DNA from: Saccharothrix sp. HUAS TT1
GTDB lineage: Bacteria; Actinomycetota; Actinomycetes; Mycobacteriales; Pseudonocardiaceae
Length of the DNA stretch: 64,000 bases
Assembly: GCF_040744945.1 (NCBI RefSeq)
Contig: NZ_CP160453.1
Coordinates: forward strand, 2,604,001-2,668,000
Reading direction: 5' to 3'
Part shown: positions 1-64,000 of the stretch, in pieces
How positions within the stretch are numbered: the first letter of the stretch is position 1
How the letters are laid out: each line of letters starts with the position of its first letter
The notes under the pieces: generated by a model
Databases searched by the model: none
What the model was told of the DNA's origin: nothing
Seen by the model: the letters and a program-made list of their open reading frames with translations, nothing else
Program-made: the position numbers and the translations under genes

Positions 1-361
1 AGATGCCGCTGTCGGTCTGGGTGAGCGGCGGGAGGCCCGCGCCCTGCTCACCCTTCACGACCTCCAGACTGATCTTGTTCTGCGCCGGGTCCAGGCGCAG
101 CGCCACGCGGTCGGTGCGCGAGAGCGGCTCGGCCGCGGGGATCGGGATCTGCTCCACGGCGGTGGACACCACGACGTGTCCGCGGACGATCGCCATGCCG
201 GGCTGGACGTTGACGTACATGCCGCCTGCGTCCGCGCTGACCGCGAAGCCTGTGCCGGTCGCGGTGTCCACGACACCGGAGTCCTGGAGCTCACGGAACA
301 GCGCGCTGTACTGCGACTCGGTGGTGGCCTGGTTGTCGAAGGGGTACGAGCTGACTGCCAC
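1..361 (-). CDS. Phage minor tail / receptor-binding region protein (3' end cut by window)
   Basis: An open frame runs from a GTG at 361 off the left edge, giving 120 visible residues that begin VAVSSYPFDNQATTESQYSA. An AGGAGG box lies 8 nt upstream of the GTG and supports this start. The visible part has no membrane segment; residues about 45-75 (GGMYVNVQPGMAIVRGHVVV) look like the beta-rich head of a baseplate or fibre protein. It is the last gene seen in the leftward tail operon, after other fibre-type genes, so a role in the tail tip or host adsorption is inferred from position. The C-terminus lies outside the window. Confidence 0.75.
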   Translation of the reverse strand, partial: MAVSSYPFDNQATTESQYSALFRELQDSGVVDTATGTGFAVSADAGGMYVNVQPGMAIVRGHVVVSTAVEQIPIPAAEPLSRTDRVALRLDPAQNKISLEVVKGEQGAGLPPLTQTDSGI

Positions 362-384
362 GAGGGCGGCCTCCTGCGGGCATG

Positions 385-422
385 GGGAAGCCCCCCGCGC
401 GGCGTGGCGCAGGGGGCTTCGG
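385..422 (-). terminator. Strong hairpin between tail genes
   Basis: On the minus strand GAAGCCCCC and GGGGGGCTTC pair around a GC-rich loop. No T-run follows, so this may be a processing or partial-termination hairpin rather than a full intrinsic terminator. It separates the 81-residue gene from the next fibre gene. Confidence 0.5.
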
Positions 423-432
423 GGACGGGAAG

Positions 433-678
433 CTAGGCGGGGTCCGGCTCGGGCGCCGGGTCTACCGGCGGCTCGTCGAGCGGGTGGGTCTCGCTGGCGA
501 TGACTTCCAGCGCAACGACGTAGCGCAGCGACGGCCGGAACGCGACGGGGTCCGGGTCGTCGTCCAGAGGGCCGTCCGTGAACGTGCCGAGGATCATGCC
601 CGCGGCTTCGTCGTAAGCCCAGCTCAGCGGGCGCAGCGGAACGCCGGGGGCGGCGGCCGTGCTCGGGTCGGTGGACAC
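433..678 (-). CDS. Small acidic phage tail-region protein, 81 aa
   Basis: The start chosen is the GTG at 678, nine nt after the TAG of the upstream gene (687-689), giving VSTDPSTAAAPGVPLRPLSW and an acidic, proline-rich end. The longer frame extending upstream overlaps the neighbouring gene and has arginine/proline shadow composition. Function is not recognised. By position it may be a small accessory of the fibre genes. Confidence 0.6.
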   Translation of the reverse strand: MSTDPSTAAAPGVPLRPLSWAYDEAAGMILGTFTDGPLDDDPDPVAFRPSLRYVVALEVIASETHPLDEPPVDPAPEPDPA

Positions 679-686
679 GGGCGCTC

Positions 687-1439
687 CTACTGCTCGGCGT
701 GGAAGACGATGTTGATCGACAGGAAGCTCGTCCCGCCGATGTTGCGGTGCAGCTCGCCATTCGGGTGCAGGTCCACGCGGGCGAAGCTGTCCTGGGCGTG
801 CTGGGAGGTGAGCAGGATCGAACCCGGACGGAAGCCTGCGGGCAGCGTCGCGATGTGGTTGGACGTGCCGTTGGCGACGAGGCCGCGTACCTCGACCAGG
901 TCTCCGACGCCCTTGCGGAACCAGGCGGGTGCGTAACCGGAGCCGTAGTTGACCCAGTTGTTCAGCAGGCTGAGAGGGCGCCAGTAGTCCGTGGTGCTGC
1001 CGTCGCCCCACTTGAACAGGCTCGCCTGGCCGTCGTCATTGCGGCTGACGATGAGCACCCAGTGCTCGGGGATCTCCCAGTTCGAGCTGTCGATGTAGCG
1101 CGACACGCGGAAGTTGCCCGGCACCGACGCCTGGCCGCGGCTGATGGGCGGGATGTACCACAGCGCCCCGTACGCGCTGGGGATGGGCACGCGACCGTTG
1201 GCGACCGTCACCGACGCCCCACCGGAGATGCTGGGGATCACCGTGCCGTCCGGCGGCATGTCGATCTCCCACAGACCATCCCTGCTCCAGCGGGTGTTGC
1301 GACCGAGGCTGATGACCAGCAGGCGCTGAGACCACTTCACGCCGTCCACTGTGGACGACTTGATGCCGCCACCCGAGAGCATGACCTGCGAGCGGACCGC
1401 GTCGATCTCGCGGGGGCCGTTGATGATGTGGATGCCCAT
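687..1439 (-). CDS. Phage tail fibre / minor tail protein, 250 aa
   Basis: The ATG at 1439 overlaps the TGA of the upstream gene, indicating translational coupling. The protein is Gly/Ser/Trp rich and predicted mostly beta. The C-terminal third (about residues 165-250, with LVEVRGLVANGTSNHIATLP and HPNGELHRNIGG) resembles the terminal beta-domain of actinophage fibre proteins that carry a repeated EVRG/IATLPAGFRP theme. It lies in the fibre block after the gp37-like tail protein. Host-surface binding is inferred from family resemblance and position; no catalytic residues are evident. Confidence 0.65.
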   Translation of the reverse strand: MGIHIINGPREIDAVRSQVMLSGGGIKSSTVDGVKWSQRLLVISLGRNTRWSRDGLWEIDMPPDGTVIPSISGGASVTVANGRVPIPSAYGALWYIPPISRGQASVPGNFRVSRYIDSSNWEIPEHWVLIVSRNDDGQASLFKWGDGSTTDYWRPLSLLNNWVNYGSGYAPAWFRKGVGDLVEVRGLVANGTSNHIATLPAGFRPGSILLTSQHAQDSFARVDLHPNGELHRNIGGTSFLSINIVFHAEQ

Positions 1440-1750
1440 CAGACGTCCATCTCCACTCCGCAGGCGTGCATGGCGACGCTGCTCGCGGCGCTAGCCCAGG
1501 CACGGATCACGCCGCCGGATTCGAGCACCTGGGCGCAGTCGAGGGTGAAGGTCGCGGCCGGGGTTAGCAGCATCGCGTGCACCACGGGGGTCGCGTTGAG
1601 CTGCACGTAGACGTTAACCGCCGCAGTGCCGTAGTTCGTGAGGATCAGATTCGTCATGATCCATCGCTTGCCGCCGGGCACCGTGCCGACGACCTCGTTC
1701 GTCGTGGCGCTGAGCAGTCCGCGGTGCAGCGCCTTGGGCGTGTTCGCCAT
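1439..1750 (-). CDS. Small phage tail-fibre-associated protein, 103 aa
   Basis: ATG start, closely spaced after the gp37-like gene and overlapping the next gene start. Residues 20-60 (GTVPGGKRWIMTNLILTNYG, then VNVYVQL) look like a small beta-sandwich of the kind often found beside siphovirus fibre genes, perhaps a decoration or trimerisation module. No signal peptide or membrane segment is seen. Assignment to the tail rests on its location between two tail genes. Confidence 0.6.
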   Translation of the reverse strand: MANTPKALHRGLLSATTNEVVGTVPGGKRWIMTNLILTNYGTAAVNVYVQLNATPVVHAMLLTPAATFTLDCAQVLESGGVIRAWASAASSVAMHACGVEMDV

Positions 1751-1753
1751 GCG

Positions 1754-2971
1754 CTACCACACCCCCATCAGGTTCATGACCGCCACGTCGTCTGCGGCGG
1801 TGGTTCCGATCTCTGCGTTGCGCTCCAGCGCACTGATGCGCCTGCGCGCGTCCTCCAGGCGGCGGTTCAGCGTCTCGTTGCGGTCGAACTGCCTCGGGTC
1901 GCCCAGGATTGCGCCGAGCTGCACGCCGGTCGCGCCGACCGCGAGCACGAAGCCGGTCGCCACGGCCGTGAGCTCGCCGGAGCCGACGACGGCCGAGACG
2001 CGGTCGCCCAGGTACCAGTCGACGCCGAAGCGCATGGTGGTGTCGTCGGTGGGCACCGCGCGCATGGCGACGCCCGTGAAGCCCTCCTCGGCGAGCACCT
2101 CGTCCGCGGCCTGCTGGTACTCGGCCGGGTCGTCGGTCTGCCGCTGGTCCACGAACCGCTCGATCCGGCGACCCCACTCGACTTCCGCCGCAACGGCTTC
2201 GTCGGTGGTGGCCGCGAGGAAGTCGCGGTTCTCCAGCTCGCCCTGGCCGCCCACGATCACGCGCGTGACGCCCGGCGGGGCGATGGCGACGGACTGGGAG
2301 GCCAACGTGCCGTTGAGCACGTCCAGGCGGATGTCCAGGCTCCGGTCGGTCACCTGGTAGGTCTCGAACACCAGCTCGTCGCCGCGCTGCACCACGCGGA
2401 AGCCCAAGCCCGCCATCACGGCGATCTCGGCGATCAGCGAGCCCAGCACGGGGAAGCGGGCGGACTTCTTGACCTGCGGGCCGCGGGCGAGGTTGGCGCC
2501 CATGCGAAGCCTCGCCTTGCGGCGTGCGGCCGGGGCGCCGGGCCCGCAGTTGGCGTTGACGTAGCCGTGGATCACGCTCTCGGCGTCGCCCTGGCGGACG
2601 TCGTGCGAGGCGGTCTGCGTGGTCGGGTCCGGGTTGCCCGGCTGGGGCCAGGCCAGCATGTCGGCGAGCACGACGGAGTCCGACACGCCCTCGAAGCTGA
2701 CCATGCCCGCCGGGTCGTCGGCCGAGGTGACCACGACCGGGCTCACGGTCGGCCCGGACAGCAGGATGTCCTGCGGGCCGGTGACGATGACCCCGGAGCC
2801 GGGCTGGCGCAGAGCGCCCGCGAGAGGGTGCTCCGCTGCCAGCTCCAGCTTCCACGTGCCGATCCCGTTGTGCTCGCCCTCGATCCGGAGGTTCAGCTCC
2901 TCGGGCCGGATCAGGCCCAGGCGCTTCAGGTCGCGGTCGCGCACTTCCACGGTGAGGTCGGCGAGCTGCAC
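1754..2971 (-). CDS. gp37-like siphovirus tail protein (tail-associated)
   Basis: The GTG at 2971 follows the TAG of the distal tail gene within a few nt, giving VQLADLTVEVRDRDLKRLGL and 405 residues. The fold pattern and gene position match the siphovirus ReqiPepy6 gp37-like family, which sits after the distal tail protein and contributes to the tail tip or baseplate. The N-terminal region (to about residue 120) is beta rich. The last 60 residues contain a predicted coiled coil (NETLNRRLEDARRRISALER) suited to trimerisation. A longer frame reading upstream overlaps the distal tail gene and is not used. Confidence 0.75.
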   Translation of the reverse strand: MQLADLTVEVRDRDLKRLGLIRPEELNLRIEGEHNGIGTWKLELAAEHPLAGALRQPGSGVIVTGPQDILLSGPTVSPVVVTSADDPAGMVSFEGVSDSVVLADMLAWPQPGNPDPTTQTASHDVRQGDAESVIHGYVNANCGPGAPAARRKARLRMGANLARGPQVKKSARFPVLGSLIAEIAVMAGLGFRVVQRGDELVFETYQVTDRSLDIRLDVLNGTLASQSVAIAPPGVTRVIVGGQGELENRDFLAATTDEAVAAEVEWGRRIERFVDQRQTDDPAEYQQAADEVLAEEGFTGVAMRAVPTDDTTMRFGVDWYLGDRVSAVVGSGELTAVATGFVLAVGATGVQLGAILGDPRQFDRNETLNRRLEDARRRISALERNAEIGTTAADDVAVMNLMGVW

Positions 2972-2973
2972 TG

Positions 2974-3834
2974 CTAGATCACCATCCACTTCCGAGGTCG
3001 CCAGGTGCACACGATGCGCGACTCGGGGATGACGTCCTCCAGGCTGACCGTCGCGGTGGTCGTGCCGGGAGGGATGGACCAGAACCGGGGGGCGGCGGCG
3101 AGCTCGCCGTAGCGGTTCGCGCCGAGGTGGTCGACGACCGTGCCCAGGCTGGCGTCGAAGACCAGGCTCTCGCCGACGCCGAGGGTGCCGCGCCAGTGCA
3201 GCAGCTCGCCGGTCGGCGAGATGGCCTTGAAGTCCCGGCCCGGCCCGATGACCTCCCACACGGGGAAGGACGGGGCGTCGCCGGTGTTCTCCAACTGGAT
3301 CTGGCCGATGGCCTGGCTGGAGGCCACGTTCATGTTCGCCAGGCCCCCGACCAGCAGACCGCGGACGACGGCCTGTTCGCCGATGGTCTTGCGCGTCGGC
3401 ACGCTGTAGGTGAAGTACGGGTTCCCGGCGCGCACGGTGACCACGATCAGCAGGTCGGTCTCGCCGACCGTGTCCACGCCGAAGGCGTAGTCACCGCCCC
3501 CGACGCGGACCACGGTGGTGGTCCACGAGGTGCCGTCGTCCTCGACCCAGCGCAGCGTGCACGGGCCGGACAGCATGACCGCCAGTCGGTTCACCAGGCG
3601 CTGGAGCTCGGCGCGGTCGGGGGCTTCGAGCAGCAGGGGCAGATCGACGTCGCGCGGCAGGACGCGCTTGCCGCGGTAGATGGCGCCGTCGCCCGCGCCG
3701 CTGAGCCACTGCACGGAGACGGGGGGCAGGCCCAGCCCGGTTACGCCGGACAGGGCCTGCACCCCCCTTCCCTTGCGCAGGGCGTCGTCGAGGTCGAAGA
3801 CGTCCGTCGCTGATTCGAGTTGCAGTCGTGGCAC
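2974..3834 (-). CDS. Distal tail protein (Dit-like)
   Basis: 286 residues starting at GTG 3834, directly after the tape measure stop. The position between tape measure and gp37-like protein is where siphoviruses encode Dit. Residues about 75-140 (ELQRLVNRLAVMLSGPCTLR followed by VRVGGGDY) match the N-terminal Dit belt domain. The C-terminal half is beta rich with GTLGVGESLVFDASLG, typical of the galectin-like domain. It would form the hexameric ring at the tail tip that joins the tube to the fibres. Confidence 0.8.
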   Translation of the reverse strand: MPRLQLESATDVFDLDDALRKGRGVQALSGVTGLGLPPVSVQWLSGAGDGAIYRGKRVLPRDVDLPLLLEAPDRAELQRLVNRLAVMLSGPCTLRWVEDDGTSWTTTVVRVGGGDYAFGVDTVGETDLLIVVTVRAGNPYFTYSVPTRKTIGEQAVVRGLLVGGLANMNVASSQAIGQIQLENTGDAPSFPVWEVIGPGRDFKAISPTGELLHWRGTLGVGESLVFDASLGTVVDHLGANRYGELAAAPRFWSIPPGTTTATVSLEDVIPESRIVCTWRPRKWMVI

Positions 3835-6800
3835 TTACCAGCCCATCCTCGCGCGACCTGCGGCTGCAAACAGATCCTCCTCGGAGGAGATGCTGCTACC
3901 GGGTGCCGCGTAGTAGTTGAGAACCTTTTGAGTGCCGGTATCACCGTTTCCGAGTGCACCGTCCGCGATTCCCGCGATCCGTCGTGCGACGCCGGGGGCG
4001 CGCATTTCAGGGGAGGAGAATTCGGTTCCGGCCACGTCGTCGGTGAGCCCCTTCAGTGAACGGCGAACTGCGTCGTAACGCGATTCGAGTCCGTCGATGA
4101 AGCCGTCGACAACAAGGCGTCCAGCGTCGAACAGGATGGTCCGGTCACGAGAGGCCGGTCCTTTCCAGTCGGGCAGCATGGAGGTCAGCTCGGAGAGCTT
4201 GTTCTTCACGCTCTGGAAGGCACTCTGAATTCCCTGAAGGAATCCGTCGATCACCTTCTTGCCCGCTTCGACGAGGATGCGTCCGGGGTCGCCGAGGGAT
4301 TCGACGATCCGGCCGGGAATGCCCTTGACCCAGTCGATGACGCCCTGCACGCCATCCCGGACGGTGTCCTGGATGTTGCGCCAGGCGTCGGACGCCTTCT
4401 GCTTGATGTTCTCCCAGGCTTCGGCCATGTTGCTCTTGACCTCTTCGGCCTTCGAGCGCAGCGTGGAGCCCAGGTTCGACCAGAACTCGTCCCAGCGTCG
4501 GCCCATCTCGCTGGCGGCCTCGCTGAGCTTCCGCTTCTTCGCGTCCCAGGATTCGGACCACTTCTCGCCCATTTCGACGAGCTTGTTCTTCAGTGGGGCC
4601 AGCATGGTGACGCCGAGGAACAGGTCGAACAGGCCGCCGATCCCGTCCCAGATTCCCTTGCCGACTTCCTTGATCCCGTTCCAGACCTTGTCCCAGTCGC
4701 CCGTGAGGAACCCGGAGAAGATGTCCCAGGCGCCCTTCATGGTCTCGAAGGTGCCCTTGAACATGTCGCCGAGCCCGGACAGGGCGGTGGCGAGGTTCTC
4801 GCCGAGGTACTTCGCCAGCATTTCGATCCCAGGGAGCAGGACCGGAAGCGCTTCGGTGACCTCGCCGAAACTCCCGAGCAGCGAAGCGAAGACGCCGACC
4901 AGGCTGACAATCGACTCAACGAGCCCCGGAAGGACTTCCACGGCGAAGCGGGCGAATGCGGGAACGAGTACCGTTCCCATCACGAGGGCCATTTCCGCGA
5001 GCTGCGGGACAAGAGGCGTTACCGCGTCCACAATTCGCAGGAGAGCGTCGGCGATGGCCGGGATCAGCTCGATGAGCTTCGGCCCAACGGTGGTGACGTA
5101 GTCAGCCCAGACGTCGGCCAGCCGGGCGAACATCACGCCGAGCTTCGGCAGGATCGGGGTGAGCCCCTCCAGCGCCTTGACGAGCGCTTCGCCGATGAGC
5201 GGCAGCACGCGCTCCAGCGCCGGGGCCAAGCCGTCGACCGCTGCGGTCAGCGCGGGAATCAAGCCGTCGTCGGCCGCCTGCGCAAGCGCCTCGGCGACAC
5301 GCAGCAGGACCGGCGAGAGTGCCTCGACCACGCGCAGCAGGCCGCCGCCCAGGACGTCGACCAGCTTGATGACGCTCGGCGCGAGCCGGACCACGACCTC
5401 GGCCACGGTCGAGAGCACCTTGGACAGCAGCGGGGCCAGGACGCGGGCGACCTCGCCGATCAGGAAGGCCAGCACGCCCAGCGCTCGGCCGAGCGGCTCG
5501 AAGGCCGGGGCCAACGCGATGACCGCGTCGTGGATGCCCTGGAACATCAGGACCAGCCCGCCCTGGAAGGCAGGCTGGCTCAGGGCCGTGGCAACGCTGT
5601 CAAGCAGCGTGCCGATGGCGCTGCCGACCAACGGCAGGATGAACGTCAGCGTCTGCCCGAGGGCCTCCAGCAGGCGTGCGACCGCCGGGCCCGACTGCGA
5701 GGAGATGAGGTCCATCGCCTCGTGCGCGGCGCGGAAGACCTCGGTCATCCCGTGCTGGAAGCGGTCGCCGTTGACGATGTCCGCGATGCGGGTCAGCGCG
5801 TCGGCCAGCGTGCCCAGGGTGGAGCCGCCCGCGGCCTCGGCCGCGTTGAACATCCCGTTGAAGATCCGGCCGATCTGGAGGATGACCGTGCCGAGGTCGG
5901 CCAGCGCCTGGATGCCGTTGTCGATCCAGGTCTGGAGTCGACCGTCCGCCGCGGCCTGCCCGAGGAAGTCGTCCAGGCGGCGGGAGATGTCGACGAACCA
6001 CTTCGCCAGGCGCGGCAGGTAGGCGGCGCCGACCGTGCCGAGCTTCGCCAGGATTCCGGCGTAGGCGTCGGTGCCCGTGCTGGCGATGCGGATCGAGGCG
6101 ATCAGCCCGGCGAACATCCCGTCGAGGACGTCCGCGGGCAGGGCCCGCGCGAGCGAGTCGGCCAAGCGGCCGAAGAACCCGCCCAGGGCGTCGGCCGTGC
6201 GTCCGAGCCCCTTCTCCAGGGAGGGGAGCAGCTTGTCCGTCAGGCGGCGGATCGGGGCCTCGGCCACCCTCCAGAACCGCTCGGAGAGCTGGTCCTGGAG
6301 GTCGGCGAGCCGCTCTTTGACCTCGGGGATGACCTCGTTGAAGTCCCGCAGGACCGCGACGGTCACGCCCAAGCCGATGGCGAGGCCGCCGATGATGCCG
6401 GGCAGCGCGAGCGCTGCTCCGCCGATCTGCGCCAGGCTCGCCGACAGGGCGAACAGGTTCGAGCCTGCGGTGATCGCCCATCCGGCCAGCCCGGCGACCG
6501 CCAGGGCGATCGAGCCGATGATCGGGACGCTCTTGTCGAGGCTGGACAGCGACTCGCCCAGGCGGCGAATCCAGTTGCCCGCGACGCGGGCGCCGGACAG
6601 AGCGGCCAGGGCGGCGCTCACGCGCGCCGCCGCGGCCTTGTTCAGGTCGACGATGATCTCCACGCGCCGAGCGCGGGTCAAAGCCGCCAGCTTCGCCTGG
6701 GTCGCCTTCTGCGCCACCGCGTTGACGTCGGTGTGGATCTCGGCGGTCAGGCCGCTGATGCGGTCCTCGATGTCCTCGATCTCGCGTTCCAGCTTGCGCC

Positions 6801-7713
6801 GGGCGACCGGGTCCAACTCGGGCTTGATCTGCGCCCGGAGCTGCTCGATCTTCTCGGCGTGCGCCTCGATCTGGCGCATCGTCTTGGCGACGACGGCCTG
6901 GTCCAGCGTGGGTGCGATCTTGATGCCGTCGAGTCGCGCCTGCACGTTCTGGCGGATCAGGTCCGCCTTGGCGTAGTTGGCGACCAGCTCCAGGTTGTGC
7001 TGGAACTGGAGCTTCTGCGTCAGCTCGGCCTTGGCCTTCTCCAGCGAGGCGCGGTCGGGCTTGACCTTGATCTCGACCTCGCGGATCTTCTCCAGCTCGG
7101 CGTCGAGCTTGGCGATAGCCGAGGTCAACGAGGCGGCGCTGCCCTTGTTGACCTTCAGGTCGACGGTGGCCGCGGCGTCGATCTGGTCCTGGAGCTCCTT
7201 GCGGGCCTTCTCCAGTGACGCCTTGTCCATCTTGATCTTCAGGTCGACTTCGGCGAGCTTCTCCAGCTCCGCTTCGATCTTGGCGACGGCGCGCTGAAGG
7301 GAGCTCGTGCTGCTCTTATTGACCTTCAGGTCGAGGGTGGCGATCTGCTGGAGCTGCGCCTCCAGTGCGTTCAGCTTGGCGGTCAGGTCGGCTCGGTTGA
7401 GCTTGACCTGGATTTCCTTCTCGTCGAGCTTGTCCAGCTCGGCGCGCAGGCGCGCGATGCCGCGCTGCACCGAGCCCTGGTCGTCCAGCCTCACGCGCAG
7501 CGTGATCGCGTCGAGCTGCTTGGCCGCGGTCTCGCGCAACTTCCGCGTCTGGGCCGCCACGCCGCTCATGTCGAGGTTCGGCTTGACGACGATCTTGACG
7601 TCCCGCAGGGCCTTCTCGACGATGTTGAGCTTGCGCTCGGTCTCCGGGCGGAACTCGTCGGTGTCCGGCAGCACCTTGACCGCGACGCGGCCGATGATCT
7701 GGGTGCCAGACAT
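3835..7713 (-). CDS. Tail tape measure protein
   Basis: 1,292 residues, the longest phage gene in the window. ATG at 7713 is preceded by AGGAGGT. The first 400 residues contain repeated coiled-coil units with recurring VDLKVNK and EIKVKPDRASLEKAK phrases, evidently from internal duplication. Residues about 400-470 hold hydrophobic segments (SIALAVAGLAGWAITAGSNL and LALPGIIGGLAIGLGVTVAV), then amphipathic helices and tryptophan-rich stretches. Tape measure proteins set tail length and exit at DNA ejection, so this length implies a tail of roughly 190 nm if about 1.5 Angstrom per residue holds. It follows the chaperone pair as expected. Confidence 0.93.
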   Translation of the reverse strand: MSGTQIIGRVAVKVLPDTDEFRPETERKLNIVEKALRDVKIVVKPNLDMSGVAAQTRKLRETAAKQLDAITLRVRLDDQGSVQRGIARLRAELDKLDEKEIQVKLNRADLTAKLNALEAQLQQIATLDLKVNKSSTSSLQRAVAKIEAELEKLAEVDLKIKMDKASLEKARKELQDQIDAAATVDLKVNKGSAASLTSAIAKLDAELEKIREVEIKVKPDRASLEKAKAELTQKLQFQHNLELVANYAKADLIRQNVQARLDGIKIAPTLDQAVVAKTMRQIEAHAEKIEQLRAQIKPELDPVARRKLEREIEDIEDRISGLTAEIHTDVNAVAQKATQAKLAALTRARRVEIIVDLNKAAAARVSAALAALSGARVAGNWIRRLGESLSSLDKSVPIIGSIALAVAGLAGWAITAGSNLFALSASLAQIGGAALALPGIIGGLAIGLGVTVAVLRDFNEVIPEVKERLADLQDQLSERFWRVAEAPIRRLTDKLLPSLEKGLGRTADALGGFFGRLADSLARALPADVLDGMFAGLIASIRIASTGTDAYAGILAKLGTVGAAYLPRLAKWFVDISRRLDDFLGQAAADGRLQTWIDNGIQALADLGTVILQIGRIFNGMFNAAEAAGGSTLGTLADALTRIADIVNGDRFQHGMTEVFRAAHEAMDLISSQSGPAVARLLEALGQTLTFILPLVGSAIGTLLDSVATALSQPAFQGGLVLMFQGIHDAVIALAPAFEPLGRALGVLAFLIGEVARVLAPLLSKVLSTVAEVVVRLAPSVIKLVDVLGGGLLRVVEALSPVLLRVAEALAQAADDGLIPALTAAVDGLAPALERVLPLIGEALVKALEGLTPILPKLGVMFARLADVWADYVTTVGPKLIELIPAIADALLRIVDAVTPLVPQLAEMALVMGTVLVPAFARFAVEVLPGLVESIVSLVGVFASLLGSFGEVTEALPVLLPGIEMLAKYLGENLATALSGLGDMFKGTFETMKGAWDIFSGFLTGDWDKVWNGIKEVGKGIWDGIGGLFDLFLGVTMLAPLKNKLVEMGEKWSESWDAKKRKLSEAASEMGRRWDEFWSNLGSTLRSKAEEVKSNMAEAWENIKQKASDAWRNIQDTVRDGVQGVIDWVKGIPGRIVESLGDPGRILVEAGKKVIDGFLQGIQSAFQSVKNKLSELTSMLPDWKGPASRDRTILFDAGRLVVDGFIDGLESRYDAVRRSLKGLTDDVAGTEFSSPEMRAPGVARRIAGIADGALGNGDTGTQKVLNYYAAPGSSISSEEDLFAAAGRARMGW

Positions 7714-7716
7714 GGG

Positions 7717-8114
7717 CTACCTCCTGGAGATACGGGCGTGCAGATCCGCCACGGAGACCCGCTTCTTGCCGGGCGGCGCGGGGGTCTTGGGCTTGTCGCT
7801 GGGGCGCGGCCACTCCGGGAAGGTCGGGGGCTTCTTGCCCCAGTTGCCGGTGGCGCGGGTGTTCTGGTTGAGCGCGTCGAACAGGTCGGCGCGCAGGTGC
7901 CGGTCGATGCCCCAGCCGAAGTGGTGGGCGCCGCCGCTGGCGAGGGCGACGGTCAGGGAGGTGTCGGGCAGCCTCTGCACCAGAGCGAGGACGAGGGACG
8001 GGGCCGGTCCGCGGCACTCGATGACGTCCACCAGGTCGATGCCGTAGTGGAAGCGCAAGTCCGCGTACAGGCCCCGCCCGTAGTCGTCGATCAGGCGGCA
8101 GAGGACGAGGCTTC
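7717..8114 (-). CDS. Tail assembly chaperone, downstream (T) part read by -1 frameshift
   Basis: This frame has no good start of its own. It reads SLVLCRLIDDYGRGLYADLR then FHYGIDLVDV, the typical beginning of the downstream half of actinophage tail chaperones. It joins to the preceding gene through the heptamer GGGGGAA at 8118-8112. In the G/GT system the fusion binds tape measure and major tail protein during tail assembly. The end of the frame lies 3 nt from the tape measure start. A short internal ATG at 8058 would lose conserved residues and is less likely. Confidence 0.82.
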
Positions 8115-8435
8115 CCCCACCTGCTGGCCCTCCGTGTAGCGCTCGAAGACCTCGGCCAGCACACCCAGGTCGTCACCGATGGCGCTGATCAGCACCTTGG
8201 CCTGGGAGGCGGACTCGGCGATGGTCTTGATGGCGTTCTGGAAGACGGCGACCTGGTCCACCTCGTCGCCCTCGCCCTCCATCTCCTTCTGGATGCCGAC
8301 GAGCTTGTCCCGCTGCGCCTTGGGCATCCGCAAGGGGTTGAGCAGGCGGACGGTGGTGTCGCCGACCTGGATGTCGGTCGAGCCGTACTTGCGGTCGGCG
8401 GCGGCGCGGATGTCGTCGAGGGAGAAGCTGGACAC
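8091..8435 (-). CDS. Tail assembly chaperone, upstream (G) part
   Basis: 114 residues from the GTG at 8435, with GGAGG upstream. It lies between the major tail protein and tape measure and is acidic and helical, as usual for G proteins. Near its end codons GTG GGG GAA carry a G-GGG-GAA slippery site. Slipping back one base enters the frame 7717-8114. Most ribosomes would stop at 8091; a minority would make the GT fusion. Confidence 0.85.
   Translation of the reverse strand: MSSFSLDDIRAAADRKYGSTDIQVGDTTVRLLNPLRMPKAQRDKLVGIQKEMEGEGDEVDQVAVFQNAIKTIAESASQAKVLISAIGDDLGVLAEVFERYTEGQQVGEASSSAA
8112..8118 (-). promoter_or_regulatory. Candidate -1 programmed frameshift heptamer GGGGGAA
   Basis: The heptamer sits seven codons before the stop of the first chaperone gene and links it in frame to the conserved LYADLRFHYGIDL protein. 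Frameshifting here is a hallmark of siphovirus tail chaperones. The A-site pairing after slippage (GAA to GGA) is imperfect, so the exact slip position is an inference. Confidence 0.75.
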
Positions 8436-8503
8436 GGTTTGCGGACCTCCAGTGTGTTGCGGGACAAGGGGAAGCGGACCGAGAGGGCCACCGTGAGGGG
8501 TGG

Positions 8504-8544
8504 CCCGGCGCGCACGCGGGTCCGCAAGGCACGTGCGCGCCGGG
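8504..8544 (-). terminator. Hairpin after major tail protein gene
   Basis: CCCGGCGCGCACG pairs with CGTGCGCGCCGGG across a 15-nt loop, between the major tail protein and the chaperone. It may dampen read-through so that tail tube protein exceeds the chaperone and tape measure. No clear T-run is visible. Confidence 0.6.
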
Positions 8545-8564
8545 TGTCAGGGGGAGGACGCGGG

Positions 8565-9323
8565 TCAGGCCGCCGCGCCGGACTCCCAGGAGTCGCCGTC
8601 CCAGTGGGCCTGCGTGGAGTTGCCGAGCACGACGTGCTGGCCGGTGGTCCACGCGGTGGCCGGGGAGGCGGTGATCGAGCCGGACTGGAGCGCCGCCAGG
8701 CTGGCCGGGAGCGCCGCGCCGGTCGGGGTGAAGGCGCCCGGCGAGCCCGCGGTGGCGCCCGTGGCGACCACGCTGGCCGGGGTGCTCGTGAGCGGCGTCA
8801 CGGCGTAGGTCCAGTTGTTGGTGCCGTGGACCAGCGGGGTGATGCCGATCGGCATACCCGCGAGCGACTCCGTGTCCGACAGCGACAGGTCGTCCGCGCG
8901 GTAGATTTCGGCCTTCGGGGCGTAGAAGGCGAAGGTGTTGTCGCCGTCCACGAAGACGATGAGGATCGCGCAGACGGTCGGCTTCGGGTCGGTCGGGACG
9001 CCGAGCGTGCCGTTCGCCAGCAGGGGCGCGTTCGCGCCGTAGAACAGGCGCAGCCCCTTGATGTCGAACTGCTGGAGGATGAAGGTCATCCGCTCGGTCC
9101 GCGCGCTGTAGCGGGTGCGCAGCGTCTTGTTCTGGAGCGTCGCGAGCACCGTGGCCTCGCCGCCCTCGGAGGTGATGCTGAGCAGCTCCTCCAGCGAGGT
9201 GTGGCCGACGTTCTCCCACGGGGCCGTGGGCGAGGTCAGGTCGGACGGCATCTCCGTGCCGGTCGGGGCCAGCAGGTAGTTGCCGGTGTCGATGACGAGA
9301 GTGGCGCCGTCGTCGAGTGCCAA
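8565..9323 (-). CDS. Major tail (tube) protein
   Basis: 252 residues from TTG at 9323, preceded by GGGAGGG. The N-terminal 160 residues fit a siphovirus tail tube fold (GNYLLAPTGTEMP, then TLRTRYSARTERMTFILQQF). A C-terminal Ser/Thr/Ala/Gly-rich extension (from about residue 180) resembles an Ig-like or other surface-exposed add-on common in actinophage tubes. The position before the chaperone pair and the following hairpin support high expression. The TTG start is the least certain element. Confidence 0.85.
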   Translation of the reverse strand: MALDDGATLVIDTGNYLLAPTGTEMPSDLTSPTAPWENVGHTSLEELLSITSEGGEATVLATLQNKTLRTRYSARTERMTFILQQFDIKGLRLFYGANAPLLANGTLGVPTDPKPTVCAILIVFVDGDNTFAFYAPKAEIYRADDLSLSDTESLAGMPIGITPLVHGTNNWTYAVTPLTSTPASVVATGATAGSPGAFTPTGAALPASLAALQSGSITASPATAWTTGQHVVLGNSTQAHWDGDSWESGAAA

Positions 9324-9401
9324 AGTCGTTCCCTCCCAAGGGAATCAGGGGTCGGCGAAGACCCCGCGCCTCGACGAGGGCGGGGTGAGGGGGAAGGGGG
9401 A

Positions 9402-9884
9402 TCAGCGCCTGCGCGGCTTGCGGATCTCCAGGTCGTAAGTGCTCTCGTAGCGCCACATGCCGGTGGGCAGGTCGGCGTACTGCACCGGGCCCGAACTGGT
9501 GGCCCAGTCGGGTTTGCGCGTCGGCTCGCCGCGCATCCGGATCGAGATGACCGACCCCAGGCCGGGGTAGTTGACGTGCGCCAGCCAGGCGTTGCGCATG
9601 ACCACGCGCACGGCCTCGGAGACGATCGCGCCCTTCTCGTCGCCGTCCGGGTCTCGCGTGAACACGTTGACGCTGAACCGCGCGGCGTCGGTGAACCGCG
9701 GGTCGCCGCGCCAGTCGCCCAGCGCGGGGAGGCGGCGCACGAGGATGAACAGGCCGGGCGCGTCGTCGGCAATCAGCGAGTTGACCGGCACGTCCGGCAG
9801 GCCGTCGCGCAGGATGCGCAGGCAGATGTCCTCGATCGGCGTCAGCTCGACCAGGGCCAGCACGCTGGCAGGGAGGTCGATCAC
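9402..9884 (-). CDS. Tail terminator protein
   Basis: 160 residues, overlapping the previous gene by four nt (ATGA-type junction). Size and pattern (ALGDWRGDPRFTDAARFSVN and EAVRVVMRNAW) match the tail terminator/completion family, which caps the growing tube and joins the tail to the head. It lies immediately before the major tail protein, the usual place. Confidence 0.7.
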   Translation of the reverse strand: MIDLPASVLALVELTPIEDICLRILRDGLPDVPVNSLIADDAPGLFILVRRLPALGDWRGDPRFTDAARFSVNVFTRDPDGDEKGAIVSEAVRVVMRNAWLAHVNYPGLGSVISIRMRGEPTRKPDWATSSGPVQYADLPTGMWRYESTYDLEIRKPRRR

Positions 9885-10240
9885 CGCCTGCCCCTGCGAG
9901 GCTTGCGCTGGACACCCATCGCGTCGCGGAGGACCCCGAGGCCCTCCATGCCCGCGCGGCCGTCCGGGTCGTCCTCGGTCGGCGGGACGGGAGCGCGGCC
10001 GAACTCGATCGACAGGGCGGCCATGAGGCCGCGCTCGTCGTCGAGCACCACGTAGCGGTCGATGTCGCCGACCTCGACAGTGATCTGGGCGTGGCCGTCG
10101 TGTCGGTGGGCCGCGAGCCGGGCCTCGGCGTTCTCCGCGCGATCCAGTGCGATGTCGTCCAGGCTGTCGTGCACGGTCCGGTGCAGCGCGATCAGCTTCT
10201 CGATCTTCAGGCGCCCTACGCGCCGGTACACCTCAGCCAC
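9881..10240 (-). CDS. Head-tail junction protein (gp10-like), 119 aa
   Basis: The GTG at 10240 shares one base with the TAG of the upstream gene. The helical start VAEVYRRVGRLKIEKLIALH is followed by a beta-rich end with DIDRYVVLDDERGLMAALSI. In size and place (third of the small genes between capsid and tube) it corresponds to the HK97 gp10-type minor neck or tail component. Exact function is not provable from sequence alone. Confidence 0.6.
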   Translation of the reverse strand: MAEVYRRVGRLKIEKLIALHRTVHDSLDDIALDRAENAEARLAAHRHDGHAQITVEVGDIDRYVVLDDERGLMAALSIEFGRAPVPPTEDDPDGRAGMEGLGVLRDAMGVQRKPRRGRR

Positions 10241-10575
10241 TACGGCCGCTCCCTGATGTCGAGTGACCAGTGCCGGGTGCGGCGCGTGCCGTGGTGGTAC
10301 TGCGGCGGCGAGACGATGTCCCACTGCTTGCCCTTCCACTCGACGCGGGACCAGAGGTTCACGTCGGGCAGGTCGGCGTCCACGATCATGCGAGTCACGT
10401 TGATCTGCTGCTGGCCGGGCACCTCGGCCCGCGCGGAGCGCTGCGGGATGAACGCCGCGCGCACCTCGTGCGGGCCGTCCGGCTCGGCGCGCGTCACGTG
10501 GTTGCCGCGCCGGTCGGTGGTCTTGACGGTCTTCCAGATGCGGGCGGGCTGCCCGCGGCGTCGCTGGTAGCTCAC
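10240..10575 (-). CDS. Head closure / stopper protein, 111 aa
   Basis: The GTG at 10575 overlaps the TGA of the connector gene. The protein begins VSYQRRRGQPARIWKTVKTT and is strongly basic and beta rich. The part containing VNLWSRVEWKGKQWDIVSPP fits the SPP1 gp16-like head-closure fold common in this position. It would seal the portal after packaging and provide the tail interface. The much longer overlapping frame is a shadow. Confidence 0.65.
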   Translation of the reverse strand: MSYQRRRGQPARIWKTVKTTDRRGNHVTRAEPDGPHEVRAAFIPQRSARAEVPGQQQINVTRMIVDADLPDVNLWSRVEWKGKQWDIVSPPQYHHGTRRTRHWSLDIRERP

Positions 10576-11027
10576 CAGGGGCTCTCCGGGTCGGAGAACA
10601 TCGGGAACGGCTTGCCGCCGCCGACGACCGGCACGTACGAGGCGTCGCGCTTGCGCTGCGGGCCCCACGTGGACACGGGCGCGGACAGCAGCGCCGTCTT
10701 GCCGGACAGGCTGACCAGCGCGGCCAGCTCGTCGCGGTTGAAGTGCGCCGACCCTGCGCGGTCGCCCTGTTCGGCCCAGGTGAGCGTCTCGTCGCCCGCG
10801 CGGCTGGTGACGTAGCCGTCCGGGTTGCGCATGTAGCGCACCGCGGCGCCCAACACCAGCGTGCGGACGAGCTGCGGGGCGGTCGAGGGGTCGGGCCAGG
10901 GGCGGCCGTAGTGCCGGGCCCAGCCCGACAGGTCGTCCAGCGCGGCAGCGCCGAGGCGCTCCTCGTCGTCGTCGAGCACCCAGTCCAGGCGGTCTTTGAG
11001 CTGGTCCAGCGTGGCGAAGGGCTCCAT
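10572..11027 (-). CDS. Head-tail connector (gp15/gp6-like adaptor)
   Basis: 151 residues from ATG 11027 with AGGAGG just upstream. The helical N-terminal half has the pattern FATLDQLKDRLDW followed by LVRTLVLGAAVRYMRNPDGY, typical of the adaptor that binds under the portal ring. It is the first gene after the major capsid protein, as expected for this protein. Confidence 0.75.
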   Translation of the reverse strand: MEPFATLDQLKDRLDWVLDDDEERLGAAALDDLSGWARHYGRPWPDPSTAPQLVRTLVLGAAVRYMRNPDGYVTSRAGDETLTWAEQGDRAGSAHFNRDELAALVSLSGKTALLSAPVSTWGPQRKRDASYVPVVGGGKPFPMFSDPESPW

Positions 11028-11093
11028 CGTGCCTCCTTGCGCACGCGAGCAGGCGGCACGCCCGAGGTGGACGTGCCGCCGTGCTCAGGGGGG

Positions 11094-12155
11094 TCAGGCG
11101 TTGGCCGGGTCCGTCTCGGCCTTGCGGCCGGTCGGGGTCCACACGCGGGCGTCGCTGACGCCGGTGATCTGGGCCAGCTCCGAGGACGCGGCCGGGTAGT
11201 TCGAGGAGCCGTCGAGCGTCAGCTTGATGCCGCGCACGAAGTATTCGCTCGCCGAGACGATCTCGGTCTTCTCGACCTCGTCCCAGCCGACCAGGACGTC
11301 CTTGACGTCCCGCACGCCCGCGTAGCAGTTCACGACCGAGCGGTCCTGCATGTGCTCGGAGTCGTAGTCGCGGACCCAGCGCAGCGCGAGGCCCTCGAAC
11401 GAGGTGGTCGCGCCGTAGGGCACCGACTGCGGGACGCTCGGGGCCGCGGTCGCCATGATGAACGCCGTGTCGGCGAAGGCGTAGGCGTCGCTGGCGCCGA
11501 TGGTCTGGTCGACCACGAAGTTGAAGCCGAACTTCTGGCCCAGGCTCGCCAGGCGCAGCGCGCTCTCGGCCTCGTTGTCGCCGACGTACTGCGCGAGGTT
11601 GAGCTTGTCGTCGTTGAGCAGCGCCGCCTCGAAGTCGGAGCCGACCAGCATGAACCGCTGGCCCTCCGGCACGCGGAAGGCGTTGAGCACGCGCCGGGCC
11701 TCGATCAGCGCGCCGCGCAGGCCCTGCTCGACGTTGCCGATCACGACGTTGTAGGCCGCGCCGGTCAGCGTGGTGACGCACTTGCGCGCCAGGCCGCGGG
11801 CGACGGCCTTGACCTGCGGGCGCAGCAGCTTGCCCCACTGGTCGATGTCGAAGTCGTTCTGCTCGTCGGTCAGCTTGACCGCCGAGTAGAAGTTCCCGCC
11901 GAAGGTGACGGGGATCTTCCGCTCCGCGTACTCGTCGAAGACGATGCCGCTGGAGCGGTCGTTCCGCCAGGCGTACTCGTGGAACGGCAGGACGCCCTCG
12001 ACCTTGACCGAGATCGTGTCGTCCTTGGCGCCCTTGAAGGCGTCCACGGACTCCTTCTTGAACAGGTTCGGGACGACGAGCTCCTGCTCCAGCATCCCGA
12101 TGGCGGTCGCGACCAACTTCTCCGGCTTGACGACCTGGTGCTGAGGGGTGGGCAC
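11094..12155 (-). CDS. Major capsid protein
   Basis: The GTG at 12155 is chosen because GGAGGA lies about 7 nt upstream; an in-frame ATG at 12176 would put that box inside the gene. 353 residues beginning VPTPQHQVVKPEKLVATAIG. The N-arm, the FGGNFYSAVKLTDEQ region and QRFMLVGSDFEAALL resemble P22 coat-like HK97-fold capsid proteins of actinophages. The gene order scaffold-capsid-connector supports the call. It would form the capsid lattice. Confidence 0.88.
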   Translation of the reverse strand: MPTPQHQVVKPEKLVATAIGMLEQELVVPNLFKKESVDAFKGAKDDTISVKVEGVLPFHEYAWRNDRSSGIVFDEYAERKIPVTFGGNFYSAVKLTDEQNDFDIDQWGKLLRPQVKAVARGLARKCVTTLTGAAYNVVIGNVEQGLRGALIEARRVLNAFRVPEGQRFMLVGSDFEAALLNDDKLNLAQYVGDNEAESALRLASLGQKFGFNFVVDQTIGASDAYAFADTAFIMATAAPSVPQSVPYGATTSFEGLALRWVRDYDSEHMQDRSVVNCYAGVRDVKDVLVGWDEVEKTEIVSASEYFVRGIKLTLDGSSNYPAASSELAQITGVSDARVWTPTGRKAETDPANA

Positions 12156-12177
12156 TGTGTGGCTCCTCCAGGGCATG

Positions 12178-12213
12178 ACAAAGCCCCTGGCCGGATCGGC
12201 TCAGGGGCTTGTG
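12178..12213 (-). terminator. Hairpin between scaffold and capsid genes
   Basis: AAGCCCCTG pairs with CAGGGGCTT around a 12-nt loop and is followed by TG-rich sequence with few Ts. It lies just upstream of the capsid ribosome-binding site. It could protect the capsid mRNA 5' end after cleavage or act as a weak terminator. Confidence 0.5.
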
Positions 12214-12233
12214 GTGGGCGGGGGTGTGCTCGG

Positions 12234-12764
12234 TTAGCGGCGGGTGCGGCGGGCGAGCTTGCGGGGGTCCATCTCGCCGTCGTCGCCGTCGTCGGGGGTC
12301 AGGCCCCCGCCCAGCACGGTGGGCTCGGTGGCCGGGGCGTACCTCTGGAGTGTCTTGGCGACCGCCTCCAGCTCCTCGGGCGTCTTGCCGGTGAGCAGAG
12401 CGGCAAGCTCGTCGGGCAGCTCGTACTTGCGGGCGACCTGCTCGCGCACGAGCTGGCGCTCCAGCTCGGCGACCTTCTCCGTCAGCGACGTGGTCGCCGC
12501 GGCGAACTCCTCGGGGGTCTTCGCCGACTCCAGGTTCTTCTGTGCCTCGCGGAGCTGCGTGCGGTAGTTCGCGGCCTCGCCGCGGACCTTCGTCAGCTCC
12601 TTGCGGGCCCACTCCGGGAGCTCGTCCTCGGGCTTCACCTCGGGGGGCGTTGCACCGTCGCCGGGTACCTCGCCGCCCTCGGGGGCCGTTGCGCTCCCCG
12701 TGGCCTGCTGGTCATCGGTCGTCGGCTCCTCGGTGGTCGGGTCGGGCTGGGTGGGCTCGGGCAC
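12234..12764 (-). CDS. Capsid scaffolding protein
   Basis: 176 residues from GTG 12764 with AGGAGGCG upstream. The first 60 residues are disordered and Pro/Thr/Glu rich. Residues about 65-130 form a charged coiled coil (WARKELTKVRGEAANYRTQL, then LTEKVAELERQLVREQVARK). The C-terminus is basic (RKLARRTRR), as in scaffolds that bind capsid through a positive tail. Position directly before the capsid gene supports the call. Confidence 0.82.
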   Translation of the reverse strand: MPEPTQPDPTTEEPTTDDQQATGSATAPEGGEVPGDGATPPEVKPEDELPEWARKELTKVRGEAANYRTQLREAQKNLESAKTPEEFAAATTSLTEKVAELERQLVREQVARKYELPDELAALLTGKTPEELEAVAKTLQRYAPATEPTVLGGGLTPDDGDDGEMDPRKLARRTRR

Positions 12765-12791
12765 GGGACGCCTCCTGGACGTTCTCGGGGA

Positions 12792-13892
12792 TCACGCCGC
12801 GTCACCTGGACGCGAGCGGGCTGCCAGGCGCGCGTTGCGCTGCTCCTGGCGGATGAATCGGCGCCACGCCGAGACGGCGGCCTTGCCGCTCAGACCTCGG
12901 GTGACGCGGGGCCACTCGACCGCGTACTTGCGGTTCAGCTCGGTCAACGCGGAGTTGTCGAACTGCTCGTCGCTGTAAATGAGCTCGGCGTAGCAGTGGC
13001 AGCCGTCGTGGTACTTGTCGCCGTCCGCGTAGGTGGCGGACTTCTCGGAGCGGTAGACCGCCCCGCGCGAGATCAACATGGCGCACCAGCCGCAGGGCGT
13101 CCCGGTGCGGGACAGCCGGACGTAGCCCAGGACGCGCCGGTCGCGCTGGCCCGTCGACCACGTGGTGCTCCTGGCACCGTTCATGGCGACGCGCTCGGCG
13201 GCGGCGGCCTGGCGTGCTCCGGCCTTGCGGTGGGCCTCGGCGCGCAGCACGTCCACTTCGGACGCAGGCAGCTCCTCGTCGATCTCGTTCAGCTTGCTGT
13301 CGAGGTTGTCCAGCCCCAGGGCTTCGAGCACGAGCCGGGCCTCGGCCTCCGCCTCGCGCTCCAGGCGCTCCAGCTCGCGGTCGAGACCGTCGATCGTCTC
13401 GACGGGGATGCGGTCGTCCTCGGGGGGTTCTGCGGGCGTTTCCGCAGGTGTGTCGGAGGGCCGGCTCTCGGGCCCTGGTTCGCTCTCTGCGGGCCTCTCC
13501 GGGGTGGGCCGGCTCGTCGTACCGGCAGGCTCGACGACGCCCTCCTGGGGCGCTTCGGGGCTTGCCAGCTCGGCGAACTCGGCGCGCAGCATGGAGAGGG
13601 TGACGTAGGGCGGATTGGGCCGCCGGGGGTCGGCGATGGTGGTTCCGGTGTGCAGCGCGCGGGCGAGGCGGTAGTAGGCCATCGCCAGGTCGCGGGACTG
13701 CCGCCTGCGGGTCAGCACCTGCCGGACGGCCCGCGCCAGCCAGGCCGCGCTGAGCGCGGTGGTCCTGGCGGGCGGGACGCTGGCCCACAGCTTCAGGGCG
13801 TCCTGGATCGTGGCGACGCCGAGCTGAGTCAAGGCCAGGTGGTAGGCGACCGACGCGGCGTCGGTCTCGGACTGCGGAGCGGGGGCGGTCAG
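12792..13892 (-). CDS. MuF-like minor head protein / capsid maturation region
   Basis: The C-terminal half has the MuF/VG15-type cluster TPCGWCAMLISRGAVYRSEK and YHDGCHCYAEL, with paired cysteines and histidine that probably bind a metal. Residues about 110-220 are acidic and coiled-coil rich. The start is unclear: the frame is open far upstream but overlaps the previous gene there with shadow composition. The best ribosome box (AGGGGG) precedes a CTG at 13892, and TTG 13829 is an alternative. MuF proteins sit in the procapsid near the portal; many are injected or carry fused domains. Confidence 0.72.
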   Translation of the reverse strand: MTAPAPQSETDAASVAYHLALTQLGVATIQDALKLWASVPPARTTALSAAWLARAVRQVLTRRRQSRDLAMAYYRLARALHTGTTIADPRRPNPPYVTLSMLRAEFAELASPEAPQEGVVEPAGTTSRPTPERPAESEPGPESRPSDTPAETPAEPPEDDRIPVETIDGLDRELERLEREAEAEARLVLEALGLDNLDSKLNEIDEELPASEVDVLRAEAHRKAGARQAAAAERVAMNGARSTTWSTGQRDRRVLGYVRLSRTGTPCGWCAMLISRGAVYRSEKSATYADGDKYHDGCHCYAELIYSDEQFDNSALTELNRKYAVEWPRVTRGLSGKAAVSAWRRFIRQEQRNARLAARSRPGDAA

Positions 13893-13911
13893 TTGATCAC
13901 CCCCTGCTCGA

Positions 13912-14532
13912 TCAGGCGGGCGTCCAGAGGACGTCCGCGAAGTAGTTCGTGGCGTTGAAGGCGTTGACCGGGAAGGCGGGCGCGGAGCCCTGGCCGTAGC
14001 GCCCGTTGCGCAGCAGGTCGACGCCGGGGTAGGCCCACTCGTTGGGCACAGCCGTGAGCCCACCGCTGACGATGGGCTGCGACAGGCCGCGGGAGGTGGC
14101 GACGTAGCCGCGCTGGGTCCAGTAGGCCGCGACGTAGGGCTGGTTCGCCGCGACGCTGATCGGCTCGGCGAACAGGGCCTCGCACCACGCGCCAGGCGTG
14201 AGCGCGCCGAAGTCCGCGCGGGCCAGCTCGACTCCGGCACTGTCGGTGTCGAGGCGGTACAGCAGGCCGGTGGGCGTGCCGAGCGGCAGGGTCGACGGGC
14301 AGAACAGGCGGACACCGTGCACCCGACCCGGCACGCTGGCGATCCAGACCGTGCCGAGGGTGTAGGACTCGGTGTCGTCCACGTTCGGGTTCGCGGGCGT
14401 CAGTCCGTCCATGATCGACAGGGGCACCGCTTCGAGCGGCGGCTCCTGGTCGACCGGCACCCAGGCGCCGCCCAGGCGCACCGAGCGCCGCACGTCGACC
14501 CAGGAGCCGCCGACCCGCACCCGCCTAGGCAC
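13912..14532 (-). CDS. DUF4082-like phage head-region protein
   Basis: The GTG at 14532 overlaps the TAG of the collagen-like gene, giving VPRRVRVGGSWVDVRRSVRL and 206 residues. Residues about 50-190 follow the DUF4082 pattern (SYTLGTVWIASVPGRVHGVR, AEPISVAANQPYVAAYWTQR, ATNYFADVLWTPA), a beta-sandwich often found attached to carbohydrate-binding and surface proteins. Between a collagen-like protein and a minor head protein, it may be the globular tip of a head fibre. That role is inference. Confidence 0.65.
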   Translation of the reverse strand: MPRRVRVGGSWVDVRRSVRLGGAWVPVDQEPPLEAVPLSIMDGLTPANPNVDDTESYTLGTVWIASVPGRVHGVRLFCPSTLPLGTPTGLLYRLDTDSAGVELARADFGALTPGAWCEALFAEPISVAANQPYVAAYWTQRGYVATSRGLSQPIVSGGLTAVPNEWAYPGVDLLRNGRYGQGSAPAFPVNAFNATNYFADVLWTPA

Positions 14533-15184
14533 TGGTGTCGTCCCAGATCGAGCCGTCCGGCACGTTGCCGGGGTCGACCGGGCCCACGTAGTGACCGGCG
14601 CTGGTCGACGCCACGTAGGCACTTCCGCCCCAGCGCCAGGCCAACATGGCGTTGGTCGGCACCGAACCGGCCGGACCGGCGGGGCCTTCCGGACCGGCAG
14701 GACCGGCGGGACCGGCGGGACCGGGCTCGCCCGCCAGCGGGTTGGCCGCCAGCCAGGCTTCGACCGCGGCCTCCACCTCCTCGGGCGAGACGCCGTCCAG
14801 CGCCGCGAGCTGCGCGCGGAGGTCGGCGATCTCGCCCCACCACGCGGCCGGAGGGGGCACCTCGGGGGCCAGCGTGGCGGGGTCGACGTCGACCAGCGCG
14901 GAGTAGGCCAGCGGGGTCGCCGAGTTGGGCACCAGCACGGTCCGCACGTGGCGGGCCAGCGGGCCGTACTCGGTCACCCGCCAGGCCCACAGGCCCGCGT
15001 AGGTGCCGCCGTTGGTCGCCGCGAGCTGCACCGTGGCCTTGCCGTTCGCCAGGGCGACGCGCATCGGCTCGGGCAGCACGACGTGGCTCGGCGCGGTGAG
15101 GCGCCGGGTCGGCACGAACGTGAGCACGCGCGGCGTGGCCGGGCCGAGCCCGGCGTTGCGCAGGTCGATCTCCACGGCCGTCAT
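14525..15184 (-). CDS. Collagen-like phage structural protein
   Basis: 219 residues; the ATG overlaps the portal stop. The N-terminal 90 residues are beta rich. A predicted helix follows (GEIADLRAQLAALDGVSPEE), then a run of Gly-X-Y triplets (GEPGPAGPAGPAGPEGPAGP, about residues 153-174). Such short collagen-like stalks trimerise in phage fibres. Placement beside the portal rather than the tail suggests a head-associated fibre, with the downstream DUF4082-like protein as a possible tip. Confidence 0.65.
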   Translation of the reverse strand: MTAVEIDLRNAGLGPATPRVLTFVPTRRLTAPSHVVLPEPMRVALANGKATVQLAATNGGTYAGLWAWRVTEYGPLARHVRTVLVPNSATPLAYSALVDVDPATLAPEVPPPAAWWGEIADLRAQLAALDGVSPEEVEAAVEAWLAANPLAGEPGPAGPAGPAGPEGPAGPAGSVPTNAMLAWRWGGSAYVASTSAGHYVGPVDPGNVPDGSIWDDTSA

Positions 15185-16620
15185 GCGGCCACCGGCTCAG
15201 CGTCGGAGAACTGCACCGCGGGCGCCGGGGTAGTGGCGCGGCGGATGGACTGCGCGAGCTGGAGCTCGGCGTCCTCCTCCTCGCGCAGCTCCTCCCAGTC
15301 GTCGATCTCGTTCTGGGTGACGCCGGGGATGCGCCGCCACAGGCCGCGCTTGGGGACGTTGAGCTGGTCGGCCAGCTTGCCCAGCGCGTCCGCGGACTGC
15401 GCCAGGGAGCGCTGCTCCATGTCGCGCCAGAGCACCTCGCCGTGCCAGTCGTCGGCCGACAAGGTCTCGCCCGCGAGCTCGGCGGCGAGCCGGAAGACCC
15501 GCTCCCACGCCTCGCTGAACACCCGGCGGAACTCCTCGATCTTGCGCGAGAGCGCCGTCTCCGCGGCCAGCAGGGCTTCCGCCGACAGGTTGGCGATCTG
15601 CCCGAGCAAGTGATGCGGAGGGGTCTGCGAGATCGCGGCCAGGTGCCGGATGCTCATGTCGATGGACTCGATGTAGCCCCCGAGGGGCGTTTCGTCCAAC
15701 GTCCCGAACTTCACATCCGAGTCGTCGGAGAACAGGAACCGCTTGGCGTTGAGGTTGATCGGCAGCGGCTTGGGGTTGCCGTGCTCGTCGAGGATCGGCT
15801 CGCCGGTCTCCGGGTCGCGGTAGACCGGCGGGGCCATGCCCGAGGCGTACCGGACCTTGAACGAGCCGCCCGTCTGCGCGATCAGCAGGTCGAAAACCGT
15901 CTGGTTGATGCGGTTCTGGAGCTCGATCATCGGCTCGATCACGCCGACCGTGCGGCCCTCCAGGTCCACCATCGCGGCGAACCGGGTGACCGGGCACTCC
16001 GAGGAGCCGTGGCGGCGCCCGTTCTGCACGACCACCGAGGCGAGGTCCGACAGCGACTTGAACGTCACCCGGTACTCGTTGCGTCGGTCCCACATCCGGG
16101 CCACGCCGCGGATCTCGCCGAGCGGCTTCGTCACGATGGTGAGCGCCGCGAACGGGACCAGGTCGTTAGCCGGGTCCTCGAACAGTGCCGCGGTCTTCAG
16201 CGCCGACAGGCCCTTGGTGACCACCCGGCGCCCGCCCTTGACCTTCTCGGTCAGGGTGAAGGCGTGGCCGTAGGTCAGCGCGCCGCGGTAGACCGCGGTC
16301 TGCCGGGCACCCAGGCCCGACCGCTCCCAGTGGTCCCACTCGGGCAGCACCGCGGCACCGCTGACGGGCAGCTCGCCGGGGCGACCGCGCCGGAACCCGT
16401 CCACGCACAGCGCCTGTGCCGGGGTGCCGACGAGCAGCGGCATCCAGTTGGACACCGCTCGCTTGGCGAGCATCTTGTACTCGTCGTCGGCCGTCTCCGG
16501 CATGTACGGGTCGTCGTGCTCCCCGTGCAGGTAGTTGTCGATGCGCTCCAGCCGGTCGCCGTCCTTGTAGAGGATGCCGAGGAGCTGCTTCGCCAGCGAC
16601 GCGGGACTGGTGTCCGCCAA
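15181..16620 (-). CDS. Portal protein
   Basis: 479 residues from TTG 16620, with a GAGGCGGTGAG stretch upstream. It contains the usual portal patterns: an N-terminal helical stretch (RLERIDNYLHGEHDDPYMPE), a central region with MIELQNRINQTVFDLLIAQT, and SAEALLAAETALSRKIEEFR before the clip and wing segments. It follows the large terminase directly. Portal dodecamers form the DNA entry vertex and dock the terminase. Confidence 0.87.
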   Translation of the reverse strand: MADTSPASLAKQLLGILYKDGDRLERIDNYLHGEHDDPYMPETADDEYKMLAKRAVSNWMPLLVGTPAQALCVDGFRRGRPGELPVSGAAVLPEWDHWERSGLGARQTAVYRGALTYGHAFTLTEKVKGGRRVVTKGLSALKTAALFEDPANDLVPFAALTIVTKPLGEIRGVARMWDRRNEYRVTFKSLSDLASVVVQNGRRHGSSECPVTRFAAMVDLEGRTVGVIEPMIELQNRINQTVFDLLIAQTGGSFKVRYASGMAPPVYRDPETGEPILDEHGNPKPLPINLNAKRFLFSDDSDVKFGTLDETPLGGYIESIDMSIRHLAAISQTPPHHLLGQIANLSAEALLAAETALSRKIEEFRRVFSEAWERVFRLAAELAGETLSADDWHGEVLWRDMEQRSLAQSADALGKLADQLNVPKRGLWRRIPGVTQNEIDDWEELREEEDAELQLAQSIRRATTPAPAVQFSDAEPVAA

Positions 16621-16634
16621 GGGGTCTCACCGCC

Positions 16635-18275
16635 TCACATGAAGTAGCCGCGCCCGGTGCGCTTCTTGGTCTTCTTGCCCCTCGTGCGCAGGTCGTAGAG
16701 CGCCTCGTGCGCGAGCATCAGCGCCGCGTAGAGGTCGACCTTGCGGGGGGAGTCGGCGCTCTCCTTGCCGAAGGAGAGGCCGTAGTTGTTGGTGCGGCGG
16801 CGCGCGTTGAGCGCGTGTCGCTTCAGGGCCAAGTCGCCGTTGTGGCCCAGCTTCGCGTCGAAGATCGACCGCATGAGCCGCTCGTGCGCCAGCGTCGAGC
16901 GCTGGAGCGAGCCGCGCATGTCCCAGGCGATGGCGTTGGTGCCCGGAGCCTTGACGGCCAGGCTCTCGCCGTACGCCTCGGCCCAGTCGGCGATGTAGCT
17001 CTCCCACAGGGCGACGTCGGCGTAGAACGCCTTGACCTCGTAAAGCCGGAACGTCTCGTGCACCGTGCTGTCCACGGCCACGCGGTTGACCTCCCAGCCC
17101 TCGCCCTGCGGGCCGTCCGGCTTCTCCCAGACGTCGATGACGAACGCCGTGAAGTCGCTGATCCGGATCGCCACGAGGGCGGTCGCGTCGTCGCTCTTGC
17201 CGCCGTCGAACCCGAGCACGATCTCGTCGCCGGGGCGCAGGACCGCGCCCTCGCGCAGGCAGGCCGACCACTCGGCGGGCCCGTACAGCGCGTCTTCCTC
17301 GGCCACGATCTGGTTGAGCCACATCCGGCGGGACCGGCTGGCCGAGATCGTGGTGTCGAGGACGGACTCGATGATCGCCTCGACGCGCAACCAGACCGCG
17401 TCACCCCGGATTTTGGGGATGACGATCTTCAGCGACTCGGGCGTCAGCGGGGTCCGCGGGTGCGCCTCGATCGAGTCGTAGAGGAACGCGATCGAGGCCG
17501 CGCGGCCTTCGAGCATCTTCTCGAAGGCGTCGCGCATCCGCTCGGCTACGGAGTCCTCGCCGGGCAGGTAGGCGTTGGTGATCGCCAGGTAGCGCGAGTC
17601 CTTCTTGGTCGCGTTGCCGTCGATCGTCTCGTACATCTTGTGGCCGTTGTTGCCGCTCACCCAGTGGTGGGTCTCGTTGAGCAGCACGAACGTCGTCCGC
17701 TTGCCTTCAATGGCGCGGTAGCTCGACGTGACGGCTTCGAGGCGGCACTTGCCGCCGTTGGCCCGGATGAGCTCCGCGCCGTCCTTGACGCGGTAGGTCT
17801 TCTTGAACCGGTCGCTCATCAACGACGGGATGAGCGCCATCGTGTTCGTGGTCTGCGACTGGTTGACCGCGGTCACCTGCACCCACGCCTGCGGGTGCGG
17901 GATGCCGACCGGCTCCATCGTCTTGGTGTCCCAGTGGGAGAACCGCGACGGGCCGACCAGCTCGACCAGGCACAGCACCGCGAGCAGGGGGTCCTTGCCC
18001 CAGCCCTTCATGCGCTGGAGGACGCCCTTGCGGTACACGAAGCGGCCGGTCTCGTCGACCGCGTACCACCACAGCACGAAGCGGAGCTGCTCCGGCGTGA
18101 ACTTCCAGGGCCCGCCGTCCTCGGCGAGGAGGTACTCCGCGCACCACCCGGCGATCTGCCAGCCAAGGGTGTAACGCGGGAGCTCCCAGGCGCCGAGCGG
18201 GTTGCGCCGCCAGGTGGGGCCGAGGAAGGTCGGCTCCAGGGCGTCGATCTCCTCGGCGGTCAGCACGTTCGCCAC
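16635..18275 (-). CDS. Terminase large subunit
   Basis: The GTG at 18275 has AGGAGGTG at a proper distance; an earlier in-frame GTG (18284) lies inside that box. About 546 residues. The N-terminal ATPase contains MKGWGKDPLLAV as a variant Walker A and TTFVLLNETHHWV as Walker B with the catalytic Glu. The C-terminal nuclease has the metal-binding Asp in EIVLGFDGGKSDDATALVAI. The enzyme powers DNA packaging and cuts the concatemer. Confidence 0.92.
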   Translation of the reverse strand: MANVLTAEEIDALEPTFLGPTWRRNPLGAWELPRYTLGWQIAGWCAEYLLAEDGGPWKFTPEQLRFVLWWYAVDETGRFVYRKGVLQRMKGWGKDPLLAVLCLVELVGPSRFSHWDTKTMEPVGIPHPQAWVQVTAVNQSQTTNTMALIPSLMSDRFKKTYRVKDGAELIRANGGKCRLEAVTSSYRAIEGKRTTFVLLNETHHWVSGNNGHKMYETIDGNATKKDSRYLAITNAYLPGEDSVAERMRDAFEKMLEGRAASIAFLYDSIEAHPRTPLTPESLKIVIPKIRGDAVWLRVEAIIESVLDTTISASRSRRMWLNQIVAEEDALYGPAEWSACLREGAVLRPGDEIVLGFDGGKSDDATALVAIRISDFTAFVIDVWEKPDGPQGEGWEVNRVAVDSTVHETFRLYEVKAFYADVALWESYIADWAEAYGESLAVKAPGTNAIAWDMRGSLQRSTLAHERLMRSIFDAKLGHNGDLALKRHALNARRRTNNYGLSFGKESADSPRKVDLYAALMLAHEALYDLRTRGKKTKKRTGRGYFM

Positions 18276-18321
18276 TGGTGACACCTCCTCGGGCGGGGGA
18301 CCGCGAGGAGAAGGTCAGGGC

Positions 18322-18768
18322 TCAGGCTTCGAGCCCGAGATCCTTGCGGTAGTCGGCGATGGCCGTGACGGAGGCGGGAGTGCTCTCCTCCTCCTGCTCG
18401 TGCAGCTCGATGCGCACGCGGCGGCGATCTCCCTCGGTGACGAGGAGCCGCTCGAACGCCGAGTAGATGGTCTGGAGCATCTGCCCCGACCGCTTCCCGC
18501 CCGGCGCCCGCTTGTAGTACGAGAGGTCTTCGCACAGCGAGTAGGCGAAGGCCCAGTCCGAGTCCTGGTAGAAGTCGGCTTGTCCCGAGCTCCTCAACGC
18601 CCTGTAGAGGCGGAGCGCGATCGGGTGCCACTCCTTGTCCGGGTGCGGGACGGTGACCGGACGCAGGGTGCCGCGGGTGACCGACTGGGCGTCGCCGCCC
18701 TTCCGCTCGCGCGGGCGGGCGAGGTTGTCCTCGCGGTCAGGCACGGGGCCTGGCATCTCGATCACCAC
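18322..18768 (-). CDS. Terminase small subunit
   Basis: 148 residues immediately before the large terminase. The central part (HPIALRLYRALRSSGQADFY then WAFAYSLCEDLSYYKRAPGG) matches the small-terminase family of actinobacterial siphoviruses, which recognises the packaging site. A conserved pattern near residue 95 (GQMLQTIYSAFERLLVTEGD) supports the call. Confidence 0.8.
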   Translation of the reverse strand: MVIEMPGPVPDREDNLARPRERKGGDAQSVTRGTLRPVTVPHPDKEWHPIALRLYRALRSSGQADFYQDSDWAFAYSLCEDLSYYKRAPGGKRSGQMLQTIYSAFERLLVTEGDRRRVRIELHEQEEESTPASVTAIADYRKDLGLEA

Positions 18769-18784
18769 CTCGTGAAGTAGGGGG

Positions 18785-18818
18785 ACGCCCGCCCCGTGAC
18801 AGGGGACGGGGCGGGCGT
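18785..18818 (-). terminator. Perfect 13-bp hairpin after the endolysin gene
   Basis: ACGCCCGCCCCGT and ACGGGGCGGGCGT are exact complements with an 8-nt loop. They lie between the lysin stop and the small terminase start. Probably a transcription terminator or RNA-stabilising hairpin for the lysin mRNA; only a short C/T tail follows. Confidence 0.7.
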
Positions 18819-18829
18819 GGTCGCGTCGA

Positions 18830-19621
18830 TCAGAGGCTGAACAGGTGCTGCCAGTCGTCGCTGTAGCACTTGCCCCAGATCGTCGTCTGGTTCGGGCGGT
18901 ACTTCCGCTGGAAGGCCGCCATCGCGTCGGTCGTGGGCGGGTCCCACCGACCGTCAGCCCAACCGGCGTAGCCGGGGGCGAGGCCGAGCTGCTGGAGCTT
19001 GACCTGGATGGCCCGGATGTGCGGGCGCTCCCAGTCGTACTGGGAGCCGGGTGCGCCGCCGTGCTGGCGGTGGTCGCCGCGCCAGTCGCCGAACCAGTGG
19101 CCCGGCAGGTGCGCGAGCGGCCATGCCGGAGCGGCGGGCTTGGGCGGTGCCGGGGGCGGCGCGGGGGCCGGAGCCGGTGCGCTGGTGCCCGTCAGCATGG
19201 GGATGTTCCACGGCCGCGGGTCGAGCAACCGCCGGTCGCTGTGCACGCTGAAGTGCGCGTGCGACCAGTGCCCCGAGCTCGGCGTCCACTGGTACGGCCG
19301 GAACTGCGGACGGGTGTCCATGATCAACGCCCGGTGGATCGCGTACTTCAGGCGGTTCTCGCCCTGGTCGCGGCACGCCACCTGGAGCTGGTCCGTGAAC
19401 CGGTTGAGGTCCAGGCCGATCTCGGGGTGGTTCGTGATGTCCAGCGCGGTCACGTACGCCTGGCCGTCGATCACCACCCACGGGTTGTGGTCGGACGCCG
19501 AACCCTGCGCGCGGTGTGCCGCGTCGCCGATCCAGCCGTCGCTGGCCTTGGACCGGCCGGGGAACTTCTGGTCGAACTGGGCCCGGAGGGTGACCAGCGC
19601 GGGCGCCAGGAGGTAGGACAA
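18830..19621 (-). CDS. Endolysin: M15-like peptidase plus peptidoglycan-binding domain
   Basis: The start chosen is TTG 19621, with GGAGATGAG just before it, giving LSYLLAPALVTLRAQFDQKF and 263 residues. Upstream in-frame codons run through the tRNA gene. Residues about 30-130 contain the zinc-peptidase set AHRAQGSASDHNPWVV, VTALDITNHP and HWSHAHFSVHSD (His/Asp/His ligands). A Pro/Ala linker follows, and the last 65 residues (IRAIQVKLQQLGL ... TTDAMAAFQRKY) form a PG_binding_1 domain. It would cleave peptide cross-links of the host wall. No holin gene is seen next to it. Confidence 0.85.
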   Translation of the reverse strand: MSYLLAPALVTLRAQFDQKFPGRSKASDGWIGDAAHRAQGSASDHNPWVVIDGQAYVTALDITNHPEIGLDLNRFTDQLQVACRDQGENRLKYAIHRALIMDTRPQFRPYQWTPSSGHWSHAHFSVHSDRRLLDPRPWNIPMLTGTSAPAPAPAPPPAPPKPAAPAWPLAHLPGHWFGDWRGDHRQHGGAPGSQYDWERPHIRAIQVKLQQLGLAPGYAGWADGRWDPPTTDAMAAFQRKYRPNQTTIWGKCYSDDWQHLFSL

Positions 19622-19691
19622 AGGCTCATCTCCAATCGCAGGGCGCACGAAAAACCCCGCCAGCCGATTTCGCTGACGGGGTTTTCGCGCG

Positions 19692-19764
19692 CAGGCGCGG
19701 CGGGACTCGAACCCGCGACACACGGTTTTGGAGACCGTTGCTCTGGCCGCTGAGCTACACGCCT
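19692..19764 (-). tRNA. Phage-borne tRNA-Trp (CCA)
   Basis: Minus strand: acceptor AGGCGTG pairs with CGCGCCT (one G.U). The D-arm contains TAGCTCAGCGGCC. The anticodon arm ACGGT-CTCCAAA-ACCGT gives anticodon CCA, and the T-arm contains GGGTTCGAGTCCC. The 3' CCA is not encoded. It lies between the lysin and HNH genes in the late operon. The G73 discriminator fits tRNA-Trp. Confidence 0.9.
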
Positions 19765-19804
19765 TGAAGCTAGACAAGGGACCGGCGCCCTCGTCCGCGG
19801 GAAT

Positions 19805-20119
19805 TCACATGAGGCCGGGGTGCTCCTCAGTGCGCCGGAATTTCGCGTTCTGCCGCCTCCAGTTGGCGGCTTTCGCCGCCGCCCCTTCCTTGGAGGACTT
19901 CTGTCGGTGATGCCACCCGCAGAGCGAGGTGAGGTTGGCGTCTCGGTGGTCGTCACCGCGCAGAACGTGGTCCACGTCGCTCGCCGGTTCCGCGCACCGC
20001 ACCCCGAGCTCGTCGAGGTGGGTGCAGCGGTAACCGTCGCGCTTCAAGATGCGAGCGCGGATGCGAACCCAGTCGGCCGGGAGGCGACTACGCCGGTCAG
20101 AACCGGACCACTGGGGCAT
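19805..20119 (-). CDS. HNH endonuclease
   Basis: 104 residues from ATG 20119. It has the HNH core: RDGYRCTHLD, VDHVLRGDDHRDANLTSLCG and WHHRQKSS, with Asp-His, Asn and His in proper spacing and cysteines at about 31, 42 and 67 able to hold zinc. In siphoviruses an HNH nuclease beside the terminase assists packaging cleavage. As the first gene of the leftward operon it fits that role. Confidence 0.87.
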   Translation of the reverse strand: MPQWSGSDRRSRLPADWVRIRARILKRDGYRCTHLDELGVRCAEPASDVDHVLRGDDHRDANLTSLCGWHHRQKSSKEGAAAKAANWRRQNAKFRRTEEHPGLM

Positions 20120-20588
20120 GGCGAAAAACCGCCTTCACGACGTGGAAAAGGGAGCCTCGACGACGTGGGCGGGGAGAGGAGGGCCCGCTGCCGACCCGAG
20201 GCGACTTGGAAGGCACAAGCGCAGGAGGCTTGTATTTGCCTAAGTGACTTCGTCTGTAGGCCCCGACAGGGGCCTAAGCCTTCAGCGCTTCGTCTTGGCG
20301 TTTCAGGCTTTCACTTATATATACGGTTTTTGATCATGGTCTTAGAACCACACTCGCTTGTGACCTGGGTCACACCTACAGGCTTGGGCGGCGGCGAAGG
20401 GCTGAGCGCCAGGTGGAAGGCTTGGGCCCCTGGCGGGGCCCGCAGCGGCGAAGGGCTGGCCTCCGCGAGGACTTCGCGCTGGGGCCCCTCCGGGGCCCAC
20501 CTGGGCAACGGCGTCGAGGCTTGGCGCCTGGGCACTGGCCTGGCCCAACTCGTGGGACAACGTTGCACACCTGCTGTACCGTGAAGGC
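20120..20588. other. Leftward promoter / switch region with GC-rich repeats
   Basis: No convincing gene. It holds an AT-rich island at 20311-20340 (TATATA on the minus strand is a possible -10 for the late operon; the -35 is weak). An inverted repeat GTGACCTGGGTCAC lies at 20360-20373. A 20375-20550 stretch repeats GGCTTGGG, GGCGAAGGGCTG and GGGCCCCT units, including the self-complementary GGGCCCCTGGCGGGGCCC. Open frames here are repeat artefacts. Confidence 0.5.
20556..20570 (-). promoter_or_regulatory. 15-bp operator/stoperator-like site
   Basis: GTGTGCAACGTTGTC on the minus strand, one base from the prophage consensus GTGTGNAACGTTGGC. It lies 19 bp before the start of the 67-residue gene. 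Confidence 0.6.
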
Positions 20589-20792
20589 ATGACGAACGAG
20601 CGCGAGTCCGCGGCGGCCGAAACCGCTCGATTCGGCGCGCTCGTGCTGGGCGCCGAGCTAGCCTCCGCAGAGGACATCCCCGCAGGTAGCCGCCTCGCAG
20701 AGCTCTCCCGCCGCCGCCGAGAGCTGGAGGCCGCCGGAGTGCCAAACGACGAGATTCGCGACGCCCAGGTGCGGGCTGCCAGGCGTAGCTGA
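20589..20792 (+). CDS. Small helical protein of unknown function, 67 aa
   Basis: ATG at 20589 has GAAGG nearby and a 15-bp operator-like site just upstream. The protein is Ala/Arg/Glu rich and helical (ETARFGALVLGAELASAEDI, RLAELSRRRRELEAAG). No helix-turn-helix is obvious, although its place next to the control region and upstream operator would suit a regulator. Function unknown. Confidence 0.5.
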   Translation: MTNERESAAAETARFGALVLGAELASAEDIPAGSRLAELSRRRRELEAAGVPNDEIRDAQVRAARRS

Positions 20793-21296
20793 CCGCCACT
20801 GAGCTGCGGCGACACGGTGAGCGAGCTCCGCTCGCAAGCTTGCGAACGACTTTGGAACCGTGGCGGAATCTCAGCCGCTAAGACATGGCGGTACCCCTCC
20901 TGGCTCGCGAGGGGTCATACCCCCAGGGGGTACGCGGGTCGCTCGGCATGGTGTATGATCGCGCGCCCGTTGCGCGGTTCCCTTTCACCGCAGAGCACGC
21001 GGCACGGGCACGGCAGGCAGCGACCAGCGAGCGAGCGACCAGCGCGAGGCAGGCAGCGAGCACGCGACAGAGCGTGAGCCAGGTCACAACGCGAGGGCAG
21101 GCCACCGGGCGCACCTGGCAAGGTCCGCATGGTGTGGATCTTGAAGTCCCGAAATGTCCGATTTGAACCCCCCTTTGACCAGCCAAAACGTCTGAGAGCG
21201 CCTCTCACGACCGGGGGTGTGTGGCTGTACCGGACTGACCGGAAATCGCCTCTACGGCCAAACCAGGGCCCTATACGGCCATGCGCTGGAATATCT

Positions 21297-21311
21297 GCCA
21301 ACGTTGCCCAC
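21297..21311 (-). promoter_or_regulatory. 15-bp operator/stoperator-like site
   Basis: GTGGGCAACGTTGGC on the minus strand, a one-base variant of the consensus, 44 bp upstream of promoter P1. Confidence 0.55.
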
Positions 21312-21354
21312 AAAGGGCCCAAAACCAGGGCTGACCAGCAAAAACAGGTTCGAT

Positions 21355-21384
21355 TTGACGTGGTGTGCAACGTTGGCCTAGTGT
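21355..21384 (+). promoter_or_regulatory. Rightward promoter P1 with operator in its spacer
   Basis: TTGACG, 18 bp, TAGTGT. The spacer contains an exact consensus site GTGTGCAACGTTGGC (21363-21377). Repressor bound there would block RNA polymerase, so this is the best candidate for the lytic early promoter and its operator. Confidence 0.7.
21363..21377 (+). promoter_or_regulatory. 15-bp operator within P1
   Basis: GTGTGCAACGTTGGC, exact match to the repeated consensus, lying wholly between the -35 and -10 of P1. Confidence 0.7.
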
Positions 21385-21463
21385 TCTCGCTGTCAGAACG
21401 AACCGGCCCTCACCAGGGGGAACGAAGTTCCGGCGCAGGTCCTTTGAAAACCGAATGCGCAAC

Positions 21464-21492
21464 TTGCACACGTGGCGAACCTTTGCTAAGGT
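21464..21492 (+). promoter_or_regulatory. Rightward promoter P2
   Basis: TTGCAC, 17 bp, TAAGGT. The -35 is embedded in GCGCAACTTGCACAC (21457-21471), an inverted relative of the operator. It shares its -10 and flank (GCTAAGGTT) with P3. Confidence 0.62.
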
Positions 21493-21711
21493 TCTTCACA
21501 GCAAGAGCCGATAGCGACCGCCCAGCGGGAACGATCGGAACGCGCACCCAAGCGGCACAACGGGCAACCGTTGTGAAGCTGCCGGACTACCTACGCAACG
21601 GGCGCAAGGGGAAAGGCGGTTGTCCTGCAAGGATGTGCGTACCGAACGGGATAGCACGGACGGGTAGCGGGAGGCAGCACAGAGCGGAAGCAAAATCGCC
21701 GAGTGTGTAAC

Positions 21712-21740
21712 TTGCGCAGACGGGTCGGACCTGCTAAGGT
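21712..21740 (+). promoter_or_regulatory. Rightward promoter P3
   Basis: TTGCGC, 17 bp, TAAGGT. The -35 overlaps GTGTGTAACTTGCGC (21703-21717), an operator-like sequence in direct orientation. It is the promoter nearest to the first early gene and gives a leader of about 400 nt containing the boxA-like site. Confidence 0.62.
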
Positions 21741-21828
21741 TTGACACAGAGCGAGAGAGCAAGGCAAGGCGGGACCGGATACTGGTCGCTAGCAATAGCT
21801 GCTAAGTCCGGAGTAGCCCCCAAAAACC

Positions 21829-21842
21829 TGTTCTTTGAGAAA
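21829..21842 (+). promoter_or_regulatory. boxA-like antitermination site in the early leader
   Basis: TGTTCTTTGAGAA closely matches the boxA element of actinobacterial rRNA leaders, which binds the NusB/NusE complex. It lies downstream of P1-P3 and is followed by short hairpins (21876-21888 ACGGG/CCCGT; 21891-21905 GCCCCC-TTCG-GGGGC). This suggests that transcription of the long early operon is made termination-resistant. Confidence 0.55.
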
Positions 21843-22014
21843 TAAATAGCGTGTAACCGGAATGCGTCACTGCATACGGGCAGCCCGTTAGCCCCCTTCG
21901 GGGGCACGTGGAAGGGCCAGCCGAAACGCCGGGGAAGTGTGCGGACGACCATCGCACGCGGAGCCCCCGTAGGAATGGTGACGCAGCGACATCGTGGCCT
22001 GAATTGAACGCATG

Positions 22015-22040
22015 GCGGGCAGGGGGTGACCTCTGCCCGC
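22015..22040 (+). terminator. Leader hairpin with GGGGTGACCT loop
   Basis: GCGGGCAG and CTGCCCGC enclose GGGGTGACCT, resembling stem III of the first hammerhead element (CAGGGG-GUGA-CCCCUG). No GAAA or T-run is attached. Could be an attenuator or a remnant. Confidence 0.4.
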
Positions 22041-22054
22041 ACTTCAAGCCCAGC

Positions 22055-22069
22055 GTGTGTAACGTTGGC
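22055..22069 (+). promoter_or_regulatory. 15-bp operator/stoperator-like site
   Basis: GTGTGTAACGTTGGC, exact consensus, about 90 bp before the first early gene. No promoter element is seen at this copy, which favours a transcription-roadblock (stoperator) role. Confidence 0.6.
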
Positions 22070-22157
22070 AGCCTGTCGCTTCCGTCGAATTTGGACGGCG
22101 TGCTTCGGAAGCAGCGGCGGGCGCTCGGTTCCTGATCACTGACCAGAGGAGTGAACC

Positions 22158-22532
22158 GTGTTCCGACTGTTCGAGGTGTCCCCGGAGCTGTACCGCGACG
22201 CGCTTGCCGTGGCACGGGACCAGTCCGACCGGATCGCGGCGGCTACCTCCAAGCCGGAGGAGATGCCCGAGGACGCCGTGTACTACCTCGCCGACGACCT
22301 GACCAGTGGGTTCGGTGTGTCGGCCGACGCCGAGCTGATCGGCCTGTTCAGCACCACCAAAGGGCGCGGCAAGGAGTTGGTGACCGAAGCGATCACCGCC
22401 GGTGCCGTGCGCCTCGACTGCTTCGACGGCTTCCTGCCGGAGTTCTACGAGACCTTCGGGTTCCGGGAGACCCACCGGGAGGCGAACTGGACGCCCGGAG
22501 AGCCGGACGTCGTCTTCATGGCCCTGGTGTGA
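22158..22532 (+). CDS. GNAT-like early protein, 124 aa
   Basis: First gene of the early operon. GTG at 22158 has AGAGGAG at 6 nt. The end (AELIGLFSTTKGRGKELVTE, then FLPEFYETFGFRETHREANW and DVVFMAL) has the layout of a GNAT acetyltransferase: a beta strand, a GRGK acceptor-loop-like turn, then the FYETFGF element. The acetyl-CoA loop is incomplete (no Q/RxxGxG/A), so activity is uncertain. It is the only gene of the ribozyme train not itself preceded by a hammerhead. Confidence 0.6.
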   Translation: MFRLFEVSPELYRDALAVARDQSDRIAAATSKPEEMPEDAVYYLADDLTSGFGVSADAELIGLFSTTKGRGKELVTEAITAGAVRLDCFDGFLPEFYETFGFRETHREANWTPGEPDVVFMALV

Positions 22533-22541
22533 AACGTTGGC
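22527..22541 (+). promoter_or_regulatory. 15-bp site fused to hammerhead 1
   Basis: GTGTGAAACGTTGGC; the TGA stop of the GNAT-like gene lies inside it and its last GGC is the first strand of stem II of hammerhead 1. Confidence 0.6.
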
Positions 22542-22598
22542 GAAACAGGGGGTGACCCCTGTCCACGGGGCTGGCATCCCCGTGCCGATGAGCCTGCC
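22539..22598 (+). ncRNA. Hammerhead ribozyme (type II), copy 1
   Basis: GGC-GAAA, stem III CAGGGG/CCCCTG with GTGA tetraloop, predicted cut after GUC at 22563. Stem I CACGGGG/CCCCGTG has loop CTGGCAT. The core reads CCGATGA, with C in place of the invariant U4, then GCC-TGCC. Probably weak or inactive unless compensated. Precedes the gene at 22621. Confidence 0.8.
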
Positions 22599-22620
22599 CA
22601 TCCCGAAAGGACTGTCGGCC

Positions 22621-23043
22621 ATGACCCTGGCGCTTGTCGACGCCATCCGTCCGACTCCTCTGCGCTACTTCGAGTTCGATCAGAACAACGCTGGCGGTCG
22701 GTACTGGTTCGACGCCGAGCGCGGGATCTCCGTGCGGGTGTTCATCCAGGCCGCCTCCGCGGTGGAGGCGAACCGGCGCGCACTGGCGATCGGGATCAAC
22801 TTCGACGATCAGTGCAAGAGCTGCTGCGGCTACCGGTGGTGGGAGCTGGGGTCCGACGCTCCCGGTCGCGACCGGCCCGAGGTCTACGGCGTGCCCGTGG
22901 AGGACTACGTCCCCGACCGCCCCCGGCGGGAGATCAAGGGACCGCACGTCTACGTGCACCGCCTCGACGGCTCGATCGAGGGCTACGGCGTGCCCCGTCA
23001 GGCGGCGCTCGGCGCCCAGCGAACGAGAGCCCTGCCCCGGTAA
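22621..23043 (+). CDS. Early phage protein of unknown function, 140 aa
   Basis: ATG at 22621, 57 nt after the predicted cut of hammerhead 1. Contains RYFEFDQNNAGGRYWFDAER and an acidic/cysteine patch (FDDQCKSCCGYRWWEL), followed by KGPHVYVHRLDGSIEGYGVP. This resembles conserved small proteins in many actinophage early regions. The CxxCC motif could bind metal. No function assigned. Confidence 0.75.
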   Translation: MTLALVDAIRPTPLRYFEFDQNNAGGRYWFDAERGISVRVFIQAASAVEANRRALAIGINFDDQCKSCCGYRWWELGSDAPGRDRPEVYGVPVEDYVPDRPRREIKGPHVYVHRLDGSIEGYGVPRQAALGAQRTRALPR

Positions 23044-23045
23044 CC

Positions 23046-23105
23046 GGCGAAACGGGGGGAGACCTCCGTCCCCTGGGCTGGCATCCCAGGGCTGATGAGC
23101 CTGCC
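23046..23105 (+). ncRNA. Hammerhead ribozyme (type II), copy 2
   Basis: Complete core GAAA and CTGATGA. Stem III CGGGGG/CCTCCG (one G.U) has GAGA tetraloop. Cut predicted after GUC at 23070. Stem I CCCTGGG/CCCAGGG has loop CTGGCAT; stem II GGC/GCC; trailing TGCC. Starts 2 nt after a stop codon; next ATG is 51 nt after the cut. Confidence 0.88.
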
Positions 23106-23121
23106 GAACGAAGGGAAATCC

Positions 23122-23709
23122 ATGAGCACCACCGATGGCGCACTGTCCGCAGAGGCGGAAGCGGAGCACGTCCGCATGGCGGAGATGCTGTGCAAGACCC
23201 TGCGCGAGCTGAACATGGCGCACGACTCGGTGAACGGGTTCTACGCCTCGGACAACTCGCACCAGGCGAACGCCAAGGGGTGGCGTGCCCTGAAGCCGTA
23301 CGCGGCGGTGCAGCACGCGCTCCGGGTCTCCCTGCTGGAGCTGTGCGGGGGGAACGAAGAACAGGCGGAGTGGATCGACTACCAACTGTGCGACAACGGG
23401 GAAGACGTCGCCTACAACCTGGCCGAGATGCGCAAGGAGTGGGCCTTCCGCGAGGAGATGGCGCTCGTCCGCAAGGCCGACGACCTGCTGATCGCCCTCG
23501 AAAACGCACAGAGGGGCGCGGACCCGGACGAGCTCCTGGTCTTCACCCTCCAGAAAGAGCTCACGGACGCGGTGCGTCCCCTGGTCGGCAACGACGACGA
23601 CCGGGCGGCCCGGCTCGTGAGAGAGGCGCAGGAAAAGCGCTGGTACATCTCCGACTTCGAGCTGGACGAGCTGCGGAAGCAGTGGGCCCAAGAGGACGCC
23701 CAGGTGTGA
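23122..23709 (+). CDS. Early phage protein of unknown function, 195 aa
   Basis: ATG at 23122 after GAAGGG. Largely helical and acidic (EHVRMAEMLCKTLRELNMAH, then ENAQRGADPDELLVFTLQKE). No catalytic motif or membrane segment recognised. Isolated by hammerheads 2 and 3 on either side; its stop is inside the second fused 15-bp site. Confidence 0.75.
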   Translation: MSTTDGALSAEAEAEHVRMAEMLCKTLRELNMAHDSVNGFYASDNSHQANAKGWRALKPYAAVQHALRVSLLELCGGNEEQAEWIDYQLCDNGEDVAYNLAEMRKEWAFREEMALVRKADDLLIALENAQRGADPDELLVFTLQKELTDAVRPLVGNDDDRAARLVREAQEKRWYISDFELDELRKQWAQEDAQV

Positions 23710-23718
23710 AACGTTGGC
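23704..23718 (+). promoter_or_regulatory. 15-bp site fused to hammerhead 3
   Basis: GTGTGAAACGTTGGC, identical to the copy at 22527. It again contains the upstream stop codon and supplies GGC of stem II. Confidence 0.6.
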
Positions 23719-23775
23719 GAAACAGGGGGAGACCCCTGTCCGCAGGGCTGGCATCCCTGCGCTGATGAGCCTGCC
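23716..23775 (+). ncRNA. Hammerhead ribozyme (type II), copy 3
   Basis: GAAA and CTGATGA intact. Stem III CAGGGG/CCCCTG with GAGA tetraloop, cut after GUC at 23740. Stem I CGCAGGG/CCCTGCG with loop CTGGCAT. Stem II GGC/GCC; trailing TGCC can pair with loop GGCA. Next start (GTG 23795) is 54 nt after the cut. Confidence 0.9.
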
Positions 23776-23794
23776 GAGTTACGGGGGAATCGCA

Positions 23795-23989
23795 GTGGAG
23801 CTGAAGACCTGGCAAGTCGTGGGCGCGTTCGTGGCGTCCCTCCTGGTCGCGGTAGCCGTGGCGGTCGGCTTGGTGCTGGTCGTCTACGCCTACTCCCCAG
23901 CGACCGCAACGGGAGTGCTGTGCAAGGGCGGCATGACCGTCACCGAATCCGAGGGCTGGAGCTACGCAGCCTGCGTGCATCGGCGCTGA
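23795..23989 (+). CDS. Small single-span membrane protein, 64 aa
   Basis: The GTG at 23795 is chosen over an in-frame start at 23714 because the latter would lie within the ribozyme; ACGGGGG is nearby. VELKTWQVVG is followed by a membrane segment (AFVASLLVAVAVAVGLVLVV), then a short outer tail with two cysteines (VLCKGGM, YAACVHRR). Could be a superinfection-exclusion or holin-like protein, but nothing proves this. Confidence 0.7.
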   Translation: MELKTWQVVGAFVASLLVAVAVAVGLVLVVYAYSPATATGVLCKGGMTVTESEGWSYAACVHRR

Positions 23990-23995
23990 GCGACT

Positions 23996-24056
23996 GGCGA
24001 AACCGTCCGCCCGGACGGTCCGCGGGATTGGCATTCCCGCGCTGAGGATGCCTGCC
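23996..24056 (+). ncRNA. Hammerhead ribozyme (type II), copy 4 (divergent)
   Basis: GAAA; stem III CCGTCC/GGACGG with loop GCCC; cut after GUC at 24020. Stem I CGCGGGA/TCCCGCG with loop TTGGCAT; the last A-T pair replaces G-C, a compensatory change. The core is CTGAGGA (G at variable position 7) followed by an extra T before GCC. Activity possible but less sure than its neighbours. Confidence 0.8.
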
Positions 24057-24084
24057 AATTCAGCAATCGAGAGGTGTATTTGCC

Positions 24085-24648
24085 ATGCCCGGAATCACCG
24101 ACGTCCCCCTGGTGCGGGAAATCCTCGGGGGCGACCTGTTCAAGGCGATGGGCACTGCATTCGACCGGATCGAGTGGGCAGAGGACGAGATCCAGCGCGC
24201 GATGCGCCGGAACCCGGCGGAAGCGGACCTGCTCTACCACAGCTTCGAGCTCCTGAAGGCGACGCACGACCGAATGGACTCGGAGAGGGTGTTCCGGGCC
24301 CACTGCCGCGAGTTGCTCCAGCGCGTGGTCAACCGGGAGGACACCCGACCGGGGACTGCTGCGGAGGTGTGCTGCATCGCCTCGGACGCAAGCAAGGTGA
24401 CCCCGCTCAACACCAGCGCGGCCGGTCTCTACTTCCGCATGTGGCAGAAGGCGTTCCCGGACCTCGTCCCCGCGATCGAGAGCGACCTCCCGCACTACGA
24501 AGCGCTGAAGGGGTCGCAGATCGACGACCTGGAGGCGGAATCCCGCCGGAAGCTCGCGGTCGCGGAGCGCGTCCTGGGCGAAATCGAGTGCGGCGGTTGG
24601 CACAACGGCGACCGCGTGCAGTGCAAGTACGTCGGCGACACCGACTGA
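24085..24648 (+). CDS. Early phage protein of unknown function, 187 aa
   Basis: ATG at 24085 after GAGAGG. Helical throughout (GTAFDRIEWAEDEIQRAMRR, LLYHSFELLKATHDRMDSER), with cysteines near residues 95 (VCCIASD) and 175. No known domain is recognised. Bounded by hammerheads 4 and 5; the following ribozyme starts 1 nt after its stop. Confidence 0.75.
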   Translation: MPGITDVPLVREILGGDLFKAMGTAFDRIEWAEDEIQRAMRRNPAEADLLYHSFELLKATHDRMDSERVFRAHCRELLQRVVNREDTRPGTAAEVCCIASDASKVTPLNTSAAGLYFRMWQKAFPDLVPAIESDLPHYEALKGSQIDDLEAESRRKLAVAERVLGEIECGGWHNGDRVQCKYVGDTD

Positions 24649-24649
24649 C

Positions 24650-24709
24650 GGCGAAACAGGGGGAGACCCCTGTCCGCAGGGCTGGCATCCCTGCGCTGAT
24701 GAGCCTGCC
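24650..24709 (+). ncRNA. Hammerhead ribozyme (type II), copy 5
   Basis: GAAA and CTGATGA intact; same stems as copy 3 (CAGGGG-GAGA-CCCCTG; CGCAGGG/CCCTGCG, loop CTGGCAT). Cut after GUC at 24674; next ATG 52 nt later. Trailing TGCC present. Confidence 0.9.
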
Positions 24710-24726
24710 GAGACGAGGGGAATCGA

Positions 24727-25263
24727 ATGGACGCAAGGGCCAAGGCGCGGCGAGGTCTCCTCGACCAGCACGCCGCCCTCGTGGACTGGGCGCGGGAGTA
24801 CCGCCGGATGGGCATCCGCGACGGGGTTCACCGCGCGCTGCAACTCGCAGCCCAGATCCGGATCTCCCTCCTGGAGGAGTGGACGACCGACCAGATGATC
24901 GCCGGTCGCGGCCTGGGCGCCCACCCGTGGGACTGCACGTGCGGCGTCTGCTTCCGGGCCTACGTCCAGACCGTCTGGGAAGGGCCCAGCGGGTACGCAC
25001 CGCTGATCTACCGGGACTGGCTCGACGCCACCCTGGCCGAACGGCGCGAGGTCCGGCTCGAAGCGGAGATGCGGAGAAGACCGCGCTACACGGTCGGGCG
25101 CGTTCCGATGGGGCGCGGGTGGGGTGTCTACGACAACCGCCCCGATCCCGTCTTCCCCGACGACGAGAACGCCCCGCCCGAGTACCGGCACTGGCACTCC
25201 ACGGACTACGGCTGGCGCGGCGAAGCGCAGGGGGTCGCGGACCGCCTGAACGCCCGGAGCTAA
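24727..25263 (+). CDS. Early phage protein with CxCxxC motif, 178 aa
   Basis: ATG at 24727 after GAGGGG. Begins basic and helical (MDARAKARRGLLDQHAALVD). Residues about 55-80 contain HPWDCTCGVCFRAYVQTVW, a possible metal site. The end is aromatic and charged (APPEYRHWHSTDYGWRGEAQ). Unknown function; the Cys cluster suggests a nucleic-acid-binding or regulatory protein. Confidence 0.75.
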   Translation: MDARAKARRGLLDQHAALVDWAREYRRMGIRDGVHRALQLAAQIRISLLEEWTTDQMIAGRGLGAHPWDCTCGVCFRAYVQTVWEGPSGYAPLIYRDWLDATLAERREVRLEAEMRRRPRYTVGRVPMGRGWGVYDNRPDPVFPDDENAPPEYRHWHSTDYGWRGEAQGVADRLNARS

Positions 25264-25265
25264 CT

Positions 25266-25323
25266 GGCGAAACCCCCTGGCGGGGGTCCGCAGGGCTGGC
25301 ATCCCTGCGCTGATGAGCCTGCC
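25266..25323 (+). ncRNA. Hammerhead ribozyme (type II), copy 6
   Basis: GAAA and CTGATGA intact. Stem III CCCCC/GGGGG with loop TGGC; cut after GUC at 25288. Stem I CGCAGGG/CCCTGCG, loop CTGGCAT, trailing TGCC. Starts 2 nt after the upstream stop. Confidence 0.9.
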
Positions 25324-25346
25324 AATTCACCCGCGAGGGGAACCCC

Positions 25347-26105
25347 ATGAGTACTGAGGTTGCGATCTGGCACGCCTACTCCCCGGAGCAGTACGCCAAG
25401 ACGGTGGAGCTGTGGGGGCGCCTGCTGGACAGCCACCGGATCAGCCTGACCGAGGACCGGTACAACCGCGGCCTGGAGAAGGTCGAGCCGGAGCACCTGT
25501 ACGCGCTGGTCATGAGCGACGGCGCCGCGACGCGCGACTACGACGCCGTGACCGTGATCGTGGCCTCGCACTCCGACTACCACGGCGACGAGTACGACGC
25601 CGTGAACGTGGGCGAGCTGATCGACACGCACGGCCTGAACGAGAACGAGCTGTCCAAGGGGTACCGGGCGGCGTGGGTCCAGCTCGGAGAGCTCCCGACC
25701 GTCACCGACGACCCGATCGACGTGGGCATCGAGAGACTGGAGGCCCTGGTCAAGCTGGTCGAGGCGTTGACCCAGGGCGACGTCGTGTGCCTCAACGACG
25801 AGGCGCTGGAGGAGTACCGCCAGGACCGGATCGCGGCGGCGTGGAGCGACTTCTACGCCCGTGAGGTGTCCCACGAGCTGGAGCACCTCACCGGCTACAA
25901 CGCGGACGACCTCGGGTTCACCGACGACCAGGTCCGGGACATCTACCTCGGGTTCGAGGACAACGACTGGCAGTTCAGCGACTCGAACACCGTCACCAAC
26001 CACGCCCACGAGGACACGGTCGACCACGTGATCGACACCATCCGCGACGCCTGGCGCGCGGTCGCGGTCGACCCCGAGCAGACCTCCCTGCCCATCGCCT
26101 CCTGA
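25347..26105 (+). CDS. Early phage protein of unknown function, 252 aa
   Basis: ATG at 25347 preceded by GAGGGG. Very acidic (many Asp/Glu, no cluster of basic residues), with SDGAATRDYDAVTVIVASHS, YNADDLGFTDDQVRDIYLGF and a C-terminal QTSLPIAS. Acidic, soluble early phage proteins can be DNA mimics or host-enzyme inhibitors, but no diagnostic feature is seen. Confidence 0.75.
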   Translation: MSTEVAIWHAYSPEQYAKTVELWGRLLDSHRISLTEDRYNRGLEKVEPEHLYALVMSDGAATRDYDAVTVIVASHSDYHGDEYDAVNVGELIDTHGLNENELSKGYRAAWVQLGELPTVTDDPIDVGIERLEALVKLVEALTQGDVVCLNDEALEEYRQDRIAAAWSDFYAREVSHELEHLTGYNADDLGFTDDQVRDIYLGFEDNDWQFSDSNTVTNHAHEDTVDHVIDTIRDAWRAVAVDPEQTSLPIAS

Positions 26106-26108
26106 TCC

Positions 26109-26169
26109 GGCGAAACCGTCCACACCGGACGGTCCCGAGGGCTGGCATCCCTCGGCTGATGAGCCTGCC
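26109..26169 (+). ncRNA. Hammerhead ribozyme (type II), copy 7
   Basis: GAAA and CTGATGA intact. Stem III CCGTCC/GGACGG with loop ACACC; cut after GUC at 26134. Stem I CCGAGGG/CCCTCGG, loop CTGGCAT; GCC-TGCC follows. Next ATG 51 nt after the cut. Confidence 0.9.
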
Positions 26170-26185
26170 AACGAGGACGGACGAC

Positions 26186-26320
26186 ATGGACGACTACGAG
26201 GACGAAACCGCGACGTGCCGCACGGACGGATGCGACGGCGACCCGGACGACGGCGAGGGCTACGACGGGTTCTGCGGCAACTGCGCCGATTGCCTGGAGG
26301 CAGAGGGCCACTGGGGCTGA
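26186..26320 (+). CDS. Small acidic zinc-ribbon-like protein, 44 aa
   Basis: ATG at 26186 after GAGGACGGACG. The peptide begins MDDYEDETATCRTDGCDGDP and contains FCGNCADCLE, giving CxxxxC and CxxCxxC spacing for a small metal site. It lies between hammerheads 7 and 8 with the standard spacing on both sides (51 nt after a cut, stop 2 nt before the next element), which supports that it is real. Confidence 0.75.
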   Translation: MDDYEDETATCRTDGCDGDPDDGEGYDGFCGNCADCLEAEGHWG

Positions 26321-26322
26321 CT

Positions 26323-26382
26323 GGCGAAACCGCCGTGCTGGGCGGTCCCGAGGGCTGGCATCCCTCGGCTGATGAGCCTGCC
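26323..26382 (+). ncRNA. Hammerhead ribozyme (type II), copy 8
   Basis: GAAA and CTGATGA intact. Stem III CCGCC/GGCGG with loop GTGCTG; cut after GUC at 26347. Stem I CCGAGGG/CCCTCGG, loop CTGGCAT; GCC-TGCC follows. Next ATG 51 nt after the cut. Confidence 0.9.
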
Positions 26383-26398
26383 AACGAGGAGGGACCAC

Positions 26399-26806
26399 AT
26401 GAGCGAGACGCCCAAGCCCAAGGGGCTCGGCCTGGATTTCTACCGCTCCGCGCGAGGCGGGGACTACACGCTCGGCGGGATCTCCGGGCGCTTCGACCAG
26501 TGCGTGCTGATCGGCATCATCAACCACACCAGCGCGCGACTCACGGGCCAGCCCCCCGCACCGCAGCCGCTACCCAAGCTCAGCCAGGTCGTCGAGCCGA
26601 GGCCCGACGCTCCGGCGGTCTACCTGGTGATGGGCAAGCACGGCCCGAACGACCGGTTCATCATCCCGGCCGACCAGGAGACGTGGCAGCCGGACACCCG
26701 CTGGTGGATGCACGGGGGCAACTTCGCGGACACCACCGACTCCCGGTTCGACGCCCTGCTTCCGGGCGGGTTCGCGGTCCGCGTCCACGACCGCCACGAG
26801 GGCTGA
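26399..26806 (+). CDS. Early phage protein of unknown function, 135 aa
   Basis: ATG at 26399 after GAGGAGGGA. Residues about 20-50 (GGDYTLGGISGRFDQCVLIG) and 90-115 (QETWQPDTRWWMHGGNFADT) form a beta-rich, Trp-rich protein. Small proteins of this type occur in actinophage early regions without known function. Isolated by hammerheads 8 and 9. Confidence 0.72.
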   Translation: MSETPKPKGLGLDFYRSARGGDYTLGGISGRFDQCVLIGIINHTSARLTGQPPAPQPLPKLSQVVEPRPDAPAVYLVMGKHGPNDRFIIPADQETWQPDTRWWMHGGNFADTTDSRFDALLPGGFAVRVHDRHEG

Positions 26807-26812
26807 ACGCAC

Positions 26813-26870
26813 GGCGAAACCCCCTGTCGGGGGTCCTGGGGGCTGGCATCCCCCGGCTGACGAGCCTGCC
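26813..26870 (+). ncRNA. Hammerhead ribozyme (type II), copy 9
   Basis: GAAA and CTGACGA (allowed C at position 7). Stem III CCCCC/GGGGG with loop TGTC; cut after GUC at 26835. Stem I CTGGGGG/CCCCCGG with one G.U; loop CTGGCAT; GCC-TGCC follows. Next ATG 52 nt after the cut. Confidence 0.9.
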
Positions 26871-26887
26871 GAGAACAGGGGAACACC

Positions 26888-27277
26888 ATGCAGGACAACG
26901 AGTTCGACCGCAACGTGATCACCGACGAGAACGTGGACGAGATCATGGACACGGCCGGATACGGCATCACCTACTGGGCCACCAGCCCGACCGAGGGGCA
27001 GCTCGCGAAGGCGCCCGAGGACACCTCGTTCGTGATCGTGGAGGACGAGGAGGACGGGAGCGGCGAGGTCCACTACCTGACCCGCGACCACATCCGCGAC
27101 GCCTTCCTGAAGATCCTCGGGCCCGAGCAGACGCTCGTGAACGACAGAGTGCAGGGCTACCTCCTCGCCGCCTGGCGGGACCGCGACGGCGAGGGCATCG
27201 ACACGACCCACGTCGACAGCGACGCGGCCGACTGCATCGTGCAGGTCGCCGCCTTCGGACGACTGGTCTACGGCTGA
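26888..27277 (+). CDS. Early phage protein of unknown function, 129 aa
   Basis: ATG at 26888 after ACAGGGGAA. Acidic; contains IMDTAGYGITYWATSPTEGQ, FVIVEDEEDGSGEVHYLTRD and VDSDAADCIVQVAAFGRLVYG, a pattern seen in conserved small actinophage proteins. Its stop overlaps the start of a 12-codon ORF, so the two share one ribozyme-bounded mRNA unit. Confidence 0.75.
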   Translation: MQDNEFDRNVITDENVDEIMDTAGYGITYWATSPTEGQLAKAPEDTSFVIVEDEEDGSGEVHYLTRDHIRDAFLKILGPEQTLVNDRVQGYLLAAWRDRDGEGIDTTHVDSDAADCIVQVAAFGRLVYG

Positions 27278-27315
27278 TGCTCCCGACCCTCCAGGACCAG
27301 TGGTTCTTCAGATGA
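27277..27315 (+). CDS. Candidate 12-residue mini-gene A (MLPTLQDQWFFR)
   Basis: ATG overlaps the preceding TGA (TGATG), allowing coupled translation. The stop is 3 nt before hammerhead 10, matching the 0-6 nt rule of all other copies; without this ORF the gap would be 41 nt. It shares M-x-P-x-x-Q-x-Q-W and exact length with the mini-gene at 28029. Confidence 0.55.
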   Translation: MLPTLQDQWFFR

Positions 27316-27318
27316 CCC

Positions 27319-27380
27319 GGCGAAACCGCCCCCCGCGGGGCGGTCCCGAGGGCTGGCATCCCTCGGCTGACGAGCCTGCC
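27319..27380 (+). ncRNA. Hammerhead ribozyme (type II), copy 10
   Basis: GAAA and CTGACGA. Stem III CCGCCCC/GGGGCGG with loop CCGC; cut after GUC at 27345. Stem I CCGAGGG/CCCTCGG, loop CTGGCAT; GCC-TGCC follows. Next ATG 54 nt after the cut. Confidence 0.9.
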
Positions 27381-27399
27381 GAACGAGAGGAGAGCGGCC

Positions 27400-27654
27400 A
27401 TGCGCAAGCGGCTGCTGTGGAGAATCCCGGCCCTCGCCTTCGCGGCGAGCCTGGCCGTGGCGAGCGTGGCGACCGTCCCGTGGGGCGAGCCGCAGGAGGA
27501 CGACCCCAACTGGAACTGCCGCACGATGGGCAACCACGACTGCGGCTTCCCCGACCCCGACGACACCGGCGTCGTGATCCTCGTGCACTTCGACGAGCGC
27601 GGCGAGCCGGTCAGCGTCCGCAAGCGCGTCCTGCCCGGCCAGGTGCAGCGATGA
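27400..27654 (+). CDS. Small exported phage protein, 84 aa
   Basis: ATG at 27400 after GAGAGGAGAG. A basic start (MRKRLLWR) and hydrophobic run (IPALAFAASLAVASVATVPW) form a signal peptide or anchor. The mature part has two cysteines (NWNCRTMGNHDCGF) that may form a disulfide. An envelope role during lysogeny or infection is possible. Its stop overlaps the next start (ATGA). Confidence 0.7.
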   Translation: MRKRLLWRIPALAFAASLAVASVATVPWGEPQEDDPNWNCRTMGNHDCGFPDPDDTGVVILVHFDERGEPVSVRKRVLPGQVQR

Positions 27655-27944
27655 CCGCCCCGGCCGAGGTCGCCAAGGCGGCGCCCGTGCCCGAGCGGGT
27701 CGGCACGTACCGAGTGGTCGCGCATTACGACTTCCTGGGCCTGGGGGAGCGCATCCTCCTGCTGGCGAAGCCCAGCGGCCTGGGCCTGGACTACGCGACC
27801 GGTTCCGTGTCGGTGTTCGCCGACACCCCGACCTACTGGTTCGGGAGCAAGGACTTCAACGGCATCTCGACGGAGGTCAACCTCCGCAACGCGACTCGCG
27901 ACTTCTTCCAGCGCATCCACGGGCGCATCGCCGCGGCCGGTTGA
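27651..27944 (+). CDS. Early phage protein of unknown function, 97 aa
   Basis: ATG overlaps the preceding stop (ATGA), one of the few junctions in this stretch without a hammerhead, so it is presumably co-translated with the exported protein. Contains GTYRVVAHYDFLGLGERILL and TYWFGSKDFNGISTEVNLRN. No domain recognised. Confidence 0.72.
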   Translation: MTAPAEVAKAAPVPERVGTYRVVAHYDFLGLGERILLLAKPSGLGLDYATGSVSVFADTPTYWFGSKDFNGISTEVNLRNATRDFFQRIHGRIAAAG

Positions 27945-27949
27945 TCTAC

Positions 27950-28005
27950 GGCGAAACCCCGCGAGGGGTACGGCGGGCTGGCATCCCGCCGCCGACGAGC
28001 CTGCC
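27950..28005 (+). ncRNA. Hammerhead ribozyme (type II), copy 11 (variant)
   Basis: GAAA; stem III CCCC/GGGG with GCGA tetraloop. Cleavage triplet is GUA instead of GUC (cut after 27970), which is allowed. Stem I CGGCGGG/CCCGCCG, loop CTGGCAT. The core is CCGACGA with C for the invariant U4; GCC-TGCC follows. Likely slow or inactive. Precedes the mini-gene at 28029. Confidence 0.78.
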
Positions 28006-28028
28006 GCCGAGCGAGAGGAGAGCCAGCA

Positions 28029-28067
28029 ATGCAGCCGATCAGGCAGCACCAGTGGCACCCGTTATGA
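28029..28067 (+). CDS. Candidate 12-residue mini-gene B (MQPIRQHQWHPL)
   Basis: ATG has a strong GAGAGGAGAG box and lies 58 nt after the predicted cut of hammerhead 11. The stop is 3 nt before hammerhead 12. It is the only ORF between the two ribozymes. Shares Pro3, Gln6, Gln8 and Trp9 and exact length with the mini-gene at 27277. Confidence 0.62.
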   Translation: MQPIRQHQWHPL

Positions 28068-28070
28068 CCA

Positions 28071-28133
28071 GGCGAAACCGCCCCCTTTGGGGGTGGTCCG
28101 CAGGGCTGGCATCCCTGCGCTGATGAGCCTGCC
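28071..28133 (+). ncRNA. Hammerhead ribozyme (type II), copy 12
   Basis: GAAA and CTGATGA intact. Stem III CCGCCCCC/GGGGGTGG (one G.U) with TTT loop; cut after GUC at 28098. Stem I CGCAGGG/CCCTGCG, loop CTGGCAT; GCC-TGCC follows. Next ATG 56 nt after the cut. Confidence 0.9.
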
Positions 28134-28154
28134 GTGAGCAAGGGGGAACGACCC

Positions 28155-29066
28155 ATGACGACCACAGAGCTGCTCACCCCGGCCTACCGGGTGCGGATCG
28201 AGCGGGACGACGACGCCGAGAACCCGCGCCTGACCTTCGAGCAGACGTCGCACGTGATCACGGTCGACGCCAACAGGTCCATCCCGGTCGACGAGGACTT
28301 CGGCCCGCTGGCCGACCAGTGGCGCAGCCTGGAGGAGCGGTACGCCAGGGGCCGCGCGATGGCGATCTTCGTCAGGTACGCGCAGGCCGTGCACGGGGCG
28401 ACCGTGCTGCTCGACACCGCGCACTACGACGGGGCCCGCGCGATCTGGTACCTGCTGCCCGAGGACGTGAACCTCGCCTACGCCCCCGAGGGACTCCAGG
28501 CGTACGCGATGAAGATCCTGGAGGCCGAGCGCACCGAGTACCGCGCGTGGGCCCGCGGCGAGGTGCTCAAATACGTGATCGAGCGCCTGGTCACCTGGAG
28601 CAGCCCCGAACTGGGCACCACCCGGCAGACGTGGGAGCTGGTCGAGGAGCACGGGGGCTACGAGTCCGAGGCCGAGGCCGAACGTGAGGCGCAGCAAGCG
28701 ATCGACGCGCTGACCACCGAGCCCGAGGACGGCGGCGACGACGAGAGCGACGCTCCCAGCCCGCGCGTGGCGCAGGTGCCCGAGAAGGTGTGGCAGGCCG
28801 TCGTCGCCGGGCCCGGCCACCTGAAGAACATCGTCGAGGCGACGAGCTCCGATCAGCCGGACTGGAACGTGACGACGCTGGTCGGCGACGTCGTCATCAC
28901 CGTGACCGAGACGGTGCGCGCGGTCGACGACGAGCGCCTGGCCGCCACGCTCCGAGAGATGCGCAACGAGACCCCGGCCCGCCCGTGGGAGGGCGGCTGG
29001 AACAGCGCGCTCGACGCCCTCCTGAAGACGGTGGAGACGCGCATCCGGGAGCGCAAGCGCAGATGA
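28155..29066 (+). CDS. Early phage protein of unknown function, 303 aa
   Basis: The ATG at 28155 follows AAGGGGG; an earlier in-frame start at 28134 would overlap the ribozyme. The largest gene of the ribozyme train. The N-terminal half is mixed alpha/beta (YRVRIERDDDAENPRLTFEQ, WRSLEERYARGRAMAIFVRY). A Glu/Asp-rich linker (residues about 175-205) precedes a second domain (VAQVPEKVWQAVVAGPGHLK). No known catalytic motif recognised. Confidence 0.75.
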   Translation: MTTTELLTPAYRVRIERDDDAENPRLTFEQTSHVITVDANRSIPVDEDFGPLADQWRSLEERYARGRAMAIFVRYAQAVHGATVLLDTAHYDGARAIWYLLPEDVNLAYAPEGLQAYAMKILEAERTEYRAWARGEVLKYVIERLVTWSSPELGTTRQTWELVEEHGGYESEAEAEREAQQAIDALTTEPEDGGDDESDAPSPRVAQVPEKVWQAVVAGPGHLKNIVEATSSDQPDWNVTTLVGDVVITVTETVRAVDDERLAATLREMRNETPARPWEGGWNSALDALLKTVETRIRERKRR

Positions 29067-29126
29067 GGCGAAACCCGGCTGACGCCGGGTCCGCGGGGCT
29101 GGCATCCCCGCGCTGACGAGCCTGCC
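29067..29126 (+). ncRNA. Hammerhead ribozyme (type II), copy 13
   Basis: GAAA and CTGACGA. Stem III CCCGGC/GCCGGG with loop TGAC; cut after GUC at 29091. Stem I CGCGGGG/CCCCGCG, loop CTGGCAT; GCC-TGCC follows. Begins at the base following the TGA stop. Next ATG 52 nt after the cut. Confidence 0.9.
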
Positions 29127-29143
29127 GAGACGAGGGGAACAAG

Positions 29144-29587
29144 ATGACCAAGGCCAGTGAGGCGAGGGGCAACTTCGGCGGCCTGTGCTACACGCCGGGC
29201 TGCCCGGAGACCGACGCGATGGGGTCCTCGATCTACCACGCGGGCAACGACCGCAACCGGTGCAACGGGTGCCTCGACGCGATCAGCGTCCTGATCCCGG
29301 CCATTCCGCAGGAGGCATGGCGCCTGCGGCTGGTGAACGACGAGGCGATGAGCGCCTACGTGCGCCACGTCGTCACGCTGCCCTACAAAGGGCTGCGCGA
29401 GCGCGCGGCGCCCCTGCTGGAGCGCAAGGAGCGCGCGTACCAGGACTTCGCACGCCTGGCGCGTGTGGCGGGGGACGGAGCGCTTGTGCGCGACCTCGTT
29501 GCGCGCATCGTCGAGGTGCCGCACCTGGTGATCGACTCGACGATCACGAACTTCTGGGTCCGCCACTTCAACGAGTCGACGAGATGA
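29144..29587 (+). CDS. Early phage protein with zinc-ribbon-like start, 147 aa
   Basis: ATG at 29144 after GAGGGGAA. The first 45 residues hold two Cys pairs (LCYTPGCPE and NRCNGCLDA) that could bind zinc. The rest is helical (RHVVTLPYKGLRERAAPLLE). Ends ESTR with the stop abutting hammerhead 14. Function unknown; nucleic-acid binding is possible. Confidence 0.72.
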   Translation: MTKASEARGNFGGLCYTPGCPETDAMGSSIYHAGNDRNRCNGCLDAISVLIPAIPQEAWRLRLVNDEAMSAYVRHVVTLPYKGLRERAAPLLERKERAYQDFARLARVAGDGALVRDLVARIVEVPHLVIDSTITNFWVRHFNESTR

Positions 29588-29647
29588 GGCGAAACCCGGC
29601 GCGAGCCGGGTCCGGTGGGGTGGCATCCCACCGCTGACGAGCCTGCC
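29588..29647 (+). ncRNA. Hammerhead ribozyme (type II), copy 14
   Basis: GAAA and CTGACGA. Stem III CCCGGC/GCCGGG with GCGA tetraloop; cut after GUC at 29612. Stem I CGGTGGG/CCCACCG with loop GTGGCAT; GCC-TGCC follows. Begins at the base following the TGA stop. Last copy of the array; next start (GTG 29665) is 52 nt after the cut. Confidence 0.9.
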
Positions 29648-29664
29648 ATGAGGAGGAGTGCCTA

Positions 29665-29943
29665 GTGCAGACCATCCAGGACCGCTTCCAGCAGTTCCAC
29701 GTGGACAACCCCGACGTCTACGAGACGCTGGAGCGCCTCGCGGCCGAGTGGTTCGAGGCGGGCAAGCGCAAGCTTGGGGTGAAGATGCTCTGGGAGACGA
29801 TGCGGTGGGAGCGCAGCAAGCTCGCGGCCCCCGGCACGTTCGCCCTGAACGACGTCTACACCTCGCGCTACGCACGCCTGCTGGTGCAGCGTCACCCCGA
29901 GTGGGCGCCGTACATCGAGCTGCGCGAGCTGCGGGCCGCCTGA
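29665..29943 (+). CDS. Early phage protein of unknown function, 92 aa
   Basis: GTG at 29665 after AGGAGGAG. Helical; contains ETLERLAAEWFEAGKRKLGV, MLWETMRWERSKLAAP and NDVYTSRYARLLVQRHPEW, a layout known from conserved actinophage proteins of unknown function. The stop overlaps the next ATG, starting the unit without hammerheads. Confidence 0.75.
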   Translation: MQTIQDRFQQFHVDNPDVYETLERLAAEWFEAGKRKLGVKMLWETMRWERSKLAAPGTFALNDVYTSRYARLLVQRHPEWAPYIELRELRAA

Positions 29944-30524
29944 TGGAGTTGACCGAGCCGTGGCCGAACCTCTTCAGCGTCGGCCAGCCTGTCAAGGTCA
30001 TCGGTGGCATGTTCCAGGGTGACCGCGGCAAGGTCGCCGATCCGCCCGAGGTGTACCGCATCGACCGTGCGGACGGCTGGCGCTTGCGCGTCGAGCTGCC
30101 GGACGGCAGGTTCATCACGCCGCTGATCGGACACGTCCGTCAGGACGACGATCCGCTCACGCCCACGCCGCTGAAGCGCGGCGAGGAGGTCCGCGTGGTA
30201 TCGGAGACCGGCGGGGCGAAGGGCAAGAAGCTGGCCTCCCTGGGCAGCCTCGACCCGAAGGCCCTGCTCGTGCTGGCTGAGGCGTCCGGCTTCGGCGCGG
30301 CGAAGTACGACCAGCACAACTTCCTCCGCGGCTACGCCTGGAGCCTGAGCTTCGACGCCGCGCAGCGCCACCTGCTGGCCTTCTGGGCGGGCGAGGAACT
30401 CGATCCCGAGAGCGGTCTGCCGCACGTAGCGCACGCCGCCTGGCACTGTCTGGCGATGCTGAGCTTCCAGCTCCGCGACATCGGCACCGACGACCGCTTC
30501 GACTCACCCGAGCGGTCGGCGTGA
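29943..30524 (+). CDS. dATP/dGTP diphosphohydrolase-domain protein with KOW-like N-terminus
   Basis: 193 residues; the ATG overlaps the previous stop. Residues 1-65 contain a KOW-like beta motif (VGQPVKVIGGMFQGDRGKV). Residues about 95-190 (LVLAEASGFGAAKYDQHNFL, RHLLAFWAGEELDPESGLPH, VAHAAWHCLAMLSF) match the small MazG-like dATP/dGTP diphosphohydrolase N-terminal family, with Glu/Asp/His positions for Mg. It may alter nucleotide pools during infection. Fusion to a KOW-like module is unusual. Confidence 0.72.
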   Translation: MELTEPWPNLFSVGQPVKVIGGMFQGDRGKVADPPEVYRIDRADGWRLRVELPDGRFITPLIGHVRQDDDPLTPTPLKRGEEVRVVSETGGAKGKKLASLGSLDPKALLVLAEASGFGAAKYDQHNFLRGYAWSLSFDAAQRHLLAFWAGEELDPESGLPHVAHAAWHCLAMLSFQLRDIGTDDRFDSPERSA

Positions 30525-30542
30525 TTTTCAAGTTCGACAAGG

Positions 30543-30571
30543 TTGCACACGCCCGACGTGGTGTGTAACGT
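30543..30571 (+). promoter_or_regulatory. Internal promoter P4 overlapping an operator
   Basis: TTGCAC, 17 bp, TAACGT. The -10 is the centre of an exact consensus site GTGTGTAACGTTGGC (30561-30575). It would drive the distal block from 30601 to the integrase under the same repressor. Confidence 0.58.
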
Positions 30572-30575
30572 TGGC
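30561..30575 (+). promoter_or_regulatory. 15-bp operator over P4 -10
   Basis: GTGTGTAACGTTGGC, exact consensus in the direction of transcription. Confidence 0.62.
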
Positions 30576-30600
30576 AGTACCGGAACGAAGGAGCTCGGCA

Positions 30601-31296
30601 GTGACCGTCTACAACACCCTCATCGGCAAGGTCCACGGTACCTCAGTGCAGACCGGTGACCTCGACCTCGGCGGCGGAACGCTCGTCCTGTCCAAGGCGC
30701 CGACGCCATCCACCGCGCCCACGGAGTTCGACAGCGGGGACGCGGTCGTGCTGGCCGAGCACCCCGATGCCGAGGTCTTCACGATCACCGGACTGGTTCA
30801 GCACCCCGCGTTCGACGGCAACCGCTACCTCGCCGTGGGCGAGGGTGGCGCCCCCGTGCTGCTGGACCCGGCCAAGATCAAGGCCGCGCCCGTCGACCCC
30901 GATCCGACCTTCGCCGTGGGCGACCGGGTCCGCGTGATGACCAACGAGGTCCCCGGCACGGCGCCGCGCGGCTCGATCGGCACGGTGCGCGAGGTCGAGC
31001 AGGGGTTCGTCTACGTGCGCCTCGACCACTCGGGGATTCTCTTCCCCCTCCGCGCCAAGGAGTTGGTCGCGCTGATCGACGCGCCCGCGTACCGCAAGGT
31101 GGCCGACCTCGCCGACCTGGCCGCGCTGCGGCCCGGCACGGTGATCGTGAACGAGGTCAGCAACCAGGTCTTCGTCAAGGACGGAGCCGGGACCTGGCGA
31201 CAGCCCGGCTGGCCCGGCCCCTACAGCATCGAGGCCGCGGAGGAGATCGCCGAAGGACTCCTCGTCGTCTACGTTCCGCCCACTTCGCGTGGCTGA
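30601..31296 (+). CDS. Phage protein with repeated beta domains, 231 aa
   Basis: GTG at 30601 with GAAGGAG at the proper distance. Beta rich; residues about 100-160 (PTFAVGDRVRVMTNEVPGTA, GSIGTVREVEQGFVYVRLDH) resemble an SH3/KOW-like barrel. The earlier part has VVLAEHPDAEVFTITGLVQH. First gene after P4. Binding to nucleic acid or protein is plausible; function unknown. Confidence 0.7.
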   Translation: MTVYNTLIGKVHGTSVQTGDLDLGGGTLVLSKAPTPSTAPTEFDSGDAVVLAEHPDAEVFTITGLVQHPAFDGNRYLAVGEGGAPVLLDPAKIKAAPVDPDPTFAVGDRVRVMTNEVPGTAPRGSIGTVREVEQGFVYVRLDHSGILFPLRAKELVALIDAPAYRKVADLADLAALRPGTVIVNEVSNQVFVKDGAGTWRQPGWPGPYSIEAAEEIAEGLLVVYVPPTSRG

Positions 31297-31311
31297 GTGT
31301 GTAACGTTGGC
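31297..31311 (+). promoter_or_regulatory. 15-bp stoperator-like site
   Basis: GTGTGTAACGTTGGC, exact consensus, directly after the stop of the preceding gene; no -35 at proper distance. Followed by GGCGAAGG, which looks like the start of a decayed hammerhead element. Confidence 0.6.
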
Positions 31312-31317
31312 GAAGGC

Positions 31318-31348
31318 GGGGGGTGACGTCCTGTGAAGATCACCCCCC
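31318..31348 (+). promoter_or_regulatory. Hairpin that traps the start of the 31333 gene
   Basis: GGGGGGTGA pairs exactly with TCACCCCCC, with the GTG start codon in the 13-nt loop and the G-rich ribosome box in the stem. This would lower initiation unless melted; possible translational control. Confidence 0.5.
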
Positions 31349-31755
31349 GCAAGGACGAGGTCGCGGCTGTCGTTCAGCTCCTGGAGAGCGACGGCTACGA
31401 CTCGGCGGAGGCGCTCGCCAAGGACGTGATCAAGAGGGTCGCCGAGCTGTTCGGCGACCGCGAGTTCTACGCCTGGGTCCACCGCTTCGGCCCCGGTCAG
31501 CTTCAACTGGCCTGGGGCCCGCTGACCAGCGACTCCGAAGTGCTGAAGCTCGCCAAGAAGGCGAGCCTGGGCGGCGAGTCGATGTCCCTGAAGCTCTACA
31601 GCACCAACGGCCTTCTCGCCCGCATCGCGGAAGGCAACATCGCCCCAACCGAACACTGCACGGATTGCGGCCATCCCCACGGCGCGCACGAGCACCCGAA
31701 GTTCGGCGGTAGGTGCGCCATCCGGCGCTGTACCTGCAAGCAAGACCGCAAGTGA
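31333..31755 (+). CDS. Phage protein with C-terminal zinc-ribbon-like motif, 140 aa
   Basis: GTG at 31333 within a strong hairpin. The N-terminal part is helical (VAAVVQLLESDGYDSAEALA), the centre beta rich. The end has EHCTDCGHPHGAHEHPKFGG followed by RCAIRRCTCKQDRK, with CxxC and CxxxxCxC for metal. Function unknown. Confidence 0.72.
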   Translation: MKITPRKDEVAAVVQLLESDGYDSAEALAKDVIKRVAELFGDREFYAWVHRFGPGQLQLAWGPLTSDSEVLKLAKKASLGGESMSLKLYSTNGLLARIAEGNIAPTEHCTDCGHPHGAHEHPKFGGRCAIRRCTCKQDRK

Positions 31756-31780
31756 ATCCCCCACGTCTCCACCTGTCCGC

Positions 31781-31795
31781 GTGTGCAACGTTGGC
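31781..31795 (+). promoter_or_regulatory. 15-bp stoperator-like site
   Basis: GTGTGCAACGTTGGC, exact consensus, in the short gap after the 31333 gene; no promoter elements seen. Confidence 0.6.
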
Positions 31796-31819
31796 AGTTC
31801 TCCCCCTGGATGTGACCTT

Positions 31820-32086
31820 GTGAGCAACATCAAGACCGTCGCCCACGTGTGGTGCGACACCTGCGGCAAGCGCGGCTTCGAAGACGAACACGACGCGGAG
31901 AAGGCTCTGGGGAGGGCCCGCGCCCGTCGTGAGCGCAACGCCGACCGCATCAACCCCGCCTCGCGGCGAGGGATGAAGCGGGAGAACAGGTACTACGAGT
32001 GCTCGGAGGGCCTGCTCCACCTCACGGAGCAGTCCCGCCGCGTGCACCACCAGCACACCGCGCGCCGCTGGGGGGCGGTCGCGTGA
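31820..32086 (+). CDS. Small basic zinc-finger-like protein, 88 aa
   Basis: GTG at 31820, giving VSNIKTVAHVWCDTCGKRGF with a CxxC near the N-terminus, then a basic helical part (LGRARARRERNADRINPASR). An upstream in-frame start at 31781 would lie inside the operator and is rejected. The ribosome box is weak. Overlaps the next gene by GTGA. Confidence 0.65.
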   Translation: MSNIKTVAHVWCDTCGKRGFEDEHDAEKALGRARARRERNADRINPASRRGMKRENRYYECSEGLLHLTEQSRRVHHQHTARRWGAVA

Positions 32087-32277
32087 GCTGCATGACCTGC
32101 GTGAACCGCCGAGCGGTGGTGACCTCCGAGGCCGCCAACCTCCGCCGTCTCGCCCGCATGGCCGCCCGCAACGAGACCCGGCGCAACGTCGAGCTCGTGA
32201 TCGCCGCCAAGGCAAAGGTCGAGGACGCCAAGAGCGTGCTCACCCAGCACGAGGCGTACTGCGAGGTGGCCGCGTGA
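32083..32277 (+). CDS. Small phage protein, 64 aa
   Basis: GTG start overlaps the preceding stop. VSCMTCVNRRAV gives a CxxC; the rest is a basic helix (LRRLARMAARNETRRNVELV). It belongs to a chain of overlapping small genes (31820 to 34007) that are probably translated together. Function unknown. Confidence 0.65.
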   Translation: MSCMTCVNRRAVVTSEAANLRRLARMAARNETRRNVELVIAAKAKVEDAKSVLTQHEAYCEVAA

Positions 32278-32561
32278 GCGTCGCTCTCGAAGCCGCCCTG
32301 GAGGCGATCCGGGGCGCGGTCTACGAGGAGAACGAGCGCGGCGGCGAGGCCCGCGGCATCGTGCAGGCGATCGGCCGCCTGGTCGGCGTCGACCTCGGCA
32401 AGGACCCGCTCGACGGCAACGTGTGGAGCCCGGCGAACATGCGCCGCGTCGTGACCGCGGTCGACGCGCTGCGCCGCCAGAACGCTCAGCTCCGCGGCCT
32501 GCCGCCCGGCGGCTTCGCGCCGCGTCCGGCCTGCGTCGCGTACGGCGAGCGCGGCTGGTGA
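32274..32561 (+). CDS. Small helical phage protein, 95 aa
   Basis: GTG start overlaps the preceding stop (GTGA). Contains LEAIRGAVYEENERGGEARG and NMRRVVTAVDALRRQNAQLR. Similar small proteins occur next to early control regions of actinophages. Function unknown. Confidence 0.65.
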   Translation: MSVALEAALEAIRGAVYEENERGGEARGIVQAIGRLVGVDLGKDPLDGNVWSPANMRRVVTAVDALRRQNAQLRGLPPGGFAPRPACVAYGERGW

Positions 32562-32998
32562 TTGTCCACCGATGCAAGGGGTGCCGGGCGGCCTGGCTGT
32601 CGCCCGGCATCGACGAAGACGGCTGGTACGAGTCCATCCGGTGCACCTGCCCGGTGGGCTCCGAGCCTGAGTTCGAGGTGCTGGCCGAGGTGCAGCCCCC
32701 GACGTCCGTGCGGTGCACGTGCCCGGCGGGCTCCAGGCGAGCCCTCCACCACTTCCGGCGGTGCCCCGTAGCTCTGCCGGAGAACGATCCCCGGTACCTC
32801 AACCCCTTCATGGCGGGCATGTTCGCCGCCCGCATGGCCCTGGTGCGGCACGGCTGGAAGCACGCCGAGCCGCTGAGCATCCAGGAGGCCGTCACGGTCA
32901 TCGACCGCGAACGCCTCCAGTCCGTCGCCCTCCTGATCAACCAGCACGCGGACACTCCCTCGTCCGCGTCGTCGCCGAAGGACGGTCCCACCCAGTGA
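32558..32998 (+). CDS. Cysteine-rich phage protein, 146 aa
   Basis: The GTG at 32558 overlaps the preceding TGA; the longer frame upstream is inside the previous gene. It begins VIVHRCKGCRAAWLSPGIDE and has repeated RCTCP units (SIRCTCPVGSEPEFEVLAEV, then SVRCTCPAGSRRALHHFRRC), giving several metal sites. The C-terminal part is helical. Function unknown. Confidence 0.68.
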   Translation: MIVHRCKGCRAAWLSPGIDEDGWYESIRCTCPVGSEPEFEVLAEVQPPTSVRCTCPAGSRRALHHFRRCPVALPENDPRYLNPFMAGMFAARMALVRHGWKHAEPLSIQEAVTVIDRERLQSVALLINQHADTPSSASSPKDGPTQ

Positions 32999-33633
32999 CC
33001 AACGCCATCGCCCCCCAGCTCGCGCCCGAGACCGACATCCTGATCGTCGGCTTCACCGAGGAGCGCCGCGCCTACCCCCAGTTCCGGCACTGGCAGGTCT
33101 ACGCCGCCTCGGCGCCGCTGACGATGATGCTGAGCGGGCGTCGCTTCCGCCGCGCCTACTTCACGGACGGCGCGCAGCGCATGAAGGGCTTCGACCGGCT
33201 CGCCGACACCCTGCACGACCGGGTGGCGAAGGGCGAGGCGGACATGATCGTGCACGTCTCGGCCTACGAGCGGCTGACCGCGGCGGACGAGGCCGACCGC
33301 GCCGCGCGGCACGCCGCTCCGGCGCACGAGCTGGACCTGCTGATCACGGGCGAGCGCGACAACCCCGCGGACTACCCGCAGTTCGAGCGCGGCCAGATCG
33401 TGCGGGCCATGCAGGCGAACAGGTCCCTGCACGGCCGTCACCTCCGCCGCGTCTACTTCACGCCGGACGCCGCGCGCTCCGTGCTGTTCGCCCAGACGCG
33501 CTCGACCCTGGAGTACCAGGTGGCGCGCGGGACCGCCGAGCTGATCGCCCCGATCGAGGACTACGGGCGGCTGGCCGAGGCGGACGCGGCGCTGGTGCGC
33601 GGCCTGAACCAGGCTCGGGCGTTCCAGGCGTGA
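32995..33633 (+). CDS. Phage protein with internal duplication, 212 aa
   Basis: The GTG at 32995 overlaps the previous stop. Two similar halves are visible: AYFTDGAQRMKGFDRLADTL then IVHVSAYERL in the first, and VYFTPDAARSVLFAQTRSTL then IAPIEDYGRL in the second. Each half also has a TDILIVGFTEER- or LDLLITGERDN-type start. A tandem domain duplication is clear; the domain is not recognised. Confidence 0.7.
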   Translation: MTNAIAPQLAPETDILIVGFTEERRAYPQFRHWQVYAASAPLTMMLSGRRFRRAYFTDGAQRMKGFDRLADTLHDRVAKGEADMIVHVSAYERLTAADEADRAARHAAPAHELDLLITGERDNPADYPQFERGQIVRAMQANRSLHGRHLRRVYFTPDAARSVLFAQTRSTLEYQVARGTAELIAPIEDYGRLAEADAALVRGLNQARAFQA

Positions 33634-34007
33634 CGTACCCCAAGCTCGCGGAGCTCATCAAGGCCGACCCGCGCGAGGAGAAGCTCCCGCGCTGGGCACG
33701 CAACAAGATGGAGGGCCTGCGTCGCGCGGTCAGTCTCGCGGCCCTCGACGTCGTGGCGGCCGACCAGCGCGCGGACGAGGCGCGGCTCGCCACCCGGCCC
33801 GAGGACTCGGACGCCGTGCTCGACCCGTACGCCGAGATCCCGATCGGCCTGGGCACAGGGCGGCGGGTCCGGTTCCGGCCGAACGCCCCGGACGACGGCT
33901 ACATCGACGTCTGGGTGGAGCACGGCGAAGTCCAGGTGATGGCCCACCGCCGCATGGCCGTGCTGCCCCAGTCGTCGAACGTGGCGCGGATCGTCTCCAG
34001 CCTGTGA
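33630..34007 (+). CDS. Phage protein of unknown function, 125 aa
   Basis: GTG overlaps the preceding stop (GTGA). N-terminal helix (PREEKLPRWARNKMEGLRRA) and a beta-rich C-terminal half (DGYIDVWVEHGEVQVMAHRR). Resembles widespread actinophage proteins containing WARNKMEGLR-like motifs, function unknown. Last gene of the overlapping chain and followed by a terminator-like hairpin. Confidence 0.72.
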   Translation: MTYPKLAELIKADPREEKLPRWARNKMEGLRRAVSLAALDVVAADQRADEARLATRPEDSDAVLDPYAEIPIGLGTGRRVRFRPNAPDDGYIDVWVEHGEVQVMAHRRMAVLPQSSNVARIVSSL

Positions 34008-34020
34008 GGCGCTGAACGAA

Positions 34021-34051
34021 GGCGGGGCGCTCCACTCAGGGGCGTCCCGCC
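34021..34051 (+). terminator. Hairpin terminator before the excisionase/integrase pair
   Basis: GGCGGGGCGC and GCGTCCCGCC pair (one G.U) around TCCACTCAGGG, followed by CCCCCATT. Separates the early chain from the integration genes. Confidence 0.65.
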
Positions 34052-34086
34052 CCCATTCCCTGAAATCGAATCGGAGAATTGCCCCC

Positions 34087-34269
34087 TTGAACCCTCGCCG
34101 CCTCACCGTTGCTGACGTGTGTGCCGACCTCGAAATCTCCCGGTCCACCTTCTACGACTGGCGCGCGAAGAAGCGCGGCCCGAAGTGCATCCGCCTGCCG
34201 AATGGCGAGCTGCGAATCCGGGTCGCGGATTACGAACGGTGGCTGGAAGAACTGGAGGAATCGGCATGA
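34087..34269 (+). CDS. xis: Excisionase-like helix-turn-helix protein, 60 aa
   Basis: TTG at 34087, giving LTVADVCADLEISRSTFYDW, a MerR/AlpA-type helix-turn-helix with the Tyr-Asp-Trp recognition helix, followed by the wing (CIRLPNGELRIRVADYERWL). Overlaps the integrase start by ATGA. Such small proteins direct excision; a regulator role at the integrase promoter is an alternative. Gene symbol is by analogy. Confidence 0.78.
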   Translation: MNPRRLTVADVCADLEISRSTFYDWRAKKRGPKCIRLPNGELRIRVADYERWLEELEESA

Positions 34270-35657
34270 CGGACGACACGAGCTACGACGTCCAGGTTTT
34301 CGCGCTCGACCCCTACATCCACAAGGGGAGCAAGAAGGTCACCTACTGGGTCCGCTGGCGGGTGATCAAAAAGCGCTTCAAGCAGAAGTACGCGACCAAG
34401 GCGCTCGCGGAAGGGTTCCGGTCCGAGCTGCTCTCCGCGGCCCGCAAGGGCGAGGCGTTCCGGACCTTCGACGGTCTGCCCGTGTCGATGGCGCGGCAGT
34501 CCGACGAGATGAGCTGGTACGAGTTCGCCTGCGCGTTCGTCGACATGAAGTGGCCGCACGTCGCGGCGACCACCCGGCGGACGCACGCCGAGGCGTTGAC
34601 CAGGGCCACCCCGGCGATGTTCTCCTCGACGAAGGGGAAGCCGGACGACGCGCTGATCAGGTCCGCGCTGACCCGCTGGGGGTTCAACACCGCCCGCCGG
34701 GCCGACGCGCCCGAGGACGTGCGCCGGGCGCTGAAGTGGGTCGCGGCGAACACCCTGCCGGTGACCGCGCTGCGCGACCCGCAGGTGCTCCGGCCCCTGC
34801 TCGACCGGCTCGCGGTCAAGCTCGACGGCAAGCCCGCGGCGCCGAGCGTCGTGTCCCGCCAGCGCAAGATCCTCGGCACGGCGATGGAGTACGCCGTGGA
34901 GCGCAAGCTCCTCGACTCCAACCCCATCCCGGCCCTGAAGTGGATCGCGCCGCGGAAGACGGTCCAGGCGATCGACCAGCGCCGCGTCGCCAACCCGGCG
35001 CAGGTGCGCGACCTCCTGGACGCTGTGCGCGTGCAGCAGCGCAGCGGCCCGCGCCTGGTGGCGTTCTTCGGCTGCCTCTACTACGCCGGGATGCGCCCGG
35101 AGGAGGCCGTCGCGCTGTCCAAGCACCAGCTCTCCCTGCCCGAGGAGGGCTGGGGAGAGATCCACCTGGAGACCGCCCGCCCTCACGCCGGACGCGAGTG
35201 GACCGACAGCGGGAAGAACCGGGACGAGCGCCAGCTCAAACAGCGGGACGCGGGCACGATCCGCCCGGTCCCCAGCCCGCCCGAGCTGACCGAGCTGCTG
35301 CACCGCCACATGCGGGTCTACGGCACGGCCAGGGACGGGCGGCTGTTCCGCGGCGAGCGCAACGACGACGAGCTGCCCAAGCTGACGATCCTGCGGGCGT
35401 GGCGCAAGGCGAGGGAGAAGGCGTTGCCGCCCGAGCTGGCGGCCACGGACCTGGCCGCCTCGCCCTACGACCTGCGCCACGCGGGCGTGTCGCTGTGGCT
35501 CAGCTCCGGCGTGCCGCCGAAGCAGGTCGCCGAGTGGGCAGGGCACTCGCTGGAGGTGCTGTTCCGGATCTACGCCCACGTGCTCAGCGGCTCCAACGAC
35601 GCCATCCGCGCGCTGGTCGAGGCGGGGTTGAAGGGGGCTTCGGGCGACTCAGAGTGA
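34266..35657 (+). CDS. int: Tyrosine-type phage integrase
   Basis: 463 residues from ATG 34266. The N-terminal part has an AP2-like DNA-binding pattern (KKVTYWVRWRVIKKRFKQKY), then a core-binding SAM-like domain (residues about 80-220). The catalytic domain has the first Arg in YYAGMRPEEA (about 276), DLRHAG (Arg404-His405; the usual box II His is Tyr), EWAGHS and the nucleophile Tyr436 in RIYAHVL. It lies 176 bp from the 3' end of tRNA-Arg, so that tRNA is the attachment site. Confidence 0.94.
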   Translation: MTDDTSYDVQVFALDPYIHKGSKKVTYWVRWRVIKKRFKQKYATKALAEGFRSELLSAARKGEAFRTFDGLPVSMARQSDEMSWYEFACAFVDMKWPHVAATTRRTHAEALTRATPAMFSSTKGKPDDALIRSALTRWGFNTARRADAPEDVRRALKWVAANTLPVTALRDPQVLRPLLDRLAVKLDGKPAAPSVVSRQRKILGTAMEYAVERKLLDSNPIPALKWIAPRKTVQAIDQRRVANPAQVRDLLDAVRVQQRSGPRLVAFFGCLYYAGMRPEEAVALSKHQLSLPEEGWGEIHLETARPHAGREWTDSGKNRDERQLKQRDAGTIRPVPSPPELTELLHRHMRVYGTARDGRLFRGERNDDELPKLTILRAWRKAREKALPPELAATDLAASPYDLRHAGVSLWLSSGVPPKQVAEWAGHSLEVLFRIYAHVLSGSNDAIRALVEAGLKGASGDSE

Positions 35658-35785
35658 CGTGATCGACGTCACCTGCGACGGGGCCCGATCCGCCCCGTTG
35701 ATCAAGGTCGGCGGGATCTCGTCGGCACACCATCGGCACAGGCAGCCGCAAACGGCCGGTTTTGGCCGGACACAGCCGGACAAGC

Positions 35786-35830
35786 AAAAAGCCCGCTGGG
35801 CAGCATTCGTGCTGCTCAGCGGGCTTTTTT
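35786..35830. terminator. Bidirectional terminator between integrase and tRNA-Arg
   Basis: AAAAAGCCCGCTG pairs with CAGCGGGCTTTTT, with an inner GCAGC/GCTGC extension and ATTCGT loop. A T-run lies on both strands, so it can stop integrase transcription and convergent tRNA transcription. Confidence 0.9.
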
Positions 35831-35833
35831 GCG

Positions 35834-35908
35834 TGGTGCCCCCGGCAGGATTCGAACCTGCGCTCCCGCCTCCGGAGGGCGGTGCTCTATCCCCTGAGCT
35901 ACGGGGGC
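35834..35908 (-). tRNA. tRNA-Arg (CCG); prophage attachment site
   Basis: Minus strand: acceptor GCCCCCG/CGGGGGC, D-arm TAGCTCAGGGGATAGAG, anticodon arm CCGCC-CTCCGGA-GGCGG (anticodon CCG), T-arm GCAGGTTCGAATCCTGC, and encoded CCA. The 3' end faces the phage integrase. Integrases of this type insert at tRNA 3' ends and restore them, so the 3' half here is probably phage-derived. The matching core should lie left of the window. Confidence 0.93.
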
Positions 35909-35973
35909 CGCAGCTACGGGGAGAAGCTTAGCGCACGGGGGCGAGGGGGTTTCACCGGGCCTACCCTCGGAGC

Positions 35974-37563
35974 ATGGAGGCGGTGTGGCGTAGCGGGGCC
36001 GGGGTGGATGACCTGCGGATTTGGGGGAAGGTGGAGGGAGTCGAGGGGGCGGCGACCGTGGTGCTGGTGCACGGGTTCCCCGACACCTCGCAGCTGTGGG
36101 ACGGGGTGGTCCGCAGGCTGGGGGAGAGGTTCCGGGTCGTCCGGTACGACGTGAGGGGCGCCGGGAGGTCGGGGGAGCCCGGCGGTGCCGAGGGGTACGC
36201 GCTGGAGCGGTTGGTCGAGGACCTGGCCACCGTGGTGCGACAGGTGGGTGGGCCGGTTCACCTCGTCGGGCACGACTGGGGGTCGGTGCAGGGGTGGGCG
36301 GCGGTGGTGGAGCGGCCCGAGTTGTTCCTGTCGTTCACCAGCATCTCGGGGCCGGATCTGGGGCACCTGGCGGATTGGGTGAGGCGCAATCGCTTGCGGC
36401 CGTTGAAGGTGCTCAACGTGCTCCGCCGGTCGTGGTACGTCGCCGGGTTCAAGGTTCCGGGGGTGGCGGAGGTGGTGTGGAGCGTCCCCGCGATCCGGGA
36501 GCGGTTGGGCGCGGGGCGGCGGGAGTTGGTCAACGGGTTGGGGCTGTACCGGGCGAACGTGGGCCGGGGACGTCCGCCGAAGGCGGTCCGGGTGAGGGTT
36601 CACCAGGTCGAGCTGGCCAAGGACCCCTTCGTGGTCCGGCAGCACCTGGAGGCGGCCGAGCCGTGGGTGGACGACCTGACCCGCAGCACGCTGCACGCCG
36701 GGCACTGGGCGCCGCGCACGCACCCGGAACAGGTCGCGCGGCACATCGAGGACGCCATCGACGGACGGCGGCGGAAGCGGTTGGTGGTCATCACGGGTGC
36801 GGGCAGCGGGATCGGGCGGGCCACCGCGCGGAAGTTCGCGGAGCAGGGCGCCGAAGTGGTCGTGGTCGACGTGGACGCGGCGTCGGCCCGGGAGGTGGCG
36901 GCGGAGGTGGGCGGGCACGCGTACCGGCTCGACGTGGCCGACGGGCAGGCGGTCGAGAGGGTCGCGGCGGAGATCGGCGCGCGGCACGGGGTTCCGGACG
37001 TCGTGGTGGCCAACGCGGGCATCGGGGTGGTCGGGTCGTTCCTCCGCACGTCCGAGGAGGACTGGCGGCGGGTGGTCGACGTCAACCTCTGGGGCGTCGT
37101 CCACACCTTCAGGGCCTTCGCGTCGCACATGGTCGACCGGGCCGAGGGCGGTCACCTGGTCGTCACGTCCTCCGCGGCGGGCTACCTGCCGAACGCCGCG
37201 ATGCCGGCCTACTCCACGACGAAGGCCGCCGTCCTCATGCTCGCCCAGTGCCTGGACGCCGAGCTGCGCGAGCACGGCGTCCGCGTCACCGCCATCTGCC
37301 CCGGCATCGTGCGCACGAACATCGCCCACTCCTTCACGTTCTCCGGCGCGACCGCGGCCGAGCAGGACGAACGGCGTCGGCGCGCCGCCGGCACGGCACG
37401 TCGACGCGGCTTCGGGCCCGAGCGGGTGGCGGCCGAGGTGCTGGACGCGGTGGACCGGGGCAGGGTCGTGGTGCCCGTCACCGCGGAGGCCAAGGCGGTG
37501 CACCTGCTCAACCGGCTCGCGCCGGGGCTGGTCCGCCGGTTGGGACGGTTGTGGCGCGCCTGA
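35974..37563 (+). CDS. EphD-like alpha/beta hydrolase-SDR fusion
   Basis: 529 residues. N-terminal alpha/beta hydrolase: oxyanion HGFPD (33-37), DVRGAGRSG, nucleophile in VGHDWGS (Asp about 101) and catalytic His in HAGHWAP. Trp after the nucleophile suits epoxide hydrolases. From about residue 268 a short-chain dehydrogenase follows: TGAGSGIG (273-280), NAGIG, and YSTTK (Tyr412, Lys416). This is the architecture of mycobacterial EphD. Substrate unknown; lipid or xenobiotic epoxides are likely. It is the first host gene beyond the prophage. Confidence 0.85.
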   Translation: MEAVWRSGAGVDDLRIWGKVEGVEGAATVVLVHGFPDTSQLWDGVVRRLGERFRVVRYDVRGAGRSGEPGGAEGYALERLVEDLATVVRQVGGPVHLVGHDWGSVQGWAAVVERPELFLSFTSISGPDLGHLADWVRRNRLRPLKVLNVLRRSWYVAGFKVPGVAEVVWSVPAIRERLGAGRRELVNGLGLYRANVGRGRPPKAVRVRVHQVELAKDPFVVRQHLEAAEPWVDDLTRSTLHAGHWAPRTHPEQVARHIEDAIDGRRRKRLVVITGAGSGIGRATARKFAEQGAEVVVVDVDAASAREVAAEVGGHAYRLDVADGQAVERVAAEIGARHGVPDVVVANAGIGVVGSFLRTSEEDWRRVVDVNLWGVVHTFRAFASHMVDRAEGGHLVVTSSAAGYLPNAAMPAYSTTKAAVLMLAQCLDAELREHGVRVTAICPGIVRTNIAHSFTFSGATAAEQDERRRRAAGTARRRGFGPERVAAEVLDAVDRGRVVVPVTAEAKAVHLLNRLAPGLVRRLGRLWRA

Positions 37564-37606
37564 CAGTCGAGTTGAACTCATGCGCATGTGACTATATGTT
37601 CTGCCC

Positions 37607-38515
37607 ATGGGTCACGGACACGGCCACGGCGTTGCGACGGGTGGCGCCAAGCACCTCGGTCGGCTCTGGGTCGCCTTCGGCATCGGGGCGGCGTTCATGG
37701 CCGTCGAGTTCGTCGTCGGCGTCACCACCGGCTCGCTGGCCCTGATCTCCGACGCCGCCCACATGCTCACCGACGTCCTGGGCGTCGGCATGGCGCTGGC
37801 GGCCATCGCGCTCGCCCGCCGCGCGAAGACGGGCGGCAGCCGCACGTTCGGCCTCTACCGGGCCGAGGTGCTGGCCGCCCTGGCCAACGCCGTGCTGCTG
37901 TTCGGCGTGGCCGGCTACGTCGTCCACGAAGCCATTGGGCGGTTCAGCGACCCGCCGGAGGTGCCCGGCCTGCCGGTCGTCCTGGCCGCCACCGCGGGCC
38001 TGGTCGCCAACGTCGTCTCGTTCTTCGTGCTGCGGGACGGCGCGAAGGAGAACATCAACGTCCGCGGCGCGTACCTGGAGGTCCTGGCCGACCTGATCGG
38101 CTCGGTCGGCGTGCTCGTCAGCGGCCTGGTGACGCTGGTCTTCGGCTGGCGCCACGCCGACCCCGTCATGGGTGTCGCGATCGGCCTGTTCGTCCTGCCC
38201 CGCACCTACAAGCTGGCCGCGAGCGCGCTGCGCATCCTCTTCCAGCACGCCCCGGAACGCCTGGACGTCGCCGCCGTGCAGGCCGACCTGAGCCGCCTGC
38301 CCGGCGTCGCCGAGGCGCACGACCTGCACGTCTGGACGCTCACCTCGGGCATGGAGGTCGCCTCCGCCCACCTCACGACCCGCGACGACGTCGACCCGGC
38401 CGAGGTGCTGCACGCCGCGCAGGCGCTGCTGGCCCAGCGGTACCACATCGAGCACGCGACGCTGCAGGTCGAACCAGGAGATTCCGCGCGCAGGTGCCGC
38501 GAAATCTCCTGGTGA
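37607..38515 (+). CDS. czcD: Cation diffusion facilitator metal exporter
   Basis: 302 residues, ATG at 37607. A His-rich start (MGHGHGHG) and about six membrane helices. Metal-site motifs SLALISDAAHMLTDVLGVGM (HxxxD in helix II) and NVRGAYLEVLADLIGSVGVL (helix V). A C-terminal cytoplasmic domain (VAEAHDLHVWTLTSGMEVAS) is typical of CDF zinc/cobalt exporters. The 44-bp leader contains GAAC and GTTC half-sites 19 nt apart and TATATG, so metal-responsive control is possible. Confidence 0.9.
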   Translation: MGHGHGHGVATGGAKHLGRLWVAFGIGAAFMAVEFVVGVTTGSLALISDAAHMLTDVLGVGMALAAIALARRAKTGGSRTFGLYRAEVLAALANAVLLFGVAGYVVHEAIGRFSDPPEVPGLPVVLAATAGLVANVVSFFVLRDGAKENINVRGAYLEVLADLIGSVGVLVSGLVTLVFGWRHADPVMGVAIGLFVLPRTYKLAASALRILFQHAPERLDVAAVQADLSRLPGVAEAHDLHVWTLTSGMEVASAHLTTRDDVDPAEVLHAAQALLAQRYHIEHATLQVEPGDSARRCREISW

Positions 38516-38522
38516 CCAGCAC

Positions 38523-41500
38523 CTACAGCTTGGCGCACTGACCCGTCCTGGGCCCGCGCACCTCGTTCGCCCAACCGTTGTCCACCGGCGCCGGGTCGCT
38601 GCCCGAGCAGGACATCGGCCCGCTGACGGTGTTGCCGGCGACGACCGTGCCGCCCTTGTTGTCCACCAGCCGCACGGGCCCGCCGACGGTCACCCGCTCC
38701 AGTGACACCTGACCGGACGTCCCGGTGACGCTCACCGGTCCGCCGACCGACGTGCCCACCAGCACGACCGCCGCCGCGCCGGTCGCCGACACCGGACCGC
38801 TCACCGACCCGCCGAACACGTACAGCGACGCGCCGGCCGCGACCGTCACCGGCCCGGTCACCGAAGCGCCGTCCACGCACGTCACGCCCGACTGCACGCG
38901 CAACGGCCCGGCGTGCTCGCCGGTCACCGACGCCGAGCACGTCACGAACGGCTTGGCCAGCAGCTCGAACTCGGCCAGCGTCGCCTCACCGGGGAACTCC
39001 AGCCGGTAGTGCTGGTAGTGACCCGGTCGGGCGATCTCGAACGCCCTGGTCTGCTGCCGCCACGGGAACGCCTCGCCGGACCGCTCGTCCACGGTCGCCC
39101 ACGCCTGCCCGTCGTACGAGCCCTTCAGCACCCACGACGCCGGGTCGCCACCCGCCTTGCCGGACGTGAGCGTGTAGAACGTGGCGCTCTCCTTGTTCGT
39201 CGGCACGTCGACCTGCAACCACGACAGCGCCCCGGACGTCTGCGACGTGTTGTCCACCAGCGCGGCCGGCGCGCCGGTCACCGTGCCCAGCGACGTCACG
39301 TCGCGCAGCGGCGCGGGAGCCGACGTCCCCGTGGTCAGCGACGGCGGCGCGGCGTCCGCACCGGTCGCCCACCGGGACGGCTCGGACCCCATCACGAAGT
39401 CCAGCACCCCGCCGTCGGCGATCTCCGCGTGCGGCAGGTGCGACTTGTCCCACGCCTTGCCGTTGACCTTCAACGACTGCACGTAGACGTTCTCCGCCGA
39501 GTTCCCGGGCGCGTTGATCACCAGCGTGCGCCCGTTGTCCAGGTGCACGGTCATCTTCTTGAACAGCGGCGACCCGATCGCGTACGAGTCGTTGCCCATC
39601 TGCAGCGGGTAGAAGCCCATGGCGCTGAACAGCCACCACGCCGACTGCTCGCCGTTGTCCTCGTCACCGGGGTAGCCCTGGCCGATCTCGCTGCCCAGGT
39701 ACAGCCGGGACAGGATCTCGCGCACCTTCTCCTGCGTCTTCCACGGCTGACCGGCGTAGTCGTACATGTAGGCGATGTGGTGCGAGACCTGGTTGGAGTG
39801 CCCGAGCTGACCCATCCGCACGTCGCGCGCCTCGGTCATCTCGTGGATCACGCCGCCGTACGAGCCGACGAACTTCGCCGTCTCCGGCGTCGCGAAGAAC
39901 TCGTCCAGCTTGGACGCGAGCCCGTCCTTGCCGCCGTAGAGGTTGGCCAGGCCCTGCCCGTCGTGCGGCACCGAGAACGCCATGTTCCAGCCGTTGGTCT
40001 CGGTGTAGTCGTGACCCCACTCGCGCGGGTCGTACTCGTCGGTGGGCGCGCGCCACGTGCCGTCCGGGTCGCGGCCCTGGAAGAAGCCGGTCGACGGGTC
40101 GAACATGTGGACGTAGTTCTGCGCGCGGTTGGTGAAGTACTCGTACGACGCCCGGTACTGCGGGTCGCCGGTCTTCTCGAACAGCGCCTGCGCCATGTTG
40201 GCGATGCCGTAGTCGTTGACGTAGCCCTCGATCGCCCACGACATGCCCTCGCCGGTGGCGGTGGACGTGTAGCCGGTGAAGATCGACGTGTCGAGGCCCT
40301 TGCGGCCGACGCCCGCGTTCGGCGGCGCGACCGTCGCGTTCTTCACCGCCGCCTCGTAGGCGGCCTTCGCGTCGGGCAGCTCGACGCCCTTGACGAACGC
40401 GTCCGCGAACGCCACGTCGGAGCTGGTGCCGGTCATCAGGTTCGCGTAGCCGGGCGACGACCAGCGCGAGATCCACCCGCCGTCGCGGTACTGCTGCACG
40501 AAGCCGTCCGCCAGCTCGGCCGCCTTGCCCGGCGTCAGCAGGCTGTACGCGGGCCAGGTGGTCCGGTAGGTGTCCCAGAACCCGTTGTTGACGTAGACCT
40601 TGCCGTCGACCACCTTCGCGCCGGTCCGCGTCGGCGTGCTCGCGCCCGCGGCCTGCACGGGCGACGCGTACTGGTACTTCGGCGCGTCGGCGGTGCCGGT
40701 GTTCTCGAAGCCGGAGTTCGGGTACAGGTAGAGCCGGTACAGGTTGGAGTACAGCGTGGTCAGCTGGTCCTCCGAGGCGCCTTCGACCTCGACCATGCCG
40801 AGCACGTCGTCCCACGCCCGCTGCGCGCGGTCCCGCACCGAGTCGAACGTGTCCGAGGCGGACACCTCCAGCTCCAGGTTCCGCTTCGCCTGGTCGACGC
40901 CCAGCAGCGACGTCGCGATCCGCATCGTCACGGTCTTGTCGGCGGACGTGTCGAACCGGAAGTAACCGGCCACGTCGTCCCGGCCCGCGCCGGTGAGCCG
41001 GCCGCTCGCCGTCACCGGCTTGTCCACCACGCCGTAGACGAACAGCCGGGTCGCGCCGGTCGACAGGCCGCTCTTGACGTCGGAGAAGCCGGTCACCACG
41101 CCGGACGCCGGGTCCAGCGTGAGCCCGCCGCTGTTGTTGACGTTGTCGAACACCAGGTTCGACGTGTCGTCCACGAACGTGAAGCGGAACAGCGCGGCGT
41201 GGTCGGTCGGCGCGATCTCGGTGCGCATCCCGTTCTCGAACCGCACGCCGTAGTAGTGCGCCCGGGCCGTCTCGTTCTCGTGCTTGAACGGCAGCGCGCG
41301 CACGGCCCGGTCGGCCGTCGGCGCGCCCGTGCCGGGCATCACCTGGAACGTCTGCCGGTCGCCCATCCACGGGCTGGGCTCGTGGCTCGCGGTGAACGCC
41401 TGCAGCGTGGGCAGGTTGTCCCGGTTGTTGTTCTTCGCGTACTCGTAGAGCCAGCTGATCGAACCCGCGTTGGTCATCGGGGACCAGAAGTTGAAGCCGT

Positions 41501-42788
41501 GCGGCACCGCGGTGGCCGGGATGTTGTTGCCCCGGGAGAACGAGCCGCTGGAGTTCGTGCCGCGGGTGGTCAGCACCCAGTCCGACGGGCGGGCGCGCTC
41601 GACGACGGCCGGGGCGGGCTTCACCGCGATGTCGTCCACCCAGCCGTTGAACCCGGCCGGTCCCTCGGGGTTGTCGTAGGCGAGCAGGACGCGCTTGATC
41701 GTCTTGCCCGCGGCCACCGCGCCGACGACCGACGCGACCCGGTTCCACTGGTTGGTGTACAGCGACTTCGCCGCGCCCTGGCCGCGCGGCGACAGCTCGA
41801 ACCCGTGCTGGTCGCGCGCGCCGAGGTCGCTGAGGTAGGTGCCGTCGGCGAACGCGAGGTCCAGCGACACGAACGTGGCCGGGTAGTTCAGGTCGTCCGC
41901 GGTGAACGACGGGAAGATCAAGTAGGACAGCTCGGTGGTCGCGGTGACCGGGATGTCGACGTCGAAGACCTTGTTGTACGAGTACCCGCGGCCGTCGGCC
42001 ACGTGCGTCCCCTGGTACCGCAACGCCTTCACGCCGGTGAAGCCCGCGCCCGCCTTGGCGTTGTACCCGCCGTTGGCGCCCTTGCCCACGGTCGTGCGCA
42101 TGTTCTGCGCCGGCGGGGTGGTGGAGCCGTCGGAGAACTGCACCTCGGCGAGCTGGACGAGGTTGACGCCGCCCGCGTTCGCGGTGATGTCGAGCTGGTA
42201 GTGCTTGAACGCCGCGGTGTTGGCGGTGTCGTAGGTCTTGGTCTGGAACCGCTCGGCGAACACCTCGCCGGCGCGGGCGTCGACCGGGGTCCACGTCGTG
42301 CCGTCGTTGGAGCCGCGCAGCGCCCAGTCCCTCGGGTCGCGCTCGGGCGCGTCGTTGGCCGACGTCATGGCGTAGCGCTGGACCGCGACCGGTTCGGCGA
42401 AGGTGAACCGGGCCCAGCCGGTGGACGTGAAGGTGAGCCACTTCGAGGACCCGTTGGCGTCGACCAGGTTCCCCGCGACCTCGCCGGCCGCCGAGTTCTC
42501 CGAGTTGGCCACCACGTCGACCACCCGGTCGGTGACGTTGCCGGGGATGCTGGTGGAGTCCGAGCCGTTGACGCCCGACGTCCTCGGCGTGCCGTCCGGG
42601 CCCGTCTCCACGGTGCTCGTCCAGTCCGGCTGCGGCTGCCCGTCCTCGAAGGACGTGGCGAAGAGCGGATCGCTCACGGTTGGCTCCCCCGGTGCGGCGG
42701 TCGCGGACGACCAGCCTCCCACGCCTCCCACCGCCAGTGCGATGGTCGAGACCACCACGAGTGATCTCCTGCCCCGCATGTGCCCCAT
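38523..42788 (-). CDS. Secreted GH92 family alpha-mannosidase-like protein
   Basis: 1,421 residues. A signal peptide (SLVVVSTIALAVGGVGGWSS, cleavage near ATA-AP) is followed by a discoidin-like domain (to about 220), a beta-sandwich, then the GH92 region (about 400-1120). The latter includes GYPGDEDNGEQSAWW and GFYPLQMGNDSYAIGSP, the signature around the catalytic acidic residues. A second discoidin-like domain and a GPV-type beta-repeat tail (SVSGPVSATG, VGGPVSVTG, VGGPVRLVD) end the protein. GH92 enzymes are Ca-dependent exo-alpha-mannosidases. Divergent from a ROK regulator. Confidence 0.88.
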   Translation of the reverse strand: MGHMRGRRSLVVVSTIALAVGGVGGWSSATAAPGEPTVSDPLFATSFEDGQPQPDWTSTVETGPDGTPRTSGVNGSDSTSIPGNVTDRVVDVVANSENSAAGEVAGNLVDANGSSKWLTFTSTGWARFTFAEPVAVQRYAMTSANDAPERDPRDWALRGSNDGTTWTPVDARAGEVFAERFQTKTYDTANTAAFKHYQLDITANAGGVNLVQLAEVQFSDGSTTPPAQNMRTTVGKGANGGYNAKAGAGFTGVKALRYQGTHVADGRGYSYNKVFDVDIPVTATTELSYLIFPSFTADDLNYPATFVSLDLAFADGTYLSDLGARDQHGFELSPRGQGAAKSLYTNQWNRVASVVGAVAAGKTIKRVLLAYDNPEGPAGFNGWVDDIAVKPAPAVVERARPSDWVLTTRGTNSSGSFSRGNNIPATAVPHGFNFWSPMTNAGSISWLYEYAKNNNRDNLPTLQAFTASHEPSPWMGDRQTFQVMPGTGAPTADRAVRALPFKHENETARAHYYGVRFENGMRTEIAPTDHAALFRFTFVDDTSNLVFDNVNNSGGLTLDPASGVVTGFSDVKSGLSTGATRLFVYGVVDKPVTASGRLTGAGRDDVAGYFRFDTSADKTVTMRIATSLLGVDQAKRNLELEVSASDTFDSVRDRAQRAWDDVLGMVEVEGASEDQLTTLYSNLYRLYLYPNSGFENTGTADAPKYQYASPVQAAGASTPTRTGAKVVDGKVYVNNGFWDTYRTTWPAYSLLTPGKAAELADGFVQQYRDGGWISRWSSPGYANLMTGTSSDVAFADAFVKGVELPDAKAAYEAAVKNATVAPPNAGVGRKGLDTSIFTGYTSTATGEGMSWAIEGYVNDYGIANMAQALFEKTGDPQYRASYEYFTNRAQNYVHMFDPSTGFFQGRDPDGTWRAPTDEYDPREWGHDYTETNGWNMAFSVPHDGQGLANLYGGKDGLASKLDEFFATPETAKFVGSYGGVIHEMTEARDVRMGQLGHSNQVSHHIAYMYDYAGQPWKTQEKVREILSRLYLGSEIGQGYPGDEDNGEQSAWWLFSAMGFYPLQMGNDSYAIGSPLFKKMTVHLDNGRTLVINAPGNSAENVYVQSLKVNGKAWDKSHLPHAEIADGGVLDFVMGSEPSRWATGADAAPPSLTTGTSAPAPLRDVTSLGTVTGAPAALVDNTSQTSGALSWLQVDVPTNKESATFYTLTSGKAGGDPASWVLKGSYDGQAWATVDERSGEAFPWRQQTRAFEIARPGHYQHYRLEFPGEATLAEFELLAKPFVTCSASVTGEHAGPLRVQSGVTCVDGASVTGPVTVAAGASLYVFGGSVSGPVSATGAAAVVLVGTSVGGPVSVTGTSGQVSLERVTVGGPVRLVDNKGGTVVAGNTVSGPMSCSGSDPAPVDNGWANEVRGPRTGQCAKL

Positions 42789-42842
42789 TGCGCACGCCTT
42801 TCGCCCATACCGACCCGATCCTTAGCGAAGCAAAGGGGCACC

Positions 42843-42856
42843 TGACATCGTTGTCA
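42843..42856. promoter_or_regulatory. Palindromic operator in GH92/ROK intergenic region
   Basis: TGACA-TCGT-TGTCA, an inverted repeat overlapping a minus-strand TTGACA (a possible -35 for the GH92 gene). Probably bound by the adjacent ROK regulator. Confidence 0.5.
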
Positions 42857-42924
42857 AGTACGGTCGCCCATCTTGTCCGCAAGCCTGTCCGAATGCTGCT
42901 CCAACCGATCTACACTCACTCGCT

Positions 42925-44112
42925 GTGACGGCCCGGAACACGCCCCAGGTGGGCACCCCCGCGGGGATGCGCGTGCTCAACCAGCGCGCGGTGCTCGACC
43001 GGCTGCGGTCGGGCGGCCCGGCGACCAGGCCGCAGGTCGCCCGGGACACCGGCCTGTCCAAGCCGACGGTGGGCCAGGCGCTGCTCGACCTGGAGCAGCA
43101 CGGCCTGGTGCGGCCCATCGGCCGGACCACGGCGGGTCCGGGCCGGTCGGCGATGGTCTACGAGCCGAACCCGGCGGCCGGGCACGTGCTGGGCGTCGAC
43201 ATCGGCAGGCAGCGCATCCGGGTGGCGGTGGCCGACCTGGCCGGCTCGGTCATCGCGCGGGTGGACGAGCGCAACCGGTGCCGCTCGGCGACGGCGCTGG
43301 TCCGCACGGTGCGGGAGCTGGCCGAGCGGACCGCGGCCGACGCGGGCCTGTCGCTGGCCGACCTGGTGGTGAAGGTGGTGGGCACGCCCGGCGTGCCGGA
43401 CCCGCGCGACCGGACCCTGCACCACGCGCCGAACCTGCCCGGCTGGGAGCGGCCCGGCCTGCTGGACGACCTGGAGGCCGCGCTGGGCGCGGGCCTGGTG
43501 GTGGAGAACGACGCGAACCTGGCCGCGGTGGGCGAGCAGGCGCACGGGGTGGCGCGGGGCGCCGACGTGTTCGTGTGCGTCACCGTGGGCACCGGGATCG
43601 GCATGGGGATCGTGCTGGACGGCCGGTTGTTCCGCGGCGCGCACGGCGCGGCGGGCGAGGTCGGCTACCTGCCCTACACCGGTCAGTCCGAAGAGGACGG
43701 GCGGCAGCGGGGCCAGGTGGAGGCCGCCGCGGCGGCGGAGTCCGTGGTGGCGCTGGCGAAGCAGCGCGGCCTGGTGGCGCGGTCGGCGCGCGAGGTGTTC
43801 GCGGCGGCGAAGGCCGGTGACGAGCGGGCGCTGCTGGCGGTGCGGGACGAGGCGGAGCGGCTGGCGTTCGTGGTGGCCTCGGTGGTGGCGGTGATCGACC
43901 CGGAGCTGGTGGTGCTGGCCGGTGGCATCGGCAGCAACGCCGACCTGCTGCACGAGCCGATCGAGGCCGCGCTGCGCCGGATGACGCCGTTGGCGCCGCG
44001 GATCGCGGCGGGGGAGCTGGGTGACGGCGCGGTGCTCAGCGGCGCGGTGGAGATCGGGTTGCGGTCGGCGCGGGAGCTGGTGTTCGACCGCCGCGGTGCT
44101 GTGACTCTCTGA
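42925..44112 (+). CDS. ROK-family transcriptional regulator
   Basis: 395 residues from GTG 42925. Winged HTH at about 15-75 (NQRAVLDRLRSGGPATRPQV, DTGLSKPTVGQALLDLEQHG). The ROK domain has the phosphate motif VLGVDIGRQRI and GTGIGMGIVLDGRLFRGAHG. The Cys-rich zinc motif (CGCxGCxE) normal in ROK proteins is absent here (YTGQSEEDGRQRGQVEAAAA). It is divergent from the GH92 enzyme and probably controls it in response to a sugar. Confidence 0.85.
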   Translation: MTARNTPQVGTPAGMRVLNQRAVLDRLRSGGPATRPQVARDTGLSKPTVGQALLDLEQHGLVRPIGRTTAGPGRSAMVYEPNPAAGHVLGVDIGRQRIRVAVADLAGSVIARVDERNRCRSATALVRTVRELAERTAADAGLSLADLVVKVVGTPGVPDPRDRTLHHAPNLPGWERPGLLDDLEAALGAGLVVENDANLAAVGEQAHGVARGADVFVCVTVGTGIGMGIVLDGRLFRGAHGAAGEVGYLPYTGQSEEDGRQRGQVEAAAAAESVVALAKQRGLVARSAREVFAAAKAGDERALLAVRDEAERLAFVVASVVAVIDPELVVLAGGIGSNADLLHEPIEAALRRMTPLAPRIAAGELGDGAVLSGAVEIGLRSARELVFDRRGAVTL

Positions 44113-44238
44113 GAGTAGTCGAGTGGCCCTCACCTGGTGATTCACTCGAAAGATGTAGGAGCTAACTCACCAGTAATGACGTAGCGTGACCGTACCTCCT
44201 CCTGGAGGGTGTTGTTCCTTCCGTTATTAGAAGGGGAG

Positions 44239-44275
44239 TCGAAAGGGGAGTACGGGGGACGTGGTCCCCTTTCGA
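44239..44275. terminator. Perfect 10-bp hairpin
   Basis: TCGAAAGGGG and CCCCTTTCGA enclose a 17-nt loop, between the convergent ROK and DUF305 genes. Confidence 0.6.
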
Positions 44276-44281
44276 CCGTGC

Positions 44282-44321
44282 CACGGGGCAGGTGCCGCGC
44301 CCGCCAAACACCTGCCCCGTG
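44282..44321. terminator. Perfect 13-bp bidirectional hairpin
   Basis: CACGGGGCAGGTG and CACCTGCCCCGTG with a 14-nt loop, serving both convergent genes. The remaining sequence from 44113 to 44382 shows no gene. Confidence 0.75.
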
Positions 44322-44382
44322 CACAACGGCTTTCAGGACGAGGTTCGGGCGCTCAGGACCTTCAGGGCGCTCAGGACCGGGA

Positions 44383-45099
44383 TCAGCTCGGCAGCGGCGC
44401 CGCGCCGCGCTCGGTGAGCAGCTGCTCCAGGTAGGCGCTCTCGCTGGTCTGCGACTTGAGCATGTTCTCGGCCAGCGTGCGCACGACCGACTGCCCGGCG
44501 TGCGTGGTGGCGTACTCGGCCATCGGCGCGCCGCCCCGGTGGTGGCGCAGCATCAGCTGGAGGAAGTACACGTCGAAGTCGACGCCGACCAGCGAGCGCA
44601 GCCGGTTCAGCTCCTCCGCCGTGGCCATGCCGGGCATCAGGTCGGGGTCGTCGGCGCCCGCGCCGGAGTCGGAGCCGGTGCCCCCGCCGTGGCCGTGGGT
44701 GGAGGACGTCATCCACCACATGTGCCTGCCGTCGACCGACTGCTCCGGGTAGCCCCACAGGAACAGCCAGCCCTTCATCCGGCCGACCTGCTCCAACTGG
44801 GTCGAGGAGATGTCGAACGCGAGCTGCTCGACCGCCGGGTCCGCCGTCTTGTCGCGCGCGAGGTTGGACATCGTCACGCCCTGGAGGTGGTGCGCCGACA
44901 TGTCCTGGGTGAAGCCGACGTCCACCGAGTCGCGCGCGGGCGTGGAGCTGTTGTCCGCGCCCGGCAGCTTGATCAGCAGCCCGACGGCGGCGCCGAGCAG
45001 GAGGACGGCCAGGACCGCCACCGCGACCACGACCGTCCTGGTCGCGGTCGTCGCGCGGGCGGGCGCGGGCGCGACCTCTTCCTGCTCGGCGTCCGCCAC
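44383..45099 (-). CDS. DUF305 domain protein
   Basis: 238 residues with an N-terminal membrane anchor (TVVVAVAVLAVLLLGAAVGL). Two DUF305 halves follow: VDVGFTQDMSAHHLQGVTMS and VDFDVYFLQLMLRHHRGGAP, with the conserved MxxHH/ LRHHxGG histidines. Some members bind copper in the periplasm. Starts 3 nt after the DUF3105 gene stop, so the two form an operon. Confidence 0.87.
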   Translation of the reverse strand: MADAEQEEVAPAPARATTATRTVVVAVAVLAVLLLGAAVGLLIKLPGADNSSTPARDSVDVGFTQDMSAHHLQGVTMSNLARDKTADPAVEQLAFDISSTQLEQVGRMKGWLFLWGYPEQSVDGRHMWWMTSSTHGHGGGTGSDSGAGADDPDLMPGMATAEELNRLRSLVGVDFDVYFLQLMLRHHRGGAPMAEYATTHAGQSVVRTLAENMLKSQTSESAYLEQLLTERGAAPLPS

Positions 45100-45102
45100 G
45101 GG

Positions 45103-45957
45103 TCAGCTACCGGGCGTGGAGGCGGCCGTCGGCGCGGCCGACTCCTCCGCGGCGGCCTCGGCGCCACCGTCCATCGGGACGGCGTCCGCACCGGGCGCCT
45201 CCGCCACGAACGGCGGCGGGCTGGTCACGTCGAACTGCGGGTTGTCGCAGGTCGCGCCCACCTCGGGGTAGGCGTACTGGTTGCGCCGCAGCGACTGGAT
45301 GAACTGGTCGATGCGCTCGTCGTCGGCGCTCTCCAGCTTCAGCTGGTGGCCCCACGACTGCAGCGAGATCGGCTTGTCCAGGCCCGGGTACGGCGACAGC
45401 ATGGTGAACGGCTGGCCGTCGGCCCGCGCCTTCAGCTTGTCCAGCGCGTCACCGCTGACCTGGTCCGGGTTGTAGGCGATCCACACGGCGCCGTGCTCCA
45501 GCGGGTGGACCATGTTCTCGTTGCGCACCGGGGACGCGTAGACGGTGCCCGTGCAGTCGGCCCACACGTTGTCGTGCGGACCGCCGAAGGGCGGCGACTG
45601 GTCGTAGGCGACCCGCTGGGTGGCGTCGACGTGCTTGCTCGCCTCGTACTCGACCTTCACCACACCGGCGATCTGGTCCGAGGGGTCCTTGTTCTCCTCG
45701 GACGGGTTCCACTGGGCGAGGGCGGCCTCTTTCTCGTTCCGCTCCGCGATCTGCGCGTACGCGTAACCGAACACGGTGCCCGCCAGGGCCAGGACGGCGA
45801 CCACCGCGAGGATGGTCCCCCATGGCTTCGGCTTCTTCGCCACCACCGAGGAGCGCGCCGCCGCAACGCTGGAGCGCGCGGCCTTCGTCTTCTTGCCGCT
45901 GGTCATGTCCGCCTCAGTCTCGTCATACGCCCATGCCGTGGGCCAGTGTAGGGACAT
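45103..45957 (-). CDS. DUF3105 domain protein, membrane anchored
   Basis: 284 residues. A basic N-terminus and one membrane helix (ILAVVAVLALAGTVFGYAYA) are followed by the DUF3105 domain (QSPPFGGPHDNVWADCTGTV, NENMVHPLEHGAVWIAYNPD) with conserved His and Cys residues that suggest a metal or redox role. The Ser/Ala-rich end (DAVPMDGGAEAAAEESAAPT) is disordered. DUF3105-DUF305 pairs recur in actinobacteria; exact function unknown. Confidence 0.87.
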   Translation of the reverse strand: MSLHWPTAWAYDETEADMTSGKKTKAARSSVAAARSSVVAKKPKPWGTILAVVAVLALAGTVFGYAYAQIAERNEKEAALAQWNPSEENKDPSDQIAGVVKVEYEASKHVDATQRVAYDQSPPFGGPHDNVWADCTGTVYASPVRNENMVHPLEHGAVWIAYNPDQVSGDALDKLKARADGQPFTMLSPYPGLDKPISLQSWGHQLKLESADDERIDQFIQSLRRNQYAYPEVGATCDNPQFDVTSPPPFVAEAPGADAVPMDGGAEAAAEESAAPTAASTPGS

Positions 45958-46076
45958 CGTGTCTGATCACCGTCAACTGGCCGTCACAGCCGGTGGTCGT
46001 CAACAGTTGCCGTTCCCACTTCGCGGGACGCCCATCCCGTGCGAGACCAGCGGGAACGCTTCCCTAGACTTGCCGG

Positions 46077-47726
46077 GTGACTCCCGCTGCGCTAGCCGAA
46101 CTGGTCCGTGCGACGGCCGTGGACGTGCTGTCCGCCCGCGGCCTCGACCCCGCCGCCCTGCCCACAGCGGTCACGATCGAGCGCCCCCGCAACCCCGAGC
46201 ACGGCGACTACGCCACGAACCTCGCCCTCCAGACCGCCAAGAAGGTCGGCGTGGCCTCCCGCGACCTGGCCGGGTGGCTGGCCGACGCGCTGACCGGCAC
46301 CGACGCGATCTCGTCGGTCGAGGTCGCGGGCCCCGGCTTCCTGAACCTGCGGCTCGCCGCGGACGCCCAGGGCGCGATCGTGCGCGACGTGCTGGCGGCG
46401 GGCGAGGCGTTCGGTCGCGGCGACCGGCTCGCCGGCACCCGGATCAACCTGGAGTTCGTCTCGGCGAACCCGACCGGCCCGATCCACCTCGGCGGCACCC
46501 GCTGGGCCGCGGTCGGCGACGCGCTCGGCCGCGTCCTGGCCGCCAACGGCGGCGACGTCACCCGGGAGTACTACTTCAACGACGCGGGCGCGCAGATCGA
46601 CCGGTTCGTCCGGTCCCTGATCGCCGCCGCGAAGGGCGAGCCCGCGCCCGAGGACGGCTACGCGGGCGGGTACATCGGCGACATCGCCGCCGAGGTGCTG
46701 CGGCAGGAGCCGGGCGCGCTGACCGCCGAGGACTCGCACGAGGTGTTCCGCCGGATCGGCGTCGGCACCATGTTCGAGGAGATCAAGAAGGACCTGCACG
46801 ACTTCGGCACGGACTTCGACGTCTACTTCCACGAGGACTCGCTGCACCGGTCCGGCGCGGTCGCCAAGGCCGTCGAGCAGCTGAAGGGCTCCGGCGCGCT
46901 GTACTTCGAGAACGGCGCCTGGTGGCTGCGGTCCACCGAGTTCGGCGACGACAAGGACCGCGTGGTCATCAAGAGCGACGGCGACCCGGCGTACATCGCC
47001 GGTGACATCGCGTACCTGGTCGACAAGCGGTCGCGCGGCTTCGACCTGTGCATCTACATGCTCGGCGCGGACCACCACGGCTACATCGGCAGGCTCAAGG
47101 CCGCCGCGGCGGCGCTGGGCGACGACCCGGCGTCGGTCGAGGTGCTGATCGGCCAGCTGGTGAACCTGGTCAGCGACGGCAAGCCGGTGCGGATGAGCAA
47201 GCGCGCGGGCACCGTCATCACCATGCAGGACCTGGTGGACGCGGTGGGCGTGGACGCCGCCCGGTACGCCATGACCCGCTCGTCGGCGGACTCGTCGCTG
47301 GACATCGACCTCGACCTGCTGCGCAAGCGCAGCAACGACAACCCGGTGTTCTACGTCCAGTACGCGCACTCGCGGATCTGCTCGGTGCTGCGCAACGCGG
47401 CCGACCTCGGCATGGCTCCGAACGAGTCCTACGAGCTGCTGCGGCACGACCGCGAGGGCGACCTCATCCGCACCATCGGCGAGTTCCCGCGCGTCGTCGC
47501 CACCGCCGGTGAGCTGCGCGAACCGCACCGCGTGGCGCGTTACCTGGAGGAGTTGGCAGGCGCCTTGCACCGGTTCTACGACACCCCGGAGTGCCGCGTG
47601 CTGCCGCGCGGCGACGACGAGGCCACCGACGTCCAGCGGGCCAGGCTCAGCCTCTGCGCGGCCACCCGCCAGGTGTTCGCCAACGGCCTCGCGCTGCTGG
47701 GCGTGACCGCTCCGGAGCGCATGTGA
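46077..47726 (+). CDS. argS: Arginyl-tRNA synthetase
   Basis: 549 residues from GTG 46077. Class I signature: HIGH-like [20 protein letters not shown] (about 130-150) and KMSKS-like [11 protein letters not shown] (about 368-378). Ends with the anticodon-binding DALR-like domain ([20 protein letters not shown]). It charges tRNA-Arg in the cytoplasm. argS followed by lysA is a classic actinobacterial order; the stop overlaps the lysA start. Confidence 0.96.
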
Positions 47727-49150
47727 TGCGCGCGCACCCGGCCGGTCCCCGGCACGCCGACGTCGTGGTCCCCGCGAACACGGCGGGCAATCGCCCGACC
47801 GGGTCCGCCGACCTGGACGCGCTGCACCCGCAGGTCTGGCCGCTCAACGCCGAGCGCGGCGACGACGGCGCGGTGCGCCTGGCGGGCGTGGACGTGCGGC
47901 AGCTCGCCGAGGAGCACGGCACCCCGCTGTTCGTGATGGACGAGGCCGACTTCCGGGCGCGCTGCCGGGCGCACGCCGAGGCGTTCGGCGACCCGACCCG
48001 CGTCCACTACGCGTCCAAGGCGTTCCTGTCCGTCGCGGTGGCCCGCTGGGTCGCCGAGGAGGGCCTGAGCATCGACGTGGCCAGCGGCGGCGAGCTGGCC
48101 GTCGCGCTGCGCGCGGAGTTCCCGCCGGAGCGGATCGCGCTGCACGGCAACAACAAGTCGGTGGCCGAGCTGACCGCCGCCGTCGAGGCCGGTGTCGGCG
48201 CGGTCGTGCTCGACTCGTTCCACGAGATCGCCCGGCTGGACCAGGTGGCCCGCGAGCGCGGCCGGGTGCAGCCGGTGATGATCCGGGTGACGGTGGGCGT
48301 CGAGGCGCACACGCACGAGTTCATCGCCACCGCGCACGAGGACCAGAAGTTCGGCTTCTCGCTGTCCTCCGGCGACGCCGCCGAGGCGGCCCGCCGGGTG
48401 CTCAAGTCCGAGGGCCTGCGGCTGATCGGCCTGCACAGCCACATCGGCTCGCAGATCTTCGACGCCAGCGGCTTCGAGGTCGCCGCCCGCCGGGTCGTCG
48501 GGCTGCTCGCCGACCTGCGCGACGAGCACGGCGAGGCGATCCTCGACCACGTGTCGACCGTCGACCTCGGCGGCGGCCTCGGCATCGCCTACACCCCGGA
48601 CGACGACCCGCCGCCGCCCGCCGAGCTGGCCAGGCAGCTGCGCAACATCGTGGCCAAGGAGTGCGAGCACGCCGGGCTGCCGACGCCCAAGATCGCGGTC
48701 GAGCCGGGCCGGGCCATCGTCGGCCCCGGCACGGTGACGCTGTACGAGGTGGGCACCATCAAGGACGTCCAGCTCGACGCGGGCGCGGTGCGCCGGTACG
48801 TGAGCGTGGACGGCGGCATGAGCGACAACATCCGCACCGCCCTCTACGACGCGGTCTACGACTGCAAGCTGGTGTCGCGGGCCTCGGCGGAGGACGTCGA
48901 GCCGGTGCTGTGCCGCGTCGTCGGCAAGCACTGCGAGTCCGGCGACGTGGTCGTGCGCGACTGCTGGCTGCCCGGCGACCTCGCGCCGGGCGACCTGGTC
49001 GCGGTGGCCGCGACCGGCGCCTACTGCTACTCGATGGCCAGCGGCTACAACCGACTTCCCCGGCCCGCGCTCGCCGCGGTCGTGGACGGCCAGGCCCGGT
49101 TGCTGCTGCGCCGGGAGACCGAGGAAGACCTGTTCCGCCTGGAGGTATGA
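47726..49150 (+). CDS. lysA: Diaminopimelate decarboxylase
   Basis: 474 residues; the ATG overlaps the argS stop. A PLP lysine in VHYASKAFL (about Lys98), HSHIGSQI, the phosphate-binding GGGLGIAY, and [10 protein letters not shown], with substrate residues in [13 protein letters not shown]. It makes L-lysine from meso-diaminopimelate, the last step of lysine synthesis. Next gene hom starts 4 nt later. Confidence 0.96.
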
Positions 49151-49153
49151 GAA

Positions 49154-50464
49154 GTGTCAAGCCACGAGGGCGACCGCAAACCGATCGGGGTCGCGTTGCT
49201 GGGCTGCGGCACGGTCGGCACCGAGGTGGTCCGGCTGCTCACCGACCAGGCGGCCGACCTGACCGCGCGGGTCGGGGCGCCGGTCCGGCTGGTCGGCATC
49301 GCCGTGCGCAAGCCGAACAAGCACCGCGAGGTGCCCGCCGAGCTGCTGACGACCGACGCCGAGGCGCTGATCGCCTCCGACGACGTGGACGTGGTGGTCG
49401 AGGTCATCGGCGGCATCGAGCCCACCCGCACGCTGCTGCTCGCCGCGCTGCGCTCGGGCAAGTCGGTGGTGACCGCGAACAAGGCGCTGCTGGCCGAGCA
49501 CTCGGCGGCGCTGTCCGAGGCGGCCGACGGCTCCGGCGCGGACCTGTACTTCGAGGCGGCCGTGGCGGGCGCGATCCCGCTGCTGCGCCCGCTGCGCGAG
49601 TCGCTGGCCGGTGACCGCATCACCCGGGTGATGGGCATCGTCAACGGCACCACGAACTTCATCCTCTCGGGCATGGACTCCACCGGCGCGAGCTACGCCG
49701 AGACGCTGGAGGAGGCGACCCGGCTCGGGTACGCCGAGGCGGACCCGACGGCCGACGTGGACGGCTTCGACGCCGCGTCCAAGGCCGCGATCCTGGCGTC
49801 CCTGGCGTTCCACAGCCGGGTGACGGCCGCCGATGTGCACCGCGAGGGCATCGCGTCGGTCAGCGCGGCCGACATCGCCGCCGCCAAGGCGCTCGGCCGC
49901 ACGGTGAAGCTGCTCGCCATCTGCGAGCGGGTCGTCCAGGACGGCGCCGAGGGCATCTCGGTGCGCGTGCACCCGGCGATGATCCCGACCTCCCACCCGC
50001 TGGCCGGCGTGCACGGCGCGTTCAACGCGGTGTTCGTGGAGGCCGACGCGGCCGGCGAGATGATGTTCTACGGCCAGGGCGCGGGTGGCGCCCCGACCGC
50101 CAGCGCGGTGCTCGGCGACCTCGTCGCGGTGGCCCGCAACCTGGTGCACCGCGGTCGTGGCCCGCGCGAGTCGGCCTACGCGGGACTGCCCGTGCGGCCG
50201 ATGGGCCAGACGCCCACGCGGTATCACATCAGCCTCGACGTCGCCGACCGGGCGGGCGTGTTGTCGCAGGTGGCGGCGGTGTTCGCGGAGCACGACGTGA
50301 GCATCGCGGCCGTGCGGCAGGAGGGACGGGTCGACGACGCCAGCCTGGTGATCGTCACCCACGCCGCGACCGACGCGGCACTGCGGTCGACCGTGGACAA
50401 AATCGGCGGTCTGCCCGTGGTTCGGGAAGTGGTCAGCGTGATGCGGGTGGAAGGCGAAGAGTGA
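49154..50464 (+). CDS. hom: Homoserine dehydrogenase
   Basis: 436 residues from GTG 49154. NAD(P) fold at the N-terminus ([17 protein letters not shown]), [20 protein letters not shown] in the catalytic domain and a C-terminal ACT domain ([20 protein letters not shown]), implying threonine feedback. Commits aspartate semialdehyde to the threonine/methionine branch. Overlaps thrC. Confidence 0.96.
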
Positions 50465-51567
50465 TGGCGGCCCAAGCGACCGTCGGCAGAGCCGACAATC
50501 AGACTGCGGTGCGGCCGGGGTGGCCCGGCATCATCCACGCCTACGCGGACCGGATCCAGCTCCCCGAGGGCGCCGAGGTCGTCACCCTCCACGAGGGCGG
50601 CACGCCGCTGGTGTTCGCCGAGCGCCTGTCCGAGCTGACGGGGTGCGAGGTCCACATCAAGGTCGAGGGCGCGAACCCGACCGGCTCGTTCAAGGACCGC
50701 GGCATGACCGTGGCCATGACGCACGCCCTGGCCAGCGGCATCCGCGCGGTGATCTGCGCGTCGACCGGCAACACGTCGGCCAGCGCGGCGGCGTACGCGG
50801 CCAAGGCGGGCCTGACCGCCGCGGTGCTCGTGCCGCGGGGCAAGATCGCGCTGGGCAAGCTGGCCCAGGCGGTCGCGCACGGCGCGCGGATCCTGCAGAT
50901 CGACGGCAACTTCGACGACTGCCTGGAGCTGGCCTCCAAGACGTCGGCCGAGTACCCGATCACGCTGGTGAACTCGGTCAACCCGGTGCGGCTGATCGGC
51001 CAGAAGACCGCCGCGTGGGAGATCTGCGACGTGCTCGGCCGCGCGCCCGACGTCCACTGCCTGCCGGTGGGCAACGCGGGCAACATCACCGCGTACTGGC
51101 GCGGCTACTCCGACTACGCCGGTGACGGCGTGACCAGGTCGACCCCGCGCATGTTCGGCTTCCAGGCCGCGGGCTCCGCGCCGCTGGTGCTGGGCGCGCC
51201 GGTGGCGGAACCGGAGACGATCGCGACCGCCATCCGGGTGGGCAGCCCGGCGTCGTGGACCGGCGCGGTGGCGGCCAAGGAGGAGTCCGGCGGCCTGTTC
51301 GAGGCCGTGACGGACGAGAAGATCCTGGAGGCGTACCGGCTGCTGGCCTCGACCGAGGGCATCTTCGTCGAGCCCGCGTCCGCGACCAGCGTGGCGGGCC
51401 TGCTGGCCACCGCCGCCGACGGCAGGCTGCCGAAGGGCTCCACGGTCGTCTGCACGGTCACCGGGCACGGCCTGAAGGACCCCGACACCGCCCTGCTGGG
51501 CGTGTCCGAGGTCGAGCCGGTGCCGGTGGACCCCGGCGCCGTGGCGAGCGCGCTGGAACTGACGTGA
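50464..51567 (+). CDS. thrC: Threonine synthase
   Basis: 367 residues from ATG 50464 (a GTG at 50461 is in frame just before). PLP lysine in [15 protein letters not shown] (about Lys76), [20 protein letters not shown], and [13 protein letters not shown]. Converts O-phosphohomoserine to threonine. Overlaps thrB by four nt. Confidence 0.95.
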
Positions 51568-52454
51568 CGGCCTTGGTCGGCCGCGGTGCGCGGGTCGTCG
51601 CGCCCGCCACCACTGCCAACCTAGGCTCGGGGTTCGACGCGCTCGGCCTGGCGCTCGGCCTGCACGACGAGCTGGAGTTCGAGGTGACCGGCGGCGGGCT
51701 GATCGTGGAGGTCTCCGGCGAGGGCGCGGGCGCGGTGCCGGTGGACGAGGGCCACCTGGTCGTCCGGGCGTTCCGGGCGGCCTGCGGGCTGGTCGGACTC
51801 GACGTGCCGGGACTGCGGCTGACGTGCCGCAACGCCATCCCGCACGCCCGCGGCCTCGGCTCGTCGTCGGCGGCGGTCGTGGCCGGGGTGGCGGCCGGGT
51901 TCGCCCTGGCCGGTCGCGAGTTGGACACGAGCGCGTTGCAACTCGCCGCGGAGTTCGAGGGCCACGCCGACAACGCCGCCGCGGCCATGTTCGGCGGCGT
52001 CGCGATCGCCTGGACGCGGGGTGACCGGTACCGCGCGGTCCGCGTCGACCCGCACCCGGGTGTGATGCCCGTCGTACTGGTGCCGGCGGAGGAGTCGTCC
52101 ACCGAGACCACCCGCGGCCTGCTGCCGTCGAAGGTGCCGCACGAGGACGCGGCGTTCGCCGCCGGCCGGTCCGCGCTGGCCGTGCACGCGCTGACCTCGG
52201 ACCCGTCGCTGCTGCTCGAAGCGCTGGACGACCGGCTCCACGAGCCGTACCGGGAGCCCGCCTGGCCTGCGACGACGCGCCTGGTGCGGTCGCTGCGGGA
52301 GGCCGGGGTGCCGGCCGCGGTGTCCGGGGCGGGGCCCACGGTCCTGGCCCTGCCGGTCGACGGGGCGCTGCCGGCCGAGGTGGACCGGACCGGGTTCGAG
52401 GCCCGCAGGGTGCCGGTCGACCTGGCCGGGGTCCGGGTTGCGCCACTCGGCTGA
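51564..52454 (+). CDS. thrB: Homoserine kinase
   Basis: 296 residues from GTG 51564. GHMP kinase features: [20 protein letters not shown] at the N-terminus, the ATP loop [19 protein letters not shown] and the C-terminal GAGPTVLAL. Phosphorylates homoserine for ThrC. Last gene of the argS-lysA-hom-thrC-thrB run; a gap of 343 bp follows before rho. Confidence 0.95.
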
Positions 52455-52797
52455 GCGGTGCGACGCGCCGCGCCCCGGTTGTTGCACCCGGCCGGACCGG
52501 CGTCTACCCTCGGGGCCATCAGTCACCGCGCGCACGGGCGCCGGTGTGGTGCCCGGACGTTCGCTCCGGATCGCATTCCTCCAGTGACTTGGCTCTGTGC
52601 CGTATGGACGGGGCCGACGCTGGAAGGCACCCGCTCGCCGTGTGACCGAAGTCCCGTACCGGAGGACTCCGCTTTCGTGCGCGTTCCGCGCCGTCCGAGG
52701 TCCGCCTGAACCGGGGCGAAACTGCCGCACCGCATTCCGTCGGACGGCAGGTCCGCTGGGTCGCGTAGGAGGCGCGACCCGGTCAGGAAGGACATGT
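52455..52797 (+). promoter_or_regulatory. Leader region of rho
   Basis: 343 bp without a gene between thrB and rho. It probably contains the rho promoter and a long untranslated leader, as is usual for actinobacterial rho. No clear -10/-35 pair was found; an AGGAAGGA box precedes the rho start. Confidence 0.45.
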
Positions 52798-54870
52798 GTG
52801 ACCAACACCGACGTACTGAGCAGCCAAGCTCCTGCTGCTCCCGACACCGCTGCCAGTTCCGGAGCCGAGGAGAACGCTCTGACCACCCCTTCGAACGGCA
52901 GCGCCACGCCGCGCAAGCGCGCGGGCCTCTCTGGAATGGTGCTGGCCGAACTCCGTGAACTCGCAGGTCAGCTGGGTATCACCGGCACGGCCGGCCTCCG
53001 CAAGGGCGACCTGATCGCCGCCATCAAGGAGCGGCAGGGCGGCACCTCCGGTCGGGGCAGTGCCGCGACGCCGCCCAAGGCCGAGAAGAAGGCCGAGGCG
53101 CCCAAGGCGGCCGCCGGGAAGGCGCCCGCGGCGGAGAAGGCCGTCGAGGCCCCCGCTCCGGTGGACAAGCCGACCCAGCAGCAGCTCGACGTGGCCGAGC
53201 GGCCCGCCGAGGAGGAGGGCGGCCGTCGGGGCAACCGTCGCCGCCGTTCCGCCAACCGCCCCGCGGGCAGCCCCGAGGCGCCGGCCGCGGACGGCCAGCA
53301 GGCCCAGCCGCAGGCCGACCGGCCCGCCCAGGCCGAGCGCGCCGAGCGTGCCGACCGACCGGCCCAGGCCGACCGGATCGACCGCGCCGAGCGGACCGAC
53401 CGCGCCGACCGGGGCGAGCGTGCCGACCGGCAGGACCGCGGTGACCGGCAGGACCGCTCCGAGCAGCGCGAACAGCGCCAGGACCGGGGCGACCGCGGCA
53501 ACCGCGGTGACCGGCAGGACCGCGGCGGTCGGGACGACCGCGGCGACCGCGGTGGCCGTGACCGCGACCGTGACCGCGACCAGAACCGCAACCGCCAGCA
53601 GAGCGGTCCCGGCGACGACGGTGACGAGGACGGCGGCCGTCGCGGTCGCCGCTTCCGGGACCGCCGCCGTCGCGGTGGCCGCGGCGAGGACGGCGGCGGC
53701 CAGTCGACCGACACCGAGGTGCGCGACGACGACGTCCTGCTGCCCGTGGCGGGCATCCTCGACGTGCTGGAGAACTACGCGTTCGTCCGCACCTCGGGCT
53801 ACCTGGCCGGGCCGAACGACGTCTACGTGTCGTTGTCGCTGGTCCGCAAGTACGGGCTGCGCCGCGGCGACGCCCTGATCGGCGCCGTGCGGCAGCCGCG
53901 CGACGGCGAGCAGCAGCGCCAGAAGTTCAACCCCCTGGTGCGGGTGGACAAGATCAACGGCCTCGACCCGGAGGAGTCCCGCAACCGGCCGGACTTCACC
54001 AAGCTGACGCCGCTGTACCCGAACGAGCGCCTGCGCCTCGAAACGGAACCGCACATCCTCACCACGCGCGTCATCGACCTGGTGATGCCGATCGGCAAGG
54101 GCCAGCGCGCCCTGGTCGTGTCGCCGCCGAAGGCGGGCAAGACCTCGGTGCTCCAGTCGATCGCGAACGCGATCACGAAGAACAACCCCGAGTGCCACCT
54201 GATGGTGGTGCTGGTGGACGAGCGCCCCGAAGAGGTCACCGACATGCAGCGGTCGGTGAAGGGCGAGGTCATCGCCTCCACCTTCGACCGCCCGCCGTCG
54301 GACCACACCACGATCTCGGAGCTGGCCATCGAGCGGGCGAAGCGCCTGGTCGAGATGGGTCACGACGTGGTCGTGCTGCTGGACTCGATCACCCGGCTGG
54401 GTCGTGCCTACAACCTCGCGGCCCCCGCGAGCGGCCGCATCCTGTCCGGTGGTGTCGACTCGACCGCGCTGTACCCGCCGAAGCGGTTCCTCGGCGCGGC
54501 CCGCAACATCGAGGGCGGCGGCAGCCTCACCGTCATCGCGACGGCCCTGGTCGAGACCGGGTCCGCGGGTGACAGCGTGATCTTCGAGGAGTTCAAGGGC
54601 ACCGGCAACGCCGAGCTCAAGCTCGACCGGAAGATCGCGGACAAGCGGACCTTCCCGGCGGTGGACGTCGACTCGTCCGGCACCCGCAAGGAAGACCTGC
54701 TGCTCTCGCCGGACGAGCTGGCGGTCATGCACAAGCTGCGCCGGGTGCTGCACGCCCTGGACAGCCAGCAGGCCATCGACCTGCTGCTGGACCGCCTGCG
54801 CAAGAGCCGCACGAACATCGAGTTCCTGATGCAGGTCGCCAAGACCACCCCGGGTGCGGACAACGACTGA
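52798..54870 (+). CDS. rho: Transcription termination factor Rho (actinobacterial type)
   Basis: 690 residues from GTG 52798, with AGGAAGGA upstream; longer frames to 52597 have no ribosome box. A Rho N-domain (LSGMVLAELRELAGQLGITG) comes first, then a long Arg/Asp/Gln-rich insert (about residues 100-305, with DRQDRGDRQDR repeats). Next is the RNA-binding domain (LDVLENYAFVRTSGYLAGPN) and the ATPase with Walker A SPPKAGKTS (about 442-450) and Walker B VVVLLDS (about 523-529). The insert is typical of high-GC actinobacteria and adds RNA affinity. Confidence 0.97.
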   Translation: MTNTDVLSSQAPAAPDTAASSGAEENALTTPSNGSATPRKRAGLSGMVLAELRELAGQLGITGTAGLRKGDLIAAIKERQGGTSGRGSAATPPKAEKKAEAPKAAAGKAPAAEKAVEAPAPVDKPTQQQLDVAERPAEEEGGRRGNRRRRSANRPAGSPEAPAADGQQAQPQADRPAQAERAERADRPAQADRIDRAERTDRADRGERADRQDRGDRQDRSEQREQRQDRGDRGNRGDRQDRGGRDDRGDRGGRDRDRDRDQNRNRQQSGPGDDGDEDGGRRGRRFRDRRRRGGRGEDGGGQSTDTEVRDDDVLLPVAGILDVLENYAFVRTSGYLAGPNDVYVSLSLVRKYGLRRGDALIGAVRQPRDGEQQRQKFNPLVRVDKINGLDPEESRNRPDFTKLTPLYPNERLRLETEPHILTTRVIDLVMPIGKGQRALVVSPPKAGKTSVLQSIANAITKNNPECHLMVVLVDERPEEVTDMQRSVKGEVIASTFDRPPSDHTTISELAIERAKRLVEMGHDVVVLLDSITRLGRAYNLAAPASGRILSGGVDSTALYPPKRFLGAARNIEGGGSLTVIATALVETGSAGDSVIFEEFKGTGNAELKLDRKIADKRTFPAVDVDSSGTRKEDLLLSPDELAVMHKLRRVLHALDSQQAIDLLLDRLRKSRTNIEFLMQVAKTTPGADND

Positions 54871-54900
54871 TCAGGGTCCGGTCCACCTCGGGCCAGACCA

Positions 54901-54941
54901 CCGAAGGCCCGTCCGGCAGCACAGCCGGGCGGGCCTTCGGG
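54901..54941. terminator. Bidirectional terminator after rho
   Basis: CCGAAGGCCCG pairs with CGGGCCTTCGG around a loop with an inner CCGG pairing; lies between convergent rho and the small membrane gene. Confidence 0.8.
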
Positions 54942-54957
54942 CGTCACGGGGGAGCGG

Positions 54958-55365
54958 TCAGCAGCGCGAGGCGGGCGCCGCCCCCGCCGCCACCAGCGCG
55001 GCCGTGCGGCGGCGTTCGAGGAAGTACTGGGTGACCAGCAGGCCGGTGACCGGCACGCCGAGGCCGACGACGGCCGGCACGGGCACCCGCACGCCGTGCA
55101 GCAGCGAGCCCAGGACCAGCACGAGCGCCAGGTACGGCCACCGCAGCCAGACGCGCTGCCAGGGCGCGGTCCAGCGGACCGAGCCGGACGCCGCGACGCC
55201 CACGGCCACGCCGGCGCCGAACACCGGGCTGGACAGGGCGAGGTCGCCCGGCGCGCCGACGAGCAGGCCGGCCACCCCGGCGACGCCGAGGACGGCGGTG
55301 CTGAACAGGAGTGGCAGGACCAGCCACGTGGTCAACGTCAGCGGTCGCCCGGCAGCGCATAACAC
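54958..55365 (-). CDS. Small membrane protein, 135 aa
   Basis: ATG at 55365. Four or so hydrophobic segments (LTTWLVLPLLFSTAVLGVAG, LVGAPGDLALSSPVFGAGVA, WPYLALVLVLGSLLHGV, VGLGVPVTGLLVTQYFL) and a basic end. No known domain is recognised. Convergent with rho and divergent from rpmE. Confidence 0.7.
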   Translation of the reverse strand: MLCAAGRPLTLTTWLVLPLLFSTAVLGVAGVAGLLVGAPGDLALSSPVFGAGVAVGVAASGSVRWTAPWQRVWLRWPYLALVLVLGSLLHGVRVPVPAVVGLGVPVTGLLVTQYFLERRRTAALVAAGAAPASRC

Positions 55366-55613
55366 CCGTCAAGTGTGGCGTCCGCGCAACGACTGACGCT
55401 GCTCTCCGTAGTCCAACGGTCACCTCGTGCGCCGAATGGTCGACCACCATCGGCGAGCGGCTGTGACGGCCGGCACCGGGAACAACGCCCGACTGCCTGG
55501 CGTTTCAGAGGGGGACAGCCGATCTGGCACACTGTCGGGTCGAGTCCGGCTCCGGTTCACCTCGCCCGATCGGTGGCGAGGACCCGGCGGCCACCAGGGA
55601 AAGGGACAAGACG

Positions 55614-55826
55614 TTGAAGACCGGCATTCACCCCGAGTACGTGACGACCGAGGTCACCTGCAACTGCGGCAACACCTTCCACACGCGCAGCACCAAGTCG
55701 TCCGGCTCCATCCACGTCGAGATCTGCTCGAACTGCCACCCGTTCTACACGGGCAAGCAGAAGATCCTCGACACCGGTGGTCGGGTCGCGCGCTTCGAGG
55801 CCCGCTACGGCAAGCGCGCCAAGTAG
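55614..55826 (+). CDS. rpmE: 50S ribosomal protein L31 (zinc form)
   Basis: 70 residues; TTG start at 55614 with AGGGAAAGGGA upstream. [20 protein letters not shown], then [20 protein letters not shown]. Cysteines at 16, 18, 37 and 40 form the zinc site of the C+ form. Directly upstream of prfA, the usual actinobacterial order. Confidence 0.96.
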
Positions 55827-55948
55827 CTGCCAGAACGGCGTCCACCCCGAGTTCGCGGGTGGGCGCCGTTGTCGTCTCCGCACCAAGCCGACGCCGCAGG
55901 CCGACGCCGTAGACCGATGCCGCAGACCCCCAGGACCGGAGCAAGATC

Positions 55949-57004
55949 GTGACGCTGGACGCCCTGCTGGCCGAGCACGCCGAGCTGGAGACCAGGCTCG
56001 CCGACCCCTCGGTGCACGCCGACCAGGCGGGTGCGCGCAAGCTCGGCAAGCGCTACGCCGAGCTGACCCCGATCGTGAAGACCGCCCGCGAGCTGGAGCA
56101 GGCGAAGTCCGACCTGGAGACGGCCCGCGAGCTGGCCGCCGAGGACCCGGCGTTCGCCGAGGAGGCCGACGAGCTGGCCGCGGCCGTCCCGGCGCTGGAG
56201 TCGAAGCTGACCGAGCTGCTGCTGCCGCGCGACCCGCACGACGGCGCGGACGTCGTGCTGGAGATCAAGTCCGGCGAGGGCGGCGAGGAGTCGGCCCTGT
56301 TCGCGGGCGACCTGCTGCGGATGTACCTGCGGTACGCCGAACGGCACGGGTGGAAGGCCGAAGTGCTCGACGGCACCGACTCCGACCTGGGCGGCTTCAA
56401 GGACGTCACGGTGGCCATCAAGAGCCGCACCGACGGCCCGGACGGCGTGTGGTCGCGGCTGAAGTACGAGGGCGGCGTGCACCGCGTGCAGCGGGTGCCG
56501 GTGACCGAGTCGCAGGGCCGCATCCACACCTCCGCCGCCGGTGTCCTGGTGTTCCCGGAGACCGAGGACGTCGAGGTCGAGATCGACGAGAACGACCTGC
56601 GGGTGGACGTGTTCCGCTCGTCGGGCAAGGGCGGGCAGAGCGTCAACACGACCGACTCGGCGGTGCGCATCACGCACCTGCCGACCGGCATCGTGGTGTC
56701 CTGCCAGAACGAGCGCAGCCAGCTGCAGAACAAGGCGCGCGCCATGCAGGTGCTCCAGGCCAGGCTGACCGCGCTGGCCGAGGAGAAGCAGCAGCAGGAG
56801 GCGTCGGACGCCCGGCGCAACCAGATCCGCACGGTGGACCGCTCGGAGCGGGTGCGGACCTACAACTTCCCGGAATCGCGCATCTCCGACCACCGGGTCG
56901 GGTACAAAGCCCATAACCTGGACCAGGTGCTCGACGGCGACCTGGACGCGGTGCTGGACGCGTTGGCGGCGGCGGACCGCGCGGAACGGCTCGCCGGAGG
57001 GTGA
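55949..57004 (+). CDS. prfA: Peptide chain release factor 1
   Basis: 351 residues from GTG 55949. The stop-codon reading tripeptide is PVT in [20 protein letters not shown] (usual PxT of RF1), and the catalytic GGQ is in [18 protein letters not shown] (about 228-230). Ends reading UAG/UAA stops and releases the peptide. prmC, which methylates the GGQ glutamine, lies 2.6 kb downstream after two inserted genes. Confidence 0.96.
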
Positions 57005-57022
57005 CGACGAGAGGGGCGCGCG

Positions 57023-58228
57023 ATGGCGGAGATCCTGGTGAACCCGCAGAGCGCCCCGTTGGACACCGCGATCGACATCCGGGTGGTCGACCTCCCACCG
57101 GGTGAACGGGTCACCGTCCGCGCGTCGACCGGCGACCGGGCGGCGGCGGCGGCCTTCCTGGCCGACGACCGCGGCGTCGTGGACCTGACCAGGCACGCGC
57201 CGGTCGGGGGCAGCTACACCGGTGTGGACCCGATGGGGTTGTTCTGGTCCATGACCCGGACGGGCGAGGACCCGGGCCCGACGCTGGTCGAGGTCGTCGG
57301 CGTCGGCGAGGTCGAGCTGCACCGGTCGGCGGTGCCCGGAGGGGTGCGGCGGACCGAGGTCGCCGAGGACGGCCTGGTCGGCGTGCTGTTCGAGCCGGAC
57401 GACGACGCCACCCACCCCGGAGTGGTGGTGCTCGGCGGGTCCGAGGGCGGGCTGCGCGAGGACGACGCCGCGCTGCTCGCCGGGCACGGGTTCGCGGCGC
57501 TCGCGCTCGCCTACTTCGGCGCGCCGGGCGTGCCGGACGACCTGGTCGAGATCCCGCTGGAGTACTTCGGCGCGGCGCTGGACCGGCTCGGCGCGCGGAC
57601 CGGTCCCGTCGGCATCGTCGGCGGTTCGCGCGGCGGTGAGGCCGCGTTGCTGATCGGGGCGACGTTCCCGCAGGTCAAGGCCGTGGTGAGCGTGGTCGGC
57701 AGCGGAGTGGTGACGCAGTGCGTCGGACCGGGCCGACGGCTGTCGCAGAAGCTGGAGCACGAAGCCGCGTCCTGGACGTTCCGCGGCAGGCCGCTGCCCT
57801 ACCTGCCGTACTCGGTCCCGGACGAGCTGCGCCGCCTGGTGGTGGACGGCGAACCGGTGCCGCTGCGGCTCGCGTACGACTTCGCCGACGGCATCCCGGA
57901 GGACACCGAGATCCCGGTCGAGCGGATCGACGGCGGTGTGTTGCTCCTCTCATCGGGCCGTGACGGGCTGTGGCCGTGCGAGGCGCTGAGCGAGGTCGCC
58001 TGGCGCAGGCTCACCGAGGCGGGGCACCCGCACCGGCACGAGCGCGTGGTGTACCCCGAGGCAGGACACCTGATCGCGGGCCCGCCGCACCGACCGGCCG
58101 TCGAGGACGTCGTCCCGGGGCCCGGTGTGCGGTTCGCCACGGGTGGCACGCCCGCCGCCACGGCCGCCGCCCGCGCCGACGCGTGGCGGCGGACCGTTGA
58201 GTTCTTGTCGGACCAACTGGGCACCTAA
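57023..58228 (+). CDS. Acyl-CoA thioesterase/BAAT-type alpha/beta hydrolase
   Basis: 401 residues. The N-terminal Ig-like domain ([39 protein letters not shown]) and C-terminal alpha/beta hydrolase with [20 protein letters not shown] (nucleophile region with Ser in GSRGG) match the acyl-CoA thioester hydrolase/bile acid-CoA:amino acid N-acyltransferase family. Catalytic His is in YPEAGHLI. Substrate unknown. Inserted between prfA and prmC, so probably a lineage-specific gene. Confidence 0.85.
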
Positions 58229-58238
58229 TGTGTCGTTC

Positions 58239-59624
58239 ATGAGCGCACACTTTGACGTCGTGGTCCTCGGTGCGGGGCCAGGCGGGTACGTCGCCGCGAT
58301 CCGGGCGGCCCAGCTGGGGCTGAAGACGGCGGTCATCGAGGAGCGTTACTGGGGCGGGGTGTGCCTGAACGTGGGCTGCATCCCGTCGAAGGCGCTCCTG
58401 CGCAACGCGGAGCTCGCGCACCTGTTCACGCACGAGCAGAAGGCCTACGGCATCCAGGTCGACGGCTCGGTGAAGTTCGACTACGGCGCCGCCTACCAGC
58501 GCAGCCGCAAGGTCGCGGACGGGCGCGTCAAGGGCGTGCACTTCCTGATGAAGAAGAACGGCATCACCGAGTACAACGGTCGGGGGACCTTCCTCGACGC
58601 GAACACCATCCAGGTGGGTGACGAGACCGTCACGTTCACCAACGCGATCATCGCGGCGGGCGCGACGACCCGCCTCCTGCCGGGGACGGAGCTGTCCGAG
58701 CGGGTGGTGACGTACGAGGAGCAGATCCTGTCCGAGGACCTGCCCGGGAGCATCGTCATCGCGGGCGCGGGCGCCATCGGCGTCGAGTTCGCCTACGTGC
58801 TGCACAACTACGGCGTGAAGGTCACCATCGTCGAATTCCTCGACCGGGTGGTGCCGCTGGAGGACGCCGAGGTGTCGGCGGAGCTGGCCAAGCGCTACAA
58901 GAAGCTCGGCATCGACGTGCGGACGTCCACCCGGGTCGAGTCCATCGACGACTCCGGCCCGAAGGTGCGCGTGACGGTGTCCAAGGACGGCGCGCAGGAG
59001 GTCCTGGAGGCCGACAAGGTCATGCAGGCCATCGGCTTCCAGCCGCGGGTCGAGGGCTACGGGCTGGAGAAGACCGGCGTGCAGCTCACCGAGCGCGGCG
59101 CGATCGCCGTCGACAGCCGGTGCCGCACGACCGTGGACAACATCTTCGCCATCGGCGACGTGACCGCGAAGCTGATGCTCGCGCACGCCGCCGAGTCCAT
59201 GGGCATCATCGCCGCGGAGACCATCGCGGGCGCGGAGACCATGGAGCTGGACTACGTGATGATCCCGCGCGCCACCTACTGCCAGCCGCAGATCGCGTCG
59301 TTCGGCTGGACCGAGGCGCAGGCCCGGGAGAAGGGCTTCGACGTCCGGGTGGCGAAGTTCCCGTTCACCGCGAACGGCAAGGCGCACGGCATCGGCGACT
59401 CGGCCGGCTTCGTGAAGCTGATCAGCGACGCGAAGTACGGCGAGCTGCTGGGCGGTCACCTGATCGGGCCGGACGTGACCGAGCTGCTGCCGGAGCTGAC
59501 GCTGGCGCAGCAGTGGGACCTGACCGTGCACGAGGTGGCGCGCAACGTGCACGCGCACCCGACGCTGGGCGAGGCGGTCAAGGAAGCGGTGCACGGCCTG
59601 GCCGGGCACATGATCAACTTCTGA
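58239..59624 (+). CDS. lpdA: Dihydrolipoyl dehydrogenase-like flavoprotein
   Basis: 461 residues from ATG 58239. FAD motif [20 protein letters not shown], redox disulfide [12 protein letters not shown] (about Cys42 and Cys47), NAD motif [20 protein letters not shown] motif [19 protein letters not shown] and the C-terminal His-x-x-x-x-Glu in [10 protein letters not shown]. Serves as E3 of 2-oxo acid dehydrogenases; no E1/E2 genes are adjacent, so it may be one of several paralogues. Confidence 0.92.
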
Positions 59625-59643
59625 TCCGCCTACCCTGGGCGGC

Positions 59644-60504
59644 ATGACCCGACACCCGCTGCGGCCGGCCATCATCGAAGCGGAACGCCTGCTGGCCGCG
59701 GCGGGTGTCGACAGCCCGCGGGTGGACGCCGAGCTGCTGGCGGCGCACGTGCTCGGCGTCGAGCGGTCGCGGCTCGCCCTGATCCCGCTGGTCGACCCGC
59801 CGGTGGTGGACGCGCTGCACAAGGTCGTGCGGCGGCGCATGACGCGCGTGCCGCTGCAGCACATCACCGGCTGGTCGCACCTGGGCGGCGTCGACCTGGA
59901 GGTGGGCCCGGGGGTGTTCGTGCCGCGCCCGGAGACCGAGCTGCTGCTGGAGTGGGGCCTGTCCACTGTGGAACCGGAGGGGTCGGTGGTGGTGGACCTG
60001 TGCACGGGTTCCGGCGCGCTGGCGCTCGCGGCGGCGCACCGGCTGCCCCGCGCGTCCGTGCACGCGGTCGAGCGCGACCCGGCCGCGCTGGCCTGGGCGC
60101 GGCGCAACGCCGACGCCCGCGCCGCCGCCGGCGACACCCCGATCACGCTGCACGCGGGCGACGTGACCGCGCCGGACGTGCTGTCCGACCTGGACGGCCG
60201 GGTCGACCTGGTGCTGTGCAACCCGCCGTACGTGCCGGACGGGACCGAGGTGCAGCCGGAGGTCGCCGACCACGACCCGCGGCAGGCGGTGTTCGGCGGC
60301 GAGGACGGGCTGGACGTGGTCAAGCACGTCGTCACCCTGGCCGCGCGCCTGCTCAAGCCGGGCGGGCACGTGGCGATCGAGCACGACGACACGCAGGGCT
60401 CGACGGTCCCGGCCCTGCTCGCCGCCCGCCGCGTGCTGACCGACGTGGCCGACCACCGCGACCTGGCCGGCCGCCCCCGCTTCGCGACCGCGCGCCGGGT
60501 CTGA
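59644..60504 (+). CDS. prmC: Release factor glutamine N5-methyltransferase
   Basis: 286 residues. N-terminal helical domain (RPAIIEAERLLAAAGVDSPR), SAM motif VVDLCTGSGALALAAAHRLP and catalytic NPPYVPDGTEV (Asn193-Tyr196). Methylates the GGQ glutamine of RF1 and RF2. Confidence 0.94.
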   Translation: MTRHPLRPAIIEAERLLAAAGVDSPRVDAELLAAHVLGVERSRLALIPLVDPPVVDALHKVVRRRMTRVPLQHITGWSHLGGVDLEVGPGVFVPRPETELLLEWGLSTVEPEGSVVVDLCTGSGALALAAAHRLPRASVHAVERDPAALAWARRNADARAAAGDTPITLHAGDVTAPDVLSDLDGRVDLVLCNPPYVPDGTEVQPEVADHDPRQAVFGGEDGLDVVKHVVTLAARLLKPGGHVAIEHDDTQGSTVPALLAARRVLTDVADHRDLAGRPRFATARRV

Positions 60505-60608
60505 CGGCGTTCGGCGGCTGTCCGCCGGGTCTGGCGGCGTTCAGCGGTTGCGCGCCGGGTCTGGCGGCGTGCCTGCCGAGGGTCTGGCGGCGTTCGTCCG
60601 GCGCCGGG
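60505..60608. repeat. Short tandem repeats between prmC and a convergent gene
   Basis: About four imperfect copies of a 26-36 bp unit containing GGGTCTGGCGGCGTTC, starting inside the prmC end. Probably replication slippage; no gene or terminator T-run seen. Confidence 0.75.
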
Positions 60609-61262
60609 TCAGGGGGTGGCCCGCTCGACCATCCCGGCCAGCCGCGACTTCGTCAGGTCCCACTCCTCCGGCGGCCCCGCGGAGTACAGGACGTACTCCA
60701 CGCCGTTCGCCTCCCAGAACGCGGTCGCCACCCGGTTCGCGGCGTTCTCGTCGAACTCCCAGCTGACCGCCGGGTGGTTCCGGATCGTCGTCGCCGTCAG
60801 CGCCACCCGGCGGTGGCCCGGTTCCCGCTCGCGCTCCGCGGCGGCCCCGGTGATGCGGTCCAGCAGCGGTTTCGCCGGATCGGTCACCGGCGCGCCGCCC
60901 AGCCGCACCTCGCGGCGCGGTGCCGTCGGGTCGGTGGCGACCAGGGTGGTGGCGACCGTGCCGGGACCGACCTCCCAGTCCGCCGGGATCGCCGTGGTGA
61001 GGCCGCCCGGCGCCTCCAGGCGTCGCAGGTCCGGGGGGAGCGCGGCAGTGCTCGTGGTGGTGGTCGTGGGCGCGACGGTGGTCGTCGTGGTCGTCGTGGT
61101 GATCACCGGGAGCGTCGGGGCAGCCGCGACGGCGGTGGGGTCGGGCGCGTCCAGCGCCGAATAGCCGGCCGCCCCCGCCACGACGACGTACAGAGCCGCG
61201 AACGACAACGCCAGCGGGAGGGCGCCGAGCTGGTTCCTGGCACTCACCGGGCGCCTCACCAT
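60609..61262 (-). CDS. Membrane-anchored secreted protein with Thr-rich linker
   Basis: 217 residues. One N-terminal membrane segment (LALSFAALYVVVAGAAGYSA), then a Thr/Val linker (PVITTTTTTTTVAPTTTTTS) and an extracellular alpha/beta domain of about 145 residues (TTAIPADWEVGPGTVATTLV, NGVEYVLYSAGPPEEWD). The domain resembles small secreted actinobacterial proteins related to LpqN/DUF1795 folds. Divergent from the next gene. Function unknown. Confidence 0.72.
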   Translation of the reverse strand: MVRRPVSARNQLGALPLALSFAALYVVVAGAAGYSALDAPDPTAVAAAPTLPVITTTTTTTTVAPTTTTTSTAALPPDLRRLEAPGGLTTAIPADWEVGPGTVATTLVATDPTAPRREVRLGGAPVTDPAKPLLDRITGAAAEREREPGHRRVALTATTIRNHPAVSWEFDENAANRVATAFWEANGVEYVLYSAGPPEEWDLTKSRLAGMVERATP

Positions 61263-61312
61263 CGGGATATCCTGGACGTCAACGCTCCGCCGAGTAAATC
61301 GGAGAACCCGCG

Positions 61313-61939
61313 ATGGCTGTCAATGGCCCGAACGAGTGGAGCGAACTGAGGGAATGGCTCGCCGGCCACCTCGCGCGCCCGTTCGACCCGACCGGCCTCA
61401 CCGAGCACGACCGCCTCCGCCTCACCCGTTCGGCGACCGCGCTCGGCACGGCCCTGGACGACAGCCTCCCCGCCGTCGAAGCCGTCCGCGGCCAGCTCGA
61501 CCTCGGCGGCGGCCCGCGCGCGGACGACCTGCTGCGCACCCACCTGGCCGCCGCCCTGGCCGCCCGCACCGCCGAGGTCCGGGACGTCGCCCCCGACGGC
61601 AGGCTCGTCGTCACCGGCGCGCGCCAGGAGGCCGAGTGCCGCGCGCTGGCCGACGAGATCGTCGCGCTCAGCCCGCACCCGGAGCTGACCGGGTTCGCCA
61701 CCGACCTGCGGCAGCGCTTGGCGGTGGCCCGGCGCTGGCGCTGGGTCGAACCGGACGTGGTGACGGCGGCCGCGGTCGGCCTGGCGGTGCTGGTGCTGCC
61801 GTTCGTCGGGGGCGCGATCGGGGACCGGGTGGTGACGGCGGCGGGCGTGCTGGTCGGCGGGGCGCTGGTGTTCGGCTTCGTGCTCACCCACCGCAAGCGC
61901 CAGTGGTCGGTGGACGCGGACACCGCCCGCCGACGCTGA
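61313..61939 (+). CDS. Membrane protein of unknown function, 208 aa
   Basis: ATG at 61313. A soluble helical N-terminal part (WSELREWLAGHLARPFDPTG) and two C-terminal membrane helices (VVTAAAVGLAVLVLPFVGGA, VVTAAGVLVGGALVFGFVLT). No recognised domain. Shares a short intergenic region with the divergent anchored protein. Confidence 0.75.
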   Translation: MAVNGPNEWSELREWLAGHLARPFDPTGLTEHDRLRLTRSATALGTALDDSLPAVEAVRGQLDLGGGPRADDLLRTHLAAALAARTAEVRDVAPDGRLVVTGARQEAECRALADEIVALSPHPELTGFATDLRQRLAVARRWRWVEPDVVTAAAVGLAVLVLPFVGGAIGDRVVTAAGVLVGGALVFGFVLTHRKRQWSVDADTARRR

Positions 61940-62003
61940 CCCCGCTCCTCGCACCGCCGACCTCCGCCGCCGCCCTCCACCGCCCTGTGCTTGGATCAGC
62001 AGG

Positions 62004-62654
62004 GTGAGCACGGTCTACGACTGCAGCGTCCAGGTCGACCGGGCGGCAGGTCTCGCCGCCGCCGCGGGCGCGGTGCGATCCGGGCGCCTCGTGGTCCTCC
62101 CCACCGACACGGTCTACGGCATCGGCTGCGACGCGTTCGACGCCTCCGCCGTCCGCGCGCTGCTGGAGGCCAAGGGCCGCGGCCCGGACATGCCCGTCCC
62201 GGTGCTGGTCGGCTCCTGGACCACCATCGACGGCCTGGTCCTCGGCGTGCCCCGGCAGGCCCGCGCGCTGATCGAGGCGTTCTGGCCGGGCGGCCTGTCG
62301 CTCGTCCTGCCGCACGCGCCGTCGCTGGCGTGGGACCTCGGTCACACCCGCGGCACGGTGATGCTGCGCATGCCGCTGCACCCGGTCGCCCTCGAACTGC
62401 TGCGCGACGTCGGCCCGATGGCGGTCTCCAGCGCGAACAAGTCCGGCTTCCCGCCCGCGGGCACCGCGCAGGAGGCGTGGGACCAGCTCGGCGAGGAGGT
62501 CGGCGTCTACCTCGACGGCGGGCCGGCGGCGGAGAACGTCGCCTCCACCATCGTCGACCTGACCGGCCCGGACCCGGTCGTGCTGCGCGAGGGCGCGGTG
62601 CCGGTCGCCGAGGTGTCCAAGGCGCTCGGCGTCGAAGTCGGGGTCGCGCGCTAG
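62004..62654 (+). CDS. tsaC: L-threonylcarbamoyladenylate synthase
   Basis: 216 residues, GTG start. Sua5/YciO/YrdC domain: GRLVVLPTDTVYGIGCDAFD, ALLEAKGRGPDMPVPVLVGS, FWPGGLSLVLPHA and SSANKSGFPPAGTAQEAWDQ. Makes threonylcarbamoyl-AMP for the t6A modification of tRNAs. Downstream of prmC as usual. Confidence 0.94.
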   Translation: MSTVYDCSVQVDRAAGLAAAAGAVRSGRLVVLPTDTVYGIGCDAFDASAVRALLEAKGRGPDMPVPVLVGSWTTIDGLVLGVPRQARALIEAFWPGGLSLVLPHAPSLAWDLGHTRGTVMLRMPLHPVALELLRDVGPMAVSSANKSGFPPAGTAQEAWDQLGEEVGVYLDGGPAAENVASTIVDLTGPDPVVLREGAVPVAEVSKALGVEVGVAR

Positions 62655-62749
62655 TGGATCTTCCCGATCGGAGTAGCGTGGTGGTCCTGCCGCACGAACC
62701 ACCCGTGCAAGATCCACCCGACACCCCATCGCCGAGGGGCTAGCCTGCC

Positions 62750-63910
62750 GTGGGCCAGTTGCCTGCCGTGTCCAACGTCCTCCCCGTCCGGGAGTACCTG
62801 CTCGTCGCGCTGACCGCCGCGGTCGTGACGTTCCTGCTCGTCGGCCTGGTGCGCGTGCTGGCGTTCCGGATCGGCGCGGTCGCCTACCCCCGCCAGCGCG
62901 ACGTGCACGTCAAGCCCATGCCCCGGATGGGCGGGCTCGCCATGTACGGCGGCGTGCTGGGCGGCATGCTGCTCGCCCACCAGCTGCCGGTGCTGCGCTC
63001 GGCGTTCGACTTCTCCTACGACCCGTACGCGGTGATCGTGGGCGGCGGCGTGATCGTGCTCGTCGGCGTGCTGGACGACCGGTTCGAGCTGGACTCGCTG
63101 ACCAAGCTCGCGGGCCAGGTCACCGCCGCGGGCATCCTGGTGCTGTTCGGCCTGCAGTGGCTGCTGTTCTGGGTGCCGTGGGGCGACGACGGCGAGGGCA
63201 CCGGCTCGCTGCTGTCGCTGGACCAGAACCAGGGCGCGATCCTGAGCGTGCTGCTGGCCGTCACCATGGTCAACGCGATGAACTTCGTGGACGGCCTGGA
63301 CGGCCTCGCCGCCGGCATCGGCCTCATCGCCGCCGCCGCCACCTGCGTGTTCTCCATCGGTCTGCTGGCCAACAACGGCGGTGACGTCGGCGCGTACCCG
63401 CCCGCCCTGATCGCCGCCACGCTGGCCGGCGCGTGCCTCGGCTTCCTGCCGCACAACTTCAACCCGGCCCGGATCTTCATGGGCGACTCCGGCTCGATGC
63501 TGATCGGCCTGATGCTCGCCGCGGCCACCATCTCCGCCTCCGGCAAGATCAACTACGAGTCGGTGCGCGCCACCGACGTCCTCGGCCTGCTCTCGCCGCT
63601 GGTCGTGGTGGCGGCCGTGCTGTTCGTGCCGCTGCTGGACCTGCTGATGGCCGTGGTGCGGCGCACCCGGCGCGGCGAGAGCCCGTTCTCCGCGGACAAG
63701 ATGCACCTGCACCACCGGCTGCTGGAGATCGGCCACTCCCAGCGCCGCGCCGTGCTGCTCATCTACTTGTGGGCGGGCGTGCTGGCGTTCGGCGCGGTGG
63801 CGCTGACGATGTTCGACGTCGTCGTGGTGGTGTGGTGCTTCGGCATCTGCCTGCTGCTGGCGCTGCTGGTCTCGGCGATCCCCCGGCTGCGCGAGGTCCG
63901 GCGCTCCTGA
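62750..63910 (+). CDS. wecA: MraY/WecA-type undecaprenyl-phosphate GlcNAc-1-phosphate transferase
   Basis: 386 residues, GTG at 62750. About ten membrane helices; motifs VLDDRFELD, MNFVDGLDGLAAG, HNFNPARIFMGDSGSM and the cytoplasmic HLHHRLLEIGHSQRRAV loop of WecA-type enzymes. Transfers GlcNAc-1-phosphate to the polyprenyl carrier, starting arabinogalactan linker or teichoic/polysaccharide synthesis. A later GTG or Met start is possible. Confidence 0.93.
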   Translation: MGQLPAVSNVLPVREYLLVALTAAVVTFLLVGLVRVLAFRIGAVAYPRQRDVHVKPMPRMGGLAMYGGVLGGMLLAHQLPVLRSAFDFSYDPYAVIVGGGVIVLVGVLDDRFELDSLTKLAGQVTAAGILVLFGLQWLLFWVPWGDDGEGTGSLLSLDQNQGAILSVLLAVTMVNAMNFVDGLDGLAAGIGLIAAAATCVFSIGLLANNGGDVGAYPPALIAATLAGACLGFLPHNFNPARIFMGDSGSMLIGLMLAAATISASGKINYESVRATDVLGLLSPLVVVAAVLFVPLLDLLMAVVRRTRRGESPFSADKMHLHHRLLEIGHSQRRAVLLIYLWAGVLAFGAVALTMFDVVVVVWCFGICLLLALLVSAIPRLREVRRS

Positions 63911-63954
63911 CGGCCGCCGACGCGCCGGGAAGGCCCCTGTCTACAATCGACGGA

Positions 63955-64000
63955 ATGAGCGCCAGCCCCGAGCCGAAGACCCACGAGGACGTTGTGCGGA
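63955..64000 (+). CDS. Start of a gene cut by the window end
   Basis: ATG at 63955 opens MSASPEPKTHEDVVR before the window stops. In related actinobacteria a small membrane protein and the atp operon follow wecA, so this may be that gene; too little is visible to tell. Confidence 0.5.
   Translation, partial: MSASPEPKTHEDVVR

Follow-up and report, generated by a model that had tools for sequence, protein, structure and literature searches.

Fourteen type II hammerhead ribozyme motifs lie on the plus strand between positions 22539 and 29647 of the 64,000-nucleotide stretch of Saccharothrix sp. HUAS TT1 DNA that was analysed (the window). They are predicted to cut the RNA of this array into about 15 mRNAs, each of which, except the first, would carry a 5'-OH and a stem I hairpin before its ribosome-binding site; we give this reading, made from sequence, a probability of roughly 0.7. 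An earlier sequence-only reading had placed all fourteen elements correctly, and its predicted cleavage positions were reproduced in 14/14.

The hammerhead array and its neighbouring genes

The array falls in a stretch of non-structural genes of a prophage that also encodes terminase, portal, protease, tape measure, endolysin and integrase. The integrase and the adjoining tRNA gene presumably mark the right end of the prophage. The features are as follows; unless stated otherwise, bit scores are those of the Rfam covariance model RF02276.

22158..29943, plus strand: run of 16 consecutive ORFs split by the hammerheads (our own gene calls, starts and stops checked)
22539..22598, plus strand: copy 1, cut predicted before 22564; 31.6 bits; core U4 to C
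23046..23105, plus strand: copy 2, cut predicted before 23071; 38.6 bits; core intact
23716..23775, plus strand: copy 3, cut predicted before 23741; 37.7 bits; core intact
23996..24056, plus strand: copy 4, cut predicted before 24021; 37.0 bits; one additional U after A9, before stem II
24650..24709, plus strand: copy 5, cut predicted before 24675; 38.2 bits; core intact
25266..25323, plus strand: copy 6, cut predicted before 25289; 42.2 bits; core intact
26109..26169, plus strand: copy 7, cut predicted before 26135; 41.5 bits; core intact
26323..26382, plus strand: copy 8, cut predicted before 26348; 41.3 bits; core intact
26813..26870, plus strand: copy 9, cut predicted before 26836; 36.1 bits; core intact
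27319..27380, plus strand: copy 10, cut predicted before 27346; 40.8 bits; 12-aa ORF just upstream
27950..28005, plus strand: copy 11, cut predicted before 27971; GUA site, core U4 to C; 20.0 bits (E 6.2), 66.4 bits with the second-round model
28029..28067, plus strand: 12-aa ORF MQPIRQHQWHPL, between copies 11 and 12
28071..28133, plus strand: copy 12, cut predicted before 28099; 44.2 bits; core intact
29067..29126, plus strand: copy 13, cut predicted before 29092; 44.4 bits; core intact
29588..29647, plus strand: copy 14, cut predicted before 29613; 42.1 bits; core intact
34119..35657, plus strand: tyrosine integrase (Pfam PF00589, PHROG 1 integrase), adjoining a tRNA gene
35837..35908, minus strand: tRNA gene beside the integrase

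The motif has a fixed place between the stop codon and the Shine-Dalgarno sequence: the stop codon lies 0-6 nt upstream of it in 13/14 copies and the start codon 16-28 nt downstream in 14/14. The impression that almost every junction holds a copy can be given as an exact count, 14 of the 15 junctions among the 16 ORFs, the lone exception being a 4-nt ATGA overlap (27651-27654); every non-overlapping gap of the run is occupied. As in clustered prophage hammerheads, several motifs (here 14) flank the genes of one prophage. Similar 12-aa ORFs occur in three related presumed prophages.

The Rfam model proposed as a check, RF02276, matched all fourteen copies on the plus strand, 11 of them at or above the 37-bit gathering score and three below it (36.1, 31.6 and 20.0 bits); the match to the copy at 27950 is too weak to stand alone. 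A second-round model of our own, built partly from the window's 14 copies, scored these at 66.4-80.5 bits. Its source was the best 150 of 254 matches, drawn from 46 of 117 loci (9/9 genome-contig loci, 37/78 viral-contig loci and 0/30 loci from the genome search) plus the window. A fifteenth copy was rejected because no other site in the window scored above 21.8 bits with this model. RF02276 at E 0.001 gave no further match across the rest of the 8.7-Mb host genome, and a phylum-wide survey of 396 genomes yielded, besides this genome, a single match that fell short of the cut-off.

We take the core consensus to be C3 U4 G5 A6 N7 G8 A9, G12 A13 A14, the pair A15.1-U16.1 and a nucleotide other than G at H17. 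Copies 3, 5, 6, 7, 8 and 12, which the sequence-only reading had listed as intact, are so, and that list was too short because core position 7 is free: the core is strictly intact in 12/14 copies, the exceptions, at 22539 and 27950, having C at U4. Among 162 copies, a tally without the weak match at window 6109 and the match at L065 11810, which a contig end truncates, H17 is never G and U4 is changed to C in three; the copies outside the window were detected with a model that favours this core. A nucleotide is inserted after A9 in the copy at 23996 and in 20/71 copies from isolated phages.

The claim that stem III pairs despite sequence change and that stem I covaries is borne out, with 97.0% of 265 cells paired in the window against 36-49% in slid controls. 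None of 500 shuffles equalled the window copies in cells paired, two-sided cells or covariation score; two-sided change was seen in 9/21 pairs, a value reached by 13/500 shuffles. Stem II, the 3-bp open end, is identical across 14/14 window copies and shows compensatory variation in relatives. A pseudoknot between loop I and the 3' tail, in a pairing scheme of our own, is an invariant GGCA/UGCC in 14/14 window copies; it has two-sided changes in relatives, and 85.7% of its cells are paired in the isolates. A common pseudoknot for type II hammerheads is mentioned in the available text of Perreault et al. (PMC3088659). Model score, core and covariation support the identification of the elements as type II hammerhead motifs; the product geometry and the cut positions that had been proposed are supported as well.

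A promoter ahead of each window gene was a rejected candidate: a scan of 19.8-35.8 kb found none (0.5 expected), nor was one found up to 60 nt before the hammerheads, both scans being weak for actinobacterial promoters. Terminators numbered 7 against 6.8 expected and are therefore not in evidence.

Related arrays and the tRNA-like minihelix

Three presumed prophages of relatives carry arrays of 12-17 hammerheads. Ten isolated Streptomyces phages, selected by similarity to the arrays, were fetched, and seven, R4 included, carry arrays of 9-13. All 71 hammerheads in these isolates are on the gene strand with the core intact, 54/71 are followed after 7-29 nt by an annotated start, and 53 of the 63 intergenic gaps of at least 60 nt contain one. 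A recurrent hammerhead-free gap of about 255 nt in four isolates was considered as another RNA and rejected, its frame being open throughout in 4/4. A stoperator-like repeat lies between the stop codon and some isolate hammerheads.

The ORFs behind hammerheads, the only ones compared, are homologous among the four arrays and differ in order. Homologs of the window ORFs 23122 and 25347, which here have a hammerhead in front, precede the first hammerhead in related arrays; a gene therefore does not always carry the mark.

The phages Izzy, Sujidade and Kamino have no hammerhead; a 40-nt tRNA-like minihelix stands at their gene junctions instead. It consists of acceptor-like and T-arm-like helices only, coaxial, with 100% of 319 cells paired in 31 elements (an alignment made without two odd matches in Damien). 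Behind most minihelices there is a hairpin (z averages -2.1 in the 30 nt that follow), which reaches -7 kcal/mol or better in 24/31 and z < -1.5 in 18/31. ARAGORN made no tRNA call at the minihelices of Izzy, and the minihelix scored 26.9 bits against RF01684 (mascRNA), the nearest Rfam family, below its cut-off of 42.5.

The two marks tend to stand before the same genes. In the 23 gene families common to both kinds of phage, the two kinds agree on the mark ahead of the gene in 22 (6 marked in both, 16 unmarked in both, 1 with hammerhead only; Fisher p = 6.9e-5) and on the mark behind it in 19 (p = 0.017); the ten phages are related and were chosen by array similarity, which means that the 23 families cannot count as independent draws. 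This test took in every gene annotated on the array strand of the stretches fetched, apart from genes cut at their edges, and one more Kamino minihelix. An initial test with shortened gene lists, which left out the promoter-distal genes of several phages and three R4 ORFs overlapping hammerheads, gave agreement in 17/18 before the gene and 14/18 after it. One viral contig, found in a search of 18 of 80 listed contig pieces (all with at least two matches) and four phages, has a hammerhead and a minihelix in consecutive junctions of the same operon. Since a tRNA-like hairpin stands before the same genes in relatives, the cut itself, rather than the device, is likely what evolution keeps.

Proposed function and alternative explanations

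The proposed mechanism has several steps: i) the 16-ORF stretch would be transcribed as one long RNA; ii) a hammerhead would cut itself at each junction, a minihelix being cut by host RNase P and/or RNase Z; iii) the downstream mRNA would start with a 5'-OH and the stable stem I hairpin, just before the ribosome-binding site; and iv) translation and decay of each gene would become independent of its neighbours, as with the engineered RiboJ insulator. Selection would act on the 5' end given to the mRNA of the downstream gene. A promoter-like site lies directly upstream of 16/71 isolate hammerheads at score 7 (about 2 expected) and of 8/71 at score 8 (0.3 expected), by a score devised after the sites had been seen; for a hammerhead directly behind a promoter, the constant effect of the cut is on the 5' end of the following gene. 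In the window and the three related presumed prophages, 0/56 hammerheads are directly behind a promoter-like site, the RiboJ-like place between promoter and ribosome-binding site, and the reading as a 5' module therefore rests on the isolates. A 5'-OH end need not stabilize an mRNA; RNase J of B. subtilis, for example, degrades the glmS product. With the stop codon so close (0-6 nt), a terminating ribosome would sit on the 5' half of the motif, so that cutting may be partial. Also weighing against the proposal are the C at U4 in two window copies, one of them with a GUA site, and the minimum-energy folds computed with 30-nt flanks: these retain stem III in 13/14 copies, but stem I is wholly absent in 4/14 and the 3-bp stem II is predicted in 0/14.

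The same stop codons, abutting the 5' strand of the motif, could make the array a regulator in which ribosome traffic, a ligand or a protein sets the level of cutting at each junction. The recurrent core variants (U4 to C, the insertion after A9) and the stoperator-like repeats fit such conditional cleavage; no extra ligand-binding domain was seen in the copies, however, and most cores are standard, which leaves it very unlikely. Just as doubtful is the idea that two stable hairpins act uncut, as decay blocks or translation insulators. Stem III and, in 10/14 copies, stem I do form in the minimum-energy folds, and the minihelix phages too mostly have a hairpin behind the minihelix. Hairpins alone, however, would need no G12 A13 A14, no C3-A9, no H17 other than G, no covarying stem II and no loop I-tail pseudoknot, yet all these are kept.

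Repeated DNA might instead be kept for gene exchange, with RNA activity incidental. The copies have fixed blocks in common, and the differing order of homologous ORFs in four arrays is what such cassette anchors would give; but stems I and III diverge with pairing retained, which spoils DNA identity, the catalytic core persists in every isolate copy, and a wholly different RNA precedes the same genes in Izzy-type phages. This explanation is improbable. Another candidate for the real product is circular or rejoined mRNA, in the form of exonuclease-proof single-gene circles. Each piece between two hammerheads would bear the end groups that RtcB ligase acts on, a 5'-OH and a 2',3'-cyclic phosphate. 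The two halves of a motif meet only through the core and the shared 3-bp stem II, identical throughout the window, so that in principle a 5' half from one copy could pair with a 3' half from any other. RtcB (PF01139) is present in 4/4 array host genomes, but also in 9/14 control genomes. Minihelix phages would not yield such ends, and Perreault et al. sought spliced or circular products and detected none, according to the available text (PMC3088659). We consider circles highly improbable.

Relation to known systems

The sequence-only reading knew of no phage operon divided in this way; the idea of cutting phage transcripts into gene-length mRNAs had in fact been put forward by Perreault et al. 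in 2011, and their available text also gives a precedent for the activity of tandem prophage hammerheads (PMC3088659). The elements described here share with those type II hammerheads the core, three helices with stem II open, the pseudoknot, prophage clusters and the proposed gene-length cutting. Unlike in that account, as far as its available text goes, all non-overlapping junctions of one block are occupied in the window, in a fixed position after the stop codon and ahead of the ribosome-binding site, and related phages exchange the hammerhead for another element (PMC3088659). The 12-17 copies per presumed prophage are given for our arrays, the comparison with that text leaving array sizes aside (PMC3088659). 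The available text of a 2023 paper calls the reason for the association of self-cleaving ribozymes with phages still unknown (PMC10085705).

Like the phage elements, RiboJ sets a hammerhead before the ribosome-binding site, leaving a uniform 5' UTR and then a hairpin, with several variants per construct; it is engineered and uses a separate 23-nt hairpin, whereas the phage array is natural, belongs to type II and has its hairpin in stem I itself (from the available parts of PMC7536230 and PMC6206723). Phage hammerheads, moreover, are mostly between genes, with only a subset behind promoters. In phage T7, RNase III sites give regular cuts between operon genes and leave hairpins at mRNA ends; there, however, the RNA does not cut itself, and a host protein acts on a double-stranded site. 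RiboJ derives from a plant satellite RNA hammerhead. In mitochondrial tRNA punctuation and in MALAT1 mascRNA, a tRNA-like fold between or behind genes serves as a cut signal. The Izzy-type minihelix resembles both as a tRNA-like fold set at genes, but it is reduced to two helices in 40 nt.

As far as searched, the complete array, the arrays in related prophages, their spread to isolated Streptomyces phages and the swap with a tRNA-like element are new. Among the matches listed for open-licence papers, covering titles and abstract openings, no account was found of hammerhead arrays in Streptomyces phages or of tRNA-like elements at phage gene junctions.

That homologous genes are preceded by a hammerhead in some phages and by a tRNA-like element in others suggests that the function is to cut between genes. 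We lean towards a wider reading, in which actinobacterial phages would use interchangeable RNA punctuation: many genes would bear their own cut mark, either a hammerhead or a 40-nt tRNA mimic for host tRNA-processing enzymes, and lineages would swap devices with the punctuated gene set constant, what is inherited being "cut, then 5' hairpin" rather than the cutting device. The isolates make the idea directly testable, R4 with S. coelicolor A3(2) as its host of record and Paedore with S. lividans JI 1326. If it is true, these phages run their non-structural gene block from few promoters, shared among separate RNA units.

Hammerhead array in the prophage

The sequence-only reading had recognized a row of type II hammerhead ribozymes, one at almost every gene junction, and had predicted where each would cut. 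The Rfam type II family (RF02276) bears out the identity: it matches 14 of 14 motifs, 11 of them at or above the gathering score, the weakest match being the copy at 27950 (20.0 bits, E 6.2); the whole-window scan listed 10 copies. The cut sites predicted here agree with that reading at all 14, and hammerheads occupy 14 of the 15 junctions, the remaining one being an ATGA overlap. No other hammerhead match was found with RF02276 in the 8.7-Mb host genome. The parts of the region are:

Left part of the window, - strand: phage structural genes (terminase, portal, maturation protease, head closure, tape measure, minor tail, endolysin)
22158 to 29943: 16 ORFs separated by hammerheads (own gene calls)
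22539-29647, + strand: 14 type II hammerhead motifs
Right part of the window, + strand: genes of which the last is a tyrosine integrase adjoining a tRNA gene

Because structural genes lie on the left and an integrase beside a tRNA gene on the right, the region is a prophage.

Each of the 14 copies reads, 5' to 3', GGC-GAAA, stem III hairpin, UC (UA in one copy), stem I hairpin, CUGANGA (CCGANGA in two copies), GCC and UGCC, with stem II formed by GGC paired with GCC. The loop of stem I is cUGGCAu, with the variants gUGGCAu in copy 29588 and uUGGCAu in copy 23996; its GGCA can pair with the UGCC tail, and a common pseudoknot is reported by Perreault et al. (PMC3088659). The strict core is unbroken in 12 copies and the other two have C at U4. 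When the 14 copies are aligned, 97.0% of cells are paired and two-sided changes occur at 9 of 21 pairs, in stems I and III; none of 500 shuffles matched the covariation score.

The motif begins 0-6 nt behind the stop codon in 13 copies and 41 nt behind it in one, and the next start codon follows 16-28 nt downstream in all 14; thus the motif fills the space from the stop codon to the ribosome binding site. The 41-nt gap is occupied by an extra 12-aa ORF that overlaps the stop. Two such ORFs, MLPTLQDQWFFR (27277-27315) and MQPIRQHQWHPL (28029-28067), stop 3 nt short of copies 10 and 12, respectively. Since four similar 12-aa ORFs with the pattern M.P..Q.QW precede hammerheads in three related arrays (L126, L127, L128), they are likely a conserved micropeptide family. 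A repeat, GTGTGNAACGTT, at 22055, 22527 and 23704, lies before the first gene and 5' of copies 1 and 3, and may be an operator of this prophage.

Arrays in other prophages and in isolated phages

Clustered hammerheads in prophages were seen by Perreault et al. in 2011 (PMC3088659), who proposed processing, obtained the expected products in vitro and measured cleavage in E. coli; a later paper (PMC10085705) gives the reason for the clustering as unknown. Of such prophage clusters, the one in the window is a large and regular example. In the host's family 7 of 297 genomes, its own included, have a match, and in a phylum sample 2 of 396, the host's own and one below the cut-off, a rare and patchy distribution as expected of phages. 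Saccharothrix sp. ALI-22-I, of the same genus as the host, has 17 copies, a second genome (G022) 13 and Lentzea sp. NEAU-D7 12, each at a single site in a presumed prophage. The comparison of array ORFs, which covered those behind hammerheads, found homologs of 34-91% identity among these arrays or with the window, in partly different order. In two related arrays the homolog of window ORF 23122, and in the third that of ORF 25347, precedes the first hammerhead and thus has no mark in front.

The array region matched 119 phage records by blastn, all of Streptomyces phages. Eight isolated Arquatrovirinae were examined (Daudau, Paedore, VieEnRose and Caelum in the right arm only). Seven carry 71 hammerheads in total: Paedore 13, VieEnRose 11, Spernnie and Caelum 10 each, Daudau, Hank144 and R4 9 each; 56 reach the Rfam cut-off, and none was found in Izzy. 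All 71 are on the gene strand, 54 end 7-29 nt 5' of an annotated start, and one is present in 53 of the 63 gaps that measure 60 nt or more. Fifty-five do not overlap an annotated CDS; of the 16 that do, 8 are in R4, where 8 of 9 hammerheads overlap and some ORFs seem spurious or overlong (small ones such as gp67.1 and gp75.1, as well as gp72, which is long, resemble artefacts of annotation). The strict core is unbroken in all 71 copies, which were found by a model that rewards this core. Two-sided changes occur at 17 of 21 pairs, including stem II and the pseudoknot (71 copies, 69 distinct), and at 15 of 21 in 93 matches from nine sources, window included; both alignments were fitted to the model structure, which favours pairing, and slid controls gave 34-51% and 32-46%, respectively.

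Spernnie has two tandem hammerheads at a single junction (44742-44865), one of which extends 45 nt into an annotated CDS. An unannotated gap of 252-258 nt recurs in four isolated phages (L119 8005-8259, L120 44373-44627, Spernnie 40151-40408, L125 5881-6132); one frame is open and similar through it in all four, so that either a gene was missed there or a neighbouring one reaches further than annotated. A stoperator-like repeat, TGTG[CT]AA[CG][TC]G, is present in L120, Spernnie, R4 and other isolates, 15-22 times in each of three near-whole genomes vs ~0.5 expected, and once in Izzy; it is mostly oriented with transcription and sometimes lies between stop codon and hammerhead.

A promoter-like site scoring at least 7 ends 6-20 nt 5' of 16 of the 71 isolate hammerheads vs 2.85% of random positions (at score 8, 8 of 71 vs 0.37%), on a score devised after such sites were noticed and with some of the 16 weak. 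Three consist of TTGTGC and TACTGT with a 17-nt spacer, and a further 11 nt separates them from the motif. None was found directly 5' of the 56 hammerheads of the window and the three related arrays. With a promoter directly in front, cutting between genes cannot be the whole purpose; the constant outcome would be a hairpin-capped 5' end of the next gene. The engineered insulator RiboJ is reported to normalise the 5' UTR (PMC7536230) and to raise expression (PMC6206723), and promoter-proximal isolate hammerheads would likewise give the next gene a uniform 5' end.

Exchange with a tRNA-like minihelix

Junctions in Izzy carry ten elements, each exactly 40 nt long and made up of a 5-bp acceptor-like helix, a GGCA-containing linker of 11 nt and a T-arm-like hairpin of 6 bp whose loop is TTCGAGN. 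Behind the element stands ACT or ACC, and in most cases a hairpin. Our descriptor finds 10 minihelices in Izzy, 7 in Sujidade, 8 in Kamino and 8 in Mycobacterium phage Damien, all on one strand within each phage, against a background of 0.00 per genome (20 block shuffles each). It has no match in the seven hammerhead isolates, and its single match in the window is part of the tRNA gene 35837-35908. In 31 elements 319 of 319 cells are paired, with two-sided change at 7 of 11 pairs. The closest Rfam family is mascRNA-menRNA (26.9 bits vs a cut-off of 42.5), whose tRNA-like RNA is cleaved by RNase P and RNase Z. According to a review (PMC11143913), the substrates of RNase P include phage RNAs as well as intergenic transcripts.

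Arrays of minihelices, most of them with a hairpin behind, lie at gene junctions in these four phages and in IMG/VR contigs, unannotated in the records examined. A pattern scan of viral contigs gave at least 120 stretches with a match; among the 80 listed, 18 have two or more. One of 200 family genomes (G064:C1:2664643-2665322) has five matches spaced 97-331 nt, mostly too close for genes between, possibly a different use.

In 16 hammerhead sources no match to the minihelix covariance model exceeded 20.1 bits. The hammerhead model built here gave two matches in 22 minihelix sources, one at chance level (Damien, 15.3 bits) and one of 38.3 bits, a complete hammerhead in line with six minihelices (IMGVR_UViG_3300028889_000021), which scores below the cut-off with the Rfam model.

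Izzy, Sujidade and Kamino were compared with the seven hammerhead isolates using every annotated gene on the array strand within the fetched stretches, with gene families from reciprocal best hits and mark state by majority; the phages are related and were picked by similarity, and p is a guide only. Before the gene, the 23 common families have a mark in both groups in 6 cases, in neither in 16, hammerhead only in 1 and minihelix only in 0 (Fisher p = 6.9e-5). For a mark after the gene, 19 of the 23 families are concordant (present in both groups for 4, in neither for 15) and 3 + 1 discordant (p = 0.017). A first run with shortened gene lists gave 17/18 (p = 0.00038) and 14/18 (p = 0.047). Because agreement is higher before the gene, the mark is tied more to the gene behind it than to the gene before it. 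Uncollapsed counts are 53 minihelix/hammerhead, 143 neither, 17 minihelix only and 7 hammerhead only for the downstream gene, and 62, 96, 57 and 8 for the upstream gene. Of the 69 adjacent gene pairs that are homologous, 7 combine a minihelix in one phage with a hammerhead in the other, 60 have neither, 2 a minihelix only and 0 a hammerhead only; the 7 represent two minihelix-phage junctions (Sujidade, Kamino) vs several hammerhead phages, and one minihelix-only pair is in R4, whose annotated ORF covers its hammerhead. No published description of arrays in isolated Streptomyces phages or of the minihelix exchange was found in the literature searched, and to that extent both are new.

Proposed processing of the transcript

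The motifs, cores, covariation, places and exchange are shown by sequence, and on them a processing scheme can be drawn. The whole stretch would be made as one transcript, and this RNA would self-cleave at every hammerhead. The upstream piece would retain stem III behind its stop codon, and the downstream piece would begin at the first stem I pair, 51-64 nt before the start codon. The minihelix would be cut by host tRNA-processing enzymes to similar effect. Cutting may be incomplete: a ribosome terminating at the stop codon would sit over the 5' strand, the core is weaker in two window copies, and stem I is missing from the minimum-energy fold with flanks in 4 of 14. Each gene would probably gain decay and translation of its own, along with a protected 5' end.
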